Positions 1 through 64,000 of a stretch of DNA of 64,000 bases are shown one piece after another. How positions within the stretch are numbered: the stretch's first letter is position 1; the number at the start of each line of letters is the position of its first letter. The notes beneath the pieces were generated by a model. The model did no database searches, was not told the origin of the DNA, and saw only the letters and a list, made by a program, of their open reading frames with translations. The stretch spans positions 26,059,647-26,123,646 of the forward strand of contig NC_056547.1 of NCBI RefSeq assembly GCF_910596095.1, read 5' to 3'. The stretch is from Thunnus maccoyii. Taxonomy: Eukaryota > Chordata > Actinopteri > Scombriformes > Scombridae. The translations under genes were made by a program, and so were the position numbers.

Positions 1-1169
1 GATATATATAATGAATCATTTGAAACCCATGTACCCCCTAAAACTTTTACTCAGGCATTTTCCCCACTCTCAAGAAACCCCAAACAAACCCAAGACTCTC
101 TAGACTGCACAGCTCATTGACCAAACAGATTATTGAATGTGGACTGTAAGTTGTTAGCCAAATTTTTAGCCATGAGTTTAAGGTCTCCCATCTATTTCTC
201 TTTGTCAGACTGGATTTATAAGAAATAGGTGTTCATCTTTTAATTGAGGATTATTGTTTAATACCATTAATAATTCCCTCTAAATTCTCCGTTCCAGAGG
301 CTTTCAGTTCTTGGGTTACCCAAACAATGTTCAACTGGGGTTGCCTTCTCTATAGTTTGGAGATATTTGAGTTTGGTGCCAATTTTATTTGGTGAATAAA
401 TTTATTATATGCATCTCTTGTGGTCGATGTCACTATAGAAACTCTAAATATAAAAAATGTCCTTTTACACCGACGGCTTGGGTTGTAATTAATTAAATGG
501 ATGTCTCCTGCACCCCTCTCTCATGCCTTGTGGGTCAAACACATTTTAACTATATCAAACTGGAGAAAATTAGGTGCACTTGGTATGTTTACTAAGGGGC
601 CCTTTGTTATATATATAGCTGCCTATAACTCGCAGCTGAAATTGTTTGTTTCATGCCTTTAAATTAAAAGGGAAAAAAGAGTGAACAATTGAAAGATGGG
701 GACAAAGATAGACAGAGACAGAGAGAACAAGAATGTGTATGAGAGAGAGAGAGAGTCACATATGACATGCTATCATAGTTGCATAGTACACTGCTGGACA
801 ATAAGAACACAGCCTCATTCTACCAAGTCTCCAAAATTTGTCTTTATTAAGTACAAGTGAATTGAACATAATCAAGCTGATCTTCACTTTTTTCATCACC
901 TTTTATTTGTGAATAAGCATTTTTAACGCATAAAGTAAAAAAAAATAAACATCAACATCAGAAAAGTGACTTTCAAATGTTAGTCTTTGTATTGCATATT
1001 CCTATTCAGCACCCTCTGGTGGTGGAGCATCCCTTTTCTGAGTGTAAAGAAGAATAATTATTAAAACAGATCTTTACAATATATATTCAAACTCATGATA
1101 ATAATAATAGAGCAGAACACATTATAAAACACAGAGGGTTTTAAAAGTGATTTAAAAGACGAAACAGAC
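1..1169. other. AT-rich intergenic DNA, no gene seen
   Basis: Low-complexity A/T-rich sequence with a short (GA)n run near 740-756. On the minus strand, 1022-1010 reads CCACCAGAGGGTG, one mismatch from the CTCF core. No long frames or splice-bounded exons were recognised. Confidence 0.5.
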
Positions 1170-1600
1170 TCTGGACCTTGGAACAACAAGAGAAGACACA
1201 TCCGAGGACCTCAGGGAGCGGGAAGGGACATAGGGCATTAAGAAGTCTGATATAAAACTTGAGGTGAGGCCTCAAGTTTTAAGCAATCAATAAAATTTTG
1301 AAATCAATTCAAAGAGCAAGCCTATGTAGGAAGGCCAGGATTGTGCGATCATGTTTCCTTGTCCTGCTTAAAATCCTGGCAGCAGAGTTTTGGATGAGCT
1401 GGAGGCGGAGATTTTTACTGATGCCAGAGAGCAAGGAATTACAGTAGTCCAATTGATTGGTAATGGAGACATGGATGACAGTTTCCAGATTTTTGGCAGA
1501 AAGAAATGGTCTAATCCTTGAAATGTTTCTGAGATGCAGAAAGCAGGATTGATTGATTTAATATCACTGTCTAAGCTGAGGTTTTGAGATTTCTGCAATG
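1170..1600. repeat. Dispersed teleost repeat
   Basis: Contains phrases typical of a widely dispersed fish repeat family, such as GTTTTGGATGAGCTGGAG and AATTACAGTAGTCCAA, next to the LINE relic. It is degenerate and its borders are approximate. Related sequence character recurs near 38.4-38.9 kb and 60.35-60.69 kb. Confidence 0.5.
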
Positions 1601-2170
1601 CTGAGTCACTGAATAGGACAATGATCCAAGACTATTTGATATTTGGGTATTTGCACTATCTTGACCTATGATCAGTATTTCTGTTTTATCAGTATTTAGC
1701 TGCAGGAAGTTTTGTGACATCCACTCATGGATGATGTCATGAAGGCAGTTTTGCAGGTTGACAGTGTTCTGATAGTTGTTCGCAGGGTTACAGCTTAGAT
1801 AGATCTGAGTATCGTCTGCGTAATAATGGAAACTTATATTATGTTTATATGTAAGGTGACCTAAAGGGAGCATGTAAATGGAAAAGAGGATGGGGCCAAG
1901 TACTGAACCTGTTGCAGTTGACCTGGAATTAGTGATACCAATTCAGAAATGCTTGTCTTTTATGTAAGACCTGAACCACTGGAGAGCGGTGCCATTGATA
2001 CCGACCAAGGTTTCAAGAAGGTCCAAAAGGATATCATGGTCACTGGTATCAAAGGCTAGATCCAGGAGAAAGAGAATGGATTGATGGCAAGCATCTGCTG
2101 ACAGCAATAAGTCATTTATGACCTTAAGAAGAGCAATTTCAGTACTATGGTTTTTTTCCAAAACTGGAAT
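1571..2170 (-). mobile_element. L2-like LINE reverse-transcriptase relic, broken
   Basis: Two minus-strand fragments of a non-LTR reverse transcriptase lie in the expected order. The 2161-1943 frame has HSTEIALLKVINDLLLSAD and ALQWFRSYIKD; the later 1873-1571 frame has LPLG and the catalytic motif YADDTQIYL. The sequence just upstream of the second fragment reads GPILFSIY. The frames are interrupted by stops and a shift, and there are no intact ends, so it is a dead 5'-truncated copy. It lies just downstream (3') of the minus-strand E2/U-box gene. Confidence 0.8.
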
Positions 2171-2738
2171 GAAATTTCTGAAAAGATAATTTTTTCATGA
2201 ATAAAAGCTAGCAGTAGATCTGCTAGAAATTGGCCTAAAATTGTTAGGATCAGAGGAATTAAGAGACGGCTTTTTAAAAAGTGGTTAAACAAGAGCTCTT
2301 TTAAAAAATTTAGGAACTGAACCTGTTGACGCAGAGTGGTTTAAAATTTGCAGAATAAAACACTGTGTGGCAACTGTATTAAAAACTTCTTTTAGACATT
2401 TTATAGGAAGGATATCTTAAGGACAAGTAGAAGGTTTAATTTTCTATATTTCTAATAGGTGTGGGACATACTGTAGGAGTTTGTCACAAATGTATCATTC
2501 TTGTATATTTACTCAAAGTATGGGTATTAATATATATATCTTGTATATTTACTCAAAGTAATAGGCTATTAGCAAAATAAGTAAAGGAATGCATTTACAT
2601 TTATAAATGAACAAACATAACTATGACAATGTGATTAATGAATAACATGAATCTGCACTTAATGCAATAGCTGACTTATTTCCATCGTTCCTATTGGCAT
2701 ATTGTATTTACTAGCACAATAGCAGCTCCATCTTTCTG

Positions 2739-3754
2739 CTACACACTGGTTTCCTGAATTTGACTACGACGATAATCTGTCACCATTTTCTTCATGTCTG
2801 GGTATGGTTTCAGATCAGTTCTTCTGAGCATGGTTTGTTTGCCAGCCAGTGGATCATATTTGTATCTGTAAAAGAATGTTCAGTCACTTATCATCTGTGT
2901 TGACAAATCCTGAGAAGGTGACTCTGGAATTAGTGGCATCTAGTGGAACGGACTTGGCAGAAATGGAGCACAATATTCATAAGTATGTTTTAATTAATGT
3001 AGAATAACCTGAAAATAAGAATTATTGTGTTTTCGTTTCCTTAGATTGATCCTTTTATATCTACATAGGGAGCAGGTCCTCTTCCACGGAGGCCACCATG
3101 TTGCACCGCCATGTTTCTACAGTAGCCCAGAATGGACAAACCAAACACTGGCTCTAGAGAGGGCCTTTTGCATTTTTTGAGTCATCCTAGTCATCCTACA
3201 CGCTTGGAGGGTGAGGGTGAGGGGAGGGATATTTAGTTGGTTGCAATCTTCAACCTAACCGCTAGATGCCACTAAATCCTACACACTCCTCTAACAGGAA
3301 TATTGCGTCTCACTAATACATTTCACAGTGGTGCTTGAGCTGTCTGTTTTTTTTTTCTTTTTTTTTTTTATCTCAGTTTGACATGTTACATACAGTATAC
3401 AGCATTTTTATGACCATGTCACAGGTTCCCACCTCCAAGCAATATCAAAATCTCTGGATCTTTTCATATAGACCACCTTCTCTAGCGATCTGATGGGAGC
3501 AATGGCTGATAAAATGAGATTTTTTACTTATAGTACAATATGTGCTTTCTACTCTGTTACTACTCAGTTTTATTGATCTACAATAATAAATAATATAATG
3601 AATGTACTTACATTTTTAGGTGTTTTTCAATGGCCTTCCGTTCATACACTGTTCCATATTTTGTTCTCACGGGATCAACAAATATCTTCTTGGTGAGTGG
3701 ACAGAGGAGATGTTCAGGTACAAACACAGGTTGTTCTACAGGTTCCACCAATTT
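2739..3754 (-). other. Segment encoding the C-terminal U-box-like domain
   Basis: Exons 3754-3612 and 2865-2739 encode residues 988-1076. The pattern CPLTKKIFVDPVRTKYG TVYER followed by AIEKHL matches the U-box signature (CPIT-x-DPV-x-G-x-TYER-x-I-x-W). The second half, KYDPLAGKQ then L-x-PYPDMKKMV, corresponds to the usual DP-x-T and L-x-PN-x-x-L positions in degenerate form. U-boxes recruit charged E2s without zinc. Here the domain follows an E2 domain on the same chain. The stop is TAG at 2741-2739. Confidence 0.75.
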
Positions 3755-6700
3755 CTTTCAAATTGGAAGCAAAGACAGTAATCATTAACATCTCATATTA
3801 ATGTAAAAGAGTAAAAACAGTGAAATGTGATACATAATGTTAAAGGTAATATGCATGTTGTATTGTAACTTTTTAAGAAAACTAATAATACAACTAATGT
3901 GTCTCTATAACCTCTTCTTTGAAAATATGCACATACATATGAATAGGCTGGGTTAGCCTATTCATATCTATAGGACTGGCTCACAGTCTCCCTGTTCCTT
4001 ATCCATCAAGTTTTCAGCTTAGTGGTGCAGCAGGAAGTGTTTAAAATGCTCCACCTGCATTCAATCTGGATTACAATGCAGACTCATTTGTATTAAACTG
4101 CATTAGTATAAATTAGGTGTACCTAATATGCTGGCAACAACTTCCTTCATTATTATTTTAATGTTTTATTTCTTATAATTATGACTTAGTTTGTGATCAT
4201 TACAAAATAGTTATTAATTATGAGATAGTTGGTATCAATTATGCAACTCAATAGCATCTTTCTTTAGACCCCTTCTTCATCCTAAATGCCCACATCTTTG
4301 AAACACCACAACCTCAGTCTGTAACACAGGCTTCCTGTTAAAAATATGTTTCTGGCCTAAACCTGATGACATCATCAGAGTTATTTTATCAGACTCTGGA
4401 AAGCTTCACCCATAGGCACCAAATACTGCACATTACACAGCTATTCTCATTGTCCTGTTAATGTGCTGTATGCAAGCTGGTGTCTGTACTCAGCCAAAGA
4501 TTGACTGAGTGGAAAACAAAAGGTGACTTAAGATCTTAATTTAATCTCTGAGTTTTAGGTATCTAAAACTTTAGTTGCTAATATTGAAAGCTATAAACCT
4601 CATTTGATTCACCAAAGATTCAGATTCGATAAACAGATTTGATACTGGATTTGGATTTGATAAAAATTCTATTGAACCCCAACCCTACTGACAAAAACAC
4701 AACAGTTCATTTACCTTCTCCATATCATCCAGTGATTGCCCGGCAGTTTCCTCCGTGTGTTTTTTGGCTTCTTGGTCATATGTCTCACGGTTGGTCATGA
4801 ATTCCTCTGCCAAAATGCTACCAAAAAAACCCACATATTTGATTTGAATGCTTCATTCACCTAAGCACAAGTTAATAAGTTGTTTGCACAAATTCATACA
4901 GTGTGACTATATAAGAATTCAGATTTATACTGTACATACATGCTGGTCATTAGCAAAATGCCTATATTTCTCTGTCATCAGCAATGTATGAACCTTGTGA
5001 ATTTATCCAGCTTGATATGCTTGATATTAATATGATAAAAAATATGCAATATATGTTACACAGTAAATATAAACTTTCTCCATATGGTATCTGTACAGTA
5101 TGATAACAGTGAAGAGAAGTCAGAATAATCCTAACACTGGTGTGGTGGTGTGGGCTATTGCAAATGTGACATTATGTTAACATACATTGTCCAGGCATTG
5201 TCATCTGTTTCTGCCAGTTTATGGCCATAAAGTAGAGGCCTGAATTTCTCTCCTCTTGGAAATGCATGGTTTATCATAATCATGTGTGTCTTTTGTAATT
5301 AGGCTTTTAAGAAAAATAAATCATAGACATGGTAAATTGTATTAATATTCATTCCCTTTGTTGTGGACAGACCTCATGGTCTGACTGGGTGTTAAATAAA
5401 ATATCCATTAAATAAATGTGTGATGTGGCTTAAAACAGTGATGCAGCAGGTGCAGCGGCTCCTAAAAATGGTTAATTTATCAAGCATGGTCTGTACATAG
5501 ACACAGTCTTGAGAGGAAGCCTAATCAGCCTAAATAACTGAAAACGTTGGTGTATGGGTGGACTATGGCGGACTGTGAGTGTGTAGGTACTTTAATCTTA
5601 CCTATCCAATGGATCTTCCGGCTCAGGGATGATGAGCAGTCCATACACAGCATCGAAGATATCTCTCATGGTGATTTGGGCATTGTAGTTGCGGTCAAAG
5701 ATGTTGTGGCAGATGCGCCCCACACTGTTAATGTTGCAGTGGTACATCTTTATTCATATTAAGAAAATGATGAATGAAAGCTCAAACATTGTTTACAGTT
5801 ACTGAAATTGTTAAATTACTTTGTTAAAGCTCCTTTTGGAAACACTTGTATGGAATCGCTCTCAATGGGCCCCATTCACACGTGTTTTATCTTTTTTTTA
5901 TATCTTAAACTCGCTCATAAAACATGACTGAGTAGATTATAAACACTCTTCTTTACATCTGATTCGTGAAACATACACAGACTTCTGATTCGTTCTTACT
6001 TGTGAAAATTGTGATGAATCAGTATGCCAAAAATCTGGACATATTACTTGCCATGTATGTAAAAATAGTGCATATTTTCATTTTGTGTTAACCCACAAAC
6101 ATTTTGTAAATAAGAAAATAGAGAACAGTTCCAAAAAAGTTCTTAATTTGTGTGCATTCTCAAGTCAAGAGTAAACCTGTTCCTTGGTATGTTTCATGAA
6201 TGAGGTCCAATGTGTGCAACTGTTCATTTATTTGGCAGGATACACGTGTGACGAAGCGAACAAGTGGAGGCTTCACTGGGTAGTCAGGACCAAACTGGCA
6301 GAACAGCTCAAACACTCCTTTCTCATAAGGCGTGTCAGGAGGGCCCTCCATGAGAATCTTCCAGAATGCTGAAAGGTTTAAAATAAGATAATCATAAGTT
6401 TTTTCTTTTGTTTTTTGTTTTTTATTGTGATGATGTTGTTGCAGCAATTCCCTTTAACTGAGATGAATTTCTCCTGAGGGAGTCAATAAAAGTGACCTTG
6501 ACCTTGAGTCTGTACTCTTACATGTGCTCTTTATTGTATGTATTTAGAATAAAAAATCACATTTGAAATAAAGAGAAAAAAAGTCATTAGAGAACATGTT
6601 ACTTACTGAGGTCGGATTCTGATGGAAAGACCGTAAAGAAGGGATGTGGATGACAATGCAGGCTCTTCAGCTCCTCCAGGATACGTTTGTCCTTCTCCAT

Positions 6701-9700
6701 GAAACGCCCATCTTTGGCCTCCAGAATCCTCTTTTTCAGTGCACTAGTTTGAAAGATTAGTGCTTTGAAAATGTATACAAATTGTAATACTTTATATTAT
6801 AGACTTCTAAGTAGCCTACAATGTACTTATTTAGTATATTCAGGACACTTGTTAAGGCCATGGTGAAACTTTGCACAAACATGGTTCCCAGAGATTAACC
6901 CTGATGATTGGTGATGCCCTGACTTTTCCTCTAGTGCCACCATGAAGTTGGCATTTTTGGTTTTTAGTGACAGGTCTCAACAACTGTATGATGGATCACC
7001 ATTAAATTTGGTACAAGCAGTTATGTTCTCCCCAGGATGAATTGTAACAACTTTGGTGATCCCTTTTCATGTAGCACCATTATCAGGTCAAAATTTTAAT
7101 TTGTCCAATACTTTGGTTTAACAACCAAATACCTGCAAACTAATGACATTCCTATTAGTCCCAGCTGTAGTTTGTGTTTAGTGTTAATTACAAAATGCTA
7201 GCATACTGACACGAAAAACTAAAATGCTGACATTGTAAACATTATGCCTGCTAAACAACTGTATGTTAGCACTGTTATTTGTGAGCATGTTAACATGCAT
7301 TTAGCTTAAAGCACCTTTGCACCTAAATACAGCCTCTAGTAGAGGTAGTAGAGCAACTAGCATGCCTTTAGACCCTTAGGGACTTTTGGGCTTTTCAGTT
7401 TGATCTGAACCAAAATTACAATCGTGAAACCTCCCCTGGATCGCAGTCCAGACCAAACAGCCGAACATTTTCCAGATATTTTAAGAGGATGAGAGAGAGA
7501 GGAGAGCAATGCCACCTGAAGATAAAGTAACACCATAATAATATTATTATAGTGGCAACGAAATGAATCTGTTCATTCATTTTTCTCCATTAATTCAAAC
7601 AGCGATAGAAGTCTACCTGCTGTGTTGATGACATGCCAACATCAGACGCATGTCTGTCTACATGTATAGGGAGATGCAGCCCACGTAGGTGATGATGACA
7701 GGATGTAAGTATGTCATGTTAAGTTCTTTAGTACACTTGCATAATTGCAATATGAAACCAAAACTAATTGGATCAAATCTATACAATGTAACAAAAACAT
7801 GAACCTTGGTTCAGACCTTGGTTTGCACTTTCAGGTGTGAAAAGGGCCTTAGTCTTATGATTATTGTCAGCAAATTCCCAAAACTACAAAACTACAAATG
7901 TGTTAGTCCATCCCTCAATAATTTCTGAGTTTCCTACAGTGTCTCTGGTACTCAACCTAAATTCATACTGACATGTAAATCTTAAAAACGGCTCAAAATA
8001 TTTCATTTCATCTTTAAAAAGTACTTGGTCATTTCCTGAAACAACTGGTAACTGTAGTTATTAGCAATCTTTTCTCAAACAGGAGAAACAGGATTTGGGA
8101 TTAGGTCAAAATAAACTACAGTCTATGTGTTGATGGTAATGAAGGAACAAGTCACCCAGTGCAACAGTGTGGCTCATTGATGTGTTTTTTTAATAGATTT
8201 TTTGTGTGTGTTTCTGTTTTTTTTAGTGTCAGAGGGTGTGTAAATGTTGACAAGACACTAAATCATCTTGACATGCATCAGAAAAAAATATTAAATATTT
8301 TATAAATATATTTTTATATGCTTGTTTTCCATGTTTGATCTTCCTACAAAATAGCACATTGATGCAATGCTGTTAAAAACCAACTTGTTAATTCCTAAAG
8401 TCAAACTCTTGCACCTGAATGCAGCATTAGGATCATTGCTATTAAGCAATATTGTGTAATGCTGGAACTGCCTGATCTTCACCAAAATCTGATCCTTTAG
8501 CTAATCTTTGTCAAGTTATAGCCAAATCTTTTTCAGTTAACTTTACTAAGAGACAGACATAGCTGAAACTAAAATGTGTGATCTCTTGAAACAATAAAAC
8601 TAAATAACACACAACCTCTCTGCTTGACCTTTGTCCTCTCATCCTCGGTGCTTGACAAATCATTTGAAAGCATAATTATGGTCCAATAAATTAATCTTCA
8701 GCAGATGTTGCATATTCCAAATAGAAGCTATGGAAGAAGCTTATTCTGTCACTTACCAGTGTGTCACTGTCACTTTGCTGTTTATCTGGCTTGGTAAGGC
8801 AGCCTCAGGGAATTCATCATATCCATGACTGGCAAAGAACCCAGATAAAAAACTCTGAAAAATAACAAGGGGAAATAAACCAGCATATCATCATAATATG
8901 CAAATGATGTCTGTTTTAAACTTCTGTGATGTAGTCTCATTTTCAGAGCACTTTAAACAGAATTGTAGACAGTAATCAGTGTAACCTTAGTGATGGAGGA
9001 GGGGTCAGCTTTGTTTTTTGGTTTCCTCATCTCCAAAGAAAGAACAGTCTCAATCTCAAAAAGCTTGAGACCATCTTTGCTTGTCATTGGTTTAAAACAG
9101 CAACCCCCTGAAAGCAATGCAGATTCAAAAAAGAGGAGTTAATTTACCACCAAACTGTTATCTTGACATTTTTACAGCTAAGAGGTGCTATCAGGTACAG
9201 CATGAGATTAACTTTTGAACCCTTTTGCAGCACTTATTGATTGACACATGCCATCTGGGGGCAACATCAGTCCTGCATACAGGAATCTCTTTGGAAAATC
9301 CCCATTCCATTAGTTGGTTTTCAAAGCATTATTGGTTGCATTGGTTGCAAAAACTGTAGACTGTTTCACTACAAGATCTACTTAAATCTGCCTTAAAGAA
9401 AAATGTTTTACAAACCTTTTCAGGGGTTGGTTCAAATTAAAAACTCAAAATAAAAGAAAAGAAACTATTTTATTTCATCCTGTACCTGTTGCATTGCTGA
9501 TTCCATGCAGAATATTGTTCCCCACTTCTCCCAGAAGAATGGAATCCACTATGATGTCAGATTTTATCAAGTTGACTGCAACTGTAGCTGCCTTGTTTGA
9601 GGATCTATGCACAAATATTCAGATATGTTCTCAAAAAACATCAGATAATAATAAACATGTGATTTACATTTGTATGCTTTATATTAAAGAGAAATGTTGC

Positions 9701-12700
9701 ATGATGATAACAAACTAAATAATCTTCCTCTGTGTTTTTCACAGATGAACAACAGACAGCAGTTATACAGTATAGAGGCAGTTATTTAACCCACGTCAGA
9801 ACATCTGGCAGAATAAAGAGAGATCATGACTGACCAAAACTTATATGATCAGTGAATAAGCTTATGATAAACCCCCGTCTAAAAACGCTGTCTTCCAGTA
9901 TCCCATTATACATTCATGACCAGTCAACACATCCATATAGTATCACTGACCAATCTTGATTGAGCTCTGGATTGACTTGGGTTCAACTACAACCAAGAAT
10001 TGCTGTCTGTACCTTTCCCATTTTGTGAAATTTCATGTTTTCTGAAATATTTGTTGCGTTTTGCCACCATACCCACTCCTCCCTAAACACATGCAGGCAC
10101 GCATGCACGCACGCGCACACACACACACACACAAACACATACACATTCACCATACAAGGTGCTGGCCTGCTCATTGGGGAAAAACATGAAGTGTACATTT
10201 ATAAATCACACATACATTTGAAAATCTGATTAATATTTAGAGTGAATGATTTTAGTCACCAGACTATTATAGTCACGTATCTATAGATAGTATACTAGCA
10301 TAGAGAAGGATATTTACCCATAATCATTTCCATCTGTGAGACACAGAATGCGAAGTCTACAGTCTGGAAACTTCTTCTTTACTTTGTCCAACTCCAGCAT
10401 ACCATGCTGTAGTGCATCATACAGCCTTGTCTGTCCAGTTGCCTTAAGAGTGTGCACATGTTCCTAGAAAAGTGAAAATAGACACAGCTGTGTCTATTTA
10501 AGAGACTATTGTACCATGGCTCAAGATCCCATGTTATATTCCACACAGAAAGAAAGACCATATCCTAACCCTCAATTGGTATTTAAGACTAAGATGTAAA
10601 GTGCAGAATTGAACAAATACATGGTTTGATATACTTCATGTTTATAAGATATGCTTTAAAGATATGTGATGTATTTACCTTGAACTTTTCAAGCGTTTCT
10701 GTAAATGTGTGGAGTGTTGTCACTGTAGAGTCAAACTTCACAAGTCCAATGACATGATGGAAATCATAAGCCATGCTCCGTGTTGCAAAGTTGTCAAAAA
10801 GCTCTTTTACAGCATGGATTCTCTGTATTTCCACACTTCCATAGCATTTCTCAGCCATGGATGAGCTCGTATCGATGAGCACCTAATTAAATCAAAGGTT
10901 AGAAATCACTGAGATGCATTTTTTTTCACACCCTAAAACAAAACTTAAGTTGAAGCATATACTTCATGGGGATCTTGACTGGACACTTGTTTTGTAATTT
11001 TGTTGCACAAGATAGAAAAAGTCCCAAATGCGCCTGTGCTTGACTAAAGGTTTGATCACATTATCATTGTGTCACTATACTGCCCATGCTATATAGTTGT
11101 TTATATGCCTAAAAGAGCTTGTAGAGTCTCTGGATTAATTTATAATTGCTATAAAATAATGTTAGCACTATTGGTATAGACATTTGAAATGTGTTTCACG
11201 TGTTTTTCCCCTTGTGCACCATATTGAACTGCAGAGGCTATGCACTGGGTCCATAGACACCAATGGCTTTTTGCCTTTTTTTTCGTTGTTGTTAATCATC
11301 AATTAAAGAGACCAGTTTCCACCCACGGACCATCTGTCTCACCTGAGGTCTAAAGATCTGTACACATAATGGTCAGATAAAGGAATCACATGTATATGCC
11401 CCTCTTGAGTTTACATGCCTACATAATATATCAACAGAACAAGCTAATTCAAGGGTTAACACGTAAAAGTGCAATTCCGCAAGTGGCCACTGGGAAAAAT
11501 TGGCAGCAAGGCTGAGTGGCAGCATCGTATCCTATTATTATACATCCATGGATTATAAATGCTGACTTTTCAACTTTGATTTACTGGTTTGATTTATTTT
11601 GTGTGGATCTGTGGTAAAAAAAAAAAAAAAGACTTTTTACCGAGGGGACTGAACTCATAGACTGTGGGACAAAAATGTTGCATTTAATTGCTCTTTAAGC
11701 TGTTGACAAGGTCTGTCTTCAATATCTGTTCAAATTAACTTTCTGATTTAACACAGTTAGTTTTGGTTGTTTGTTTTTCTATGCTACAAATAAATTCAAA
11801 AATAAATTCAAAATAATGCAATTTCCATCCTTTTTGAAATATAATGTAAAATAAGGTATAGCAGGTCTAAACAGATCTAGAATGAGGAAATCTAACAGTC
11901 CCCCTACCCCTGTCTCCATTAAAATAATTGAAGTAGTAAATGATCTACAATACCAGAATAGCTTCTTTTGGAGTCCTGGTTGTGAGAAAGGATTGGTCAT
12001 CCCTATGGTCACCAGTTCTGCATGAAAGGTAGAAAATTTCATGTTTTGTTAAGTGGTAAGATAGATGTGTGATATTAAGATATGTATGTAAAAGCAAATA
12101 AGATTAGACATTCTGGTGACTGTTAATCTTCATACCATGGAGTCATACTGCATATTATTGCAATATGTGTCCACACATTCTTAATGTAAAAGTCACATTT
12201 TTATAATCAAGATATTTACTTTATAGTTTAGTCGTCACTTTTACTCAGGAAAAAGGAGAAATTCATCCACTTTGAATGAATGTACTTTCACAATATCATA
12301 GTTGTGGGTTTTAAACTACAAATGCCAATAAACATTTTTAAAGTGATTATATGTGGATTTTATGTGTACTACAAAAAAAATTGAGATACTTACTGTGCTG
12401 CCAGTACATCCACATCCACATCTTTGACTTTACCAGCCAGACAATCATGCACCACAATTATTGCAGGTGATGCCTTATTTTTTCCTAGATAAACACCAAG
12501 GTTGTCTGCAAACGACAAAACAACATGTCTCTTATATGTAAGGGATAATAGGTTTCACATATGTGGCCAAGAGTGGAATTTTTCCCCCCAAGCCTGGGAC
12601 AAACATTCCCACTCACCATAGTTTGTCAAAATAATCTAACTATACAAGCATAGCTGGAATCAGATGAGACAAGGAACCACATACAAAAAGACATTTGGCC

Positions 12701-15700
12701 ACAAATACACAGGCACATGATCCACCCTAAGAAGTGTGTCCCTAAATATAATAAAATAATTGAAAAAACGGCCAATGGAACTACAGTAATATAGTAATCA
12801 TGACAGACATAGAGCACAAATGAAAAAATTAGCTCCTATGAAGTTGCAACTATGAACAGCTGTGAATGTGACATGATTTAGTCTGATAACCATGCAGGAA
12901 TAAAATTTCCTGATTGTGGCTAAAGGGGCTATTCTTTGAATTCATTCTAAACACCAGAGTTTGGAAATCACACTCCAGAATCTCTTGTGGTCTCTTGATT
13001 TTAACATAGAAAATTGTCTATATACTGTAAATCATTTCTATCTCTTTCTCCATGAGACGCCTCTTCACATGTCGACATCTAAGGTGCCTGGTTCAAACTG
13101 AATGTCATTGTAGGAAATTCATATGCTTTATATTTGAATGCGAATCTCTGACATTTCCTGTAATTTTGACACACTGTCAGCTGTATTGTGATGAACCTTG
13201 TGCTGATGTATTGACTGCAATCGCAAATAGTGTAGCAGCATGATTTTCAAATTTCAATTAAAATATCATATGTAGTACCCAGACTCCAACTCCGAAACTG
13301 TGAAAAACAAGGCCCTGGTGTGTAATATATTTGATTATCTATGTGTGGTTTGTAGAGTTTATGTGTGGAGTTTAACAAACAAGCATGTTGCATTTCATTT
13401 CGCTCCCAAAGTAGATGTGAACAACAAAGTTCATTCATCCCCAATTAACATGTTGCTCTCTGGGACTTAATGGACCACCAGGTATATGTAGACACTGGCT
13501 TGCACCACAGGCAATTAAGTGAAGATTGCCTCCCATTAAATTATGCACAGGAGCACATCTGTGGGAAAACATGGAGCCTATGTCTCTTTCCTCATTCTCT
13601 GGATGCTTATTATCTTATGAAGGAGTTAGGTCATGTGTAGCCCATACTGCACTGCGTGTCCTATACTGTTACCCTACATGTAGGCTAAGATCCTGTTATC
13701 CTTGTATCATGTATAATTATGAAATTATATGTTCTATTATTTTGCTCCTAGTATCACTAACATAAAATGCTGTGTATTCATTTTACTAGGAACAGCTTTC
13801 TGATATATGCAGTACCTGCGCTCAAGAAAACAAGACACGCGTCGTCTAATCCTAGCTCCTTCAAACGCAGTGGTGGAGTCACACTGAGTAGAGGGAAAGC
13901 TTCCAGTTCCTCTGCCATGCTTCCAAAAGTCTTCTCAGTATTTATGTGAAAGCTGTAATTGAATTACACAAATTGTTAGATAGATTACTGTGTTTTAAAT
14001 GCTTTGAGAACTGGGTCATCTCAAGAAAACGTGAGCAAAACAGGTTTCTTATCTCATTACTCATAAATCTCTATTAAACATGTTGAGTTCAGTTTGTAAA
14101 GTAGTACAGCATACCACACTGCCCACACTAAGAATCAGTTGCAAAAAATGAGACGGATCACTTTGGATAACCAGTTACTATATTCACCATTAGCAAACAT
14201 GTTAATATTGTTACATTGGTCACTGATGTAATCATAAAATACTGTATGTGCACCATATAGTACATAGAAATCCACATGACAAAGCTTTGTATACAAAGGT
14301 ATGTTACGTTATTATAACTAATTTTAACATAATTTATGAATAAGAAATTTTATACATACTTCTGACCAGTCACGATGGCATGATAAATCCAAAGATGGTA
14401 TGTTCTGACTGAAGGATGAACACTGAGCAAAATCTTCTCAATGTCAGTGGCTCTCTTGAGTGACGTTTCTCGCAAAACCTCTTCAGTACAGTTTGGAATC
14501 TTCTCTTCATCTTTACAAAGATTTAGAAAAAAAGTTAAAACATAATGTCCATAATAACACATCTAATTACTTCCTGACAAATTACAGATGTGGGAAGAAA
14601 AATATTTAGAATTGAGATGAGATGTGATCATTGAGTCCAACCTTGGCTGTAGACCTTTACACTCATGAATAATATTAATATTTTTTCAGTATTAAACACT
14701 CTGACATACACTTCAGGAAACAACTAGTTAACATTTTGGTGGTAGACCTCCAGGCGATCCTTCAAATGCTGTTTCAATCACAGGAATTGCTTTGATGGGG
14801 TGAGGTTGTGTTGTTTCCACCCACGTTTAAGCAAAATTTCACAACAATCTTCCCATAAATAGAAAATCATTCTGTACATGGTTTGCAAAATGTGTACATG
14901 TTATCAAGTTTGCTTATATACTTTTGATCCATTACATATTTTTAAAGATTATTTTTACCTTTGATTTTCTGCAGCACATGCGCTCTTTCTAGGGTACCTG
15001 GAACTCCAGGTACAGTGACTGGTTCACAGAAACGCTTGTTGTCTTCAGACATCAGAGAAACTGGTGCATAGTCCTCATGTTCTGCGCTCTCTTTCTGTCA
15101 AAAATAATAGAAGGGAGTAATACAAGGGACACTATTCAGTAACACTCTGCTGGAAGTGTGTGATTTGTTGTCGTCATTACTCGTAACAGTGCTACAGGTC
15201 ATAATGATATTTTACGTTCAGGAATACTGCTTCTTGCCTCTTCTTCCCTAACACATAGTAATCGTAAAATTTCCAACAGTATTGAAACTCTGTAGTAAAG
15301 ATGAAGGTGCATTTTGAAATTATATGTGTTATGTCTGTGACCATTTGTAATTGAACACTGATGGCTCTTATTTAATTGTAACTGGTTATTTGAAGATATT
15401 TTGTCACCAGTGCAATTCTGAAAAAGCACTTAAAAAGATGGGTAATATAAAGGGCTGGCATCATACAGTTTCTAGATGACAACATCCATGACAACAACTA
15501 AACTCAATGCCATTTTAAAGGCTCTGCCTTACAGAAATAATCCATAAAACTATTTAAAAAATGATTAATGTAAGCTGACCTCAATCAATATTATGATATT
15601 AACACTGAATCAAATGGTTTAACTTGAAACAAGCAAATTACATGTTCTTAATATTTGTTTAATAGAAGTAAGGACTAAATATATGAAATGAGAACTTGAT

Positions 15701-18700
15701 ATCAAACATGTTTGATGCTGATGGGACTTCATCCAGACACAACAGTGCACCTGTTCTAAGCTGACCTTCTCACAACAAGGTGGCCCTGCAAAATGCGTAT
15801 TCTGACAAGATCAAAACTGATGACTTTTTACTTTCATGTCTCATGTAAAGTCTTCAGTGATCATATTTAAATAAAGTCTAAAGTTCTTATTTTAGCCATT
15901 TTAGCCCAAATCTCAAGTCTACAGCTCTCATAGGCTATGTGAAGACAATGCATCCCTTCTATCCATTGTATTGATGGAAAGAGTCTGATTGTAATATATT
16001 TTAATGGTGGAAAGTAAGTAAGTATATTTACTCAAGTACAGTGCTTTAGTACAAAACTGAGTTATGTGCATTTGGTAATTATTTCCATTTTATACCACTT
16101 TCATACCTCCACTCCACTTTATAGAGAAATATTGTACTTTTAACTCCACTACATTTATCTGAGTTCAGGTGTTGGAACGTTGCAGCAAAGAGGGCTGAGG
16201 ATAGTTTATCAAGTATATTGTGTCTAAAGGGAAAATGATCTTATCTAAAAGAGAAAATGTAATTTACTAAATGTACTGTGTATTCATGAAGTTCAAATGA
16301 AGGACCCTGACCAGAATAAATATAGACAATTATAGAAAATGGATTGATGGGTATATATATATGAGTGTTTATACTGTATGTGCTTTGCTTGAATAACCCA
16401 TTGTGATGAAGCTTGCAGCCTCTTGGACACATTATAAACTGAAGTACAATATACTGAAACATGATGAAATGTTTTCTTAACCTTATGTAGCCAAATTTAA
16501 GCAACTTCATTGAAACTTTGCAGCTGAGAAACCTTGACAGAGCACCATGATTAGACCTAAAAGGATTTATAATGTATGTTAAATAGAAGGTAAGTAGATT
16601 ATAAAGTGATATGATTAACTTTATAAAGATTTATCCTAACCATATCATCCAGGTTGCAGCGAGGCTTAAATACATGAATCATTGGAGGAAGGCAGTTATT
16701 ATCTTGTTAAGGTAAATCAAATACCCTGGATACCTCAACACCCGTGTGAATTTAGATTCTGCCTCAAAACAAATTTGGAAATACCTTTGCCTCTGCCATG
16801 AGATATGCCCAGCAGTATGTGGAATTCTCGAAGACATCAAGGTCCTCAATGATCTTTTCCCCTCGTTTTGATCCAAGCTTTGGCAAAAGCTCTCTAAAGA
16901 GTGTGTACAAGCCTTCAACCACTGCAATCTACAGGAAAAGAAAAAAAAGTTACTGTAGGAAAAAAAATCACATTCTTTCAAGGCTGCTGATGAAACAAAA
17001 TTCATGCTGCTTCAGTTTAAAAACAATGCAGTGTAAAATGTATCTATATGCATTTGTAAAATAGTACCTTAAAACACTCATTTCCAAAAAGTCAATGCAA
17101 CAGGTAATAAAGTTAATATAACAACATTTTTTATCATTTATTTACCTTTTGAGTCCTGGATAGGAATTCATTCTTCAAGAGTAACTGATGCAAACTCTGG
17201 GCCAGAGGGTTACATCCGCTTAGTTTTCGTATGTAGCCAATCAAATTCGTGAACGAAAGCCCCGAAGGTTTTTGTTTCTAGAGGAGAAAAATAGAATCAA
17301 AGTCCAAAATTTATCTAAAGTACAGTTGTGACATGATTATTTTTAACAGCTCCTGACAGAAAGGACCTCTGAGATGTTGTAAATAGCTTTCTATTATTAA
17401 GTTTTCTATTTCTATACATGTTTGTATATGTTGTACCTTGTTACACAAGGTACACAATGGATACTTTGGAGTGGTTGGAAGGCACCTTCAACAGAAGCTA
17501 GCTCCCCCGTCTTTGCAAAAAGAATTAAATTGATCCTTCTTTCTAACTGCCAGTAATTAAAACAATTATATATTCACCAAAATTCTGGAATATTCCTCTA
17601 GGGCGATAAAAGGGTAAGCAATTAAAAAAACTGGCTAATCCAGAAGAAATCATATATATTTATATTTATTTATCAAATATTAGATAAATAAGTGAGGGGT
17701 AACATAATAATGAAAAAATAAACATGAAACCCTGCTTACGATGACATAAAGTGACGACAAGAAGACACTGATTCCTTTGGGAGTTTGTTGCACGGAGGGC
17801 ACAACATCATTACTGAAGAATTCGTTGGTGTTTGGAATCTCCTCAGCAAATGTGGACAGTGAGAAGTGAACTGTTGACTCCTCTGAGATTCCACAACTTT
17901 CCAATGTGTTGCCACTGCTATCTCCACCTCTGAAAATATAATTAATAAGCACATGAACAAATAGAATAAGATGTTACTGTTGATGATTGGTGTCAAAAGC
18001 CATACTATACATGGATTACAATGATTCTGAATTACTTGTAATGAAGAACATGTGCTGGGATTCCACTTTCATTTGCAAGCTTGTTCTTCAAATTAGCTAT
18101 TGTGTCAGTTGTCAAGTTCACCTTCACCTCGAAGTCTCCCTGTATCAAATATCAAATATAGGAGAGAGTAAAGTTATTAGTTATTAGTAAAGTTGTTAGA
18201 GTGCAGCATCCATCTAGAGAGGTGCTGCTGATATCAGCGGGAGAAATGAACTATAAATTAATGACAAAGCCTTTTGAATTTGTAAAAGCTCTGATTCCCA
18301 TGTCTGGTTGGTTGGATGCTGTAGTATTTAGAAAGATTCAGATAAAAAATATTTTGCTTATGAGAAGTTAGAAATATTTACACACAATGGCCATAACATA
18401 AACTCTAACGTAAACCGATAACTATATTAACCAGAAGACTCCTGTGCTGCTGTGTTGAGAAAAAAGACGAATTAGATCAGTGGTTCTCAATGTGGGGTAT
18501 GAATGTAATAAAACATCTAAAAGCAAAAATCATATCAGATGGGGGAACCTAGGACAAAGTCTTATCAAATGGGCTCCATGGTCTTATTAGTGTCAGTTTA
18601 GGGGTCCTTGACATGAAAAAGTTTGAGAACCACTGAATTAGATTACAGTACCTTGAACATGACATGACACCGCACTGTATCCACACTGTAGGTTTCAGTA

Positions 18701-20895
18701 ACCCGTCCAACAAGTCTTGTTGCATTTTGAGGAGCTGTAATCAGGTTCTCCTTTGGTGTAAATATGGCATAGATTACATCTCCACTCTTAATATGTCTGT
18801 CCTGTAAGGACCCTGCAGACAAAAAAACAAAATCAAAACAACCACTTTACATATTTTGTTGTGTCACAGGAAAAAAAAATTCCAACAATAATAGCTGCTG
18901 TAAGGTTGTTGAGATTCTATTGAAGTCACAGGGCAGATTTGTGTTGTGTTTGTTGTTTGGTAGGCCTAATATATACAGTATAATGAAGAAAAAAACAGGT
19001 AGTGCTGTTAAAATGATTTGTTTTAGGTGTTGGGGATTAAATTACCACTTCCCATCATGGTTTATCATGGTTTGTGTTTATTTAAAAGAAACATTCCCAA
19101 CATGAGGACATGAGGAAGATGGAAGAAATGGTTCTGTTGGATTTGTTTGCCTATTTGGACTATCTGCTCTTCTTTTACCACTAATGCCAGTAAAGTCCCT
19201 TTAATTCAATGTGTCAATAAAATGATGTCCTGTTGCATTTGGTTTTGAACAGCAATACCAAAGCTGCAGGAACACGACAGGAGCTCATTTTCCACCTGAG
19301 GTTGTCCCTCCTGGGTTCCTGCACTACTACAATTAAAAGGCAGCAAGAGGCAAGTGAACAAACAAACTAGTGCATTGTGGTGGTTTATGAGGCTGTTGAC
19401 TTCCTCTCTGCACTTCCCCTTACATGAATCCCTTTTGCCATATTCTGACCAAACTGCATCACAAAGGTTATATACAAAGGTTCTATTAAATAACAACATT
19501 CATGTACTCTTTTAAAACAGATGAAGGCAGATGACAAGCTGCATCTACATGTAATTCACATTAATTTGCTATATTGTTACTTGTATAACTTTCATTATGC
19601 ATACTTGAAGGCATACTTTTCTTACACTTCAAATGCTTTATCATTTGTATAAAGGCCTGATATTCCTTCACTGAACATTACACTAAAAATGCCCTGTCAT
19701 TATTTATTTTAAACCCCTGGCACTGAGTGAGCTTACATGTGTTGAAGAAGGGATCATCAGTCAAGGGCATCCCGTCCACTGTGTAGAGACAGACACCTTT
19801 GGACGCACCAATACTTTCAAGGTGACAGATCCTCAACATCAGGTCTTCAACTGTGTTTTGTGCTGGATCCATATCTACAAGTTCAAATCAACAGAAGTAC
19901 AAAGGTATTTGAGTGTCATCTATTGGCTCTGTCACTCCTGACCTGACCTCATGGTGTCCCTGGTGTGTGCTTTTAGTGCTTGACTTGACTTACATTCGGT
20001 CTTCAACCCAACCTGCTTCATGTTATTTATTTTTGTATAAAGGCAGTAGGTGTATTTCAGGCATTTCCTTGCTTAGAAGTCAGCAGCAACAAGAGGTACT
20101 TTTCCAAGGTATTTCACTACCAACATTTTTTCTCTGCTCTGTCAAAAACTTAATGATCAAAAAAGGGTATAAATTATATGAACTTCTTACCTTTGATGTG
20201 TTTCGGTTCAGGACATTTGGGGTACGTGTACTGCAGAGAGAATGACTGTGTTGACTTTTGCACAGCCATTGCAGCTGGGTGTCCTGGAGCTCTGAGTCTT
20301 CCAATGGTGATTTTCATTTGAGAAAAGCGATTTTTTTCCACTTGACTGAGTCCTGTTTGGAAATATGTTGGTTTATCTGAATTTCAAATTTTAAAACGGC
20401 AATAAACTTATATTAAACTTTAATGAGTTCATACTGTGGAAATTTAACTCAAGATTTGTGTTTTCTATTTGGATTATTATATAAATCATTACTGATTCGA
20501 ACTAAGAAATTCATGATGAAAACATTTGTTAAAAGGTCATGTTATTAGGCCACTAGACCCAAGTCATGTTATTCACACCAGAGAAGACAGAACAACTAAT
20601 GTAATGTGAAAATCAGTGGTGGCTACTCAGGATTATTCAAAGTGGTATCATGTAACAAAAATATAAACCTGAATATGATTCTATTCTTACATGAAATATT
20701 TTTCATGGAAGCTACATGGAAAACAGGAAATGCATTCACAAATCGTTAACATTCAGTAACCTTACCAAGGTTGTTTAAGTCCTCATCTGTTACACCATCA
20801 ATGAAATCTCTTTCATCTTTCACTCCTAACTGGAGAAACTTGTTGTAGTAAGACTGGAGTCTGTGCTTCTCAAGTAGGTTGAAAATCGCCTCCAT
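2739..20895 (-). CDS. SAM-UBL-UBL-VWA-UBC(E2)-U-box protein, 1076 aa, 24 coding exons
   Basis: Predicted one-chain ubiquitin-transfer protein. Coding exons in transcript order: 20895-20766, 20352-20191, 19874-19737, 18812-18652, 18139-18036, 17929-17740, 17277-17146, 16928-16785, 15094-14959, 14510-14360, 13952-13816, 12505-12394, 12017-11954, 10882-10679, 10463-10318, 9604-9486, 9107-8986, 8854-8757, 6743-6607, 6368-6244, 5747-5602, 4817-4715, 3754-3612, 2865-2739. All introns are GT-AG, every phase joins, and the 3231 nt sum is exactly 1077 codons ending in TAG, which argues against a pseudogene. Domains: SAM about 1-63; ubiquitin-like 80-163 and 191-262; unassigned helical region 296-585; VWA 586-770 with MIDAS D591-x-S-x-S, T667 and D699; UBC 834-985 with catalytic Cys917; U-box 1000-1066. 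The start is the ATG that opens the SAM exon; a noncoding exon ending at 21003 probably precedes it. Domain calls rest on motif recognition by eye. I cannot give a gene name. Confidence 0.88.
3085..3300. repeat. Dispersed fish repeat in an intron
   Basis: Recognisable by GAGGCCACCATGTTGCACCG at its left part and GCTAGATGCCACTAAATCCT at its right. I recall this as a dispersed repeat of percomorph genomes. It lies in the last intron (2866-3611) of the E2/U-box gene. Borders are approximate. Confidence 0.5.
4715..6743 (-). other. Segment encoding the E2 ubiquitin-conjugating (UBC) domain
   Basis: Exons 6743-6607, 6368-6244, 5747-5602 and 4817-4715. The first helix is KDKRILEELKSLH. The central sheet has FWKILMEGPPDTPYEKGVF, then YPVKPPLVRFVTR. 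The active-site stretch is MYHCNINSVGRICHNIF. Cys917 aligns with the E2 catalytic cysteine (usual GxICLDIL), and Asn909 with the conserved Asn of HPN. The C-terminal part, LIIPEPEDPLDSILAEEF, strongly resembles the PEPDDPLDxxVAEQY stretch of canonical E2s. The HPN proline is replaced by Cys908, and the conserved Trp of the post-active-site loop is Tyr. A catalytically competent E2 is likely but untested. Confidence 0.85.
6850..7380. repeat. Dispersed fish repeat, longest copy in the window
   Basis: It shares ordered landmarks with the copies at 48480-48625 and 60825-61115: TCCTCTAGTGCCACCA, CAGGATGAAT, ATACTTTGGTTTA, AAATACCTGCAAAC, GTGAGCATGTTAACATGC and a terminal GCATG-rich part. No coding frame. 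It occupies the large intron 6744-8756 of the E2/U-box gene. Confidence 0.6.
7375..7855. mobile_element. Possible hAT-like MITE
   Basis: The left end (GGGCTTTTCAGTTTGATC, then TGAACCAAA) and the complement of the right end (GGCCCTTTTCACACCTGAAA, then TCTGAACCAAGG) are imperfect inverted repeats. No clean target duplication was found, so this is tentative. Confidence 0.35.
8986..10882 (-). other. Segment encoding the von Willebrand A domain with intact MIDAS
   Basis: Exons 10882-10679, 10463-10318, 9604-9486 and 9107-8986. VLIDTSSSM gives the D-x-S-x-S metal site (Asp591, Ser593, Ser595). TGQTRLYDAL supplies the MIDAS threonine (Thr667), and LCLTDGND supplies the third-loop Asp699. All five metal-coordinating positions of a classical MIDAS are therefore present, so divalent-cation-dependent ligand binding is possible. 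There is no signal peptide or membrane segment anywhere in the protein, so this is an intracellular VWA domain, as in known nuclear and cytosolic VWA proteins, not a secreted matrix type. Confidence 0.85.
10095..10139. repeat. (CA)n-type microsatellite
   Basis: GCACGC/CACACA run in an intron of the E2/U-box gene. Frames that cross it on either strand are repeat artefacts. Confidence 0.9.
11455..11555. repeat. Partial copy of the MITE family found intact at 63.0-63.5 kb
   Basis: GGCTGAGTGGCAG, then TTATTATACATCCATGG, match the right end of the 63042-63525 element. The left terminus was not found, so this is a fragment inside an intron. Confidence 0.55.
11954..17277 (-). other. Segment encoding an unassigned region, residues 296-587
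   Basis: These are seven exons between the second ubiquitin-like domain and the VWA domain. The sequence is mostly amphipathic-helix-like up to about residue 485. A more strand-rich stretch follows around 528-566, with NLGVYLGKNK, PAIIVVHDCL and a run of Asp-Val repeats. I recognise no named domain. Exon phases and open frames are intact throughout (exons 17277-17146, 16928-16785, 15094-14959, 14510-14360, 13952-13816, 12505-12394, 12017-11954), so the region is real coding sequence rather than misjoined introns. The last exon supplies the AIL that opens the first VWA strand. Confidence 0.7.
16009..16175. repeat. Dispersed fish repeat (short copy)
   Basis: TTTACTCAAGTACAGTGCTT at the left and AACTCCACTACATTTATCTG at the right match the family also present at 56070-56885. 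It is intronic. Confidence 0.55.
17740..20895 (-). other. Segment encoding SAM and two ubiquitin-like domains
   Basis: These are the first six coding exons of the 1076-aa gene. Residues 1-63 have the SAM pattern: an N-terminal helix with LLEKHRLQSYYNKF, then LGV, DFIDGVTDEDLNNLGL, and a basic C-terminal helix. Residues about 80-163 look ubiquitin-like, ending in SLQDRHIKSGDVIYAI, which resembles the last strand region of ubiquitin. Residues 191-262 are the clearer ubiquitin-like fold: TTDTIANLKNKLANESGIP parallels the ubiquitin helix, and TLESCGISEESTVHFSLS parallels its final strand. Neither domain ends in a processable Gly-Gly before a new domain, so they probably act as fixed interaction modules rather than conjugated tags (inference). 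In this family of folds SAM domains commonly mediate homo- or hetero-oligomerisation. Confidence 0.75.
18478..18635. mobile_element. 158-bp hAT-type MITE with perfect 8-bp target duplication
   Basis: The terminal inverted repeats are CAGTGGTTCTCAA at the left and TTGAGAACCACTG at the right. They are flanked by an exact 8-bp duplication, AATTAGAT, at 18470-18477 and 18636-18643. CAGTGG-type ends with 8-bp duplications are characteristic of hAT elements. The insertion lies 8 bp inside the intron that follows the exon 18812-18652. Confidence 0.9.
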
Positions 20896-21002
20896 CTAAA
20901 ACAAAAAAGTGAAATAAACACATATCAAAATATTCCAAATATAATCATTACAATTCATAATACTACTATTCAATAATTGTTGTTTAAGTTGGACAAATTT
21001 AC

Positions 21003-21080
21003 CTTGATGTGCTCAAGATGAAGCGCAACAGTTGTGCTGCTTTGGTGTCTGTGTCTAGCGTTATTAACTACAGTATGTGC
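21003..21080 (-). other. Probable 5'UTR exon of the SAM-VWA-UBC-U-box gene
   Basis: A good donor (CAAG|GTAAAT on the minus strand) lies at 21003/21002, about 110 bp upstream of the acceptor of the ATG exon. The frame is phase-compatible and open back to an ATG at 21248, so an N-terminally extended protein of about 82 extra residues cannot be excluded. That extension has no domain character, and the IRF-like motif would fall inside it, so I favour a noncoding exon. The transcription start is not resolved. Confidence 0.4.
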
Positions 21081-21089
21081 CTGTTTCAC

Positions 21090-21102
21090 GAGAAACGAAA
21101 CC
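21090..21102 (+). promoter_or_regulatory. IRF-type motif near the promoter of the E2/U-box gene
   Basis: GAGAAACGAAACC contains the AANNGAAA core bound by interferon regulatory factors and agrees at 11 of 13 positions with the IRF-1 type consensus SAAAAGYGAAACC. The spacing is one base short of the longer ISRE consensus GAAANNGAAA. It lies about 90 bp upstream of the presumed first donor of the minus-strand gene. The match is by eye; function is inferred. Confidence 0.35.
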
Positions 21103-21550
21103 AAACAGTACTGGGAGTAAGCTGAACTCCACACTGACTTCAGGGGATTCGGGGAGGAGGACTCAAACATGCAATGGAAAAACAACACAACCAGTTGTTT
21201 TTTTGGTTGGAATAGAGACTTGCAGACTCTTTGTACCTCGTGACGCATGATAGGCTATATTGTGATCAGTTAGATTAAATATTACAGATATAAATATCAG
21301 ACAATTATGCCTGAGCGTGAATAACCTTTTTTTCACCTTTGTTTTCAGCTTAAAATTGTCTAAATCGAGGGAGACTTGAATGCAGCGATTCAGACGTTAA
21401 AGGCCCAGACGCACTGAGTGTCTGACGTGAGCGTTTTGAAGTACACTCGCGCGTCAAAGTGCCTTTACGCCCAAACTCTCCATGTTTCGATTTTGGATCG
21501 GCAGATGAGGACTCAGCGACCAAAGCTGTTTTCACTTTTCTCTCTCTGAT

Positions 21551-21551
<1 letters not shown>

Positions 21552-21626
<75 letters not shown>
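21552..21626. repeat. (AG)n microsatellite, about 75 bp
   Basis: A near-perfect GA run about 0.65 kb upstream of the ATG exon of the minus-strand gene. The open frame across it encodes only Arg-Glu repeats and is an artefact. Confidence 0.95.
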
Positions 21627-21628
<2 letters not shown>

Positions 21629-24394
21629 AAAGCCTCTGATGAGAGAAATAAAACGTTATATTCTGATTATTTCACGGCAGTCACATTTTACAGCACAAAT
21701 AAATAACCATCAAACAGTGAACAGATGATTTACCGTTGAATCAGACGCTCTTAGTTTCAGGTTCAATTCCCTCCTCTGCATTTCTCTTTTTCATTCATTC
21801 ATCACATCCAACTAATGCAGCAGTAAATACAACGACAACAGGAGAAATCTGTGTTGGTTCTGTAGTGTTGGCATTTCAAATCTGATGCCTGCAGTGCGCC
21901 ATAGGAGCATCAAATGACGTGTGGGACATAATATGATCAGAAAATTCAACAAAATATAAAATGAATACATAAACTAGTGAGAAGAGATTAATTATCCCAA
22001 ATCTGACAGTTGCTTTACCCTCTTTAATTTAAGTCTTTCTGAGGGCTGTTCTCTGCAGATGTAACAGAGATCTCAGAAGCTTGTTTTTCTTTTCAACAAA
22101 GCTTCATAAATGGACCTTTATGAGAAACTGGACAAACAGCCTTTATTGGCACAGAAAGTAGAAGAAGTCATTCCAATTAAATCATGATTTTTTCCTTCAG
22201 CTGACAGCCGAGTCAGCCTTGTGTTCTGGCATACTCTAGCATTTAGTTATGAGCTCATAGTTGTTCTGTTTAGAACAGGTTCACTTAAATCCTAGCTTTA
22301 AACACAGCATAAAGCAAAAACAATGCTAAATATATCAAAACTACTAATATAAAGGGTTCTTCTACATATATTTCCCAGAAAAATAATTATCAACAAAAAT
22401 ATTTACTGACAAACAACCTCAGGTCCTTTTGCATGTACTGGATATGGTGGTGTCAGCTAATTAACAGTAACTGGGGAACATGGTGTCGCACATGGTGCAG
22501 ATAATCAATAAGCCTCATCTGGCTTTTAAAATCATTGAGGTATAGATGACACACTTTCAACAAATGTAATTACAAAATATTAACTTAGGTTAATCTCTGT
22601 TAATGTTATGATAATGTTTTGAAATACTGTAATCATTTAAGCAATGAGTATCCTCATTGCAGATTTATACAATTCTCTGTGACCTTTAACCTCAAACAGT
22701 TCAAAGTCAGTGTGAGAACAGCCTAACTTATTATTCTGAATGCATGTTGATGACTCATGAGTTTGACATAACAGGTTTGTAATACAAACAGACAAACAGA
22801 GGTTTGTAATAAGTAAACACTTACAACAGGTTTATTGGGTCATGCTATAACTGTTAACCTGAAGTTAAAAAAGAATAAAATGAACAGTGGGTTCATCCAG
22901 GCATTTAAATTAATATTTGAGGTATTTTAAAATGGTGTCAACAACACAACCAATACACTGAAAAAAACCCCATTTATATTGGATAGATTTAGGCAATAGA
23001 GGACCAACGTCCAGACCCCTTTCCTCTGCTCCACTGCCATCTGTGACTCATTTTCCTGGGGATTTCTCCTCAGATTCTCAGTTAAATGGATATTTACAGT
23101 AAGCAAAGTGCAGAACAACTCCAACTCCCATGGGGCCTTTGGCAGCATAAAAACAAATCATTAATTTATCTTTGTTAAAATGATTACAGTCTCAAATACC
23201 ACAGAAGTAAATATGCATTTAGCTTAGTCAGGAAGTACAGGTATGTATCAGTGTTTCAGAGAGTCCAATGAAAGAAACTTGGGTCTCTATGATAACATTT
23301 CTTAATTTATTAGCTTCAAAAATAAATTTGGCATTTAATTGGTGACATCTGAGTGAATACTTGGTCCTGTGAGTTTGGTTTGGCTGAGGCACCACAGGTT
23401 TAGATTGGCTCCACAAAATGGCATGATGATTAGAAAGACACTGGAACCAAAAGAACACTTTCTATAAATTTACAAAATTAAAATCATTGCAAAATTAAAG
23501 TAATTAAGAAAAGGAAACCTGCAGAGGTATGTATATACACAATAATAGGGCTATTAAAAAAAGAAAAAAAAGGCCATTTCAAAATTCATTCTACAGATGG
23601 GCTGGCACTGGGGTGTGAACCCTTAATTAATAACAGCTATCAACTGTGGTTTGTTTACTTCCAAAAACAATGACTGAATGATTTTTAAAGTAAATCATGA
23701 CAACAAGCTGACAACTGCCAAATAAGTGAAACAGATTTAGCTGGCTGAGTCTGATGCCTTTTGACTGAATATAATTTTGGGAAAATCAGAGCAGACCCAG
23801 TTTTGAAAAGACATCAATAGCAATCTATGTGTGAGCAACTTAGGTGAGCGACTCACAGCACAAAATAAAAAAGGCTGTATGTAGAAGAATTTTCACACTC
23901 AGGAAAGTTTCATCATCAGCCATATCTTTACGACATATAGACACTAAGTTGATTAGTTAAGCAGGGAGGTATAAAGCCAAGTGGGAATTTGTATAACAGG
24001 AATCAATAATGCTTTGAAAGGAAACACCAAGAATATGATTGTGTTTAACTTTTATCTGATTCATAGTAGACAGAGATTATTCTCATTCAAGGGAAGACCA
24101 CCTGCACCAGGATGGTCCTTTTCAGTACTGACTGACATTTGACTTGTACATTTCTTTGGGGAAAGTACACCCAATAGCCTTGGTTATTTAGTGCTCCTCA
24201 TTTCCTGTTTGGATTCCCTTGTTTTATAGTCTAGGGTGAAGCCAACAAATTCTCCAGATTCATCAACAAAACACACTGGCCCAAAGCGACACAGAGAGCG
24301 TTTTCTGATCTGATCACTGTATCAGCAGGATGACATCATTTGTCTGTGCCTTCCAAAACCATTACTAATCTCTGTTGAAATATAAATATGTTTT

Positions 24395-24610
24395 ATGACG
24401 TGACAACGGTATGGTTAAGGTCCAGTTACATTCAGAAAAAGATTATGGTTTGTTAAGGTTAGGGAAACATTGTGGTTTGTGTTAAAATGACTACTTTCAT
24501 AAGGTTAGGGGACCTTCTTTGTCATGGTTACAATAATAACCATGGGGTTAAGGTTTGGGGACGATCATGGTCATGGTTTTCAAAAACAATGTTGACTCAT
24601 GGTTGGAAAA
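24395..24610. repeat. Dispersed repeat with GGTTAAGGTT-like subunits
   Basis: Iterated phrases such as TATGGTTAAGGTC, TTAAGGTTAGGGAAAC, TAAGGTTAGGGGACC and GTTAAGGTTTGGGGAC form degenerate tandem-like units. The complementary arrangement (CCCTAACCTTAAG) appears at 59690-59900. Confidence 0.5.
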
Positions 24611-24735
24611 GGGAAAAGACCAGCGATGTCCTGTTTCAAAGTTAATGTTTTGTTGATCCATCATTCCACAACTTTCTTGTCACTCTAAAATAATGTCACC
24701 TGATTTGTCCTTTGCTCCCATCATAATTACTACAG

Positions 24736-24748
24736 CCACTAGAGGGCA
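24736..24748 (+). promoter_or_regulatory. CTCF-consensus match
   Basis: CCACTAGAGGGCA agrees at every position with the CTCF core CCASYAGRKGGCR. It sits in the intergenic space between the E2/U-box gene and nr0b2, where a domain boundary would be plausible. Occupancy cannot be judged from sequence. Confidence 0.5.
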
Positions 24749-25276
24749 CTGTCACTTGAATTTAAATACAATTTATGTTGTTTAGGGGCACTTGCATTAA
24801 GGACTGATCCTGTTGATTTTTTTAGGTGGACCTTCTAAATAAAACAGAGTTGCTAAGTGGAACAACAGGTGGGTGCTTCAGTATAGAGTCATAAATCTGG
24901 TAAACTCACAGAGAATGTTGTGGGCCCAAAACTTGAGGTTGGATTATGCTCAGTCACAACTAGATCATGTGATGTGTTGTCTGACCACTTCAGAAATTAA
25001 AAATGTTTATAGTAGTTCAGAGCAGCTACCGTACACTAGAAGGCGGAGTGAATTGCTGGCTGTCATAGAGAGGGGAAGGGGACTGGAGAGACGTGCTATT
25101 GTTTAACCCATGTGCCTCACTTTACAATACTATCAATACAGCATATTACCTAGTCAATTATTTTAACCAACTTCAGTTAAAGGGGGGATGTATGTGTGTG
25201 TCTGAGAGAGAGAGAGGGAGAAAGGAGTAATGTGATAATGTGACCTGCAGCCTTTATGAATTACATCTCTTTAGCT

Positions 25277-25278
<2 letters not shown>

Positions 25279-25322
<44 letters not shown>
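25279..25322. repeat. (AC)n microsatellite
   Basis: A 44-bp uninterrupted AC run. Confidence 0.95.
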
Positions 25323-25326
<4 letters not shown>

Positions 25327-28300
25327 TTCTCCATACACACATATGCCACCCTTGGGCATCTATATCAATACAAATACACCATTTTCAGATGAATAAATTT
25401 GCTACAATGTCCTCCAAAACTCGATAATGCATGAAATGCCCCTGGCATAGCAAAGCATAGAAAATTGCTCAAAACTACAATTTTGAAGCCAGAGCTTCAG
25501 TTTGAAAGACTTATAAAATAGAATGCATGAATTCATGCTATAATGGCCATGGGATCAAAAAAACCCAGTTTTTATGGGTTTACACTGGGCATTTTTTCCC
25601 CATTCGGACAAACAGTTCTGAGGAAGTATACTGGCCCCTTTACAATGGAAGGCATTGAATTATTCCTTTTTTCTGATTATATCTTTTCAGAAGGTGCAGA
25701 GGGTTTATTTATTTAGCACAATTCCACTATAATAATAAACTTTTAGCTATGGGTTTTTGATTGACATTTATTGGCAGTCTATGCCTATCCAGTATTGATG
25801 GCTCAGATTCAAGTTTCTTTTTTTCCAGGTTTCAATTGTGGCTCAAATTCTTTATGTTTAGGTGACATACAGACACCAGTATGTACTATCTATGACAATT
25901 CCTTATAATTATTAATCAGAACCTGCTGAATTGTGTGAAATTACTACAAACATATGAAATTGTTTAACCTGTCAAAAAAAGTTTTACATAAAGTTAAAAA
26001 AAAATACAATTTACAAACCTTTCAAGAACTTGAAAATGAAATTCAGACTCTCACATTTATTCTCTGTCTCTTTCTAACCACCAGATCCGAACTGGAATTC
26101 TACAGTGAACCTTAAACCACCTGGATGTGGAAGCCATAAGGGCCATTTTTGAAGGATAATGTGCAAATTAAAGTAAATGTCAAGCAACCATAAAACACGT
26201 TTTTTTTTAAAAAATTACTTCACTTTGTCTCAATAATAAAAAATGATCACAGAAAGCAAAGGTGAAGGCCAAATAGTAACCATCAAGTACATATTTAAGG
26301 CCTTTTGCATGGATCACATTATAAAACGAGTTTTCAGTCAACTCACAAAGTTAACATTAATTAGCTAGCTAGCTACAAATCAAATCAAATCCAAATCTGC
26401 TGGCAACAATTGTCATTTCATCCTGCAAAATCATCTGAAATCAAGAAATCATTGTATATCTATACATTTAGAGTGGTAAATCGGTCACCATCATCGTTGT
26501 AAACTGCATATGTATGTGCCATGTTGGATTGGAGAACTTGACAGGTGTAGCAACAGTAACTAGGGAGGTGTGGTTTAGCAGACAGTCAACTGAAGACAGT
26601 TTAAACACTGGTGACATTTTTTACATTAGGGGTGTCTACACAACTACACATTTGTGGGTAGTTGTACAGCTCATAAAAATTGGCTTTGAGATAAAACAGC
26701 TGTAGTGGTATGATCTATAATTTCGGGGATCATGGTCACAGTGGTGCAGTATGTTGAGTGAGGTCAGATTTGTGCCTGTCGAGGTTGGTCAAGCTCTGTT
26801 GCTGTATTCTAAGTTCAGTTTGGTTTTAGGGCTCAATTTAGCTATTATTCACTGTTGTCTTTTTCATTCAATTTGTCCTTTTTATGTTTGGGGTAAATAA
26901 AGCCCACCTTTTTTCAACTGAAAACCCTGCACCCTGTGTCTTCCTGTCCGCTTCCTAACAGTGAGTAACAATCAGACACATTTTTCCATCCTCAACAAAA
27001 AATATGTTAATAGAGATGAGTATGCTGATGTAGAAACAACAGTGGGTTTGATTTTATGTTGATTGGGTATAGCAGTCAATGTTTCACTCTTGTACTCCTT
27101 TTGCTTTTCCTGTATGGGAATGTACTGACGTTCAAATTATCATGTTACTTTATGTAAAAAACAGACATTATACTTTCCTATAAATTCTTCCTGTACATAC
27201 ACTGTATTATAAACACAAAAGGTATTAATGACATTAACTTTATTATGTAACGTTAACAATGTCCTATTTGAAGACCCAAACATTACAGTCATAATACTGC
27301 ATTTCACCAGATGATCTGAAACTAAATTAGCAACTAAAGGACGCAGCATGAACTACTGCAACGTGCATACTTTTCAAACATGGATGCTTTATGTCATGTC
27401 TTTATAACATGTGACACAGTCTCATTGCACTACTACACCTCTACCTTTCTATTTCTTATTTTTATTTTAATCTTCATGAGGAAGTAACATTATATGTATA
27501 ATGGCTGACCCACCAAAGATGCTATATCAGTACCCAGTGAAGTGTTCCACTGATAAAAGCTACTGATTTGTTCAGTGATACTGGTGATCCAGTTTAAAGG
27601 TTCACTGTGCGTTTGTACATCTACTGCAAACAGTTTGGTATATATGATAACATGACTCGCTAGCGGCAAGTGTAAAGATTAACCTATACACCATATGAAC
27701 ACTGAAAGAGGTTTTCCTTTCTGTAATCATTCCTCCTGCTCATACTGGCTAGTGAAAGATCCCCTTCAAATGAGCTTTCAATGTAAGTGATAGGGGGCAA
27801 AATCCACAATGTGTCCACACAGTCATTTTGTGCAGAGATGCATTTTAAAGTGTATCTGAAGCTTATATGAAGCTTCAGCAGTCTAAGTTAGTCATATCAA
27901 CTTGGCCACATTTACTGTCTTTTTAGCATCAAATTCCCTCTTTGTGTTTCCTCAGACAGTTTTTCCCTGTTGAGCTACGATGGAAGTATAGTGACAAAAA
28001 GAGAGACTTTGGCACTAAAAAGACTGTAATGTTGAAAGATCAGTATCCTGAGCTGAAACAAACAAGGTCAGTGAAAGCAAAGGAACAGAAATGAGTGAAA
28101 GTTTCTTTAAAGTTATAATTTTTGAAGAGATCTAAGAACAAAGGCATGTAATATGTTTAAGATGCATATAAAAGAAACTGTTTAATCAGTACACTCAGGT
28201 AAAACTGATAGAGACCGAATTTGTGGCAGTGAATTATATGACCCACAACTCACACAGTTGTAATCTTCAAAACCAATAAAAAAAATCGTTGTGTCCTTTC

Positions 28301-28521
28301 ATGCACGTCCAAGGTGTAAGTGGGGCACAGGTCAGGTGGCAGCCTGTGCCTTTACCCTGTCAGTCCTTGGTAGACTGGTACAGACGGAGTTAATGACTGA
28401 GGTAAACATGATAAATGTCATTCACCCCGCCAGCTTCTGTATTTCTCTTCCCGGGGCAGCTGCTGGGTTTAACTAACCTTATCGCCTCCACGTCGAGAGA
28501 AACCAGCTCCGTCTGTATGGG

Positions 28522-28534
28522 AGGTCCAGGGTCA
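28522..28534 (+). promoter_or_regulatory. DR1-like nuclear-receptor site upstream of nr0b2
   Basis: AGGTCC-A-GGGTCA is a direct repeat of AGGTCA-like half-sites spaced by one base, 11 of 13 against AGGTCAAAGGTCA. DR1 sites bind HNF4A and RXR heterodimers. It is 170 bp upstream of the nr0b2 ATG. HNF4A control of SHP in liver is known in mammals; its use here is inferred. Confidence 0.4.
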
Positions 28535-28568
28535 CTGTTTTTTCTCAATGCAGGGGCTTAAAAAAGGG

Positions 28569-28577
28569 TCAAGGTTT
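28569..28577 (+). promoter_or_regulatory. LRH-1/SF-1-like half-site upstream of nr0b2
   Basis: TCAAGGTTT matches the extended monomer site TCAAGGTCA at 7 of 9 positions and lies about 25 bp upstream of a TATA-like element. Mammalian SHP promoters carry LRH-1 sites close to TATA, so the arrangement is suggestive only. Confidence 0.4.
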
Positions 28578-28593
28578 AACAAGTGACATCCTG

Positions 28594-28601
28594 GATAAAT
28601 A
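28594..28601 (+). promoter_or_regulatory. TATA-like element of nr0b2
   Basis: GATAAATA about 110 bp upstream of the ATG at 28704, consistent with a start near 28625 and a short 5'UTR. Confidence 0.4.
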
Positions 28602-28703
28602 CGGCTGGAGCGTGTGGAGTAGTGTGACTCTTCATGCTTTCTGGAGCTAACTGGCTTATTGTTTCTTTGTTAACCCTTTTTGACAGATGCCTCATCCTCT
28701 ACT

Positions 28704-29567
28704 ATGTTTCCTCTGGAAGAGAAGATTACAAACAGCACTTGCTCGGGTTACAAGGATCAGCATCCGCACACCATCCTTTACAACATCTTGAGCTGCAGGG
28801 ACAGTGGCTCCCTCAAACACTTAAACACCACAATGCACAGTTGTCACTGTGAGCAGAGGAGGGCAGTTTACCTGAAGGACCCCCAGACTACCTGCCAAGT
28901 TGCCTCCAGCGTGCTGGTAAAAACTATTTGCTTCATGAGAAGTCTACCATCTTTTAGTCAGCTTCCATCAGGAGATCAGTCATCCTTGTTAAGACACTGC
29001 TGGGTTCCTCTTTTTGTTCTGGGGCTTGCCCAAGAAAAGATGGTGTTTGAAGTGACAGATGTGCCAAATTCAAGTATTCTTCGACAGATTCTGCTTGGAG
29101 CAGGACTCACTGAAAAGGAGGCTGAACAACCAACTCTTGCTGGAGTCCACAATTTGAGAACTTGCTTGCATCACCTGTGGAATCTGGATCTCAGTCCAAA
29201 GGAATACGCTTACCTGAAGGGTGCTATGTTGTTTAACCCAGGTAAAACATTTTGAATTTGAATACCCATGCTTATTAATGTATTGGACATGAGCTTAAAC
29301 AGAACCTTTTCTTCATCTACTACAGCTGTCAAAGGTTTGAGTGCCTTGTTGTTCATTGAAGGCCTCCAACAGGAGGCTCAGAGAGCTCTCCAAGAAGTCA
29401 TCCACCATCTGCACCCAGAGGACAGCGGTCGCCTCAGCCACATCCTCCTAGCAGCCTCCACCATTCAGACTGTGAGCCACAACTTGGTCACAGAGCTCTT
29501 CTTCAAGCCAGTTATTGGCAACACAAATATGTTACATTTGTTAACAGAGATGTTATTTTTACAATAA
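28704..29567 (+). CDS. nr0b2: Nuclear receptor NR0B2 (small heterodimer partner, SHP), 259 aa
   Basis: Exons 28704-29241 and 29326-29567, joined in phase (CCA G|CT), 780 nt with TAA stop. SHP is an orphan receptor without a DNA-binding domain that represses LRH-1, HNF4A and other receptors and mediates bile-acid feedback. The whole protein is ligand-binding-domain-like. ILYNIL at residues 24-29 is an LxxLL-like box. LPSFSQLPSGDQ, then LLRHCWVPLFVLGLAQ, is the family signature region, and LSPKEYAYLKGAMLFNP is highly conserved. The C-terminus, ELFFKPVIGNTNM then LLTEMLFL, is the helix 12 region. Length (mammalian SHP 257) and the single intron after LFNP fit the family. The start is the first ATG in frame; an open frame without ATG runs 24 nt further upstream. 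Confidence 0.95.
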
Positions 29568-29644
29568 GATCCCCATGAGAAAGACTTTTATGAGTGTTGT
29601 AATATTGAGTTTTATACAGTGAAGCTATGTTGTTAAGAACATGA

Positions 29645-29650
29645 AATAAA
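29645..29650 (+). other. nr0b2 polyadenylation signal
   Basis: AATAAA 78 bp after the stop codon, giving a short 3'UTR. Confidence 0.6.
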
Positions 29651-29669
29651 CCTAATATCCCCTTCAGCT

Positions 29670-32130
29670 TGATTAAGTCTTGATCAATGATTGATATTTC
29701 TATTGGAGGGGAAATTGAAGAAGCAGCATGGCCTGATCTTAAAATCTTAAAATTGCAATTTTGGCTCCCTCATGTGGCTGTATGTGGCAAAGAACAGGCA
29801 AACAATATCTCTTTTGTTGTACTTTATTTATTGTTTTTACATTGAGATAACTTTTTAAAGATGGGTTACCGTATCTGCCAACACACTTTGCAGAAAATAT
29901 AAATTACCATATATTTCCCCTGATGAAAGACCCAAGAATTGTACTTCGGTTTTTAGGAAACCTTCTGAGAAAGTATAATATGTGAATAAAAAATGATGTA
30001 ATTATCAGACAATTCAACCAGTTCAATGACATGAGAAATACAGTTAGAGACACATTCATCACTTCCTAAATTGTCATGTTGCATTTTCTGCTTCTTGGTC
30101 CAAACCAGAACAGTTTCACACCATTTCATTATAACCACTCGGGTGTTGAAACCAAATTATTGACACAATAAAAAGACATCATGGTGTTATGTTTATTATA
30201 GTAACTCATAGTATTTACCTTAAGACAAAAAAGTAGTTCATTCATTGCATTAAATCAATGTACCGTATGTGGAACAAAGGGCAAAAGAGGATGGATCACA
30301 GGTAACAAGAGCAGGAAATAGGCGTAATCTGGACAGTTACATCATACATTTAGCTACCTGAGTATTAACTAACTACAATAGGGTCATATAAGCTAGTGCT
30401 GATAAAAAGGTCACATAACTGAATAAATTCAACTGAGTCAGCTGGCAAAATTCCCACCAGGAGCAAACACACCGAGCACTTTGGAAGGAAAACACACATT
30501 CACTTCATAAGTCGGCGTGTGACAACATCACTAATAAGTGATATTACATTATACATTATCTTACACTGCTAGTCTATAGGTACAATTAATCATCTTCAAT
30601 AGCATATTTATATTTGAGATTTGAGTTACAGAGTAGCACACAGCCACAAACAGTATTCAGAATGCATCCAACACCTGGTAACTTCATGTTATGACAGCAA
30701 TGATGATCTGCTTTTTCCACATTGTATGACACCTAAATCATAAGTCACAACAAAAAAAAAGAAGTTTGACCAAAAAAAAAGAAATCTTAAATCCACTCCA
30801 CTTACTAGCTTTTTTGGGGAGCTTTAAAGCTTATCTCATAGTCTTCCTCACCGGAAGAACACATACCATTGTAATTATTACAGTATATAAATTATGAAAA
30901 TACTGTCTCATGAACAGCTACAATGTGGATACATACTAGAAATAGGCAAGTTTAATGGTCTCCCTGAAGAGAGGAGGCCTTATTTATGTGATTTAAGTAA
31001 CACTGAAAACAAAATACACTTCATGTTTCATTTATCATTATATGATCATTTAAAGGCTATACATTTTAATTTTATATGAAAAAGTTATGTTATGTTTCAC
31101 AACTGCAACATTATTGTTTTATAGGTCTAAGTGGGCTAAGCACTTGTAAATTGTATTCAATAAATCACATAACTAACCAACAAACTAACTATATTATAAC
31201 ACAGTATGTATGTATGTGTAATATACAATGTATGTGTATATGTATATTATAGTTATAACTGGTTTAGAAGATGTTACAACATATTGTCATTCCACTGAGG
31301 AAGGTTGTGAGATGCAGCTCAAAGTTCCAGAAAAAGCTAGTACATGGACCTCGAGTTAAGATTAATTTTTTTTTGTTTTTTTGGTAAAACTTTGCAAGGA
31401 CAAGTGAGAACTTGGTGGTTTTGCTACATTTAATGAAAAGTCCAACCAACCAAGTTCATCATTGCAGGTTTCAGAAACTCAATATAAAACTGCTCTTCTT
31501 CATTATTTTACACTATTGTCCTTTAGAGCAGTGCTATAACTCTTATATAAACTGGAAATCTGTCAAATTATCAAAACTATCAGAACATCATTTCTAATAA
31601 CAAATCATATATCACAAACTGCAAATGTGATAGTTGAAAACAGTTAAAATTAAATCTTAATGATGATATGATGAAGATGTGCCAAAAAACATGTTTTAAA
31701 ATTCAAATGTCCTTGGCACAACAACAGAACAATAGTCTGACCATCAGAAACGAGTCAGGTTTCATGAAGATAACGTAGTTCTCCTTCAAGGACGAGGGGA
31801 CGGTTAATCGTGATACAATATTTAAGAATCATCAAGAGCTACTGTTGATATCTGCTTGCAGGGCAAAGTCTCAGCCAAGCAATCCTTCAAATATACACAT
31901 AATATTTATCAACCATAAATAAATCACACAGAGCCCTGAGTTCACTGGAGTCCTTCAGACAATGTGACTTTTTCACATTTTTTTTCCCATACCAAAGCCT
32001 TGGTTTGTACAAAGAGCTTGGCTAAACCAGAGACTCCTGTGCAAGTGGTGTCCCCTTTCAATGTCTCATTTGTGACCTTGTGGACACAACATGACAAATT
32101 CAAGCATAATTCACCAGCACGGAGCAGGAA
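29670..32130 (-). other. Probable kdf1 3'UTR and convergent intergenic DNA
   Basis: No coding exon seen. Minus-strand AATAAA signals occur at 30197-30192 and in the TTTATTTATT run near 29823, either of which would end a roughly 1.9-2.3 kb kdf1 3'UTR converging on nr0b2. The boundary is not determinable from sequence. Confidence 0.35.
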
Positions 32131-35100
32131 TCATGTTCTCACAGAAGTGCGAATTAGCGGGAAACCTGAAGAATTAGTCTCTGTGTGAGACGGCAAGTAG
32201 GATGTTGGAGAACTAGAAGTGTGACCTATAGGAACAAAAAAGACATAGTAGTTAAACAGCATATTGTTATTAATCTGGAAAGGGGAATTACTCTTGCTCA
32301 CTGCCTATTCACAGTGCAAAGCCAGTAGAATTGCTCACAGCTGTGAGATTTTGATTTAAAAACCGAGAGGTAATGGTATGTTAGACAGATGATTAATAAA
32401 TAGGAGTGCATTCATAAAATGTCTTTCAGACTCACCACAAGCAGGAGTAAGTTCTTTTAAATGCCTCACAAACTGCACTTACTAACCATGCAATCTGTTA
32501 GACATGATCTTTAAGATTTTTATTTAATCAAACCCTGTTTTTGATTCTATTTATGGTCTGCATTTCTCAGCAATAGCCGTTCAATGCATTAACTTTATGT
32601 ACATTCTGTAATTACCTCTCTGTATCATACTTTTCATAGTCTTGCCTCACAAGATTCAAATTGCCTTCACAGGAAATGATGCAGCATGTAATCTAGTGTT
32701 ACTGTTTTTAATCTTATCTCACTGATATCAGTCTCACTGTTTACTGATCAAACAGCTGTAGCTGTATTAAGTTACTCCTAATAAAAACCCAACATTTCCT
32801 ACTGCTGCTGCTTCACATTAAAAGTGATCAACACAGGGTGGCTTTTATTATGATGCAGTATCAAGAAGCAGAATGTTTTTATCATCAAGCACCCACAAAA
32901 AAAGACAATAATTTTGGACAATGGATCAGTTTTAAATATTGCAGTGAGTAATGGAACATGAAGGAGAAGCCATATTGGGACTTGTAGTATTACACTGTGC
33001 TTGCTGTTAGCACCAGCATGTAAGGTTGTCATCAAATCAACTAGGAGTGAAATCTTAAGGATTATAACTTATTACAATATTTAATAACCAGACAGATGCA
33101 CATACCACCTTCTGAGAATTCATTCTAAATAAAACAGAGCAATATTTTTTTCTCATTAGAGAAACTAGAGAACAATTTTTTTTCTCAGATTATTTCCATC
33201 TTCATTCACTGTCGAAAAAACACATGCACCACAGAGTCCTGTCTGTACAGGAGCATGTGCAACCTGCTCTACTGGACCTCTTGGCTGCAGCTCACTGATA
33301 AAACCTATTTACATATGAGTCTGTTACTGGTGCAGTACTGAGCACCGGTGCAGCCCTGAGCACCAGTGCACCAGGCTCAGTGTAAATTTTAACAGTACCT
33401 ATATGGAGGAAGTATCTGAAACTTAGTCTGCATATGAATATTCATCACCTCACTCACAAAGCCCTCTGTTGTTTGGCTTGTTTCCTGTACTAGATATGTT
33501 TGAAGCTTTTAAGCTTTTAATCTGAACAAATTACACCACCGTTTATGGGGACGAGGATCAAGACAAGGTACAGCTTCAGGATTCTTTGTGTAGTTAAAAA
33601 GGTGTAAACTAAGTTCCAAATGGCACCTGCCCAGAAAAAAAAAAAACTGACTAAGAGAGACACTCCACAAGGTCAATTAAACTGCACTACACATGCTTGC
33701 TGCAGTGTAAATGTGGTCTGAGCGTCATTATATTAAACATCACTCTTACATGGCATTTCTGCTATTGTGTCTATCCTTCATAGATGCATTAGAAAATGTT
33801 GTGCAGTATAAACACAAAAGCAAACTGCACTATAACAACAGTAATCACACACCTGCACAGAGCCGCTGCTACCATGAAGGACACAGAAGTACATTTTTTC
33901 TTGGGAATTTTTTTTAGTTTTAGCAACGTGAGTGTGTGGATTTTACACTCTGCATTTTTAAAAATTACACATAAGGCAATTTTATAGGCCAGTTCCAGTA
34001 TTTTAGACTCATTATATGTACATTTGGAACTTTTAGAACAACAAAATAAATATCTGAAGGACAGTGTGGAAAAATCTTTTAAACTGCAATTAGGCTTTGA
34101 TAATGCAAAATAAAATTTGCAGACAATTTAATTCAAATGTGAACTGAACAAATAAAAAAATAAATAATTAATAATTAAAAACATGTAGCGGTGAGGGTGC
34201 ACTGGAGGGGCTACATCCTTGCACCTGCATCTCCTCTTTTACTTACAAAAACAGCATCTAATAACATTTGTAGAAACAAAAATGATATAAGCGTCCTCAA
34301 AATTCAGACTCAAGTCAGAAATAATCTGATGTTATAAGATGGAATAGAATTTATAAGAAATTTAAACTAGTGGTGGGCTGCATCTTATGAAAACAAAACT
34401 TTACAGTAAACCAGTACTATTGTCAAATACATCCATGATACACTTTTCCTGTAATAACAGCCATGTGTAAACCAAAATAACTTCCTGTTATGGAAAACAA
34501 AACACACAACTTATTCAAGGTCAATGGAAGGGAAAAAAGTGAATGACACACTATTTCCATTAATAGCATGAGTAGGTGTTATGAATGTAACAGTATACTG
34601 TGTGTGTGATAACATACTAAAGTGGATTAAGACCGGTTTCTCACCTCCATTGTTCCTCCACATGTCCCTGGCACACTTGTCAGAGGATGTCAGTTCAGAT
34701 ATTTGGATGTTTGGATTTGATTTGTAGTCATCTTGAGGAAACAGAAAGCAAAAGTGATTCCCTTGATGGCAGAAAAGTAGTTTGGTGTTTCGGTGGATCT
34801 TATTTCTTTTTGACACTAACATTGTTTGGAGTTAAAGCTGGAGTGCGGAATTTACATATAAATGAACGTCCATTACATTCAGAGTCCACACAATGCTGAT
34901 TAAGTCTCCGATCAGACAGAACACTTTTTGTAGGCTGCAAAATGCGAGGCGCACAGCACTGCCTTTTTTTGTGAAAGCCTACAACTTTAAAAAAGAGCAG
35001 CTTGCTGTCTTTTCTTTTTTTTTTTACTGTTGCTCGGCAACCACCAAATCACCTGTCCTTAGCCTAACTGTTATTTTGCTGTGAAGTAAACTCACAGATC

Positions 35101-36837
35101 TGTACCTTTTATTTTTTAGATAGTTATTGATCATGGTAACTGTGGTTGGTAAAGTCATATAGCTCCAGCTATCAAGCAACAGCCACCACTAGTTTGTCCT
35201 CCATGACTGCTGTCTCCACTTGTTGTCACCACCACAGAAGGCTCAATTGATTGGACAATGGAAAAAAATGCAAATGACGTTGGCCACTTTTCTGTTCTGA
35301 GTTGAAGTTTTTTCAACTTGAGGCGTTCAGCGCGCTCCTGCAAAAATGCGAGGCACATAGAGCGGCTCAGTGATGCAAAAGCAGCGAGCAAAAAGCTTCA
35401 CTCTCATTAAAAACAATTTAAAAAGCTGCCCTAGGCTGCTAAAAGGGGCTCTGTCTGATCGGGGCCTAAGCCTATCACCACCAGGTAAATCTCTGTATTT
35501 CACAGTATACAGGAGTTTCTAAATCTGGTGTCTGTGGTGACATTCCCGTACACGTAGTGATGTGACCAACAATGATTGGTTTACAGCCGGCTAACTTCCA
35601 GTGTAACTCTCCGCTAACATAACGGATAAAATTATGTAATCATGCGGCTCTTTTAGACGTTCTAAATGTTATCAGACCAAATGGATCAAATTCTGATAGT
35701 GAAATGAGTCATTTCGCGGGGGTTGTGACACTCAAAACAATTTATCAACCATTTCACAGCCAGAACAGGAGTGACGGGGACTGACTCACGCACATACTCA
35801 TAGAACTGGAGTTACATCCTTGTAACTACTATTTACTCTCACTGCCAAAGGGGGGAGACAAAAGTTCTGCACTGCAGGTTTAAGACGTGAAAAAAATAAC
35901 AAAACTTACTGTTGTTGCTGAATGAGAAGGAATCGCTGTCCCTCATCGTCTCATTCCCGCTGTCTGACAGCGTCCTCTCCGTCCTGGGGGTGCGTGGCCT
36001 CTTCTTTGTACTCTTACGTGTGCTGATGCGGATGATGCCACGCACCAGCCGACACTCGGCTTCCTGCTCATCCATTTTGTGCTCCTCTGCCAGTGAGTTG
36101 ATGAGCTGGTTGATGGCCTTGCTCTTCTTCAGAAACACAGAGTCTGAGGTGCACCTGGCCAACTCTTCAATCTGATATTCAGAGTAGAGCTCGAGCAGCT
36201 TCTTAGTAATCAGAGAGTCCACATTCTCCTCGCCGTCCTCCCAGTCGTCAAACCTCATAGACTCATGCAGGGACAGATGGCTGGGCTGCATTTGACCACC
36301 GTGCAGAGGCACATATGGAGATTTGCTTTCAACATCCAAATACTCTCTTGGACTGTCCACTTTGACTCCAGCGATGCGGACATCCCCTAGCCAGTCTGTG
36401 CTGTCCTCTTCTTTGTTGTCTCCTGGGTTCACAGCTCGGAGGCTCAGCTTCTCTGGTTCATCTGGGGAGCTCTCGTTTGGCGCCAGGCAGGGAGCGAGGA
36501 CTGAAGGCTGGCAGACCCTGTAGAGGCCACAGGTCAGCACGCTGCAGATAAAGGTCCGACAGCTCCTTGGAGAAGCGCAGGGATTGCAGGTTTGTGATGC
36601 AGAGGGAGGGTCAGCTGAGCCAGGAATGAAGCCAATGGTCTCAGACTCCTTCCCATTTGCATCTTTCAGGTGAGCTTTGTGGACTGTTTTTGGCTCTGGG
36701 GTGTGTGGCCAGTCTTCAACTGGGTCCACACAGCGCTCCTCATACGATGACCTCTGGCTGCTGCTCCGGCTGGGTCCATACCTGTTGTTGCCAGGCCCTG
36801 AGCTGTGTCTCAGACTGCCAGTGCTGCCGGCAGACAT
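32131..36837 (-). CDS. kdf1: Keratinocyte differentiation factor 1, 369 aa
   Basis: Coding exons 36837-35910, 34731-34645 and 32225-32131 (1110 nt, TGA stop) join in phase as NNN-DYK and NNG-GHT. KDF1 controls the switch from proliferation to differentiation in epidermis; loss causes epidermal and craniofacial defects in mice. Recognition rests on residues 208-276: LITKKLLELYSEYQIEELA, RCTSDSVFLKK, and MDEQEAECRLVRGIIRISTR, which match the conserved KDF1 core. The ending (PTSYLPSHTETNSSGFPL) parallels the mammalian C-terminus. Other features are an ETIGFIPGSADP motif near 66-76 and a Cys-rich patch at 84-117. It is somewhat shorter than the human protein (398). An acceptor at 36857 just upstream of the ATG shows a preceding noncoding exon. 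The neighbours nr0b2 and zdhhc18 match human 1p36.11. Confidence 0.93.
34904..35466. mobile_element. 563-bp Harbinger-like MITE in kdf1 intron
   Basis: Inverted ends: CTCCGATCAGACAGAACAC at the left; the right end complements to GGCCCCGATCAGACAGAGCC. They are flanked by TAA at 34901-34903 and 35467-35469, a 3-bp duplication typical of PIF/Harbinger elements. No transposase frame, so it is non-autonomous. Confidence 0.75.
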
Positions 36838-37749
36838 GACTTAGTGGCTCCAAGGTCTGGACGGGCATGAGAGAAAATGAGGTGAATTGAGGTGGAACCA
36901 AATGGTAAGACAGTGTTAACATGGCATCACTAAACAACATGCTTTTTATCAATGCAATCAAAAAGCAAAACCTAAAAGCATTTGAAGCCACCTGAGGGCA
37001 TCTCTCTTCAAAACAAATGTGAAACTACTATCCCCAGGTGGCAGGTAAAGTAACCCAACTGGTTCTGTTGAGGATATGTAAGCACACAGTCCTACACAAT
37101 TAACTATAGACATATCAGATTACTGCATGATGTCATGGAGATTTCTAAAATTGAACTGAAAATGTATAATCGGGAGATACTCATTACAAGACAAAAACAT
37201 AAATACAAAACGGTTTAAAATAAAATCAATCCATTCATCCACAACTGCTGCATGGTTGGGTATGGCTAGCAAAATGTCATCATCAAAACGGATTCAGTCA
37301 ATTTGCTTTTAGTTGTTATTTTCAGCCACAATCACTAAGAAGCTGTGTAAAACATTTTATTAAAGTATACAGGCGTTACTTGTGGGTTGAATGAGTGATA
37401 ATATGATTTAAAGACATATTAGTAATCTTCGGTTATGTTTCTGAAATCATAAACAGCCAGATTCTCAAACCGTGTCTGGCGCTCAGTGCCATGACAGCAT
37501 GTATTGGGTTGTTTACAGTAGTCAGACGTTAGCTACTAAACAAACTAGTGAAATACTTTAAATATTATCCAGCTGTTTTTTCCCACATTTGACCACTAAC
37601 ATTAACAACATGTTGACGCTTGACATTTGACACATTAGGCCACGATCCCTTTCGTGTATTAAAATTATTTTCACTTTCATGGCGGCTTGTCATTGCTGTT
37701 CTTTTCCTCCATTAGAGGACTAACGAATTTCTCCCTAAACATTACTTAC

Positions 37750-37900
37750 AGTGTTACACGGCGCGTCCACCAACTGACTCCCAAATCAAAGCTGTCCTCT
37801 CCACCCGACATGAAACATTTCCGTTTTTAATCCATTTTGAACATTCCCTCGAACAACTACGCTCCAAAACGCCAGTTTCAGTAAAGTTTTCAACTCGATC
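37750..37900 (-). other. Probable kdf1 5'UTR exon
   Basis: A strong donor on the minus strand (ACACT|GTAAGTAA) at 37750/37749 pairs with the acceptor CGTCCAG at 36858-36857 that precedes the kdf1 ATG. Short upstream ATGs are quickly followed by stops, so I call it noncoding. The 5' end is not defined. Confidence 0.5.
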
Positions 37901-39755
37901 CGTGTACCTGGGCGTCAAGGTGGAGGAGGCGTACCAGGTGGACTGGACGTCCGGTGATGACGTGCAAAAATAAAACGCAGCTTACCACTGTGTTTCTCTC
38001 AGAATGACCTGTGTGGAATAACATTACAATACAGTGATAATAACACACCATAAAGGTATTTAAATCACGTAGCAATTAGTCAAGACGGAAACCATACATT
38101 TTCATAGGCTACTGAAATCAAATACAACATTTTTAGCTCCAAAAAGCCCAATCACTGTTTTGATGGACTGATACGTCACAAAAAAACAACAACAAAAAGA
38201 CAAAAAACCCCAAAACAAAACAGGTTAATTAATCATAAATAGCAAAAGAGATGCAAGCAGCTGATTTTAAGGTAAAATAGACGCAATTCATCCCAAAAAT
38301 CTCAGACTTTGCTTGTATTTCCTACTTTGAATGTGTAAACTTGGATTCTTAAAACAGCGATACAATATTAATAACTTTATTTATACAGCACCTTTAATAC
38401 AAACATGGAGCCCAAAGTGCTTCACACAGCAGGATTAAAACAACACAGACAAATAAATAAAGTAAATAAATAAAATAGCAAAATAGACAAAATTTTAAAA
38501 GACTAAACTTAAAAGACAACAATAAAACAATAAAGTGTTGAGAGTAGATAAATAAAAGTCAATAAAATAAAAATAATAAACACCAGGGATAAAATTATAT
38601 AAAACCAATGATTGAAACTTATAAACTAAAGCTAAAGCTAAAGCTATAACATTACTCCAAATCAAAATTGAAAACCAGATTAAAACATAGGTCTTTAATG
38701 TACTTTTAAACACAGAGAGAGCACAGAAGACTCTCACCGGTACTTTTATGGGACACATAAGGGACATTTAATAGAGAAGTGGTGATCTGGCTGGAACATA
38801 AAATGAAAGAAGATCTCTGATGATGAGGAGGGGCAAGGTTATCTAAAGCTTCATAAACAAGCGGAAGGACATAAGTGCCAGAGCAGTGCCTTAAGCAGTG
38901 TGGTGATGTGATCCATCTTTGTTTTAAATAATTTATTGATGGACTTAAATATAAATTATTTCCGGCCATGTTGTTTGGTAATGATGTTAGCTTGACAACC
39001 TGCCTCAAATTTACCGGAAGTTGCCACTTGGTACTTAACAGTTTGTAGATGTTTGACATTTATCGAGAAAAATATACTAATAGAAGTACGATGAAGTATT
39101 CCTATACATTATGTGGCCGTTCACTTATGATGAGTGCCATCACCATCGTACATATAATAAGTAACATTTTAACGAATCGTTTATTTCGAAAGAACAACCG
39201 GAAATCCTTGTTGTGTTTCTGTGTAGTTTGACAGCAGCCGGTTTACCTGGACGGACGGCTCGGTCTGTGGCAACGGAGCTTAACAACACTAGTCACGAAT
39301 GTGTCAAGACTCCTGGTAGGAGAGCAATATGCATTAAAAATGACAAAGTTTTAGGGCTTCTTTTCATTCATGCATATAAGTAAAGTGGAGTAAAGCACAA
39401 AGGTTAGCTGAAATGTGCAACTCAAGCAAGCTAAGAAGCTATCAGTGGTAACGGTGCTTTGGTTTTTACTGGTGTTAAATAGTCCGCAGCTGGCTGAGCT
39501 AAATCTTTCTGGAGACTGAAAGAGGAATAAATGAAGAGGCATGGAAATTAACGGGGATGTAATTTCCAATACGGAGTCTTTGGGTTATTTACAGCTGGAT
39601 AGTCGTAATAGAGGATTAGCTTGTTTTCTCCACGGAATGACGACATCTGCGGCGTCCAGCTGCCTCAAACACGGGTGTCGGTGATGCTGTCGGTCGCTGG
39701 CCAGATGCCCGGTTGTCCGAATTGGGACAGAGCAACCAAAACTACATTATAAATC
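37901..39755. other. kdf1-zdhhc18 head-to-head intergenic region and zdhhc18 5'UTR
   Basis: The two genes diverge from here. The left part holds a dispersed repeat (38365-38900). The more GC-rich part from about 39220, with CGG/CCG-rich phrases, is the likely zdhhc18 promoter and 5'UTR. No TATA box was recognised. Confidence 0.45.
38365..38900. repeat. Dispersed fish repeat between kdf1 and zdhhc18
   Basis: ACTTTATTTATACAGCACCT, then GCCCAAAGTGCTTCACA, and later GGGGCAAGGTTATCTAAAGC, are typical of a widespread fish family. It is AT-rich, and frames here are artefacts. Borders are approximate. Confidence 0.5.
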
Positions 39756-42700
39756 ATGAAAAACTGCGAGTATCAGCAAATCGACCCGCAGGCACTTCCG
39801 ACACCAACCCCGACCCCTCCTCCACCTCATCATCATCAACATCATCATCATCATCATCATGGACACGACAGTGACAAGAGAGAGGAGCCGAAAAGACCGA
39901 GGAGAAAGTGGGAAGTTTTCCCCGGAAAGAACCGCTTCTACTGCGGCGGACGGATCATAGTGGCCCGGCAGAGTGGGGTCCTGCCCCTCACTCTGGGCCT
40001 TATCCTCGTCACAAGTGGATTATTCTTTATATTTGAGTGAGTTTATGATTCATATTAAGCCTACAAATATGTCATAACACCAGCGAGTTCAGTCGTCGTC
40101 CTGGTGAGAAGGGTATGATATATAAAGGAGTACATTTCAATAAATGTCAGCTTCCACAACAGTACGAAGTGCCAAAGCAGCGCTATAAATTGACATTTTA
40201 TTGAATCGTCTCCTGTCTGGTGTAATAGATCTATACCGAACTGTAGAGCAGGTCCTAATGGTTCATAATAATTTCATGTTCTACAAGAGCAGTTCATTTA
40301 CTAATACACCATTCAACTTCAAGTACATATCAGAGCTCAGTTTGTCCCATAATTTGGCTTTTTGTATATCTGTTCTGGTTGTGCATAATAAAATCTGATA
40401 GCTGTTAATGTAACATGATATTTTAAACCAAAGTGTTGTCGTAAGGAGTAGTGCTTGAATATGAGAATGTTATTCTTTCTATCAGTTTGTAGTGAAAAGT
40501 GTGTTCCATCTCAAGGGATTCACATGGTGATTAAAAGCACTGAATGTTAATTAAAACTATATCCCCTGGTGGGTGAAAAAAGTAGGCCTCATCATATGAG
40601 ACGCAGCTTTGTTTCGACCCATTTCCAGCCTTTGATTATGGTCAGCATTTCTCTGTAATTCATCCTCTCTCTGTCTGTGGCTGCCTCATATCACAGCTGT
40701 CCCTTCCTGGTCAAACACCTGACCAGCTGCATACCTGTTATTGGAGGAGTCCTCTTTATATTTGTGGTCATCACCCTGTTCCAGACCAGCTTCACCGACC
40801 CCGGCATCCTACCCAGAGCGACGCCAGATGAGGCGGCAGACATTGAAAAGCAGATTGGTAAGGACCATAACTGGGGTCAGACCTCTATGGTCGTCTCATA
40901 AAATCATACAATTTTACAGTTTCAATGTTTTCCCCCAGAGTGATATTCCTGCTAGTTTATGGCACATTTATAGCCCATCATTTGGCACGCCGATCCTCCA
41001 TGTGGACTTTTATATGTCCTAAAGGAAACTTAATCGCTAAACCACAAACTGCTTAAGCTCAGCTCACTTCTTTGTAAGTCGCCCTCCTCTCAGTAGCATT
41101 CAATTAAGTCAAACGTCAGGGATATTCTATTTTAAGTACAGTGGATGTCACTGTCGTAAGAGCTTTCACACGATATATTTTGCGTCAGAGCACAATTCAC
41201 AGTTGAGATCGAAGGCATTGTTCCGCTAGCGTCGGCTAGTTTCCTTTGAAGCAGAAACATTGGGAAGAGTCACCAGTCATACTGCTGTTCATTTTGATGA
41301 AACCTCTGACACATCAAACGACATGACGTCTAACGGTCTAATGAATGTCACAGTGGGAGTCATTAGGGGCATATTTCTGGAAAGAAATGTGTCCTGTTGA
41401 CTTCTAAAGCTAAATTTGCCTCAGTTTGGCCTTTTCAATTCAAACCTATTCAGTATTATCCATCAGTTATCTTCACTGTCAACATCAAGTCTTGCCAACA
41501 TGTTCTTTTCTTTCAATGTTGATAGCTTCAATGTGGTGACCTCAGTGTCTAAAACTGGCTTCATGTGCACCTTGTAACTCCTACTCATCACCGACGTTTA
41601 GACATTGGTGATATAAGATGTTGATTTTACTCAACTGAACCACTGTTGTTCCAGCTATTTTTGAAACTAAGAGACTGACACAAGTATTGAGTACCGACCT
41701 ACCAGCCCACCTTTAAAGAAATGCTTTTGATATTTAGTTTTACTCAGTATTCTCTGAACAGTTGTCTTGGTGCTGAACTGTATCACTGACCCTGTTAAAA
41801 ATTCATACAAAAGTATGCAGAATGTGTAAAAAGTGTAGCACAGACGAAAGCTGTTTCATGCAGGTTTTGGGTATGTAGTGTGTTCACATTGAAAAAGTCA
41901 CAAAAATCTTACTTAAGAAAGTCAGTATGCATTCTCCTGAATTCTCCTGTTGATGTACAGTGTTGTCCCACGACGCAGATGGTGGTGAAACAGATCCAGG
42001 AACACCTCAGACAACAAAAAATAACCTTCAGAATAACATTTGTCTGTGTATTTGTGAAGTTCAATTAGAGTGACGTTCCAAAGTAGCAGTTTGATGTATT
42101 TTGTTGCAAATCTAATATAATTTCCTCTTAGTACAAAATGTAAGAGTGTATTTCTTTTATATCGATCAGAGTATAATGTAAGAATTCATATATAGTACAA
42201 CTGGGACGCGGCATAGACCTTTTTCAAAGCAGACTTCTTGACGTGTCATAGCAGGAAAAGATGTTTATCGCAGTTGTAGTTAATTACATTTATAACAAGT
42301 GAGCCAGATCTGTGTACTGTTATGCATGCGGGCTCATTGGAAACATTTACTGGCAGACCTAATGCCCCATCATCATGTTATTAGTACCACCTGTGCTTTT
42401 AGCTGCTCTGACAAGTCAAGTATTCAGTTTGTTTGCTGTTAAAAAGGTCTCTTTAGTAAAAATGTTTTCTTCTCAGTGACACCAGTTAGAAAGCCCACAA
42501 GCTCTCAAGTGGTTTTATGGGAATGTTGCCTTTTGTTTTATCAGGTGGTTCTCATGGCTGCTTGACATTGCCGGACTAATGATGTGGAAATGAATTATAA
42601 TTTTGTTATGGAAAAAGTAACTAGCTTTGTCCTAAAGATTTATTTAGTTTATTTAACTAAAATACAAGCTGTGAATGTTAAATGGCAAGGGTGTATGTGC

Positions 42701-45700
42701 TAATGGTGATAGATCAGATCATTATCTCTTATGGTTAATTCTCTCTTCTGTAGAGAACACTGGAAGCACCAGCTACCGGCCTCCACCGCGCACCAAAGAA
42801 GTCCTCATCAACCAGCAGGTGGTCAAGCTCAAGTACTGCTTCACCTGCAAGATGTTCCGGCCTCCGCGCACCTCCCACTGCAGCCTGTGTGACAACTGTG
42901 TGGGTGAGCTGCGGGCACACACCGGCACGCTGACATTTATCAGTGATTAATAATAAATGAAGGTTTCACAGGGCTACACTGAACATCATTCCATTACTGT
43001 AGCACAGGCTGGACTGACTTGAATGACATATCAGCTTTTTTTCCCAAATGTACTATTCCTTTAAATGAAAATGTCAGCGGTCACTCAGAGTTCACTGTGG
43101 ATTCTCCTCGGGTGTGTTTCTCTTTCAGAGCGATTCGACCATCACTGTCCTTGGGTTGGGAACTGTGTGGGGAAACGCAACTACCGCTTCTTCTACACCT
43201 TCATCGTTTCGCTCTCCTTCCTTACGGCGTTCATCTTCGGCTGTGTGACCACACATCTCGCACTGAGTATGTGTTTCTGCTCCGGTCAGCAGCAGTTTTA
43301 TGGCTGATCTTACTGATGATAACTGCTACCACACCTGGCTTAAATAGCACTTGCCAATAGCTAGTTTGTTTTGTCTCGCTCTGAGTGCCAGACGGTTGAG
43401 TTTTACTACATCAGAGCACCGCATTTCAGATAAGATAAGTATGAGGAATGCTTTTCTGTGACTGTGTGGTCCCATTTGGCAACTCAAAAACCCTTTCACT
43501 GTCTAGGAAAACAAACACAGCAAAGCCATAGGTATAACAACTCCCCCATCAGGAGAATTAATTGCAACTGTTGGTTTGGAAATTCCAAAACAGCTACACA
43601 CTTTAATGCACTTAGCAACACAGTTGGAGTCACTGTGATTTCTGTCTCTCTTTCAGGGGCTCAAGGTGGAAAAGGCCTCGTGTTTGCCCTACAAGAGAGT
43701 CCAGGCAGATATCCTTCACTTACAAATGTGTTAATGATTTCTCAAATAAGTGAACATTGTCACTGAATAGGTTTTGTTTATTTCTGCATCCTCCAACATA
43801 CTGATGCTGATCCTTGACACAACCCTTCACTGCAGTGGAGCTCGTGATATGTTTCTTCTCAGTCTGGTCCATCTTGGGCCTCTCAGGCTTCCATACATAC
43901 CTGGTTGCTTCCAACCTGACCACTAATGAAGACGTGAGTAATGCCTTGTTGAATGTTGAATGCTGTTTCAATATGTTTTGTGTCTTGTGGTAAAATAGTA
44001 AGTCAAAAGTATTATTTTGCTCAAACAAAATCATAATAAATGTCTGTTGAATAAAAACTGCAAGTTGTTGCACAATTACTAGGTTTTATATCTGTATCAT
44101 GTCCTCTGCAGATTAAAGGCTCCTGGTCAGGGAAGAGTGGAGCAGAATATGTCACCAACCCATACAGTCATAAAAACATCTTTATCAACTGCTGCTCTGT
44201 GCTCTGTGGACCCATGCCACCCAGGTTAGCCTCATGCGCAGTCCTCTTTTCAGTTGTCATGGTCATGTCTCATCCTGATATAGAAAAGATTTGGTTCCAT
44301 TCATGTAAATATGCATGTTTTTTGCTGTCTTCTTCTATAATTTAAATATTTCTGCTGTGCCCATCTGCTGTGCCACAAGGGGACCCCTAGAAAACTTTAT
44401 GTCCAAATTCATTGCAAGGGTGTAACAAAAATAGTTTTAGGTTTATTGATTGACACTCTTACTCTGACACAACATATTAAACTTTGTTGATAGAACGATT
44501 AAGTCCTGGATTTATTTTCATCGTTGTAGATATTTTCACAGTCCCATCAACCATTTAACAGTGAAAATAGCTCATTTATTTTCATGTAGGCAGCCCAGGC
44601 CTCCCAATTGGGAGGTGCGTGTTAATGTGATAGGTACTAAATTTAGCTTGTTCCTCACATCCAGTGTGTTGTCATGTTATCATTTTATGACTAGACAGAA
44701 AGAGGAACATGCATGGCTAATTATTTTGACCTTCCTTTTTCAGTTTGATCGACAGACGAGGTTTCCTGCCTGCAGACGAATCCGCCCAGACCAGCGGAGC
44801 CGACATCGAGCTGCCCACCCTGGCCACTAAAAACGAGATAAACGTGGTAGGAGGGTCTTCCCAGCTGGCTTTTGGCTTGCAGGAATCCCCCTTTCCTGTA
44901 CCTGCATCCCCCAACTCCCACAGAAACTCTTCCTGTGCCTGACAGAAGCCTTGTTGCCTGCTGTAGCCTCAAGCCAGTATTTGTCTGCTGCCTGTTGTTG
45001 ACTTGTGTACGGGTTAATCCCTCCATATACCGCATTTACTCTACAGTGAGAGGTTTACTTATTAGTATTCAATATGTGTTAAAAGGAACCCATTTAACTT
45101 TTACTGAACAGTGGCTGCTGTGGCTGAGCCTTATGGCATAATGCTAAATGATAAAATAGCAAAAAGTCATCAAACTGACTCAGTAATGTCGGTCCCACAG
45201 AAATATCTATGCTAACAGAAGTTAACATTAGCTCTGATAAGCTAATGTTCATACGATACAATGTGGCAGCAAATCCCTTTAATGCATTGAATTGAGCAAC
45301 AGTATGTATCGCTTAAGACTATTATAAGAGTATGATTGTGTTATATCTTCCAAAAGTTACAATCATGCTTCAAGTACAGTCAGAGTTGGAGACAGGATAC
45401 AGTAGGTTTAGCCTAGCTTAGTGTGAAAACTGGAAACAGGGAAACAGCTAGCTTGGCTCTCTCCAAAGTGAAAAAATCCACCTATCAACACCTCAGAAGC
45501 TCACAAGTTAACATGTAATATCTCATTTGATGATCTTTTACAAAAGATACATGTAAAAATAATAGTTTGTGATTTTATGTTAACGTGCAGCTCAAAAAAT
45601 AACTCCGACATGTAATTCCCTAAAATCAAAACTTGCAATTTGTATGTTTCTATTTATATATGAGTTAAATAAGATACAATGTGAAAATAAGACACACTTA

Positions 45701-48700
45701 GAGGTGTTGGTAGGCAATATTCACATTTTGGACAGATCCAATCCAGTTTCTTGAGTCTTTATGCTAAGCTAGGCTAACCACATTCTGACTCTAGCTCTGT
45801 TCTTAACACACAGACATGAAATTGATATTGATCTTCTCATCTCTTTCCTGGGAATACAGGCTTTTTTGTCACATTGTGTGTTGAACTATTCCCTTAAGAA
45901 TTATAATTTGTGGTGTGACTGGTTGCTGCTGCGGGCAGTTCATGGACTTCTGAACAGCAAACTCATTGTTTACCTTATAAACTAACATATCAGGATTTAC
46001 TGCCTCCAGAATGAGAAACAGCAATCCTTTTATCACTATATATAAATGCTGTCTATTTTTACCTTTTCTATCACAGTCTACACCTCAGTATTTTGTTCCT
46101 GTGCAGTATGTGGACTCAGGGTGTTCTTATGAGGAAGGAAGAGAGTACGAGTTGTTAGAAGTGAAGACTCCTTCTCAGAGAGCGGCTCTCTTGTGTTTTA
46201 CCTGACACTAAGGGATAGAAAAGAATGCCTGGAGAGCTGTACAGCAATTTTTGTTTACAAGACATAACTGCGGCACAGATAGCGTTGCAGTCTGAGCCAC
46301 AGTAGTCTCATATCAAGCAAGAGAGCAGCTGCTGTTTGGCATTTAGGCTGACAAACAGCTTTTTTTTGTTTATGCCAAAAGAACAAGACAGCAGTAAAAT
46401 CTTTTTTTATTTGTGTGTACAGAATGAACTGAAAGCCAATAGAAGCTGGGCCTTTTAGTCTTAAATTTATTTAATTGTTGAGTTGGGTTTGGCGAGTGTG
46501 TGAAAATAGTCTTCTGAATTCAGTCGGCACGCTGGTGAAGCTGTGAGTGAAGCTTTTATTTGTGCCAGCAGATCCTCCTTTTGTATTCTGTGTCGCTTCA
46601 CCTTCCCCTGTCTCGTGTGAACAGTAATGTTGGTTTGCATTTAAAAGGTCAAAGTGCCAATCAGCATCATTTCTCATTTGTGTTCCCCTTCATGCTTTAT
46701 TTCATGTTTTTTTTTGTTTTGTTTGATTTGTCCATCCTGTTTTTATACATATTTCTATTTTGTCAGTATCTAAGATGTATCATATATTAAAAAGTAAAAA
46801 TTTAATAAAACATGCATCTTGTCCATGCAATTCAACATCTGTGTGTACTCATTTTTCGTTTTTCTGTCTGCCCACTCTCCTAGTTTTAATATTGGAGTAT
46901 AACTTGTGTATTCCAAGAGAAGAAAAGCCCAGACCAAACTGTCCCAGTATCCCTGTGTCTCCATCAGCCCAGTCCTAACCTGCTGTTGTGTATGTGATCT
47001 GTCTCTATGTGTGCCTGTGTCCCGCCACCAACACTAGGAGGAGAAATGTCTGGACTTTGCTGTGTCCTGCACTGGCTGATTAGCCACATTTAGAGCAGGA
47101 AAAGCGAGGCTTGAGCTTGGTAAGCCTGTTTGCAGAGAGGGAAAGCGAGTACAGAGTCTCTGCGCCCACCGCTGTGTCTACATGTCCTCTTGGCTGGCTG
47201 CTGTACTGCTGCATGGCTTCATTCATACGCTGTCATCTTGAATTATATTGCAGAGTGCATTATTTAACACAGAGTGTGCTGTATGTAAATTTAATTCACA
47301 ATATACAGTTGTGTTATACCACAAACAATTCTAGTATACCGTGTCAGTACTATCTTTAAATATGGCTATTTTCATTTTCATGCCACAGATTAGCAAGGAT
47401 TCAATTTTATTATAAATGATTTGTTCTTGTCAAAACACATTTGAAACAGCTTTTAGGCCACTGTGGGACATCAAAAATGTAAATAACAGTAACAACATTT
47501 TTATATGCGGGTTAGACTGAGCAGATTTTTCCAGTCAGACATGAAAATGATGAAAATAAAAATGTAGAGGGAAGCTCATTCAGAGGGAATATACCAGTAC
47601 ATAATGACTTCTGATGGATACATTATTTTTAAATTTAGTTAGAGCAACTCTGCATGGCAAAATCCAGATTAGAAAGTGTTTTCAGCTGACAGCAGACTGG
47701 ACTGACCTGAATTTTTACACAGTGAAGGGGGAAGTGGCCTTTTTAAAACCTAGATTAATGGTTAATGTTTCAAATTTTAAATTAAAAATGGACTCCTAAC
47801 TTTTTATGCTCTTGCAGTTTAACCATTATGCATTCACTGAGTGCTTCAGGGTTATAGCCATTTCAAACTTAATACAGGTGAAACACACTGTTTAAGGCTG
47901 CACTAATCAACATTTTTATATTAAGAATGGATCAAATGACTATGTGTAACATTAAAGGTGTTGCTAGTAGCGACAAACTCACAGAGGATTATCACCTAAC
48001 TAAGTGATAATAAGTAACATATGTTTACAGCTTGTTGTGCTGTTCCCAAGTGGCCAAGAAAATCTTTAATGCAAGTGTAAGACTTGAAACTAATGATGTT
48101 ACTGGCAGCAGGATTTTTTCAAATGTCTTTGTGACTGTGATTGTCCATAAACCAGGAGCATAAAACTAGTGAGCTTGTGGATTGAGATCATTGTCAGTCA
48201 CAGTTCAAGAAACCATTCTTGCACATCAGTGGTTCCTGACACATCAAAGTCACTTTACTTGTCATGATGTGAGTTGTCTTCAGTAGCCCTGGAGGAGCTT
48301 TGTTCAGTCTGAGAAAATAACCCCTGATGAGGGGGTCATCATCCATGGTGCTCAGAGGCTGAATAATGATGACCTCGGTGATCCCCTGATTTTTCATGCA
48401 GTGCCTCCAGCAGTTCTTAAATTCAGTTTGACTAATGATTGGACCAAATTCCTGCAAAATTCAATCTCAGCTGTATTTTGTGTTTAGTGCTTGTTAGCAA
48501 ATGTAAATATCAGCACGTTAGCACTGTCATTGTGAGCATGTTAGCATGCTGACATTAGCATTTCGCTCAAAGCATTACTGTGCAAAAGTACAGTCTCACA
48601 GAGCTGCTAGTGTGGCTGAATAGTCTCGTCTTATTAACAGAAAGCCTGCATTATAAACTGGGGGGTTGAAAGATGTGGATGCTTAGCAGACAGGAAGGGT

Positions 48701-49460
48701 GTAACAAAAGAGTTGCATTATGGCAAATGCAGGTTGCAGTGCTTTTGACCAATAAAAGAATAAAAGTGAGGATATCTCTGCTTCTGCTGCCTCAATTTTG
48801 CCCCAAACTTTTTTAAAAATGCAACAGTAAATTGCTGTAATACTCTTTTTAAACTATTTTCTCAGATGTACCTTGAGGTAAAATACTATCAAGTACAATT
48901 TCCCTGGTCTAATACACATCCATATGCAGATCTATGGCATGAAACATTTGGGAACTCTTGCTTCAGATCTCATTTGTGGCTTGCTCGCACTCACAGCTTG
49001 CCTTTGATTCATCTTGCACAGCTGTTGCTGCATTGGCTGAAGTGATTTAACACCCTGCTGGCTTGTCTCATCAGTTCTTGTCTTTTTTTCCTCCCTTCCC
49101 CAGTGCACACAGGGAACTAAAGGTCTGCTGGAGTCGGCCACTCGCTCTCCGCTCCTGTCCACCCCGTGTCCTCAGGGGAAACCTCAGTCAGCTCATACCT
49201 GCCCAGATAACAGCCCCACGGTGAACTCTGACCCTTCACCAGAGCTCTCCACAAGCTGTGGGGCCCGCCATACCACCAGATCCTCCGGTGATAGCTCCCC
49301 TCCATGTCACACCAAGACTTGGTCAAAGAAAAGTAAAAGAGCGGATTTGCATATTCCCAACCCTGCCTTTGACGACCCTGCTTCCCCTACCTCTCCGGAT
49401 GCAGGCCCCAGCTCCAAGGGCAGGGACCAAAAAGGTGCCACGTCCGCCTCTTTGCACTGA
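39756..49460 (+). CDS. zdhhc18: Palmitoyltransferase ZDHHC18, 485 aa, nine coding exons
   Basis: DHHC-family protein S-acyltransferase; mammalian ZDHHC18 works at the Golgi on Ras-type and other substrates. Coding exons: 39756-40036, 40697-40857, 42754-42903, 43129-43266, 43657-43708, 43831-43933, 44112-44224, 44744-44846, 49104-49460; 1458 nt, TGA stop, all phases consistent. Start MKNCEYQQI equals the mammalian MKDCEYQQI. The N-terminus carries a Pro/His-rich tract (about residues 16-40). Four membrane segments lie near 72-93, 103-122, 215-240 and 262-285. The Cys-rich zinc region precedes [13 protein letters not shown], with catalytic Cys204 in D201-H-H-C. TTNE (TTxE motif) and the [12 protein letters not shown] palmitoyltransferase C-terminal motif follow. 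The last exon encodes a Ser/Pro-rich tail. The intron 43709-43830 is AT-AC. Confidence 0.95.
43709..43830 (+). other. U12-type AT-AC intron of zdhhc18
   Basis: The intron starts with ATATCCTT, exactly the U12 AT-AC donor consensus. It has TCCTTGAC at 43811-43818, a perfect TCCTTRAC branch site, and ends TTCAC at 43830, 13 nt after the branch adenosine. Splicing here gives [14 protein letters not shown], the same length as human ETPASVLELVICFF. A GC-AG alternative (donor after 43704) would lose three residues. Confidence 0.88.
44744..44942 (+). other. Alternative 3'-terminal exon of zdhhc18 (read-through form)
   Basis: If the donor at 44847 is not used, exon 8 stays open for another 96 nt and ends at TGA 44940-44942, giving a 398-residue protein. 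That is close to the 388 residues of human ZDHHC18. The added tail is [17 protein letters not shown] and a further Ser/Pro-rich part. Confidence 0.4.
46077..46205 (+). other. Candidate alternative zdhhc18 exon in the last intron
   Basis: The pyrimidine-rich acceptor TTTTCTATCACAG at 46076 is followed by a phase-0-compatible frame of 42 sense codons and TGA. It includes [20 protein letters not shown]. Exon 8 also ends in phase 0, so the splice would be legal. There is no other support. Confidence 0.25.
48480..48625. repeat. Fragment of the 6850-7380 repeat family
   Basis: GTTAGCACTGTCATTGTGAG, then CATGTTAGCATGCTGACATT and CAGTCTCACAGAGCTGCTAG, match the other copies. It lies in the last zdhhc18 intron. 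Confidence 0.6.
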
Positions 49461-52100
49461 TTGACTTGAATGACGGCTTTCTCAAGTGAAAACACACATT
49501 GTTTGAAGCTTGCATGCTGTAACACAATCAGATTCAAGTGGTATGAATTATTATTTTTTTCTTTATTGTTTGTTGGTTCTCTGAAAGTGCTGTCACTGAG
49601 TCACTGAGTACGACAATCGTAAAGATGGACAGATGAATGGCTGTTTATCTTACTGTGTGCTCAATCTGTAGAGGAAATAGAGGAGGTTGGATGTGGATGG
49701 TGAAACTTAGTCTTTGGTGTATGGTGAAAAGCACATGAAAAGATTAAATCTTTAAGATTGAAGAATTGGCATTCTGATAGAACCATGTGTCTTTCTGATG
49801 ATTCTCATGTAAAACATGAATTCTACCAGCATGTCAGACCCACCAAATATTGTAAAATAGTGGCTTTGATATATCAGGTGAAGCCTGCAACATCAGTATC
49901 TTACTTGAAAAGCTTTTTATGGAGGGTTAAAGCTTAGAATTTGTCTGCATAGGTAAAGAGAAAAGTTTCTCTTTAAGGGAAAGTCCATCCTAAATATTGA
50001 ATTCACATGTCATTTCTATAATATTGTGCGGCTCAGTTTATAGTGTGAAGCCAATTTTTCTTTAAGTTGAACAGCAGAGAGACTGTTTGTACTGATGATG
50101 TCATCTTGAGACACATAGGCAGTGGACAATAGAACAAGTCTTGGACAGCAGCCATGGTGAAATATCAAGGTTATGGGACATTTTCTCTGTGTTCAAATCA
50201 AAGTCCTTTGGATGTGCTGTACAGATGAGAGAGAAATTAAATGAAAAACCAACATAAAGTTGGTGTTGGTCCACCACAAAAATGCCTTCAGGGCTCCTTG
50301 TCAAAGATTCCCCAAGTCTCTAAACTCTACTAGAGGGATGAACACCATGCTTACAAAAGATATTCCATCTGGATTCGACTGTCCCCTGATTTACTTTTAT
50401 GGCAGTTAGTTTGTGGAAATTTGATAAATTGAAAATCTGTCTCATAACTTGACCCACTTAAGCACAATGTTATCTGACATGATAAGGGCCTTCAATAGGA
50501 ACCAGTCTGGTGATAAGTTACTCTTTAAAGTCTGAAATTAAATAGCATTTTTTTGTCTGCATACATCTACTTTGTAAATCACTTGCCTTGTGTTCAGAAA
50601 CCAAAAGGGTGCCATTTTTTTTTTATTTTTTTTGGTTCCGTGATCGTGCTCCCTATCTACTCCCCCTACCTAACTGATTGACTAACAGCCAGACAGCATC
50701 CTGCTCCAATGTCTCCTTATCTAACTTACAAACATGAACACATGTCTTGTCCTGAACCTTAAGTTGTTGAATGAGCCACCAAACAAATATTCATTGCATA
50801 AACAGCTAATTAACTGCTCAGCTGCCACATATTGAACACTGTATAAATGCACCTGCAAATGTTATTTGGCCTGTTTAGATAGCGATGACGTCCTTCAATA
50901 CCACTGCTAACAAAACGCCGTCTTCCCATGGCTTGTAAGCTACAGTTCAAGTTTGTTTACTTCTCGTCTTGTTCCCCTGGTGGGATTCAGTCTTCCACCT
51001 GCTGTCAATCAAACACAGACACTGACACGCTGCTCCAGCTGTTGAGACAAAAAAAAACATACGCCTGATTTTTCCCCAAAGACCATTTTCAGCCTTTTAA
51101 TAATACAAAAATATTAACAAACGATCTTATTTATGGCTTTGGAAGACACTTGTTTGCCAGTATCAACTTAATCCTAAATGACCAAAATAGCAAAATGTAA
51201 ATTCAGCTTTAGGATGGAGTTTCCCTTTAAACATTTTCAAAGAGCACAGTGGGATGAGTGTGTATCAGTTGTATCAGCGTGTACTGTTGTTCAGATTTCT
51301 GTGCTGTAAAAATAGCAGCAAATGCAACTGCATGATAATGACATGAGACATACAGTATTTTATGGTACTTTTGTTAATCTGTTCAGACATCACACTTTTA
51401 CATTTCAGAAGTCAGATACCACCTTGTTTTGTAGGAACGTTGTGTTTTGAATATCATGAATATTGTTGTATACCTGAGCTGATGCAGTATTGTTCACTGC
51501 CTGTGCTTCACCACCTCCTGCTTGTGTTGTCATTATTGTCACAAAGGTCCTTTTTAAATTTCCACTTCCTGCTCACACTCTCTTTGTCTCAGCAACAGCA
51601 ATATCCATTCTCTCCTCCTTACAGTTGTTTTTCTTTGTGCGCTTTGACAAATCTAAGAACATGTATGTGATCGGTGGGCATGTTGGTTTGTTCTCAGGTG
51701 GAAAGCTGTAATACACAGTAGGAGTTAGGTATTCAATATGCAAGTTCTATGTGACATATATCATGTTTGTCCACACTGTAACCTGATGGCAATAGTCGCA
51801 CAAAAATGCAATGACCTGAACAATTGTCTCCATGCACTAAATCATAGGCATGCACACACACACTGTTCGTCTGTAGTTCACCTATAGAGTAAGTAGAGCA
51901 GCATCACTTCATGTGCAGTATTTGCTGTGTCAAAAAGTCATCCCAACAGCTTCTGGATGTTGGTGAGAGAAAATGCAAGTAATGCATTTCTGAGGAGAAA
52001 CATATTGTAATGTATTTGTACGGACTGTAAGGTTATTTTCACCTTTATCTTATCAAAATAAAGGAAAAGGAAAATAAAGTTCAGTGAAATTAAGAGGCTT
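49461..52100 (+). other. Probable long zdhhc18 3'UTR
   Basis: No convincing frame. Two AATAAA signals, at 52057-52062 and 52073-52078, follow a GT-rich stretch and would end a roughly 2.6 kb 3'UTR. The mean composition is AT-rich like other 3'UTRs. Earlier cleavage cannot be excluded. Confidence 0.4.
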
Positions 52101-52134
52101 AATTTTTTTTATGCCACTGAAGTGCACCATTTGG

Positions 52135-52147
52135 CCACTAGATGGCA
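52135..52147 (+). promoter_or_regulatory. CTCF-consensus match downstream of zdhhc18
   Basis: CCACTAGATGGCA fits the core CCASYAGRKGGCR at all positions and has the same orientation as the site at 24736. Confidence 0.4.
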
Positions 52148-53569
52148 TGGATGACCTACAAACAGCTGTAGACACATAATCTATTCACAGTCAACCAGTG
52201 TACTAAATATTCTGGACATCTATTGAGTTTCAGCTGTTTTTAGCACATCTCACTTGTCTCTGCCTCAAAGTTCCCCTCTAATTACTTTGCTTCTCATTGT
52301 CTTCCACTCCTCCTCTTTAATTACCATTTGTCAAACAAGAGAATTCAGTACAGTGTCAGTTTTCCCTGGATTGTGTACATTGTAACTGAAAATGAAATTA
52401 AATACTCAGTGCTATTTACACTCTGTGCAAACCCAATGACATACTGTCTGACAGTCAAGACAGGTTTTTAAAATATAATATAGGGGTGGCCTTGAGGCTA
52501 GAGGGGTGAACATGTGACTATTTAGTTGCTAGCCTTAATTCCACAACTAACTGTGAGACCTAAAATGGAGAAATTCAATGTATTGTATTCTCCCCATTGT
52601 CAGCAGCCTCCATTCACCAACAGACTGTAGTTGTGTGGGGCAGTTATCATTGTTAAAGCCCCTAAACACTAGTCATAAGTAAATACGCAACAATCAAAGT
52701 AAAAGTCCACAAAAAGATATTCTCATAAGTATTATTTTGTCAGATTTTAACGCTCAAACACTCAGTTCATCTGCTTTACAAAGATGTGTTCAGATAGAAA
52801 GTGAAACAAATTTTAGCCCTGTGTCACTCATTCCATGTGTCATTCATTACATAACTTTGTGAGGATTGCTCCGCCTATAGGATTTGCCTTGTCGTCTGCC
52901 TGAACAACAGTGTATGATCTGAACACACAGTTAGGACTGTATGGGTAGAGTTTGATCAGATTTGATGGACTGTGCCGTCTCCGTGGCAACATAGCAAAAC
53001 CCAACAATGTCATCAGTGTAATACAATAATATACAGTATACCGTATTAAATGATAGAAAAGTAAAGAGAATAATAATAAATACATTTAATACATTTTAGA
53101 AAAATGTTGAATGTTAAATGATGTTAAATCCTGAAATGTGTGACATTATCTTTCTCCAACAGAGCTGCTCCCTCTTCAAACCAGTGAGAACACAGACAAA
53201 ACACAAATTCAGAAACCTGTTCTGTGAAAACAAACAAAACAAAAAACCAACCAAACAAAAAAACATCCGACTGAGGACAGTGTGTTCACATAGAAACTCA
53301 TCATTCAAAGACATGAGGTGATCAGGGATAAAGGTTGTCAGGGCTTTAACGTGCAACACAATACTTGATCTATGGAACATGCATTTCAAATAAATCAACA
53401 CTGCATTCCACAGTTGACAAGATTTCCTTTTTGGCCATCTAATGTTCAGAGACTACTTTAAGTGGACTGACTCACCAAACTGATGCTTGCTACATCGGTA
53501 CATATCACAAACATCTTCACCATCATCATCCTGTCATCTAACAATTGTCCATACTTATCTTCAGCAGGG

Positions 53570-53650
53570 CTATGAGGGGCTGGAGCCTATCCAAGCACAC
53601 ACTGGATGACAGGCAGGGTACACTCTGGACTGGTTGCCAGTCCATCACAG
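53570..53650. repeat. Dispersed fish repeat fragment
   Basis: GGGGCTGGAGCCTATCC, then GGCAGGGTACACTCTGGAC and TTGCCAGTCCATCACA, belong to a very common teleost dispersed repeat. Only about 80 bp is preserved. Confidence 0.6.
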
Positions 53651-56069
53651 TTTCCATTAACATGTGAGAGCTCTCACTCCTTTAAAATTCAATAAAACCA
53701 TTTGAATGATGGAAAAAATCAAATATTCGATTTATAGAGATCTGTTTGAGTTCAATATTGAAATGTATGACAGACCATGGATTGTATTTCAGCACTGGAT
53801 ATTTCTAAAATGCACTCTCTCAACCCATCACATGTCCGGTTGCCCTTAATAAAAAGGCTATTGTTCTTCTCTTTGCTGGCGAAACATGGAGAAAAGTAGC
53901 AGATGTGCTGAACGGATAATCATGACATCAAACCCTCTGAGACGTAACGTGTAGAAGCATTCTGGACAGCACAGATGGAAAATCTGTGGAAGAGGGTAAG
54001 TCTGTTTTTTTGTAAAATGCAACTACCTTACAGTTAGCTTGTGACTCAAGTGAGACAGTGAAAGCATTGCAGGGTCAATTCTACACATAATTCAGCCTAC
54101 TTGAGTTGCATTCAAATTAATTCAAAGAAATGACATGTTAAGTTTGAATTTGTTTGAACTTGGTGTTTTGAAAAAGTGACATCATACGCAGTAAAGTAAG
54201 TTCAGGAATGGTTGTAGCACCTGTATAGTATGTGTAGCCTCTTAGCAGTGATTACTGTGCCATGTCTCAGATCAAAACGGATAGAGTAAGTTCGTGTATG
54301 ACTTGTTTACATTACAATATTGTCAATGTGTGTTATGGGAACATGTCATGCTAAACTTGAACTTGTGTGTCTATGGTGTCATTATCAGCACAGGGTTCTC
54401 TGATCGTGTGTTACACATCCTGTCATTACTCAAGGTGCACTGTCTGGGGTTTGTCACTCATCAGCTGCGAGTACATGCACACTATTTTTTCATTCTGACT
54501 GAAATCATTCCGATGGAAGATTTCAGGTCAAGGTGTTTACATAGGCTGTAATCTAATATGGTCTGGGACTTGTAATAGGCGTAATTCAAAATTTTCCAGC
54601 AGTTTTAAATTGTTTGATGAATGCTTCATTCATTTTTTCATGGATTTCTCTTTCTTTGTTATTTTCTTATTTTCCCACCATGTAGGCGTCCAATAATGTT
54701 CAGTTCTTTAAGAGATTGTATCAAAAACAAACTCTCCACAGAGGTCCAGCTCGGCTTGGAAGCCGCCATTTTTTGGAAGTGGAGAAACGTACGTCCCCAC
54801 GCAGTTATGCCAAGACAGAGGGCATGTGCATAAAGACGGCAGCCCGAAAGTAATCAGGTTAAATTGTTGACATGGTACAGTTTTTCTTTTGATTGGCTTA
54901 TGAAAAGGTTTAAACTACCCTTCTGCAACTGATTGAAATTTCTATCCCCTTGGGCCTGTTTATTCTGAATGAGGTGTTTATATGGAGCATTTTTATTCTT
55001 TTTGGGCTGTTAAATGGATTATAATCGGAATATTAGGCTCCATGTAAATGCAGCTACATTATGACATATCACTGGAATGGCTTTACAGAACCCGCCATGC
55101 TCATATGTTGTCACTGCATACCATCTTTTGTTGATTTGCATTTTAACTCTACAGTAAGAATTCAGAACGGCAAGACTAAATTCAGGTCAGCAGAAACCTT
55201 TCAGTAATTACATGGACATAGAGGAAAACACAGATAAAGATTAGTTCATGATTAGTTTCCTTTAAACTTTTACAAAAGTGGGTTTGATAATGACAGTCTG
55301 TGATGGGAGCCGGTCAAGGGATGTGACAGCCACTGAGATATTGGATGAGAGAATAGGTTATTCCAGCCTACAGTAGGTGATGTTACTGTCAGGTGCAACA
55401 GAAGATGAAACTGGATAAAGACCTGCAGAAAGACTGTGAGGCAGCTGTTGGAGTGAGAGAAGTTTAGTAACTACTCAATTCTCTGGGGTATGAGGTTGCT
55501 CACAGAATCAACTGTGGAGGAGGAAAATATGCTGTTTGGCTTGACAGTTTATGTTTTGTTTTCTTTCCTCTTTTTCTTACCCTCTTTTTTGTTCTTTGAA
55601 TCTCCCTCTCTGGTAAGTTTTGTCATTAATGCTCTCCAGTTTTGTCATACAAAATATAACCAGAGGTTCATCTGTCAAGCACATACATTGTCCTTGAATT
55701 CTCTCTTGCATATGCTCAAAAATCATGTATGAATATTTTTGGGACATAGTTTGAAAGCTGCATTAATTGATATTACTCTTGAGAGCCATTTCTAAACAAG
55801 CTACGTAGTGAGCTCTCTTCAAGAACAAACAAAAGATACCACCCAGTGCAGCAGTGTGGCTAACTGACTGATGTTTGTAATAGTTTTTAAACAACAACAG
55901 AACTCTAGAGCACAGAAGAATAATATATAACAAGCTTTGGATACACACACAATACTTCTAAGTAGATCAATTCATTGTTAGTTTGGCTCTGCATATGAGG
56001 TTTGTTGACAATAAGAAAAATATAGAAAATTGCCTGTCATAGCCTTTAAGAGCTAGCCACTTTTGTCAG

Positions 56070-56885
56070 CAGTGGTGTAAAGTAACTAAGTACATTTACT
56101 CAAGCACTGTACTTAATAACAATTTTGAGGTACTTGTACTTTACCTGAGTATTTTCCATCTGATGCTACTTTATACTTCCACTTCACTACATTTCAGAGG
56201 GAAATATTGTACTTTCTACTCCACTACATTTATTTGACAGCTTTAGTTACTTTTCAGATGAAGATTTGACACAATGGATAATATAACAAGCTTTTAAAAC
56301 ACAACACATTGTTAAAGATGAAACCAGTGGTTTCCAACCTTTTTGGCTTTTGACGTCTTCCAAAAAGCAGTGTGTAGTCGGGTCACATTTCAGATGTCTA
56401 TGAGTTGTTAACAGCTCCACCAAATACTGATTTTTCCCTCCAAACTTCTCACATGGTTTCATTTCAATAAATGTTCAAATGATCCAATATTTCAGAAAAA
56501 ATCAAAGATTAGAGAAAAAGTCCCAAAACTGAAAACAGATTTGTGTATCAGAACTTTGTTTTTTCTTCTTTCCTCTCCCATTAATCATCTCACGACCCCT
56601 CAGATTTATCTGCTGACCCTTTGGAGGGGCCCGACCCCTAGGTTGGGAACCACTGGACTAAACTAGCTAACTGTATATAAAGTAGTTGAAACTAGCTCCA
56701 CCTCCAGCAGCTACAACAGTAACATGCTGCTCCAACACTGATGCTTCAGTATTAATAATCTAATGATGTCATATATAATAATATATCAGTCAGAGGGACC
56801 AAACCACTACTTTTACTGCAATACTTTAACTACATTTTGCTGCTAATACCTATGTACTTTTACTTAAGCAGGATTTTAACAAAGT
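56070..56885. repeat. Dispersed fish repeat interrupted by a hAT MITE
   Basis: Left part: TAAGTACATTTACTCAAGCA through CTCCACTACATTTATTTGAC. Right part: TACTTTTACTGCAATACTTT to TACTTTTACTTAAGCAGG. The halves are separated by the nested element at 56325-56655. It is the same family as 16009-16175. Confidence 0.6.
56325..56655. mobile_element. 331-bp hAT-type MITE, nested insertion
   Basis: The ends CAGTGGTTTCCAACCT and AGGTTGGGAACCACTG are near-perfect inverted repeats. The flanking 8-mers GATGAAAC (56317-56324) and GACTAAAC (56656-56663) agree at 6 of 8 positions, consistent with an aged hAT target duplication. Confidence 0.8.
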
Positions 56886-59689
56886 TAAAAGGAGAGTGAA
56901 TATTGGACGTAAATTCATCAGTGTTTTCAGTTTATTCCGCTGTCCCCAAGTGGCCAAAATAATTATTACAGCTTTATAAAGACTAGTTCAAAAAATTTTA
57001 ATGGCCAACAGACAACAGTTGAGAATTAGCCATTTGGCTAACAGTCACTTGGCATGCTGTGTTTTATCTATTAGAATAAATGAATACAGTAACATCTGCC
57101 ATATGGCAACGTCTTTGTCTGAATCTGGCAAGAATTTCAGAATATTTAGTCATAAATACCAAATACAACATGAGACACTCTAAAGTAAACACGTTTTAAT
57201 CATTACAGAGGCTCTACTGTAAACAATACTGATTTGTAATCATCCTCTTGCCAGTCAATTGCTTATAATCATAAATTATTAAAACACACACACAATTTCA
57301 GTCTACATGATGTATCCCTGTGTCTGTGTGTGCTTAGAACCGAACTCATATGACGTCATGTATTATGACATTTGTTTGTCTAAACACCCTGTGATTATCA
57401 TGCAATAAAGAAGCCAAGAATCTAGAAACTCTTGCACCAACTGCATGAAGGACTGCACATCAGCAGTATAATATCTTTTTCCAGCTGTCTAAGTAGTAGT
57501 TACTTACTATGTGCCTTACATATGTGCATTTGCAAGTGAAGCGGGGCTCCCCTCTTGCCTCTCAGGAATGTCAAGACAAATTAGGCTGCTCTGGGCCAAA
57601 AGAGTCTGCCATGTTTAATGAGTTCCTCGGAGGAACAAATAAATGTTTATAGGGAACCGTCGGTTAACATAGCTGATCTTCCCATCTTAGTCTGCTGTGT
57701 ATGGCTGTGTCATGAAAACACAGTGCTGTTGCCAGGGAGATCCCCTCTCTCTGTTTAATGAGTGGGGTCTTTGTCTGCGTGTTAGGCTTCAGGTTAAAAC
57801 TTTTCATCACCCTTTACTATGCCTTCACTTCTTGGCACTGATAACATCTCATCAGACGCCGTGACCAACTCTCATTTAGAAGTGTAGGCCTCTTACACTA
57901 CTCTTTTGCAACCGCATGTGCCAAAGTCGAGATCAAGGGCAAAAATGGGAACATTTCCAGAACTTTATCATGTCATCATTACTGGCTTGAGCAACTAAAA
58001 GGGTTTGAAAGCAGACTGCTGAAAGCCTATATTCAACATTTTATAGTTTTTTGCCAAAACATTACATATTTCCAGCGTTTTCACCAAAATCATTTTTTTT
58101 AGTAAAGTCGCTTAAACTCTTGGATCATCAAGGGACTCAAACTTTCAGATGAAATCTAGACCATGGAATTATTTTTAGGGTTAGCCAGTTCACTGTATTT
58201 GCTGTTTTAGCTGCTCAGCCTGCCTTTTCTGACCTGCCTAACAACCCTGACTGAGTTCAGGTCTGACACTTCACAGCTTTTTAAGGGTCAAAATGCATCT
58301 CTACAGTAATTACAGATGTACGAAATGGCTATTATAGAGTTATTATAGCATTACTATAACCGTGGACACTTAGTGGTTACCAAATAAAGAATGAGCCTGG
58401 GCTCACCCTTAAGTCCAGAGTATGTTCACATATGACATGTTGTCTGACCACATCTGGCTGTCACAAAAAGGCCAAGACAGAGTAAACGTTAAAATGGGGG
58501 AAACAGCACACTCTTTCAGACAATTTCTCTTCAAAGGCATTCATAGTGTTGCACTCTTGACTTCTTGCACTTCTTTAGGGAGAATTCCAATCCCTGACTA
58601 CTCTCTCAACTCAGCACATCAGGGCAATTGCTACGTGAAGTGGGCATGCTTGTCAGATTGTTGGTTTCAAAAAGTTACAAAACACACAATTCCAGCATCA
58701 AAAGGTGTGTGGGGAGGGGGTTTCAGATGCAATCTGACCATACCACAAGCACTTTAGTTGAAGCAAAGTGATGCCTTTAGGGTCAGGGTGAAGAGCCTAG
58801 ATATCCTGAGGGAACTCAGAGTAGAGTTCTACTCTGCTGCTGCTCCTTTGTGTGAAATGGAGGCAATTAGGGGATCTGAGTATCTGAAGATGCCTCACTG
58901 ACACCTCCTTGTATGGGTAGTTCTGGCACATCCAACTGGGAAGAGACCCTGGGGCTGACCCAGAACTCGCCTAACAATTCCTCAGGAAGAGCTGTAAGAA
59001 GAGACAATGGCTAAGGCTGTCTGGGATACCTTGCTTAACCTGCTTTCACCATGACCCAGAGCTTGGTAAGTGGAACAAAATGGATGGGTAGACTCCTATA
59101 AAATGACACTGCCTCATCCGCACAGTCTGTCATGTTATATATTTTGTGAAAATGCGGCAGTGACCAGTGAAAGTCAAAAAGTGTGTTATGGATGTTTGAA
59201 CATCTCTTACTATATGGACTGGGTCACAAACAGTTTTGAAATCAAGCTGAATGCTTCTGCTGTCCAGCAACCCTTTTTTGTGAGCCATCTTTCAAACCAT
59301 CAGGCAGTGTTTGATTCTAAAAATATAGGTTTTCAGTGGAGTGCTCCTTTTAAATCCTTTATCCCGACACTTTATGCTAGAATTTAAAACCCTCTTCTCT
59401 TTTTTTTGGTGTCTTTATTTTCTAACTCGCTGCTGTTCTCCAGCTGTGCTGCCACCCATGGTGAAAATCCCTGATCTATCCACAGTGATTGCGTCATATG
59501 AGAAGAAACCCAACATGGCAATTCTCTGTGTGACTGTAATGCCACCTGGATCACTTTCACTGATAACATTTAGTTTGAGGTTCTTAAACCACAGTGAATT
59601 GTCACAAAGAGGAGGTCAGGGTGACCACTGAGGCGTATAAAGCACATGACTGACACCAGAGACTCAAATTCATCCCTCATGCTTTACGA

Positions 59690-59900
59690 CCCTGTTGACT
59701 TTTCCATTATGTAACAAAGACCTGGATCTTTCCCTAACCTTAAGTGTTAGATGGCCTGGCCTTAATCATACTTCACTTACCATAACCACAATGTTTCCCA
59801 ACCTGAACATCTGCTTTTAGTTGCCTAAACAAGCTTAAAAACCTTAATCATGTTTTAGCTGCCAAGTATGAATATTGAAAAAAGTAACATGACAAACTCA
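59690..59900. repeat. Dispersed repeat, reverse orientation of the 24.4-kb family
   Basis: CCCTAACCTTAAG, CCATAACCACAATGTTTCCC and AAAACCTTAATCATG are complementary in style to the copy at 24395-24610. Confidence 0.45.
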
Positions 59901-60344
59901 CCTGCCAGATTTCAATCTACCATATCTTCCTTTAAAATCAGAAGAGATTGTTTTAGAGATTTGAGATTTAATATAGTTTGCACAATATGGAAAAAGCCTA
60001 AGATATAGACCCCACTGTGATATTATTATTCAACATGAGAGTAAATGGACTACACTTGTATAGCACTTCTCTAGCTTAACAGACAATTTCCCTCTCTTTC
60101 ACTCATTCGCCACTGATGGCGGCAAAGCTGCAATGCAAGGCATTGGCCTGCACATTTAGAAAAACTGGGTTCAGTGTCTTGGTCAAGGACATCTGGACAT
60201 ATGGACAGGAGGAGCCGGGGATGAAACAGCCAGTGGATGACCTGCTTTACCTGAGCCACAGCTGTTTGTGGTGTTGGCAGCAGTCGTTGCCTTGGCTTGC
60301 TGAACAACCTTTTGAGTTTGGAATTATAATAATTATAATAATAC

Positions 60345-60690
60345 TAATAATAATATATTTTATTTATAGGCGCCTTTCAGGACACTCAAGGGCACCTTAC
60401 AAACACAAAATAAAATCAAACATACAGCAGTGAAAACAAAATCAGTAAATCAAACAGAGCAGCATTATACAAAAATAGGGTTAAAATAGTAAATTGAAGT
60501 ATAAAATCATCATCAATGCAAACTTGAGTTGAATAAAGCAATCAGAGGCAGGATCAGAGAGAACAAGTCAGTTTGAAAAGGTGCATTTTGAGACGGTATT
60601 TGAAGGTCGGGAGAGAGTCAATGTTGCGTATGTCTTGGGGGAGAGAGTTCCAGAGGTGAGGGGCAGCACAGCTGAAGGCAATGCACTATG
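60345..60690. repeat. Dispersed fish repeat
   Basis: TATTTATAGGCGCCTTTCAG, then CTCAAGGGCACCTTACA and GAGAGAGTTCCAGAGGTGAG, are characteristic of a common fish repeat. No intact coding capacity. Confidence 0.55.
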
Positions 60691-60824
60691 TGCAAAGTTT
60701 TATTTGGGTGAAATGAAGTTCAGAGATATTTCATTTTGGCTAGCAGTGCGGCTCTAGGGATGGCAATGTGTGTCTGTTCTCAATCAGTAAGTCCACCACT
60801 ATGGTCCAGAATAATATATCACAA

Positions 60825-61115
60825 AAATGATTGGTTCAATTACCATAAAACTTTATACACATATCATGGATGAACCCTACAGACTTTTGTGATCCCCTGT
60901 TTTCCTCTAGAGCCACCAAGAGGTTCACATTGAAACATGTTGACAAATATTGGCTGGATTGCCATGACATCTTTTTGAGTCATTCATGTTCCCCTCAGGA
61001 TGAACTATATAACTATAAATTGTGTCAATACTTTGGTTTATGATCAAATACCTGCAAACAATGATGTTAGCATTTAGCAAGTACAGCCTCACAGAGTTGC
61101 TAGCATGGCTGCAGA
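60825..61115. repeat. Copy of the 6850-7380 repeat family
   Basis: TCCTCTAGAGCCACCAAGAG, CCCCTCAGGATGAACTATA, CAATACTTTGGTTTATGATC, AAATACCTGCAAACAATGA and TCACAGAGTTGCTAGCATGG occur in the same order as in the 6.8-kb copy. Confidence 0.65.
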
Positions 61116-63041
61116 CTTTCAGTCGTGTTTTTATAATGTCAACAACAGTGACACATCAACATTAACTAAGTTTTAATGATAATCATTCTGAAAATAGCTC
61201 AGTTTTGATCACTCAAAAGCTTTAAATTAATGTGCATTATACATGTGAATTTGTTCATAAATGGTTTTGAGGTAGCCCCACTGTCAGTCTCAGCCAGTTG
61301 TTTATGAGAGTTAGTAGCCAGACACTTGATGTCTGCTGAATTATAATCATATTTCTGACCAAACCCTGGCAGAACCAGTTGTACCTCTTGTTTAGTCAGG
61401 TTTTTAAACAATAATCATGTGTATATCATTCAAACATAAAATCAATGATTAGTACATCCTTCAGTCAACACCTCTAGCAGATGCTTCCGCAAGTTCTGCT
61501 TTATATATTTCACTGTATGTATTTATTGGCGTGTGTGATTCAGACAGGTTCAGTCCAGTTCAGAAATTCCTCCATTCAGCACCGTCTTTCTCAGAAGGAA
61601 ATGGTTGATTTGTCACATGTCAAAAGTCTCAACACAGATGTTGGAGAGCATTCACTGCTTTGAGAAGATTCATGCATATGTGCAACTTCACATATCCAAC
61701 TGTTGACTTAATACCATTACATGCTGACTTTTGTCTCTTCAGTCTGTGAGTGCCAAAACAGATAAGTGTTTGGTCTCGCTGTCATTTTTTTCTGCATTGT
61801 TATTCAGAGGCAGGCTGTCTGACAGCTGGCAGATGGAAATTGTGATGGAACACCTGGAGGCCACGTGTTGCCTGGATCGGAGCTGAAAGAGTGCTTGTTT
61901 ATGAATTTGTGGTACTGCTAAGAAAAATATGAGATACAAAACAATGTGTTTTATTTCTCAGTTTGGATTTCAGATTTTGGATTTCTTTCCTTTTTCTTCA
62001 ACTTTCAAACCCTTGCACTTGCAACCCCCATACACTGTGACAGAATCACTGTGTCAGGTTTTTCATGGTACAATTAGTATAAACTATGGCCAGTTTAATG
62101 GTGCGGGCTGGCATCGCCTCAACCACCTCACCACATACTGTTCAGCTTCCAACACTGTGTGGGGTCCACCAGCATGAAACCCTGCTGAATAGATGGGGGG
62201 TAAACGTGCAGGTGAAAAGGGCCTTTCTTTCCTGCAGTGAGAAATCACATGCAGCCGCTTGACTTGAGTAGCAGATTAATTGATTTTGCTTTACGGGCAA
62301 GATGTGAGAGTGTTTGTGGAATTTCCTGGAGCCAAATCTGTTGAAAGCAGTTCAGTTTTTAAATCTGGAAATAATATAGATGATGAAAAGATTAGGTAAA
62401 ATATTATTATTACTTCTTATATTCCTACTACTACTTAAATTTAAGTGATGAAATCATAATTCTTAGGCCTTAGCAGAATGTCTGGTACTGATTTGGTAGC
62501 AGTGCTTAAACTTAAACTGCTTACATATGGGGAGAAAAGGTAGCTGCCAGTCACAGGCCACCATCATTTACACACAGTGACAATGCAGGAAGGCAGGATC
62601 ATGTTCTTGTCTGGTGTTAAGTGGAATATTGCTGCCTAAACTTGTCTAACCTTACTCTGATATTTCTTTTTATTCCAGCAATAACCAAATGAAAAGTATT
62701 GGAAATACTTACAATATTTGTCTGATGCACTAAAGAAAAACATAATCTAGGTGGCATTATCTTTCCCTCAAAACATATTTTTCTAATGAAAGTAAGTGCA
62801 CATGAATACAGCACTTAGAAGTGGGGAGTACTAATCTATATGTGAAAGACGTTGTAGAAATCCCATTGTGACTCCAGAAGGAGCTGTGCATAATCTGCTA
62901 ATGTGCCTCAAGTGATGTCACTTGAGTCAGCATCAGTTGGGGCCGAAGACAAAATAAAAAAAGTCTTCGGGTGTGGGGTTAAAAAGAAGCAACGTTATCA
63001 GACCTCTGTAGCCCGCTCCTCAACTCTGCTTGAGGCTACAT

Positions 63042-63525
63042 CATGGATGTATTATAGAGGCTGTATACTGGACTAAAAATGGTGTCCATTCAGTCCTATA
63101 GGAATTGCTCAGCTGGCGCATATGCCAAAAAAAGTTTCTAGCTTCCAGGTTTGCTTCCACGTTGTGCAGCCCACTGAATATTTGTTCTTTATTTGTGTTT
63201 CCCCCACTGACTCCACCACATGAGTTCCCGCTCGGCCCACAGACTTTACATTGTGATGACATCACAGATTTTTAAATTTTACAAATATTAAAAAACCTCC
63301 ATGGATCAAAAATTCATAATAGAAACAGTCATAATTGACATTTTTGAAGTTTGAGGTGTCCTGTCAACAGTTTTACAGACATCTCTTTAACAATGGTGGT
63401 CTATGGGGAAAATGCTTTTTGGGCTGCAGGGGGATTTTTTGTTGCAATACTGCAAGTCACCACTGGAAAAAATTGGCTGCTAGGCTGAGTGGCAGTGCCC
63501 TATCCAGCTCTTATTATACATCCAT
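63042..63525. mobile_element. 484-bp MITE with inverted ends
   Basis: CATGGATGTATTATA at 63042-63056 is mirrored by TTATTATACATCCATG at 63510-63525. The interior contains GGCTGAGTGGCAG, shared with the fragment at 11455-11555. No transposase frame. Superfamily and target duplication are not determined. Confidence 0.65.
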
Positions 63526-64000
63526 GGGTTACATAAACTGCTACTAGCATAACATATCCAACAATCTGACTGACCTATTGGCAGTCAAGTTGCATTGTGG
63601 GTAATGTAGGTGCCAGGTTTTGACAAGACAAATACAAAGAAAATGATATCTCTACTCCTGCATCAATGTTTATCCTTTGATGAAAAAAAATAATAAAAAA
63701 AACAACAACGGTCCATTGTGAGTCCAACAATGTTCTGGGGATGCAATACTAATTTGGTGGAGTACTCACAGAGCATATCTTTTTTTAAATTTATTAATAC
63801 TACATGTGGTATATGTTCTTTTCTATATCCACAAGAAAGTGCTTACATATATGTAGCTACCTGCGCAATTGTTGCCAATTGTTTGTAAATGTCCAATTTT
63901 GTTTGTAGTTCAAATGGTATACATTATTTACATTTACCTACATTTATATACATTTTGTGTTTTCTTAATATTTTTTGGTCATAATTGCTTTTGTGTGGTG

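Follow-up and report, generated by a model that had tools for sequence, protein, structure and literature searches.

A probable single-chain E2/U-box hybrid with ubiquitin-fold and VWA domains in Thunnus maccoyii

E2/E3 hybrids of the ubiquitin system appear to be few. BIRC6 and UBE2O, which join an E2 domain and E3 function in a single chain, are the hybrids named in the accessible text of a human compendium (PMC13061254). For the U-box ligase CHIP, one study reports that an S-P-A motif on the E2 is a requirement for the two to work together, but does not suffice by itself (PMC2396629). This preference is the rule of a single U-box. An E2 and a U-box combined with binding-partner domains in one protein would be a rare combination. 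Separable E2/E3 pairs are poorly suited to showing whether fusion frees the contact surface between the partners to change; a compact hybrid, in which 25 residues lie between a plain E2 fold and a U-box, would allow that question to be put directly. If the arrangement is true, it would also provide a ready-made ligase module that needs only E1.

The window is a stretch of 64,000 nucleotides from Thunnus maccoyii (contig NC_056547.1). An earlier note, made from the letters alone, described one gene in it with 24 exons, consistent phases and 1077 codons. Independent rebuilding from the raw sequence gave the same counts: 24 coding exons and 23 introns on the minus strand, from 20895 to 2739 (Table 1). 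The coding sequence is 3231 nt including the stop codon and encodes 1076 residues, starting at an ATG (20893-20895) and ending at a stop codon at 2739-2741, both on the minus strand. Every one of the 23 introns has GT-AG ends, with consistent phases throughout. The spliced frame holds a single, terminal stop versus 52 and 74 stops in the remaining two frames. By comparison, when pieces of matching lengths were drawn at random from this region and joined, 2000 such constructs had a mean of 64 stops and a minimum of 33. GC content is 44.1% in the coding sequence versus 34.2% in the introns. Profile matches span exon junctions in register (VWA across exons 13-17, UQ_con across exons 19-22, and the U-box across exons 23-24), and along the whole protein the Pfam profiles fall in the order one ubiquitin fold, VWA, E2, U-box. 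By ordinary splice rules, the weakest junction is intron 20, which sits inside the E2; its poor score is accounted for by minor-class (U12) signals. A wrong junction at this intron was considered and rejected, as the signals fit the U12 class and the joined E2 aligns there with UBE2E2 without a gap. Upstream of exon 1, splicing of a candidate exon would put the ATG in the context AAGATGG. Since the frame stays open up to 21254, this exon may be 5' UTR or encode a short N-terminal extension.

Table 1. Coordinates of the gene model and neighbouring features in the window, with the encoded residues (aa).
Feature	Positions	Strand	Content
candidate upstream exon	21003..21254	-	donor AAG|GTAAAT, 107 nt ahead of exon 1; 5' end provisional
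exon 1	20766..20895	-	aa 1-43; start codon, bulk of the tentative SAM (aa 6-52)
exons 2-6	17740..20352	-	aa 44-295; end of SAM, proposed but unsupported first ubiquitin-like fold (about 98-161), ubiquitin fold (197-257)
exons 7-12	12394..17277	-	aa 296-565; middle region, no hit in Pfam or among PDB sequences
exons 13-17	8986..12017	-	aa 566-784; VWA domain (aa 586-749)
exon 18	8757..8854	-	aa 785-816; VWA-to-E2 connector; donor CTG|GTAAGT
exons 19-22	4715..6743	-	aa 817-987; E2 (UBC) domain (aa 837-973)
intron 20	5748..6243	-	U12-type signals: donor GTATCCTG, branch-like sequence 7/8
exons 23-24	2739..3754	-	aa 988-1076; U-box (aa 999-1069) and stop codon

The domain list of the earlier note (SAM, two ubiquitin-like folds, VWA, E2 and U-box) holds for the VWA, the E2, the U-box and one ubiquitin fold; its first ubiquitin fold drops out, and SAM lies near the cut-off. 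SAM_TNK scored 20.8 bits in the full-length scan against a cut-off of 25, and 26.8 bits on the isolated region, whose best match in a PDB sequence search was a weak one to Caskin-1 (E 0.026). The second of the two proposed ubiquitin-like folds matches Pfam ubiquitin at 1.9e-7 in the whole protein and at 3.6e-8 in isolation. In the PDB, it matches single ubiquitin chains weakly (about 20 bits, E about 0.005), and the far lower E-values against polyubiquitin chains arise from their repeats. The fold ends in STVHFSL (250-256) and the chain goes on, in place of the C-terminal Gly-Gly of a conjugatable modifier. The isolated first region gave no match to a ubiquitin profile at E up to 10, and residues 257-567 gave no Pfam match at the same limit and nothing in the PDB at an E-limit of 1; HMMER filters discard most matches above E of about 0.1 even with an E-limit of 10.

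The VWA domain matches Pfam VWA_2 at 7e-13 and contains the metal-site residues D591-x-S593-x-S595, T667 and D699, which we take to be those of the MIDAS. Apart from a spurious designed ankyrin repeat, Rpn10 was its only PDB match (E 0.001). NCBIfam returned four distant names in this region, all below their own cut-offs.

The E2 covers positions 1-139 of the 140 in Pfam UQ_con, a complete UBC fold by sequence. It is identical to UBE2E2 at 57 of 147 positions in a gap-free alignment and has the same H-C-N motif. Among the best 60 of 324 PDB sequences, the top E2 matches are UBE2E1/2/3 and UBE2D (UbcH5). The catalytic Cys917, the neighbouring Asn909 at the HPN position and Asp949 are retained, and because the Cys and Asn are kept, the fused E2 is probably active in ubiquitin carrying. 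Unlike UBE2E and UBE2D, it lacks S-P-A, is substituted at Phe62 and is set within a long protein. The S-P-A found in E2s that pair with CHIP is replaced by N926-A927-Q928, and the Phe62 position holds Val894. In UbcH5 numbering, Asn919 and Glu840 occupy the positions of Asp87 and Lys8. These interface changes are equally compatible with a loss of function.

The U-box starts 25 residues behind the E2 and covers positions 1-70 of the 73 in the Pfam profile (47.8 bits against a cut-off of 21.4). UBC and U-box profiles were thus both detected on one reading frame (7e-36 and 1.6e-12), a co-occurrence whose absence the earlier note had named as a refutation. In the PDB, the bacterial effector LubX gives the strongest match, at 5.3e-13 over two U-boxes. 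Among eukaryotic chains, UBE4B is best (3.7e-6), and CHIP/STUB1 reaches 0.0011 at best. H1032 aligns with a His of UBE4B that we assume to correspond to CHIP His260. In the printed alignments, the tuna U-box has two more residues past the DP motif than UBE4B and LubX do. By aligned length, however, the U-box is only one residue longer than those of CHIP and plant PUB12, and likewise than the Pfam consensus. Among the PDB titles is also 8v0d, an engineered fusion whose name gives UbcH5B first and RING second.

These features bear on the earlier proposal that the U-box recruits the neighbouring E2 in cis. Both domains do lie on one open frame, but the E2 residues that CHIP needs are changed. At the level of sequence, this weakens ordinary CHIP-type recruitment in cis; the two domains may be privately matched, or a different E2 may serve the U-box. 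Since the E2 face of the usual contact is altered, and possibly the U-box face too, we consider a dedicated pair more likely than binding in the CHIP manner. On balance, we lean toward a genuine multidomain E2/E3 hybrid, probably active and made as a single polypeptide, in which the E2 and the U-box are likelier a dedicated pair than partners in the CHIP manner. In this mechanism, E1 would charge the fused E2, and the U-box would act as the ligase module for E2~ubiquitin. The VWA, through metal-dependent binding, and the SAM, through self- or partner association, would hold a substrate or build an oligomer. Pairing of E2 and U-box could then be intramolecular or link separate chains of the oligomer; alternatively, the U-box could use a separate E2. 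A stronger version holds that the E2 (N-A-Q, Val894) and the U-box (lengthened loop) have diverged together until each fits only the other, with the VWA and SAM delivering substrate and building oligomers. Such a protein would need only E1 and ubiquitin, would exchange no parts with other E2s or E3s, and might be absent from humans. We regard this version as tentative and somewhat doubtful, and the single extra residue relative to CHIP, PUB12 and Pfam leaves the U-box side of the argument thin.

A dedicated pair has to be weighed against a single protein whose U-box recruits a free E2 of the UbcH5/UBE2E type, with the fused E2 serving in priming, chain extension or self-modification. The loss of S-P-A and Phe62, contacts of the CHIP U-box, would fit this division of labour, as would a nearly full-length U-box that differs from CHIP by one residue over the aligned part. 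However, with a tether of 25 residues, the two would probably meet in cis even if their affinity were low, and the longer post-DP loop relative to UBE4B and LubX might disturb a normal E2 as well; we consider this arrangement unlikely. The changes at Asn919, N-A-Q and Val894 could also mark decay, either a pseudo-E2 and pseudo-U-box retained as a scaffold or a recent pseudogene. Such decay is highly improbable given 3228 nt free of internal stops and frameshifts, a splice site at each junction, the retained E2 catalytic Cys, Asn and Asp, and the presence of the VWA MIDAS residues.

The locus could alternatively comprise two genes, or two transcripts, read in the same direction: exons 1-18 would encode a SAM-Ubl-VWA protein, and Met832 in exon 19 would start an E2-U-box protein of 245 residues. 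Met832 (MEKDKRILEEL) is placed where free E2s start, and exon 18, if unspliced, meets a stop right past its donor. Intron 18, which separates the VWA from the E2 part, is also, at 2013 nt, longer than any other of the 23 coding introns, and its acceptor is weak (59.6 percentile). Yet its donor scores highest of the 23, the phases of exons 18 and 19 match, and Met832 has T at -3. The CpG observed/expected ratio of intron 18 is 0.16, and this intron contains no AATAAA, albeit two ATTAAA. Among the stretches measured, the ratio reaches 0.74 over the 900 nt ahead of exon 1, compared with 0.03-0.40 for the nine introns longer than 600 nt. Two transcripts therefore seem improbable, and the sequence signals favour a single transcript over all 24 exons. 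Exons 19-24 carry both the E2 and the U-box under either model.

To our knowledge, neither BIRC6 nor UBE2O contains a U-box, SAM or VWA, and the tuna protein differs from both in its 1076 residues and recognisable U-box. Whole-protein scans of viral and prokaryotic contigs gave 7 and 46 pattern matches, respectively, with none confirmed; as the wrong place for a vertebrate gene, these contigs carry little weight. A literature search over titles and abstract openings returned no protein combining SAM, VWA, UBC and U-box. In the accessible text on fungal clade 6A PARPs, a C-terminal UBC domain with its active-site Cys lies in a large protein (PMC2964712), but these enzymes have a PARP catalytic domain where the tuna protein has a VWA and a U-box. 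UBE4B and CHIP share the U-box, which in tuna is two residues longer than in UBE4B past the DP motif and one longer than in CHIP over the aligned part; unlike them, the tuna protein has no TPR or Ufd2 core among its Pfam matches. We regard the tuna gene as a variant on the E2/E3 hybrids, so far uncharacterised but not necessarily new.

The earlier note joined 24 exons in consistent phase into 1077 codons, and an independent rebuild from the raw window agrees. On the minus strand, from 20895 to 2739, the E2/U-box gene yields a coding sequence of 3231 nt (1076 codons plus a single terminal stop), with consistent phases at all junctions and GT-AG borders at 23 of 23 introns. The other two frames of the joined sequence contain 52 and 74 stops; random stitchings of equal-length regional pieces (n = 2000) average 64, with a minimum of 33. 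GC content is 44.1% in the coding sequence versus 34.2% in the introns. Scored with an approximate matrix against every GT (3769) and AG (4051) on the minus strand of the window, the 23 donors and 23 acceptors have median percentiles of 94.7 and 89.3, and four of the 46 sites fall below the 60th.

The E2 and U-box profiles match this same joined frame, as had been claimed, and the proposed VWA domain is recovered by two Pfam families. Only the second of two proposed ubiquitin-like folds stands, whereas the first (about residues 98-161) matches no ubiquitin profile when scanned in isolation. The remaining fold does not end in Gly-Gly, and the chain runs on beyond it; it is therefore a built-in domain rather than a modifier. 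The claimed SAM domain is tentative: the isolated region reaches 26.8 bits for SAM_TNK (cut-off 25), but the whole protein scores lower and no PDB match is better than E 0.026. Residues 257-567 matched nothing in Pfam or PDB sequence searches.

Weak splice sites, protein domains (Pfam, whole protein) and neighbouring Pfam matches
Feature	Position	Strand	Score
Acceptor, intron 9		minus	percentile 46.6
Acceptor, intron 18		minus	percentile 59.6
Donor, intron 20 (intron span)	5748-6243	minus	percentile 52.6
Acceptor, intron 20 (intron span)	5748-6243	minus	percentile 16.4
SAM_TNK	aa 6-52		4e-4, 20.8 bits (under cut-off of 25)
ubiquitin	aa 197-257		1.9e-7
VWA_2	aa 586-700		7e-13
VWA	aa 586-749		2.1e-8
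VWA_CoxE			0.067 (below cut-off)
UQ_con	aa 837-973		7e-36
U-box	aa 999-1069		1.6e-12
zf-Nse	over U-box		3.2e-4 (below cut-off)
Nuclear-receptor ligand-binding domain	28707-29252	plus	2.6e-12
Nuclear-receptor ligand-binding domain, next stretch	29262-29564	plus	0.0074 (below cut-off)
DUF4656	35842-36834	minus	6.7e-56
DHHC palmitoyltransferase piece	42675-42947	plus	5.7e-8
DHHC palmitoyltransferase piece	43065-43304	plus	8.6e-15

Intron 20 splits the E2 fold and, judged from its sequence, is probably a U12-type (minor-class) GT-AG intron. Its donor is GTATCCTG, and GTATCCT occurs at 2 of 1051 GT across the gene span. Close upstream of the acceptor, a branch-like sequence matches 7 of 8 positions of the U12 consensus; an equally good match accompanies 8 of 1132 AG in the gene span. 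Scores in the remaining 22 introns range from 3 to 6. The minor-class reading largely removes the doubt about this junction, across which the E2 alignment to UBE2E2 is gapless.

Exons 1-18 and the E2-U-box part could instead be made as two separate transcripts. Intron 18, which lies between the VWA and E2 parts, is the longest of the 23 coding introns and has a weak acceptor, but its donor is the top scorer among the 23. Its two ATTAAA point to separate transcripts, but it has no AATAAA, and its CpG o/e is 0.16 against 0.74 for the 900 nt that precede exon 1, both in favour of a single one. Unspliced exon 18 would meet an immediate stop; phases nevertheless match throughout, the exon 18/19 junction included. 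Free E2s start at the position of Met832, although its codon has T at -3. In favour of one transcript, an upstream candidate exon puts the first ATG in the context AAGATGG. Two transcripts are improbable, and in that case, too, the E2 and the U-box would lie on a single polypeptide. Met832 (6698-6700, minus strand; MEKDKRILEEL onwards) may mark where a once separate E2 gene began before its fusion, or act as an internal start. A perfect (GA)37 repeat occupies 21553-21626, some 660 nt upstream of coding exon 1.

The E2 is identical to UBE2E2 at 57 of 147 aligned residues, shares its H-C-N around Asn909, and retains Cys917, Asn909, Asp949 and Leu951. Asn919 and Glu840 occupy the positions of UbcH5 Asp87 and Lys8. 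On the ligase-binding face, Val894 replaces Phe62 and N926-A927-Q928 replaces S-P-A. U-box H1032 aligns with the UBE4B His that corresponds to CHIP His260. Past the DP motif, the length exceeds that of UBE4B and LubX by two residues, but that of CHIP and PUB12 (by aligned lengths) and of the Pfam consensus by only one. In CHIP, the proline and residues of the corresponding loop contact the E2 S-P-A, a motif that an E2 requires to work with CHIP but that does not suffice by itself (PMC2396629). The E2 half thus clearly differs from the usual CHIP-type pairing, and the U-box half may do so. The altered contact may reflect co-divergence of a private E2/U-box pair, or decay. Recruitment of its own E2 by the U-box in cis, as previously suggested, is made less likely by the S-P-A and Phe62 substitutions.

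A Pfam search of seven open stretches, chosen by eye, covered the neighbouring genes; 39753-40037 and 49041-49457 matched no family above cut-off. The ligand-binding-domain, DUF4656 and DHHC genes resemble nr0b2, kdf1 and zdhhc18, which in human lie side by side on 1p36.11, a region not known to contain such an E2/U-box gene. This gene neighbourhood, together with the compactness of the introns, points to a fish genome. The nr0b2-like domain lies in two same-frame open stretches (28674-29252 and 29262-29564, plus strand) with stop codons between them, a gap most simply read as a short intron.

Searches of freely accessible papers listed no protein with the SAM, VWA, E2 and U-box architecture. 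Since public fish annotations may well already hold the gene under an uninformative name, no first sighting is claimed. It is called here a variant of the E2/E3-hybrid kind, of which PMC13061254 names BIRC6 and UBE2O in human.
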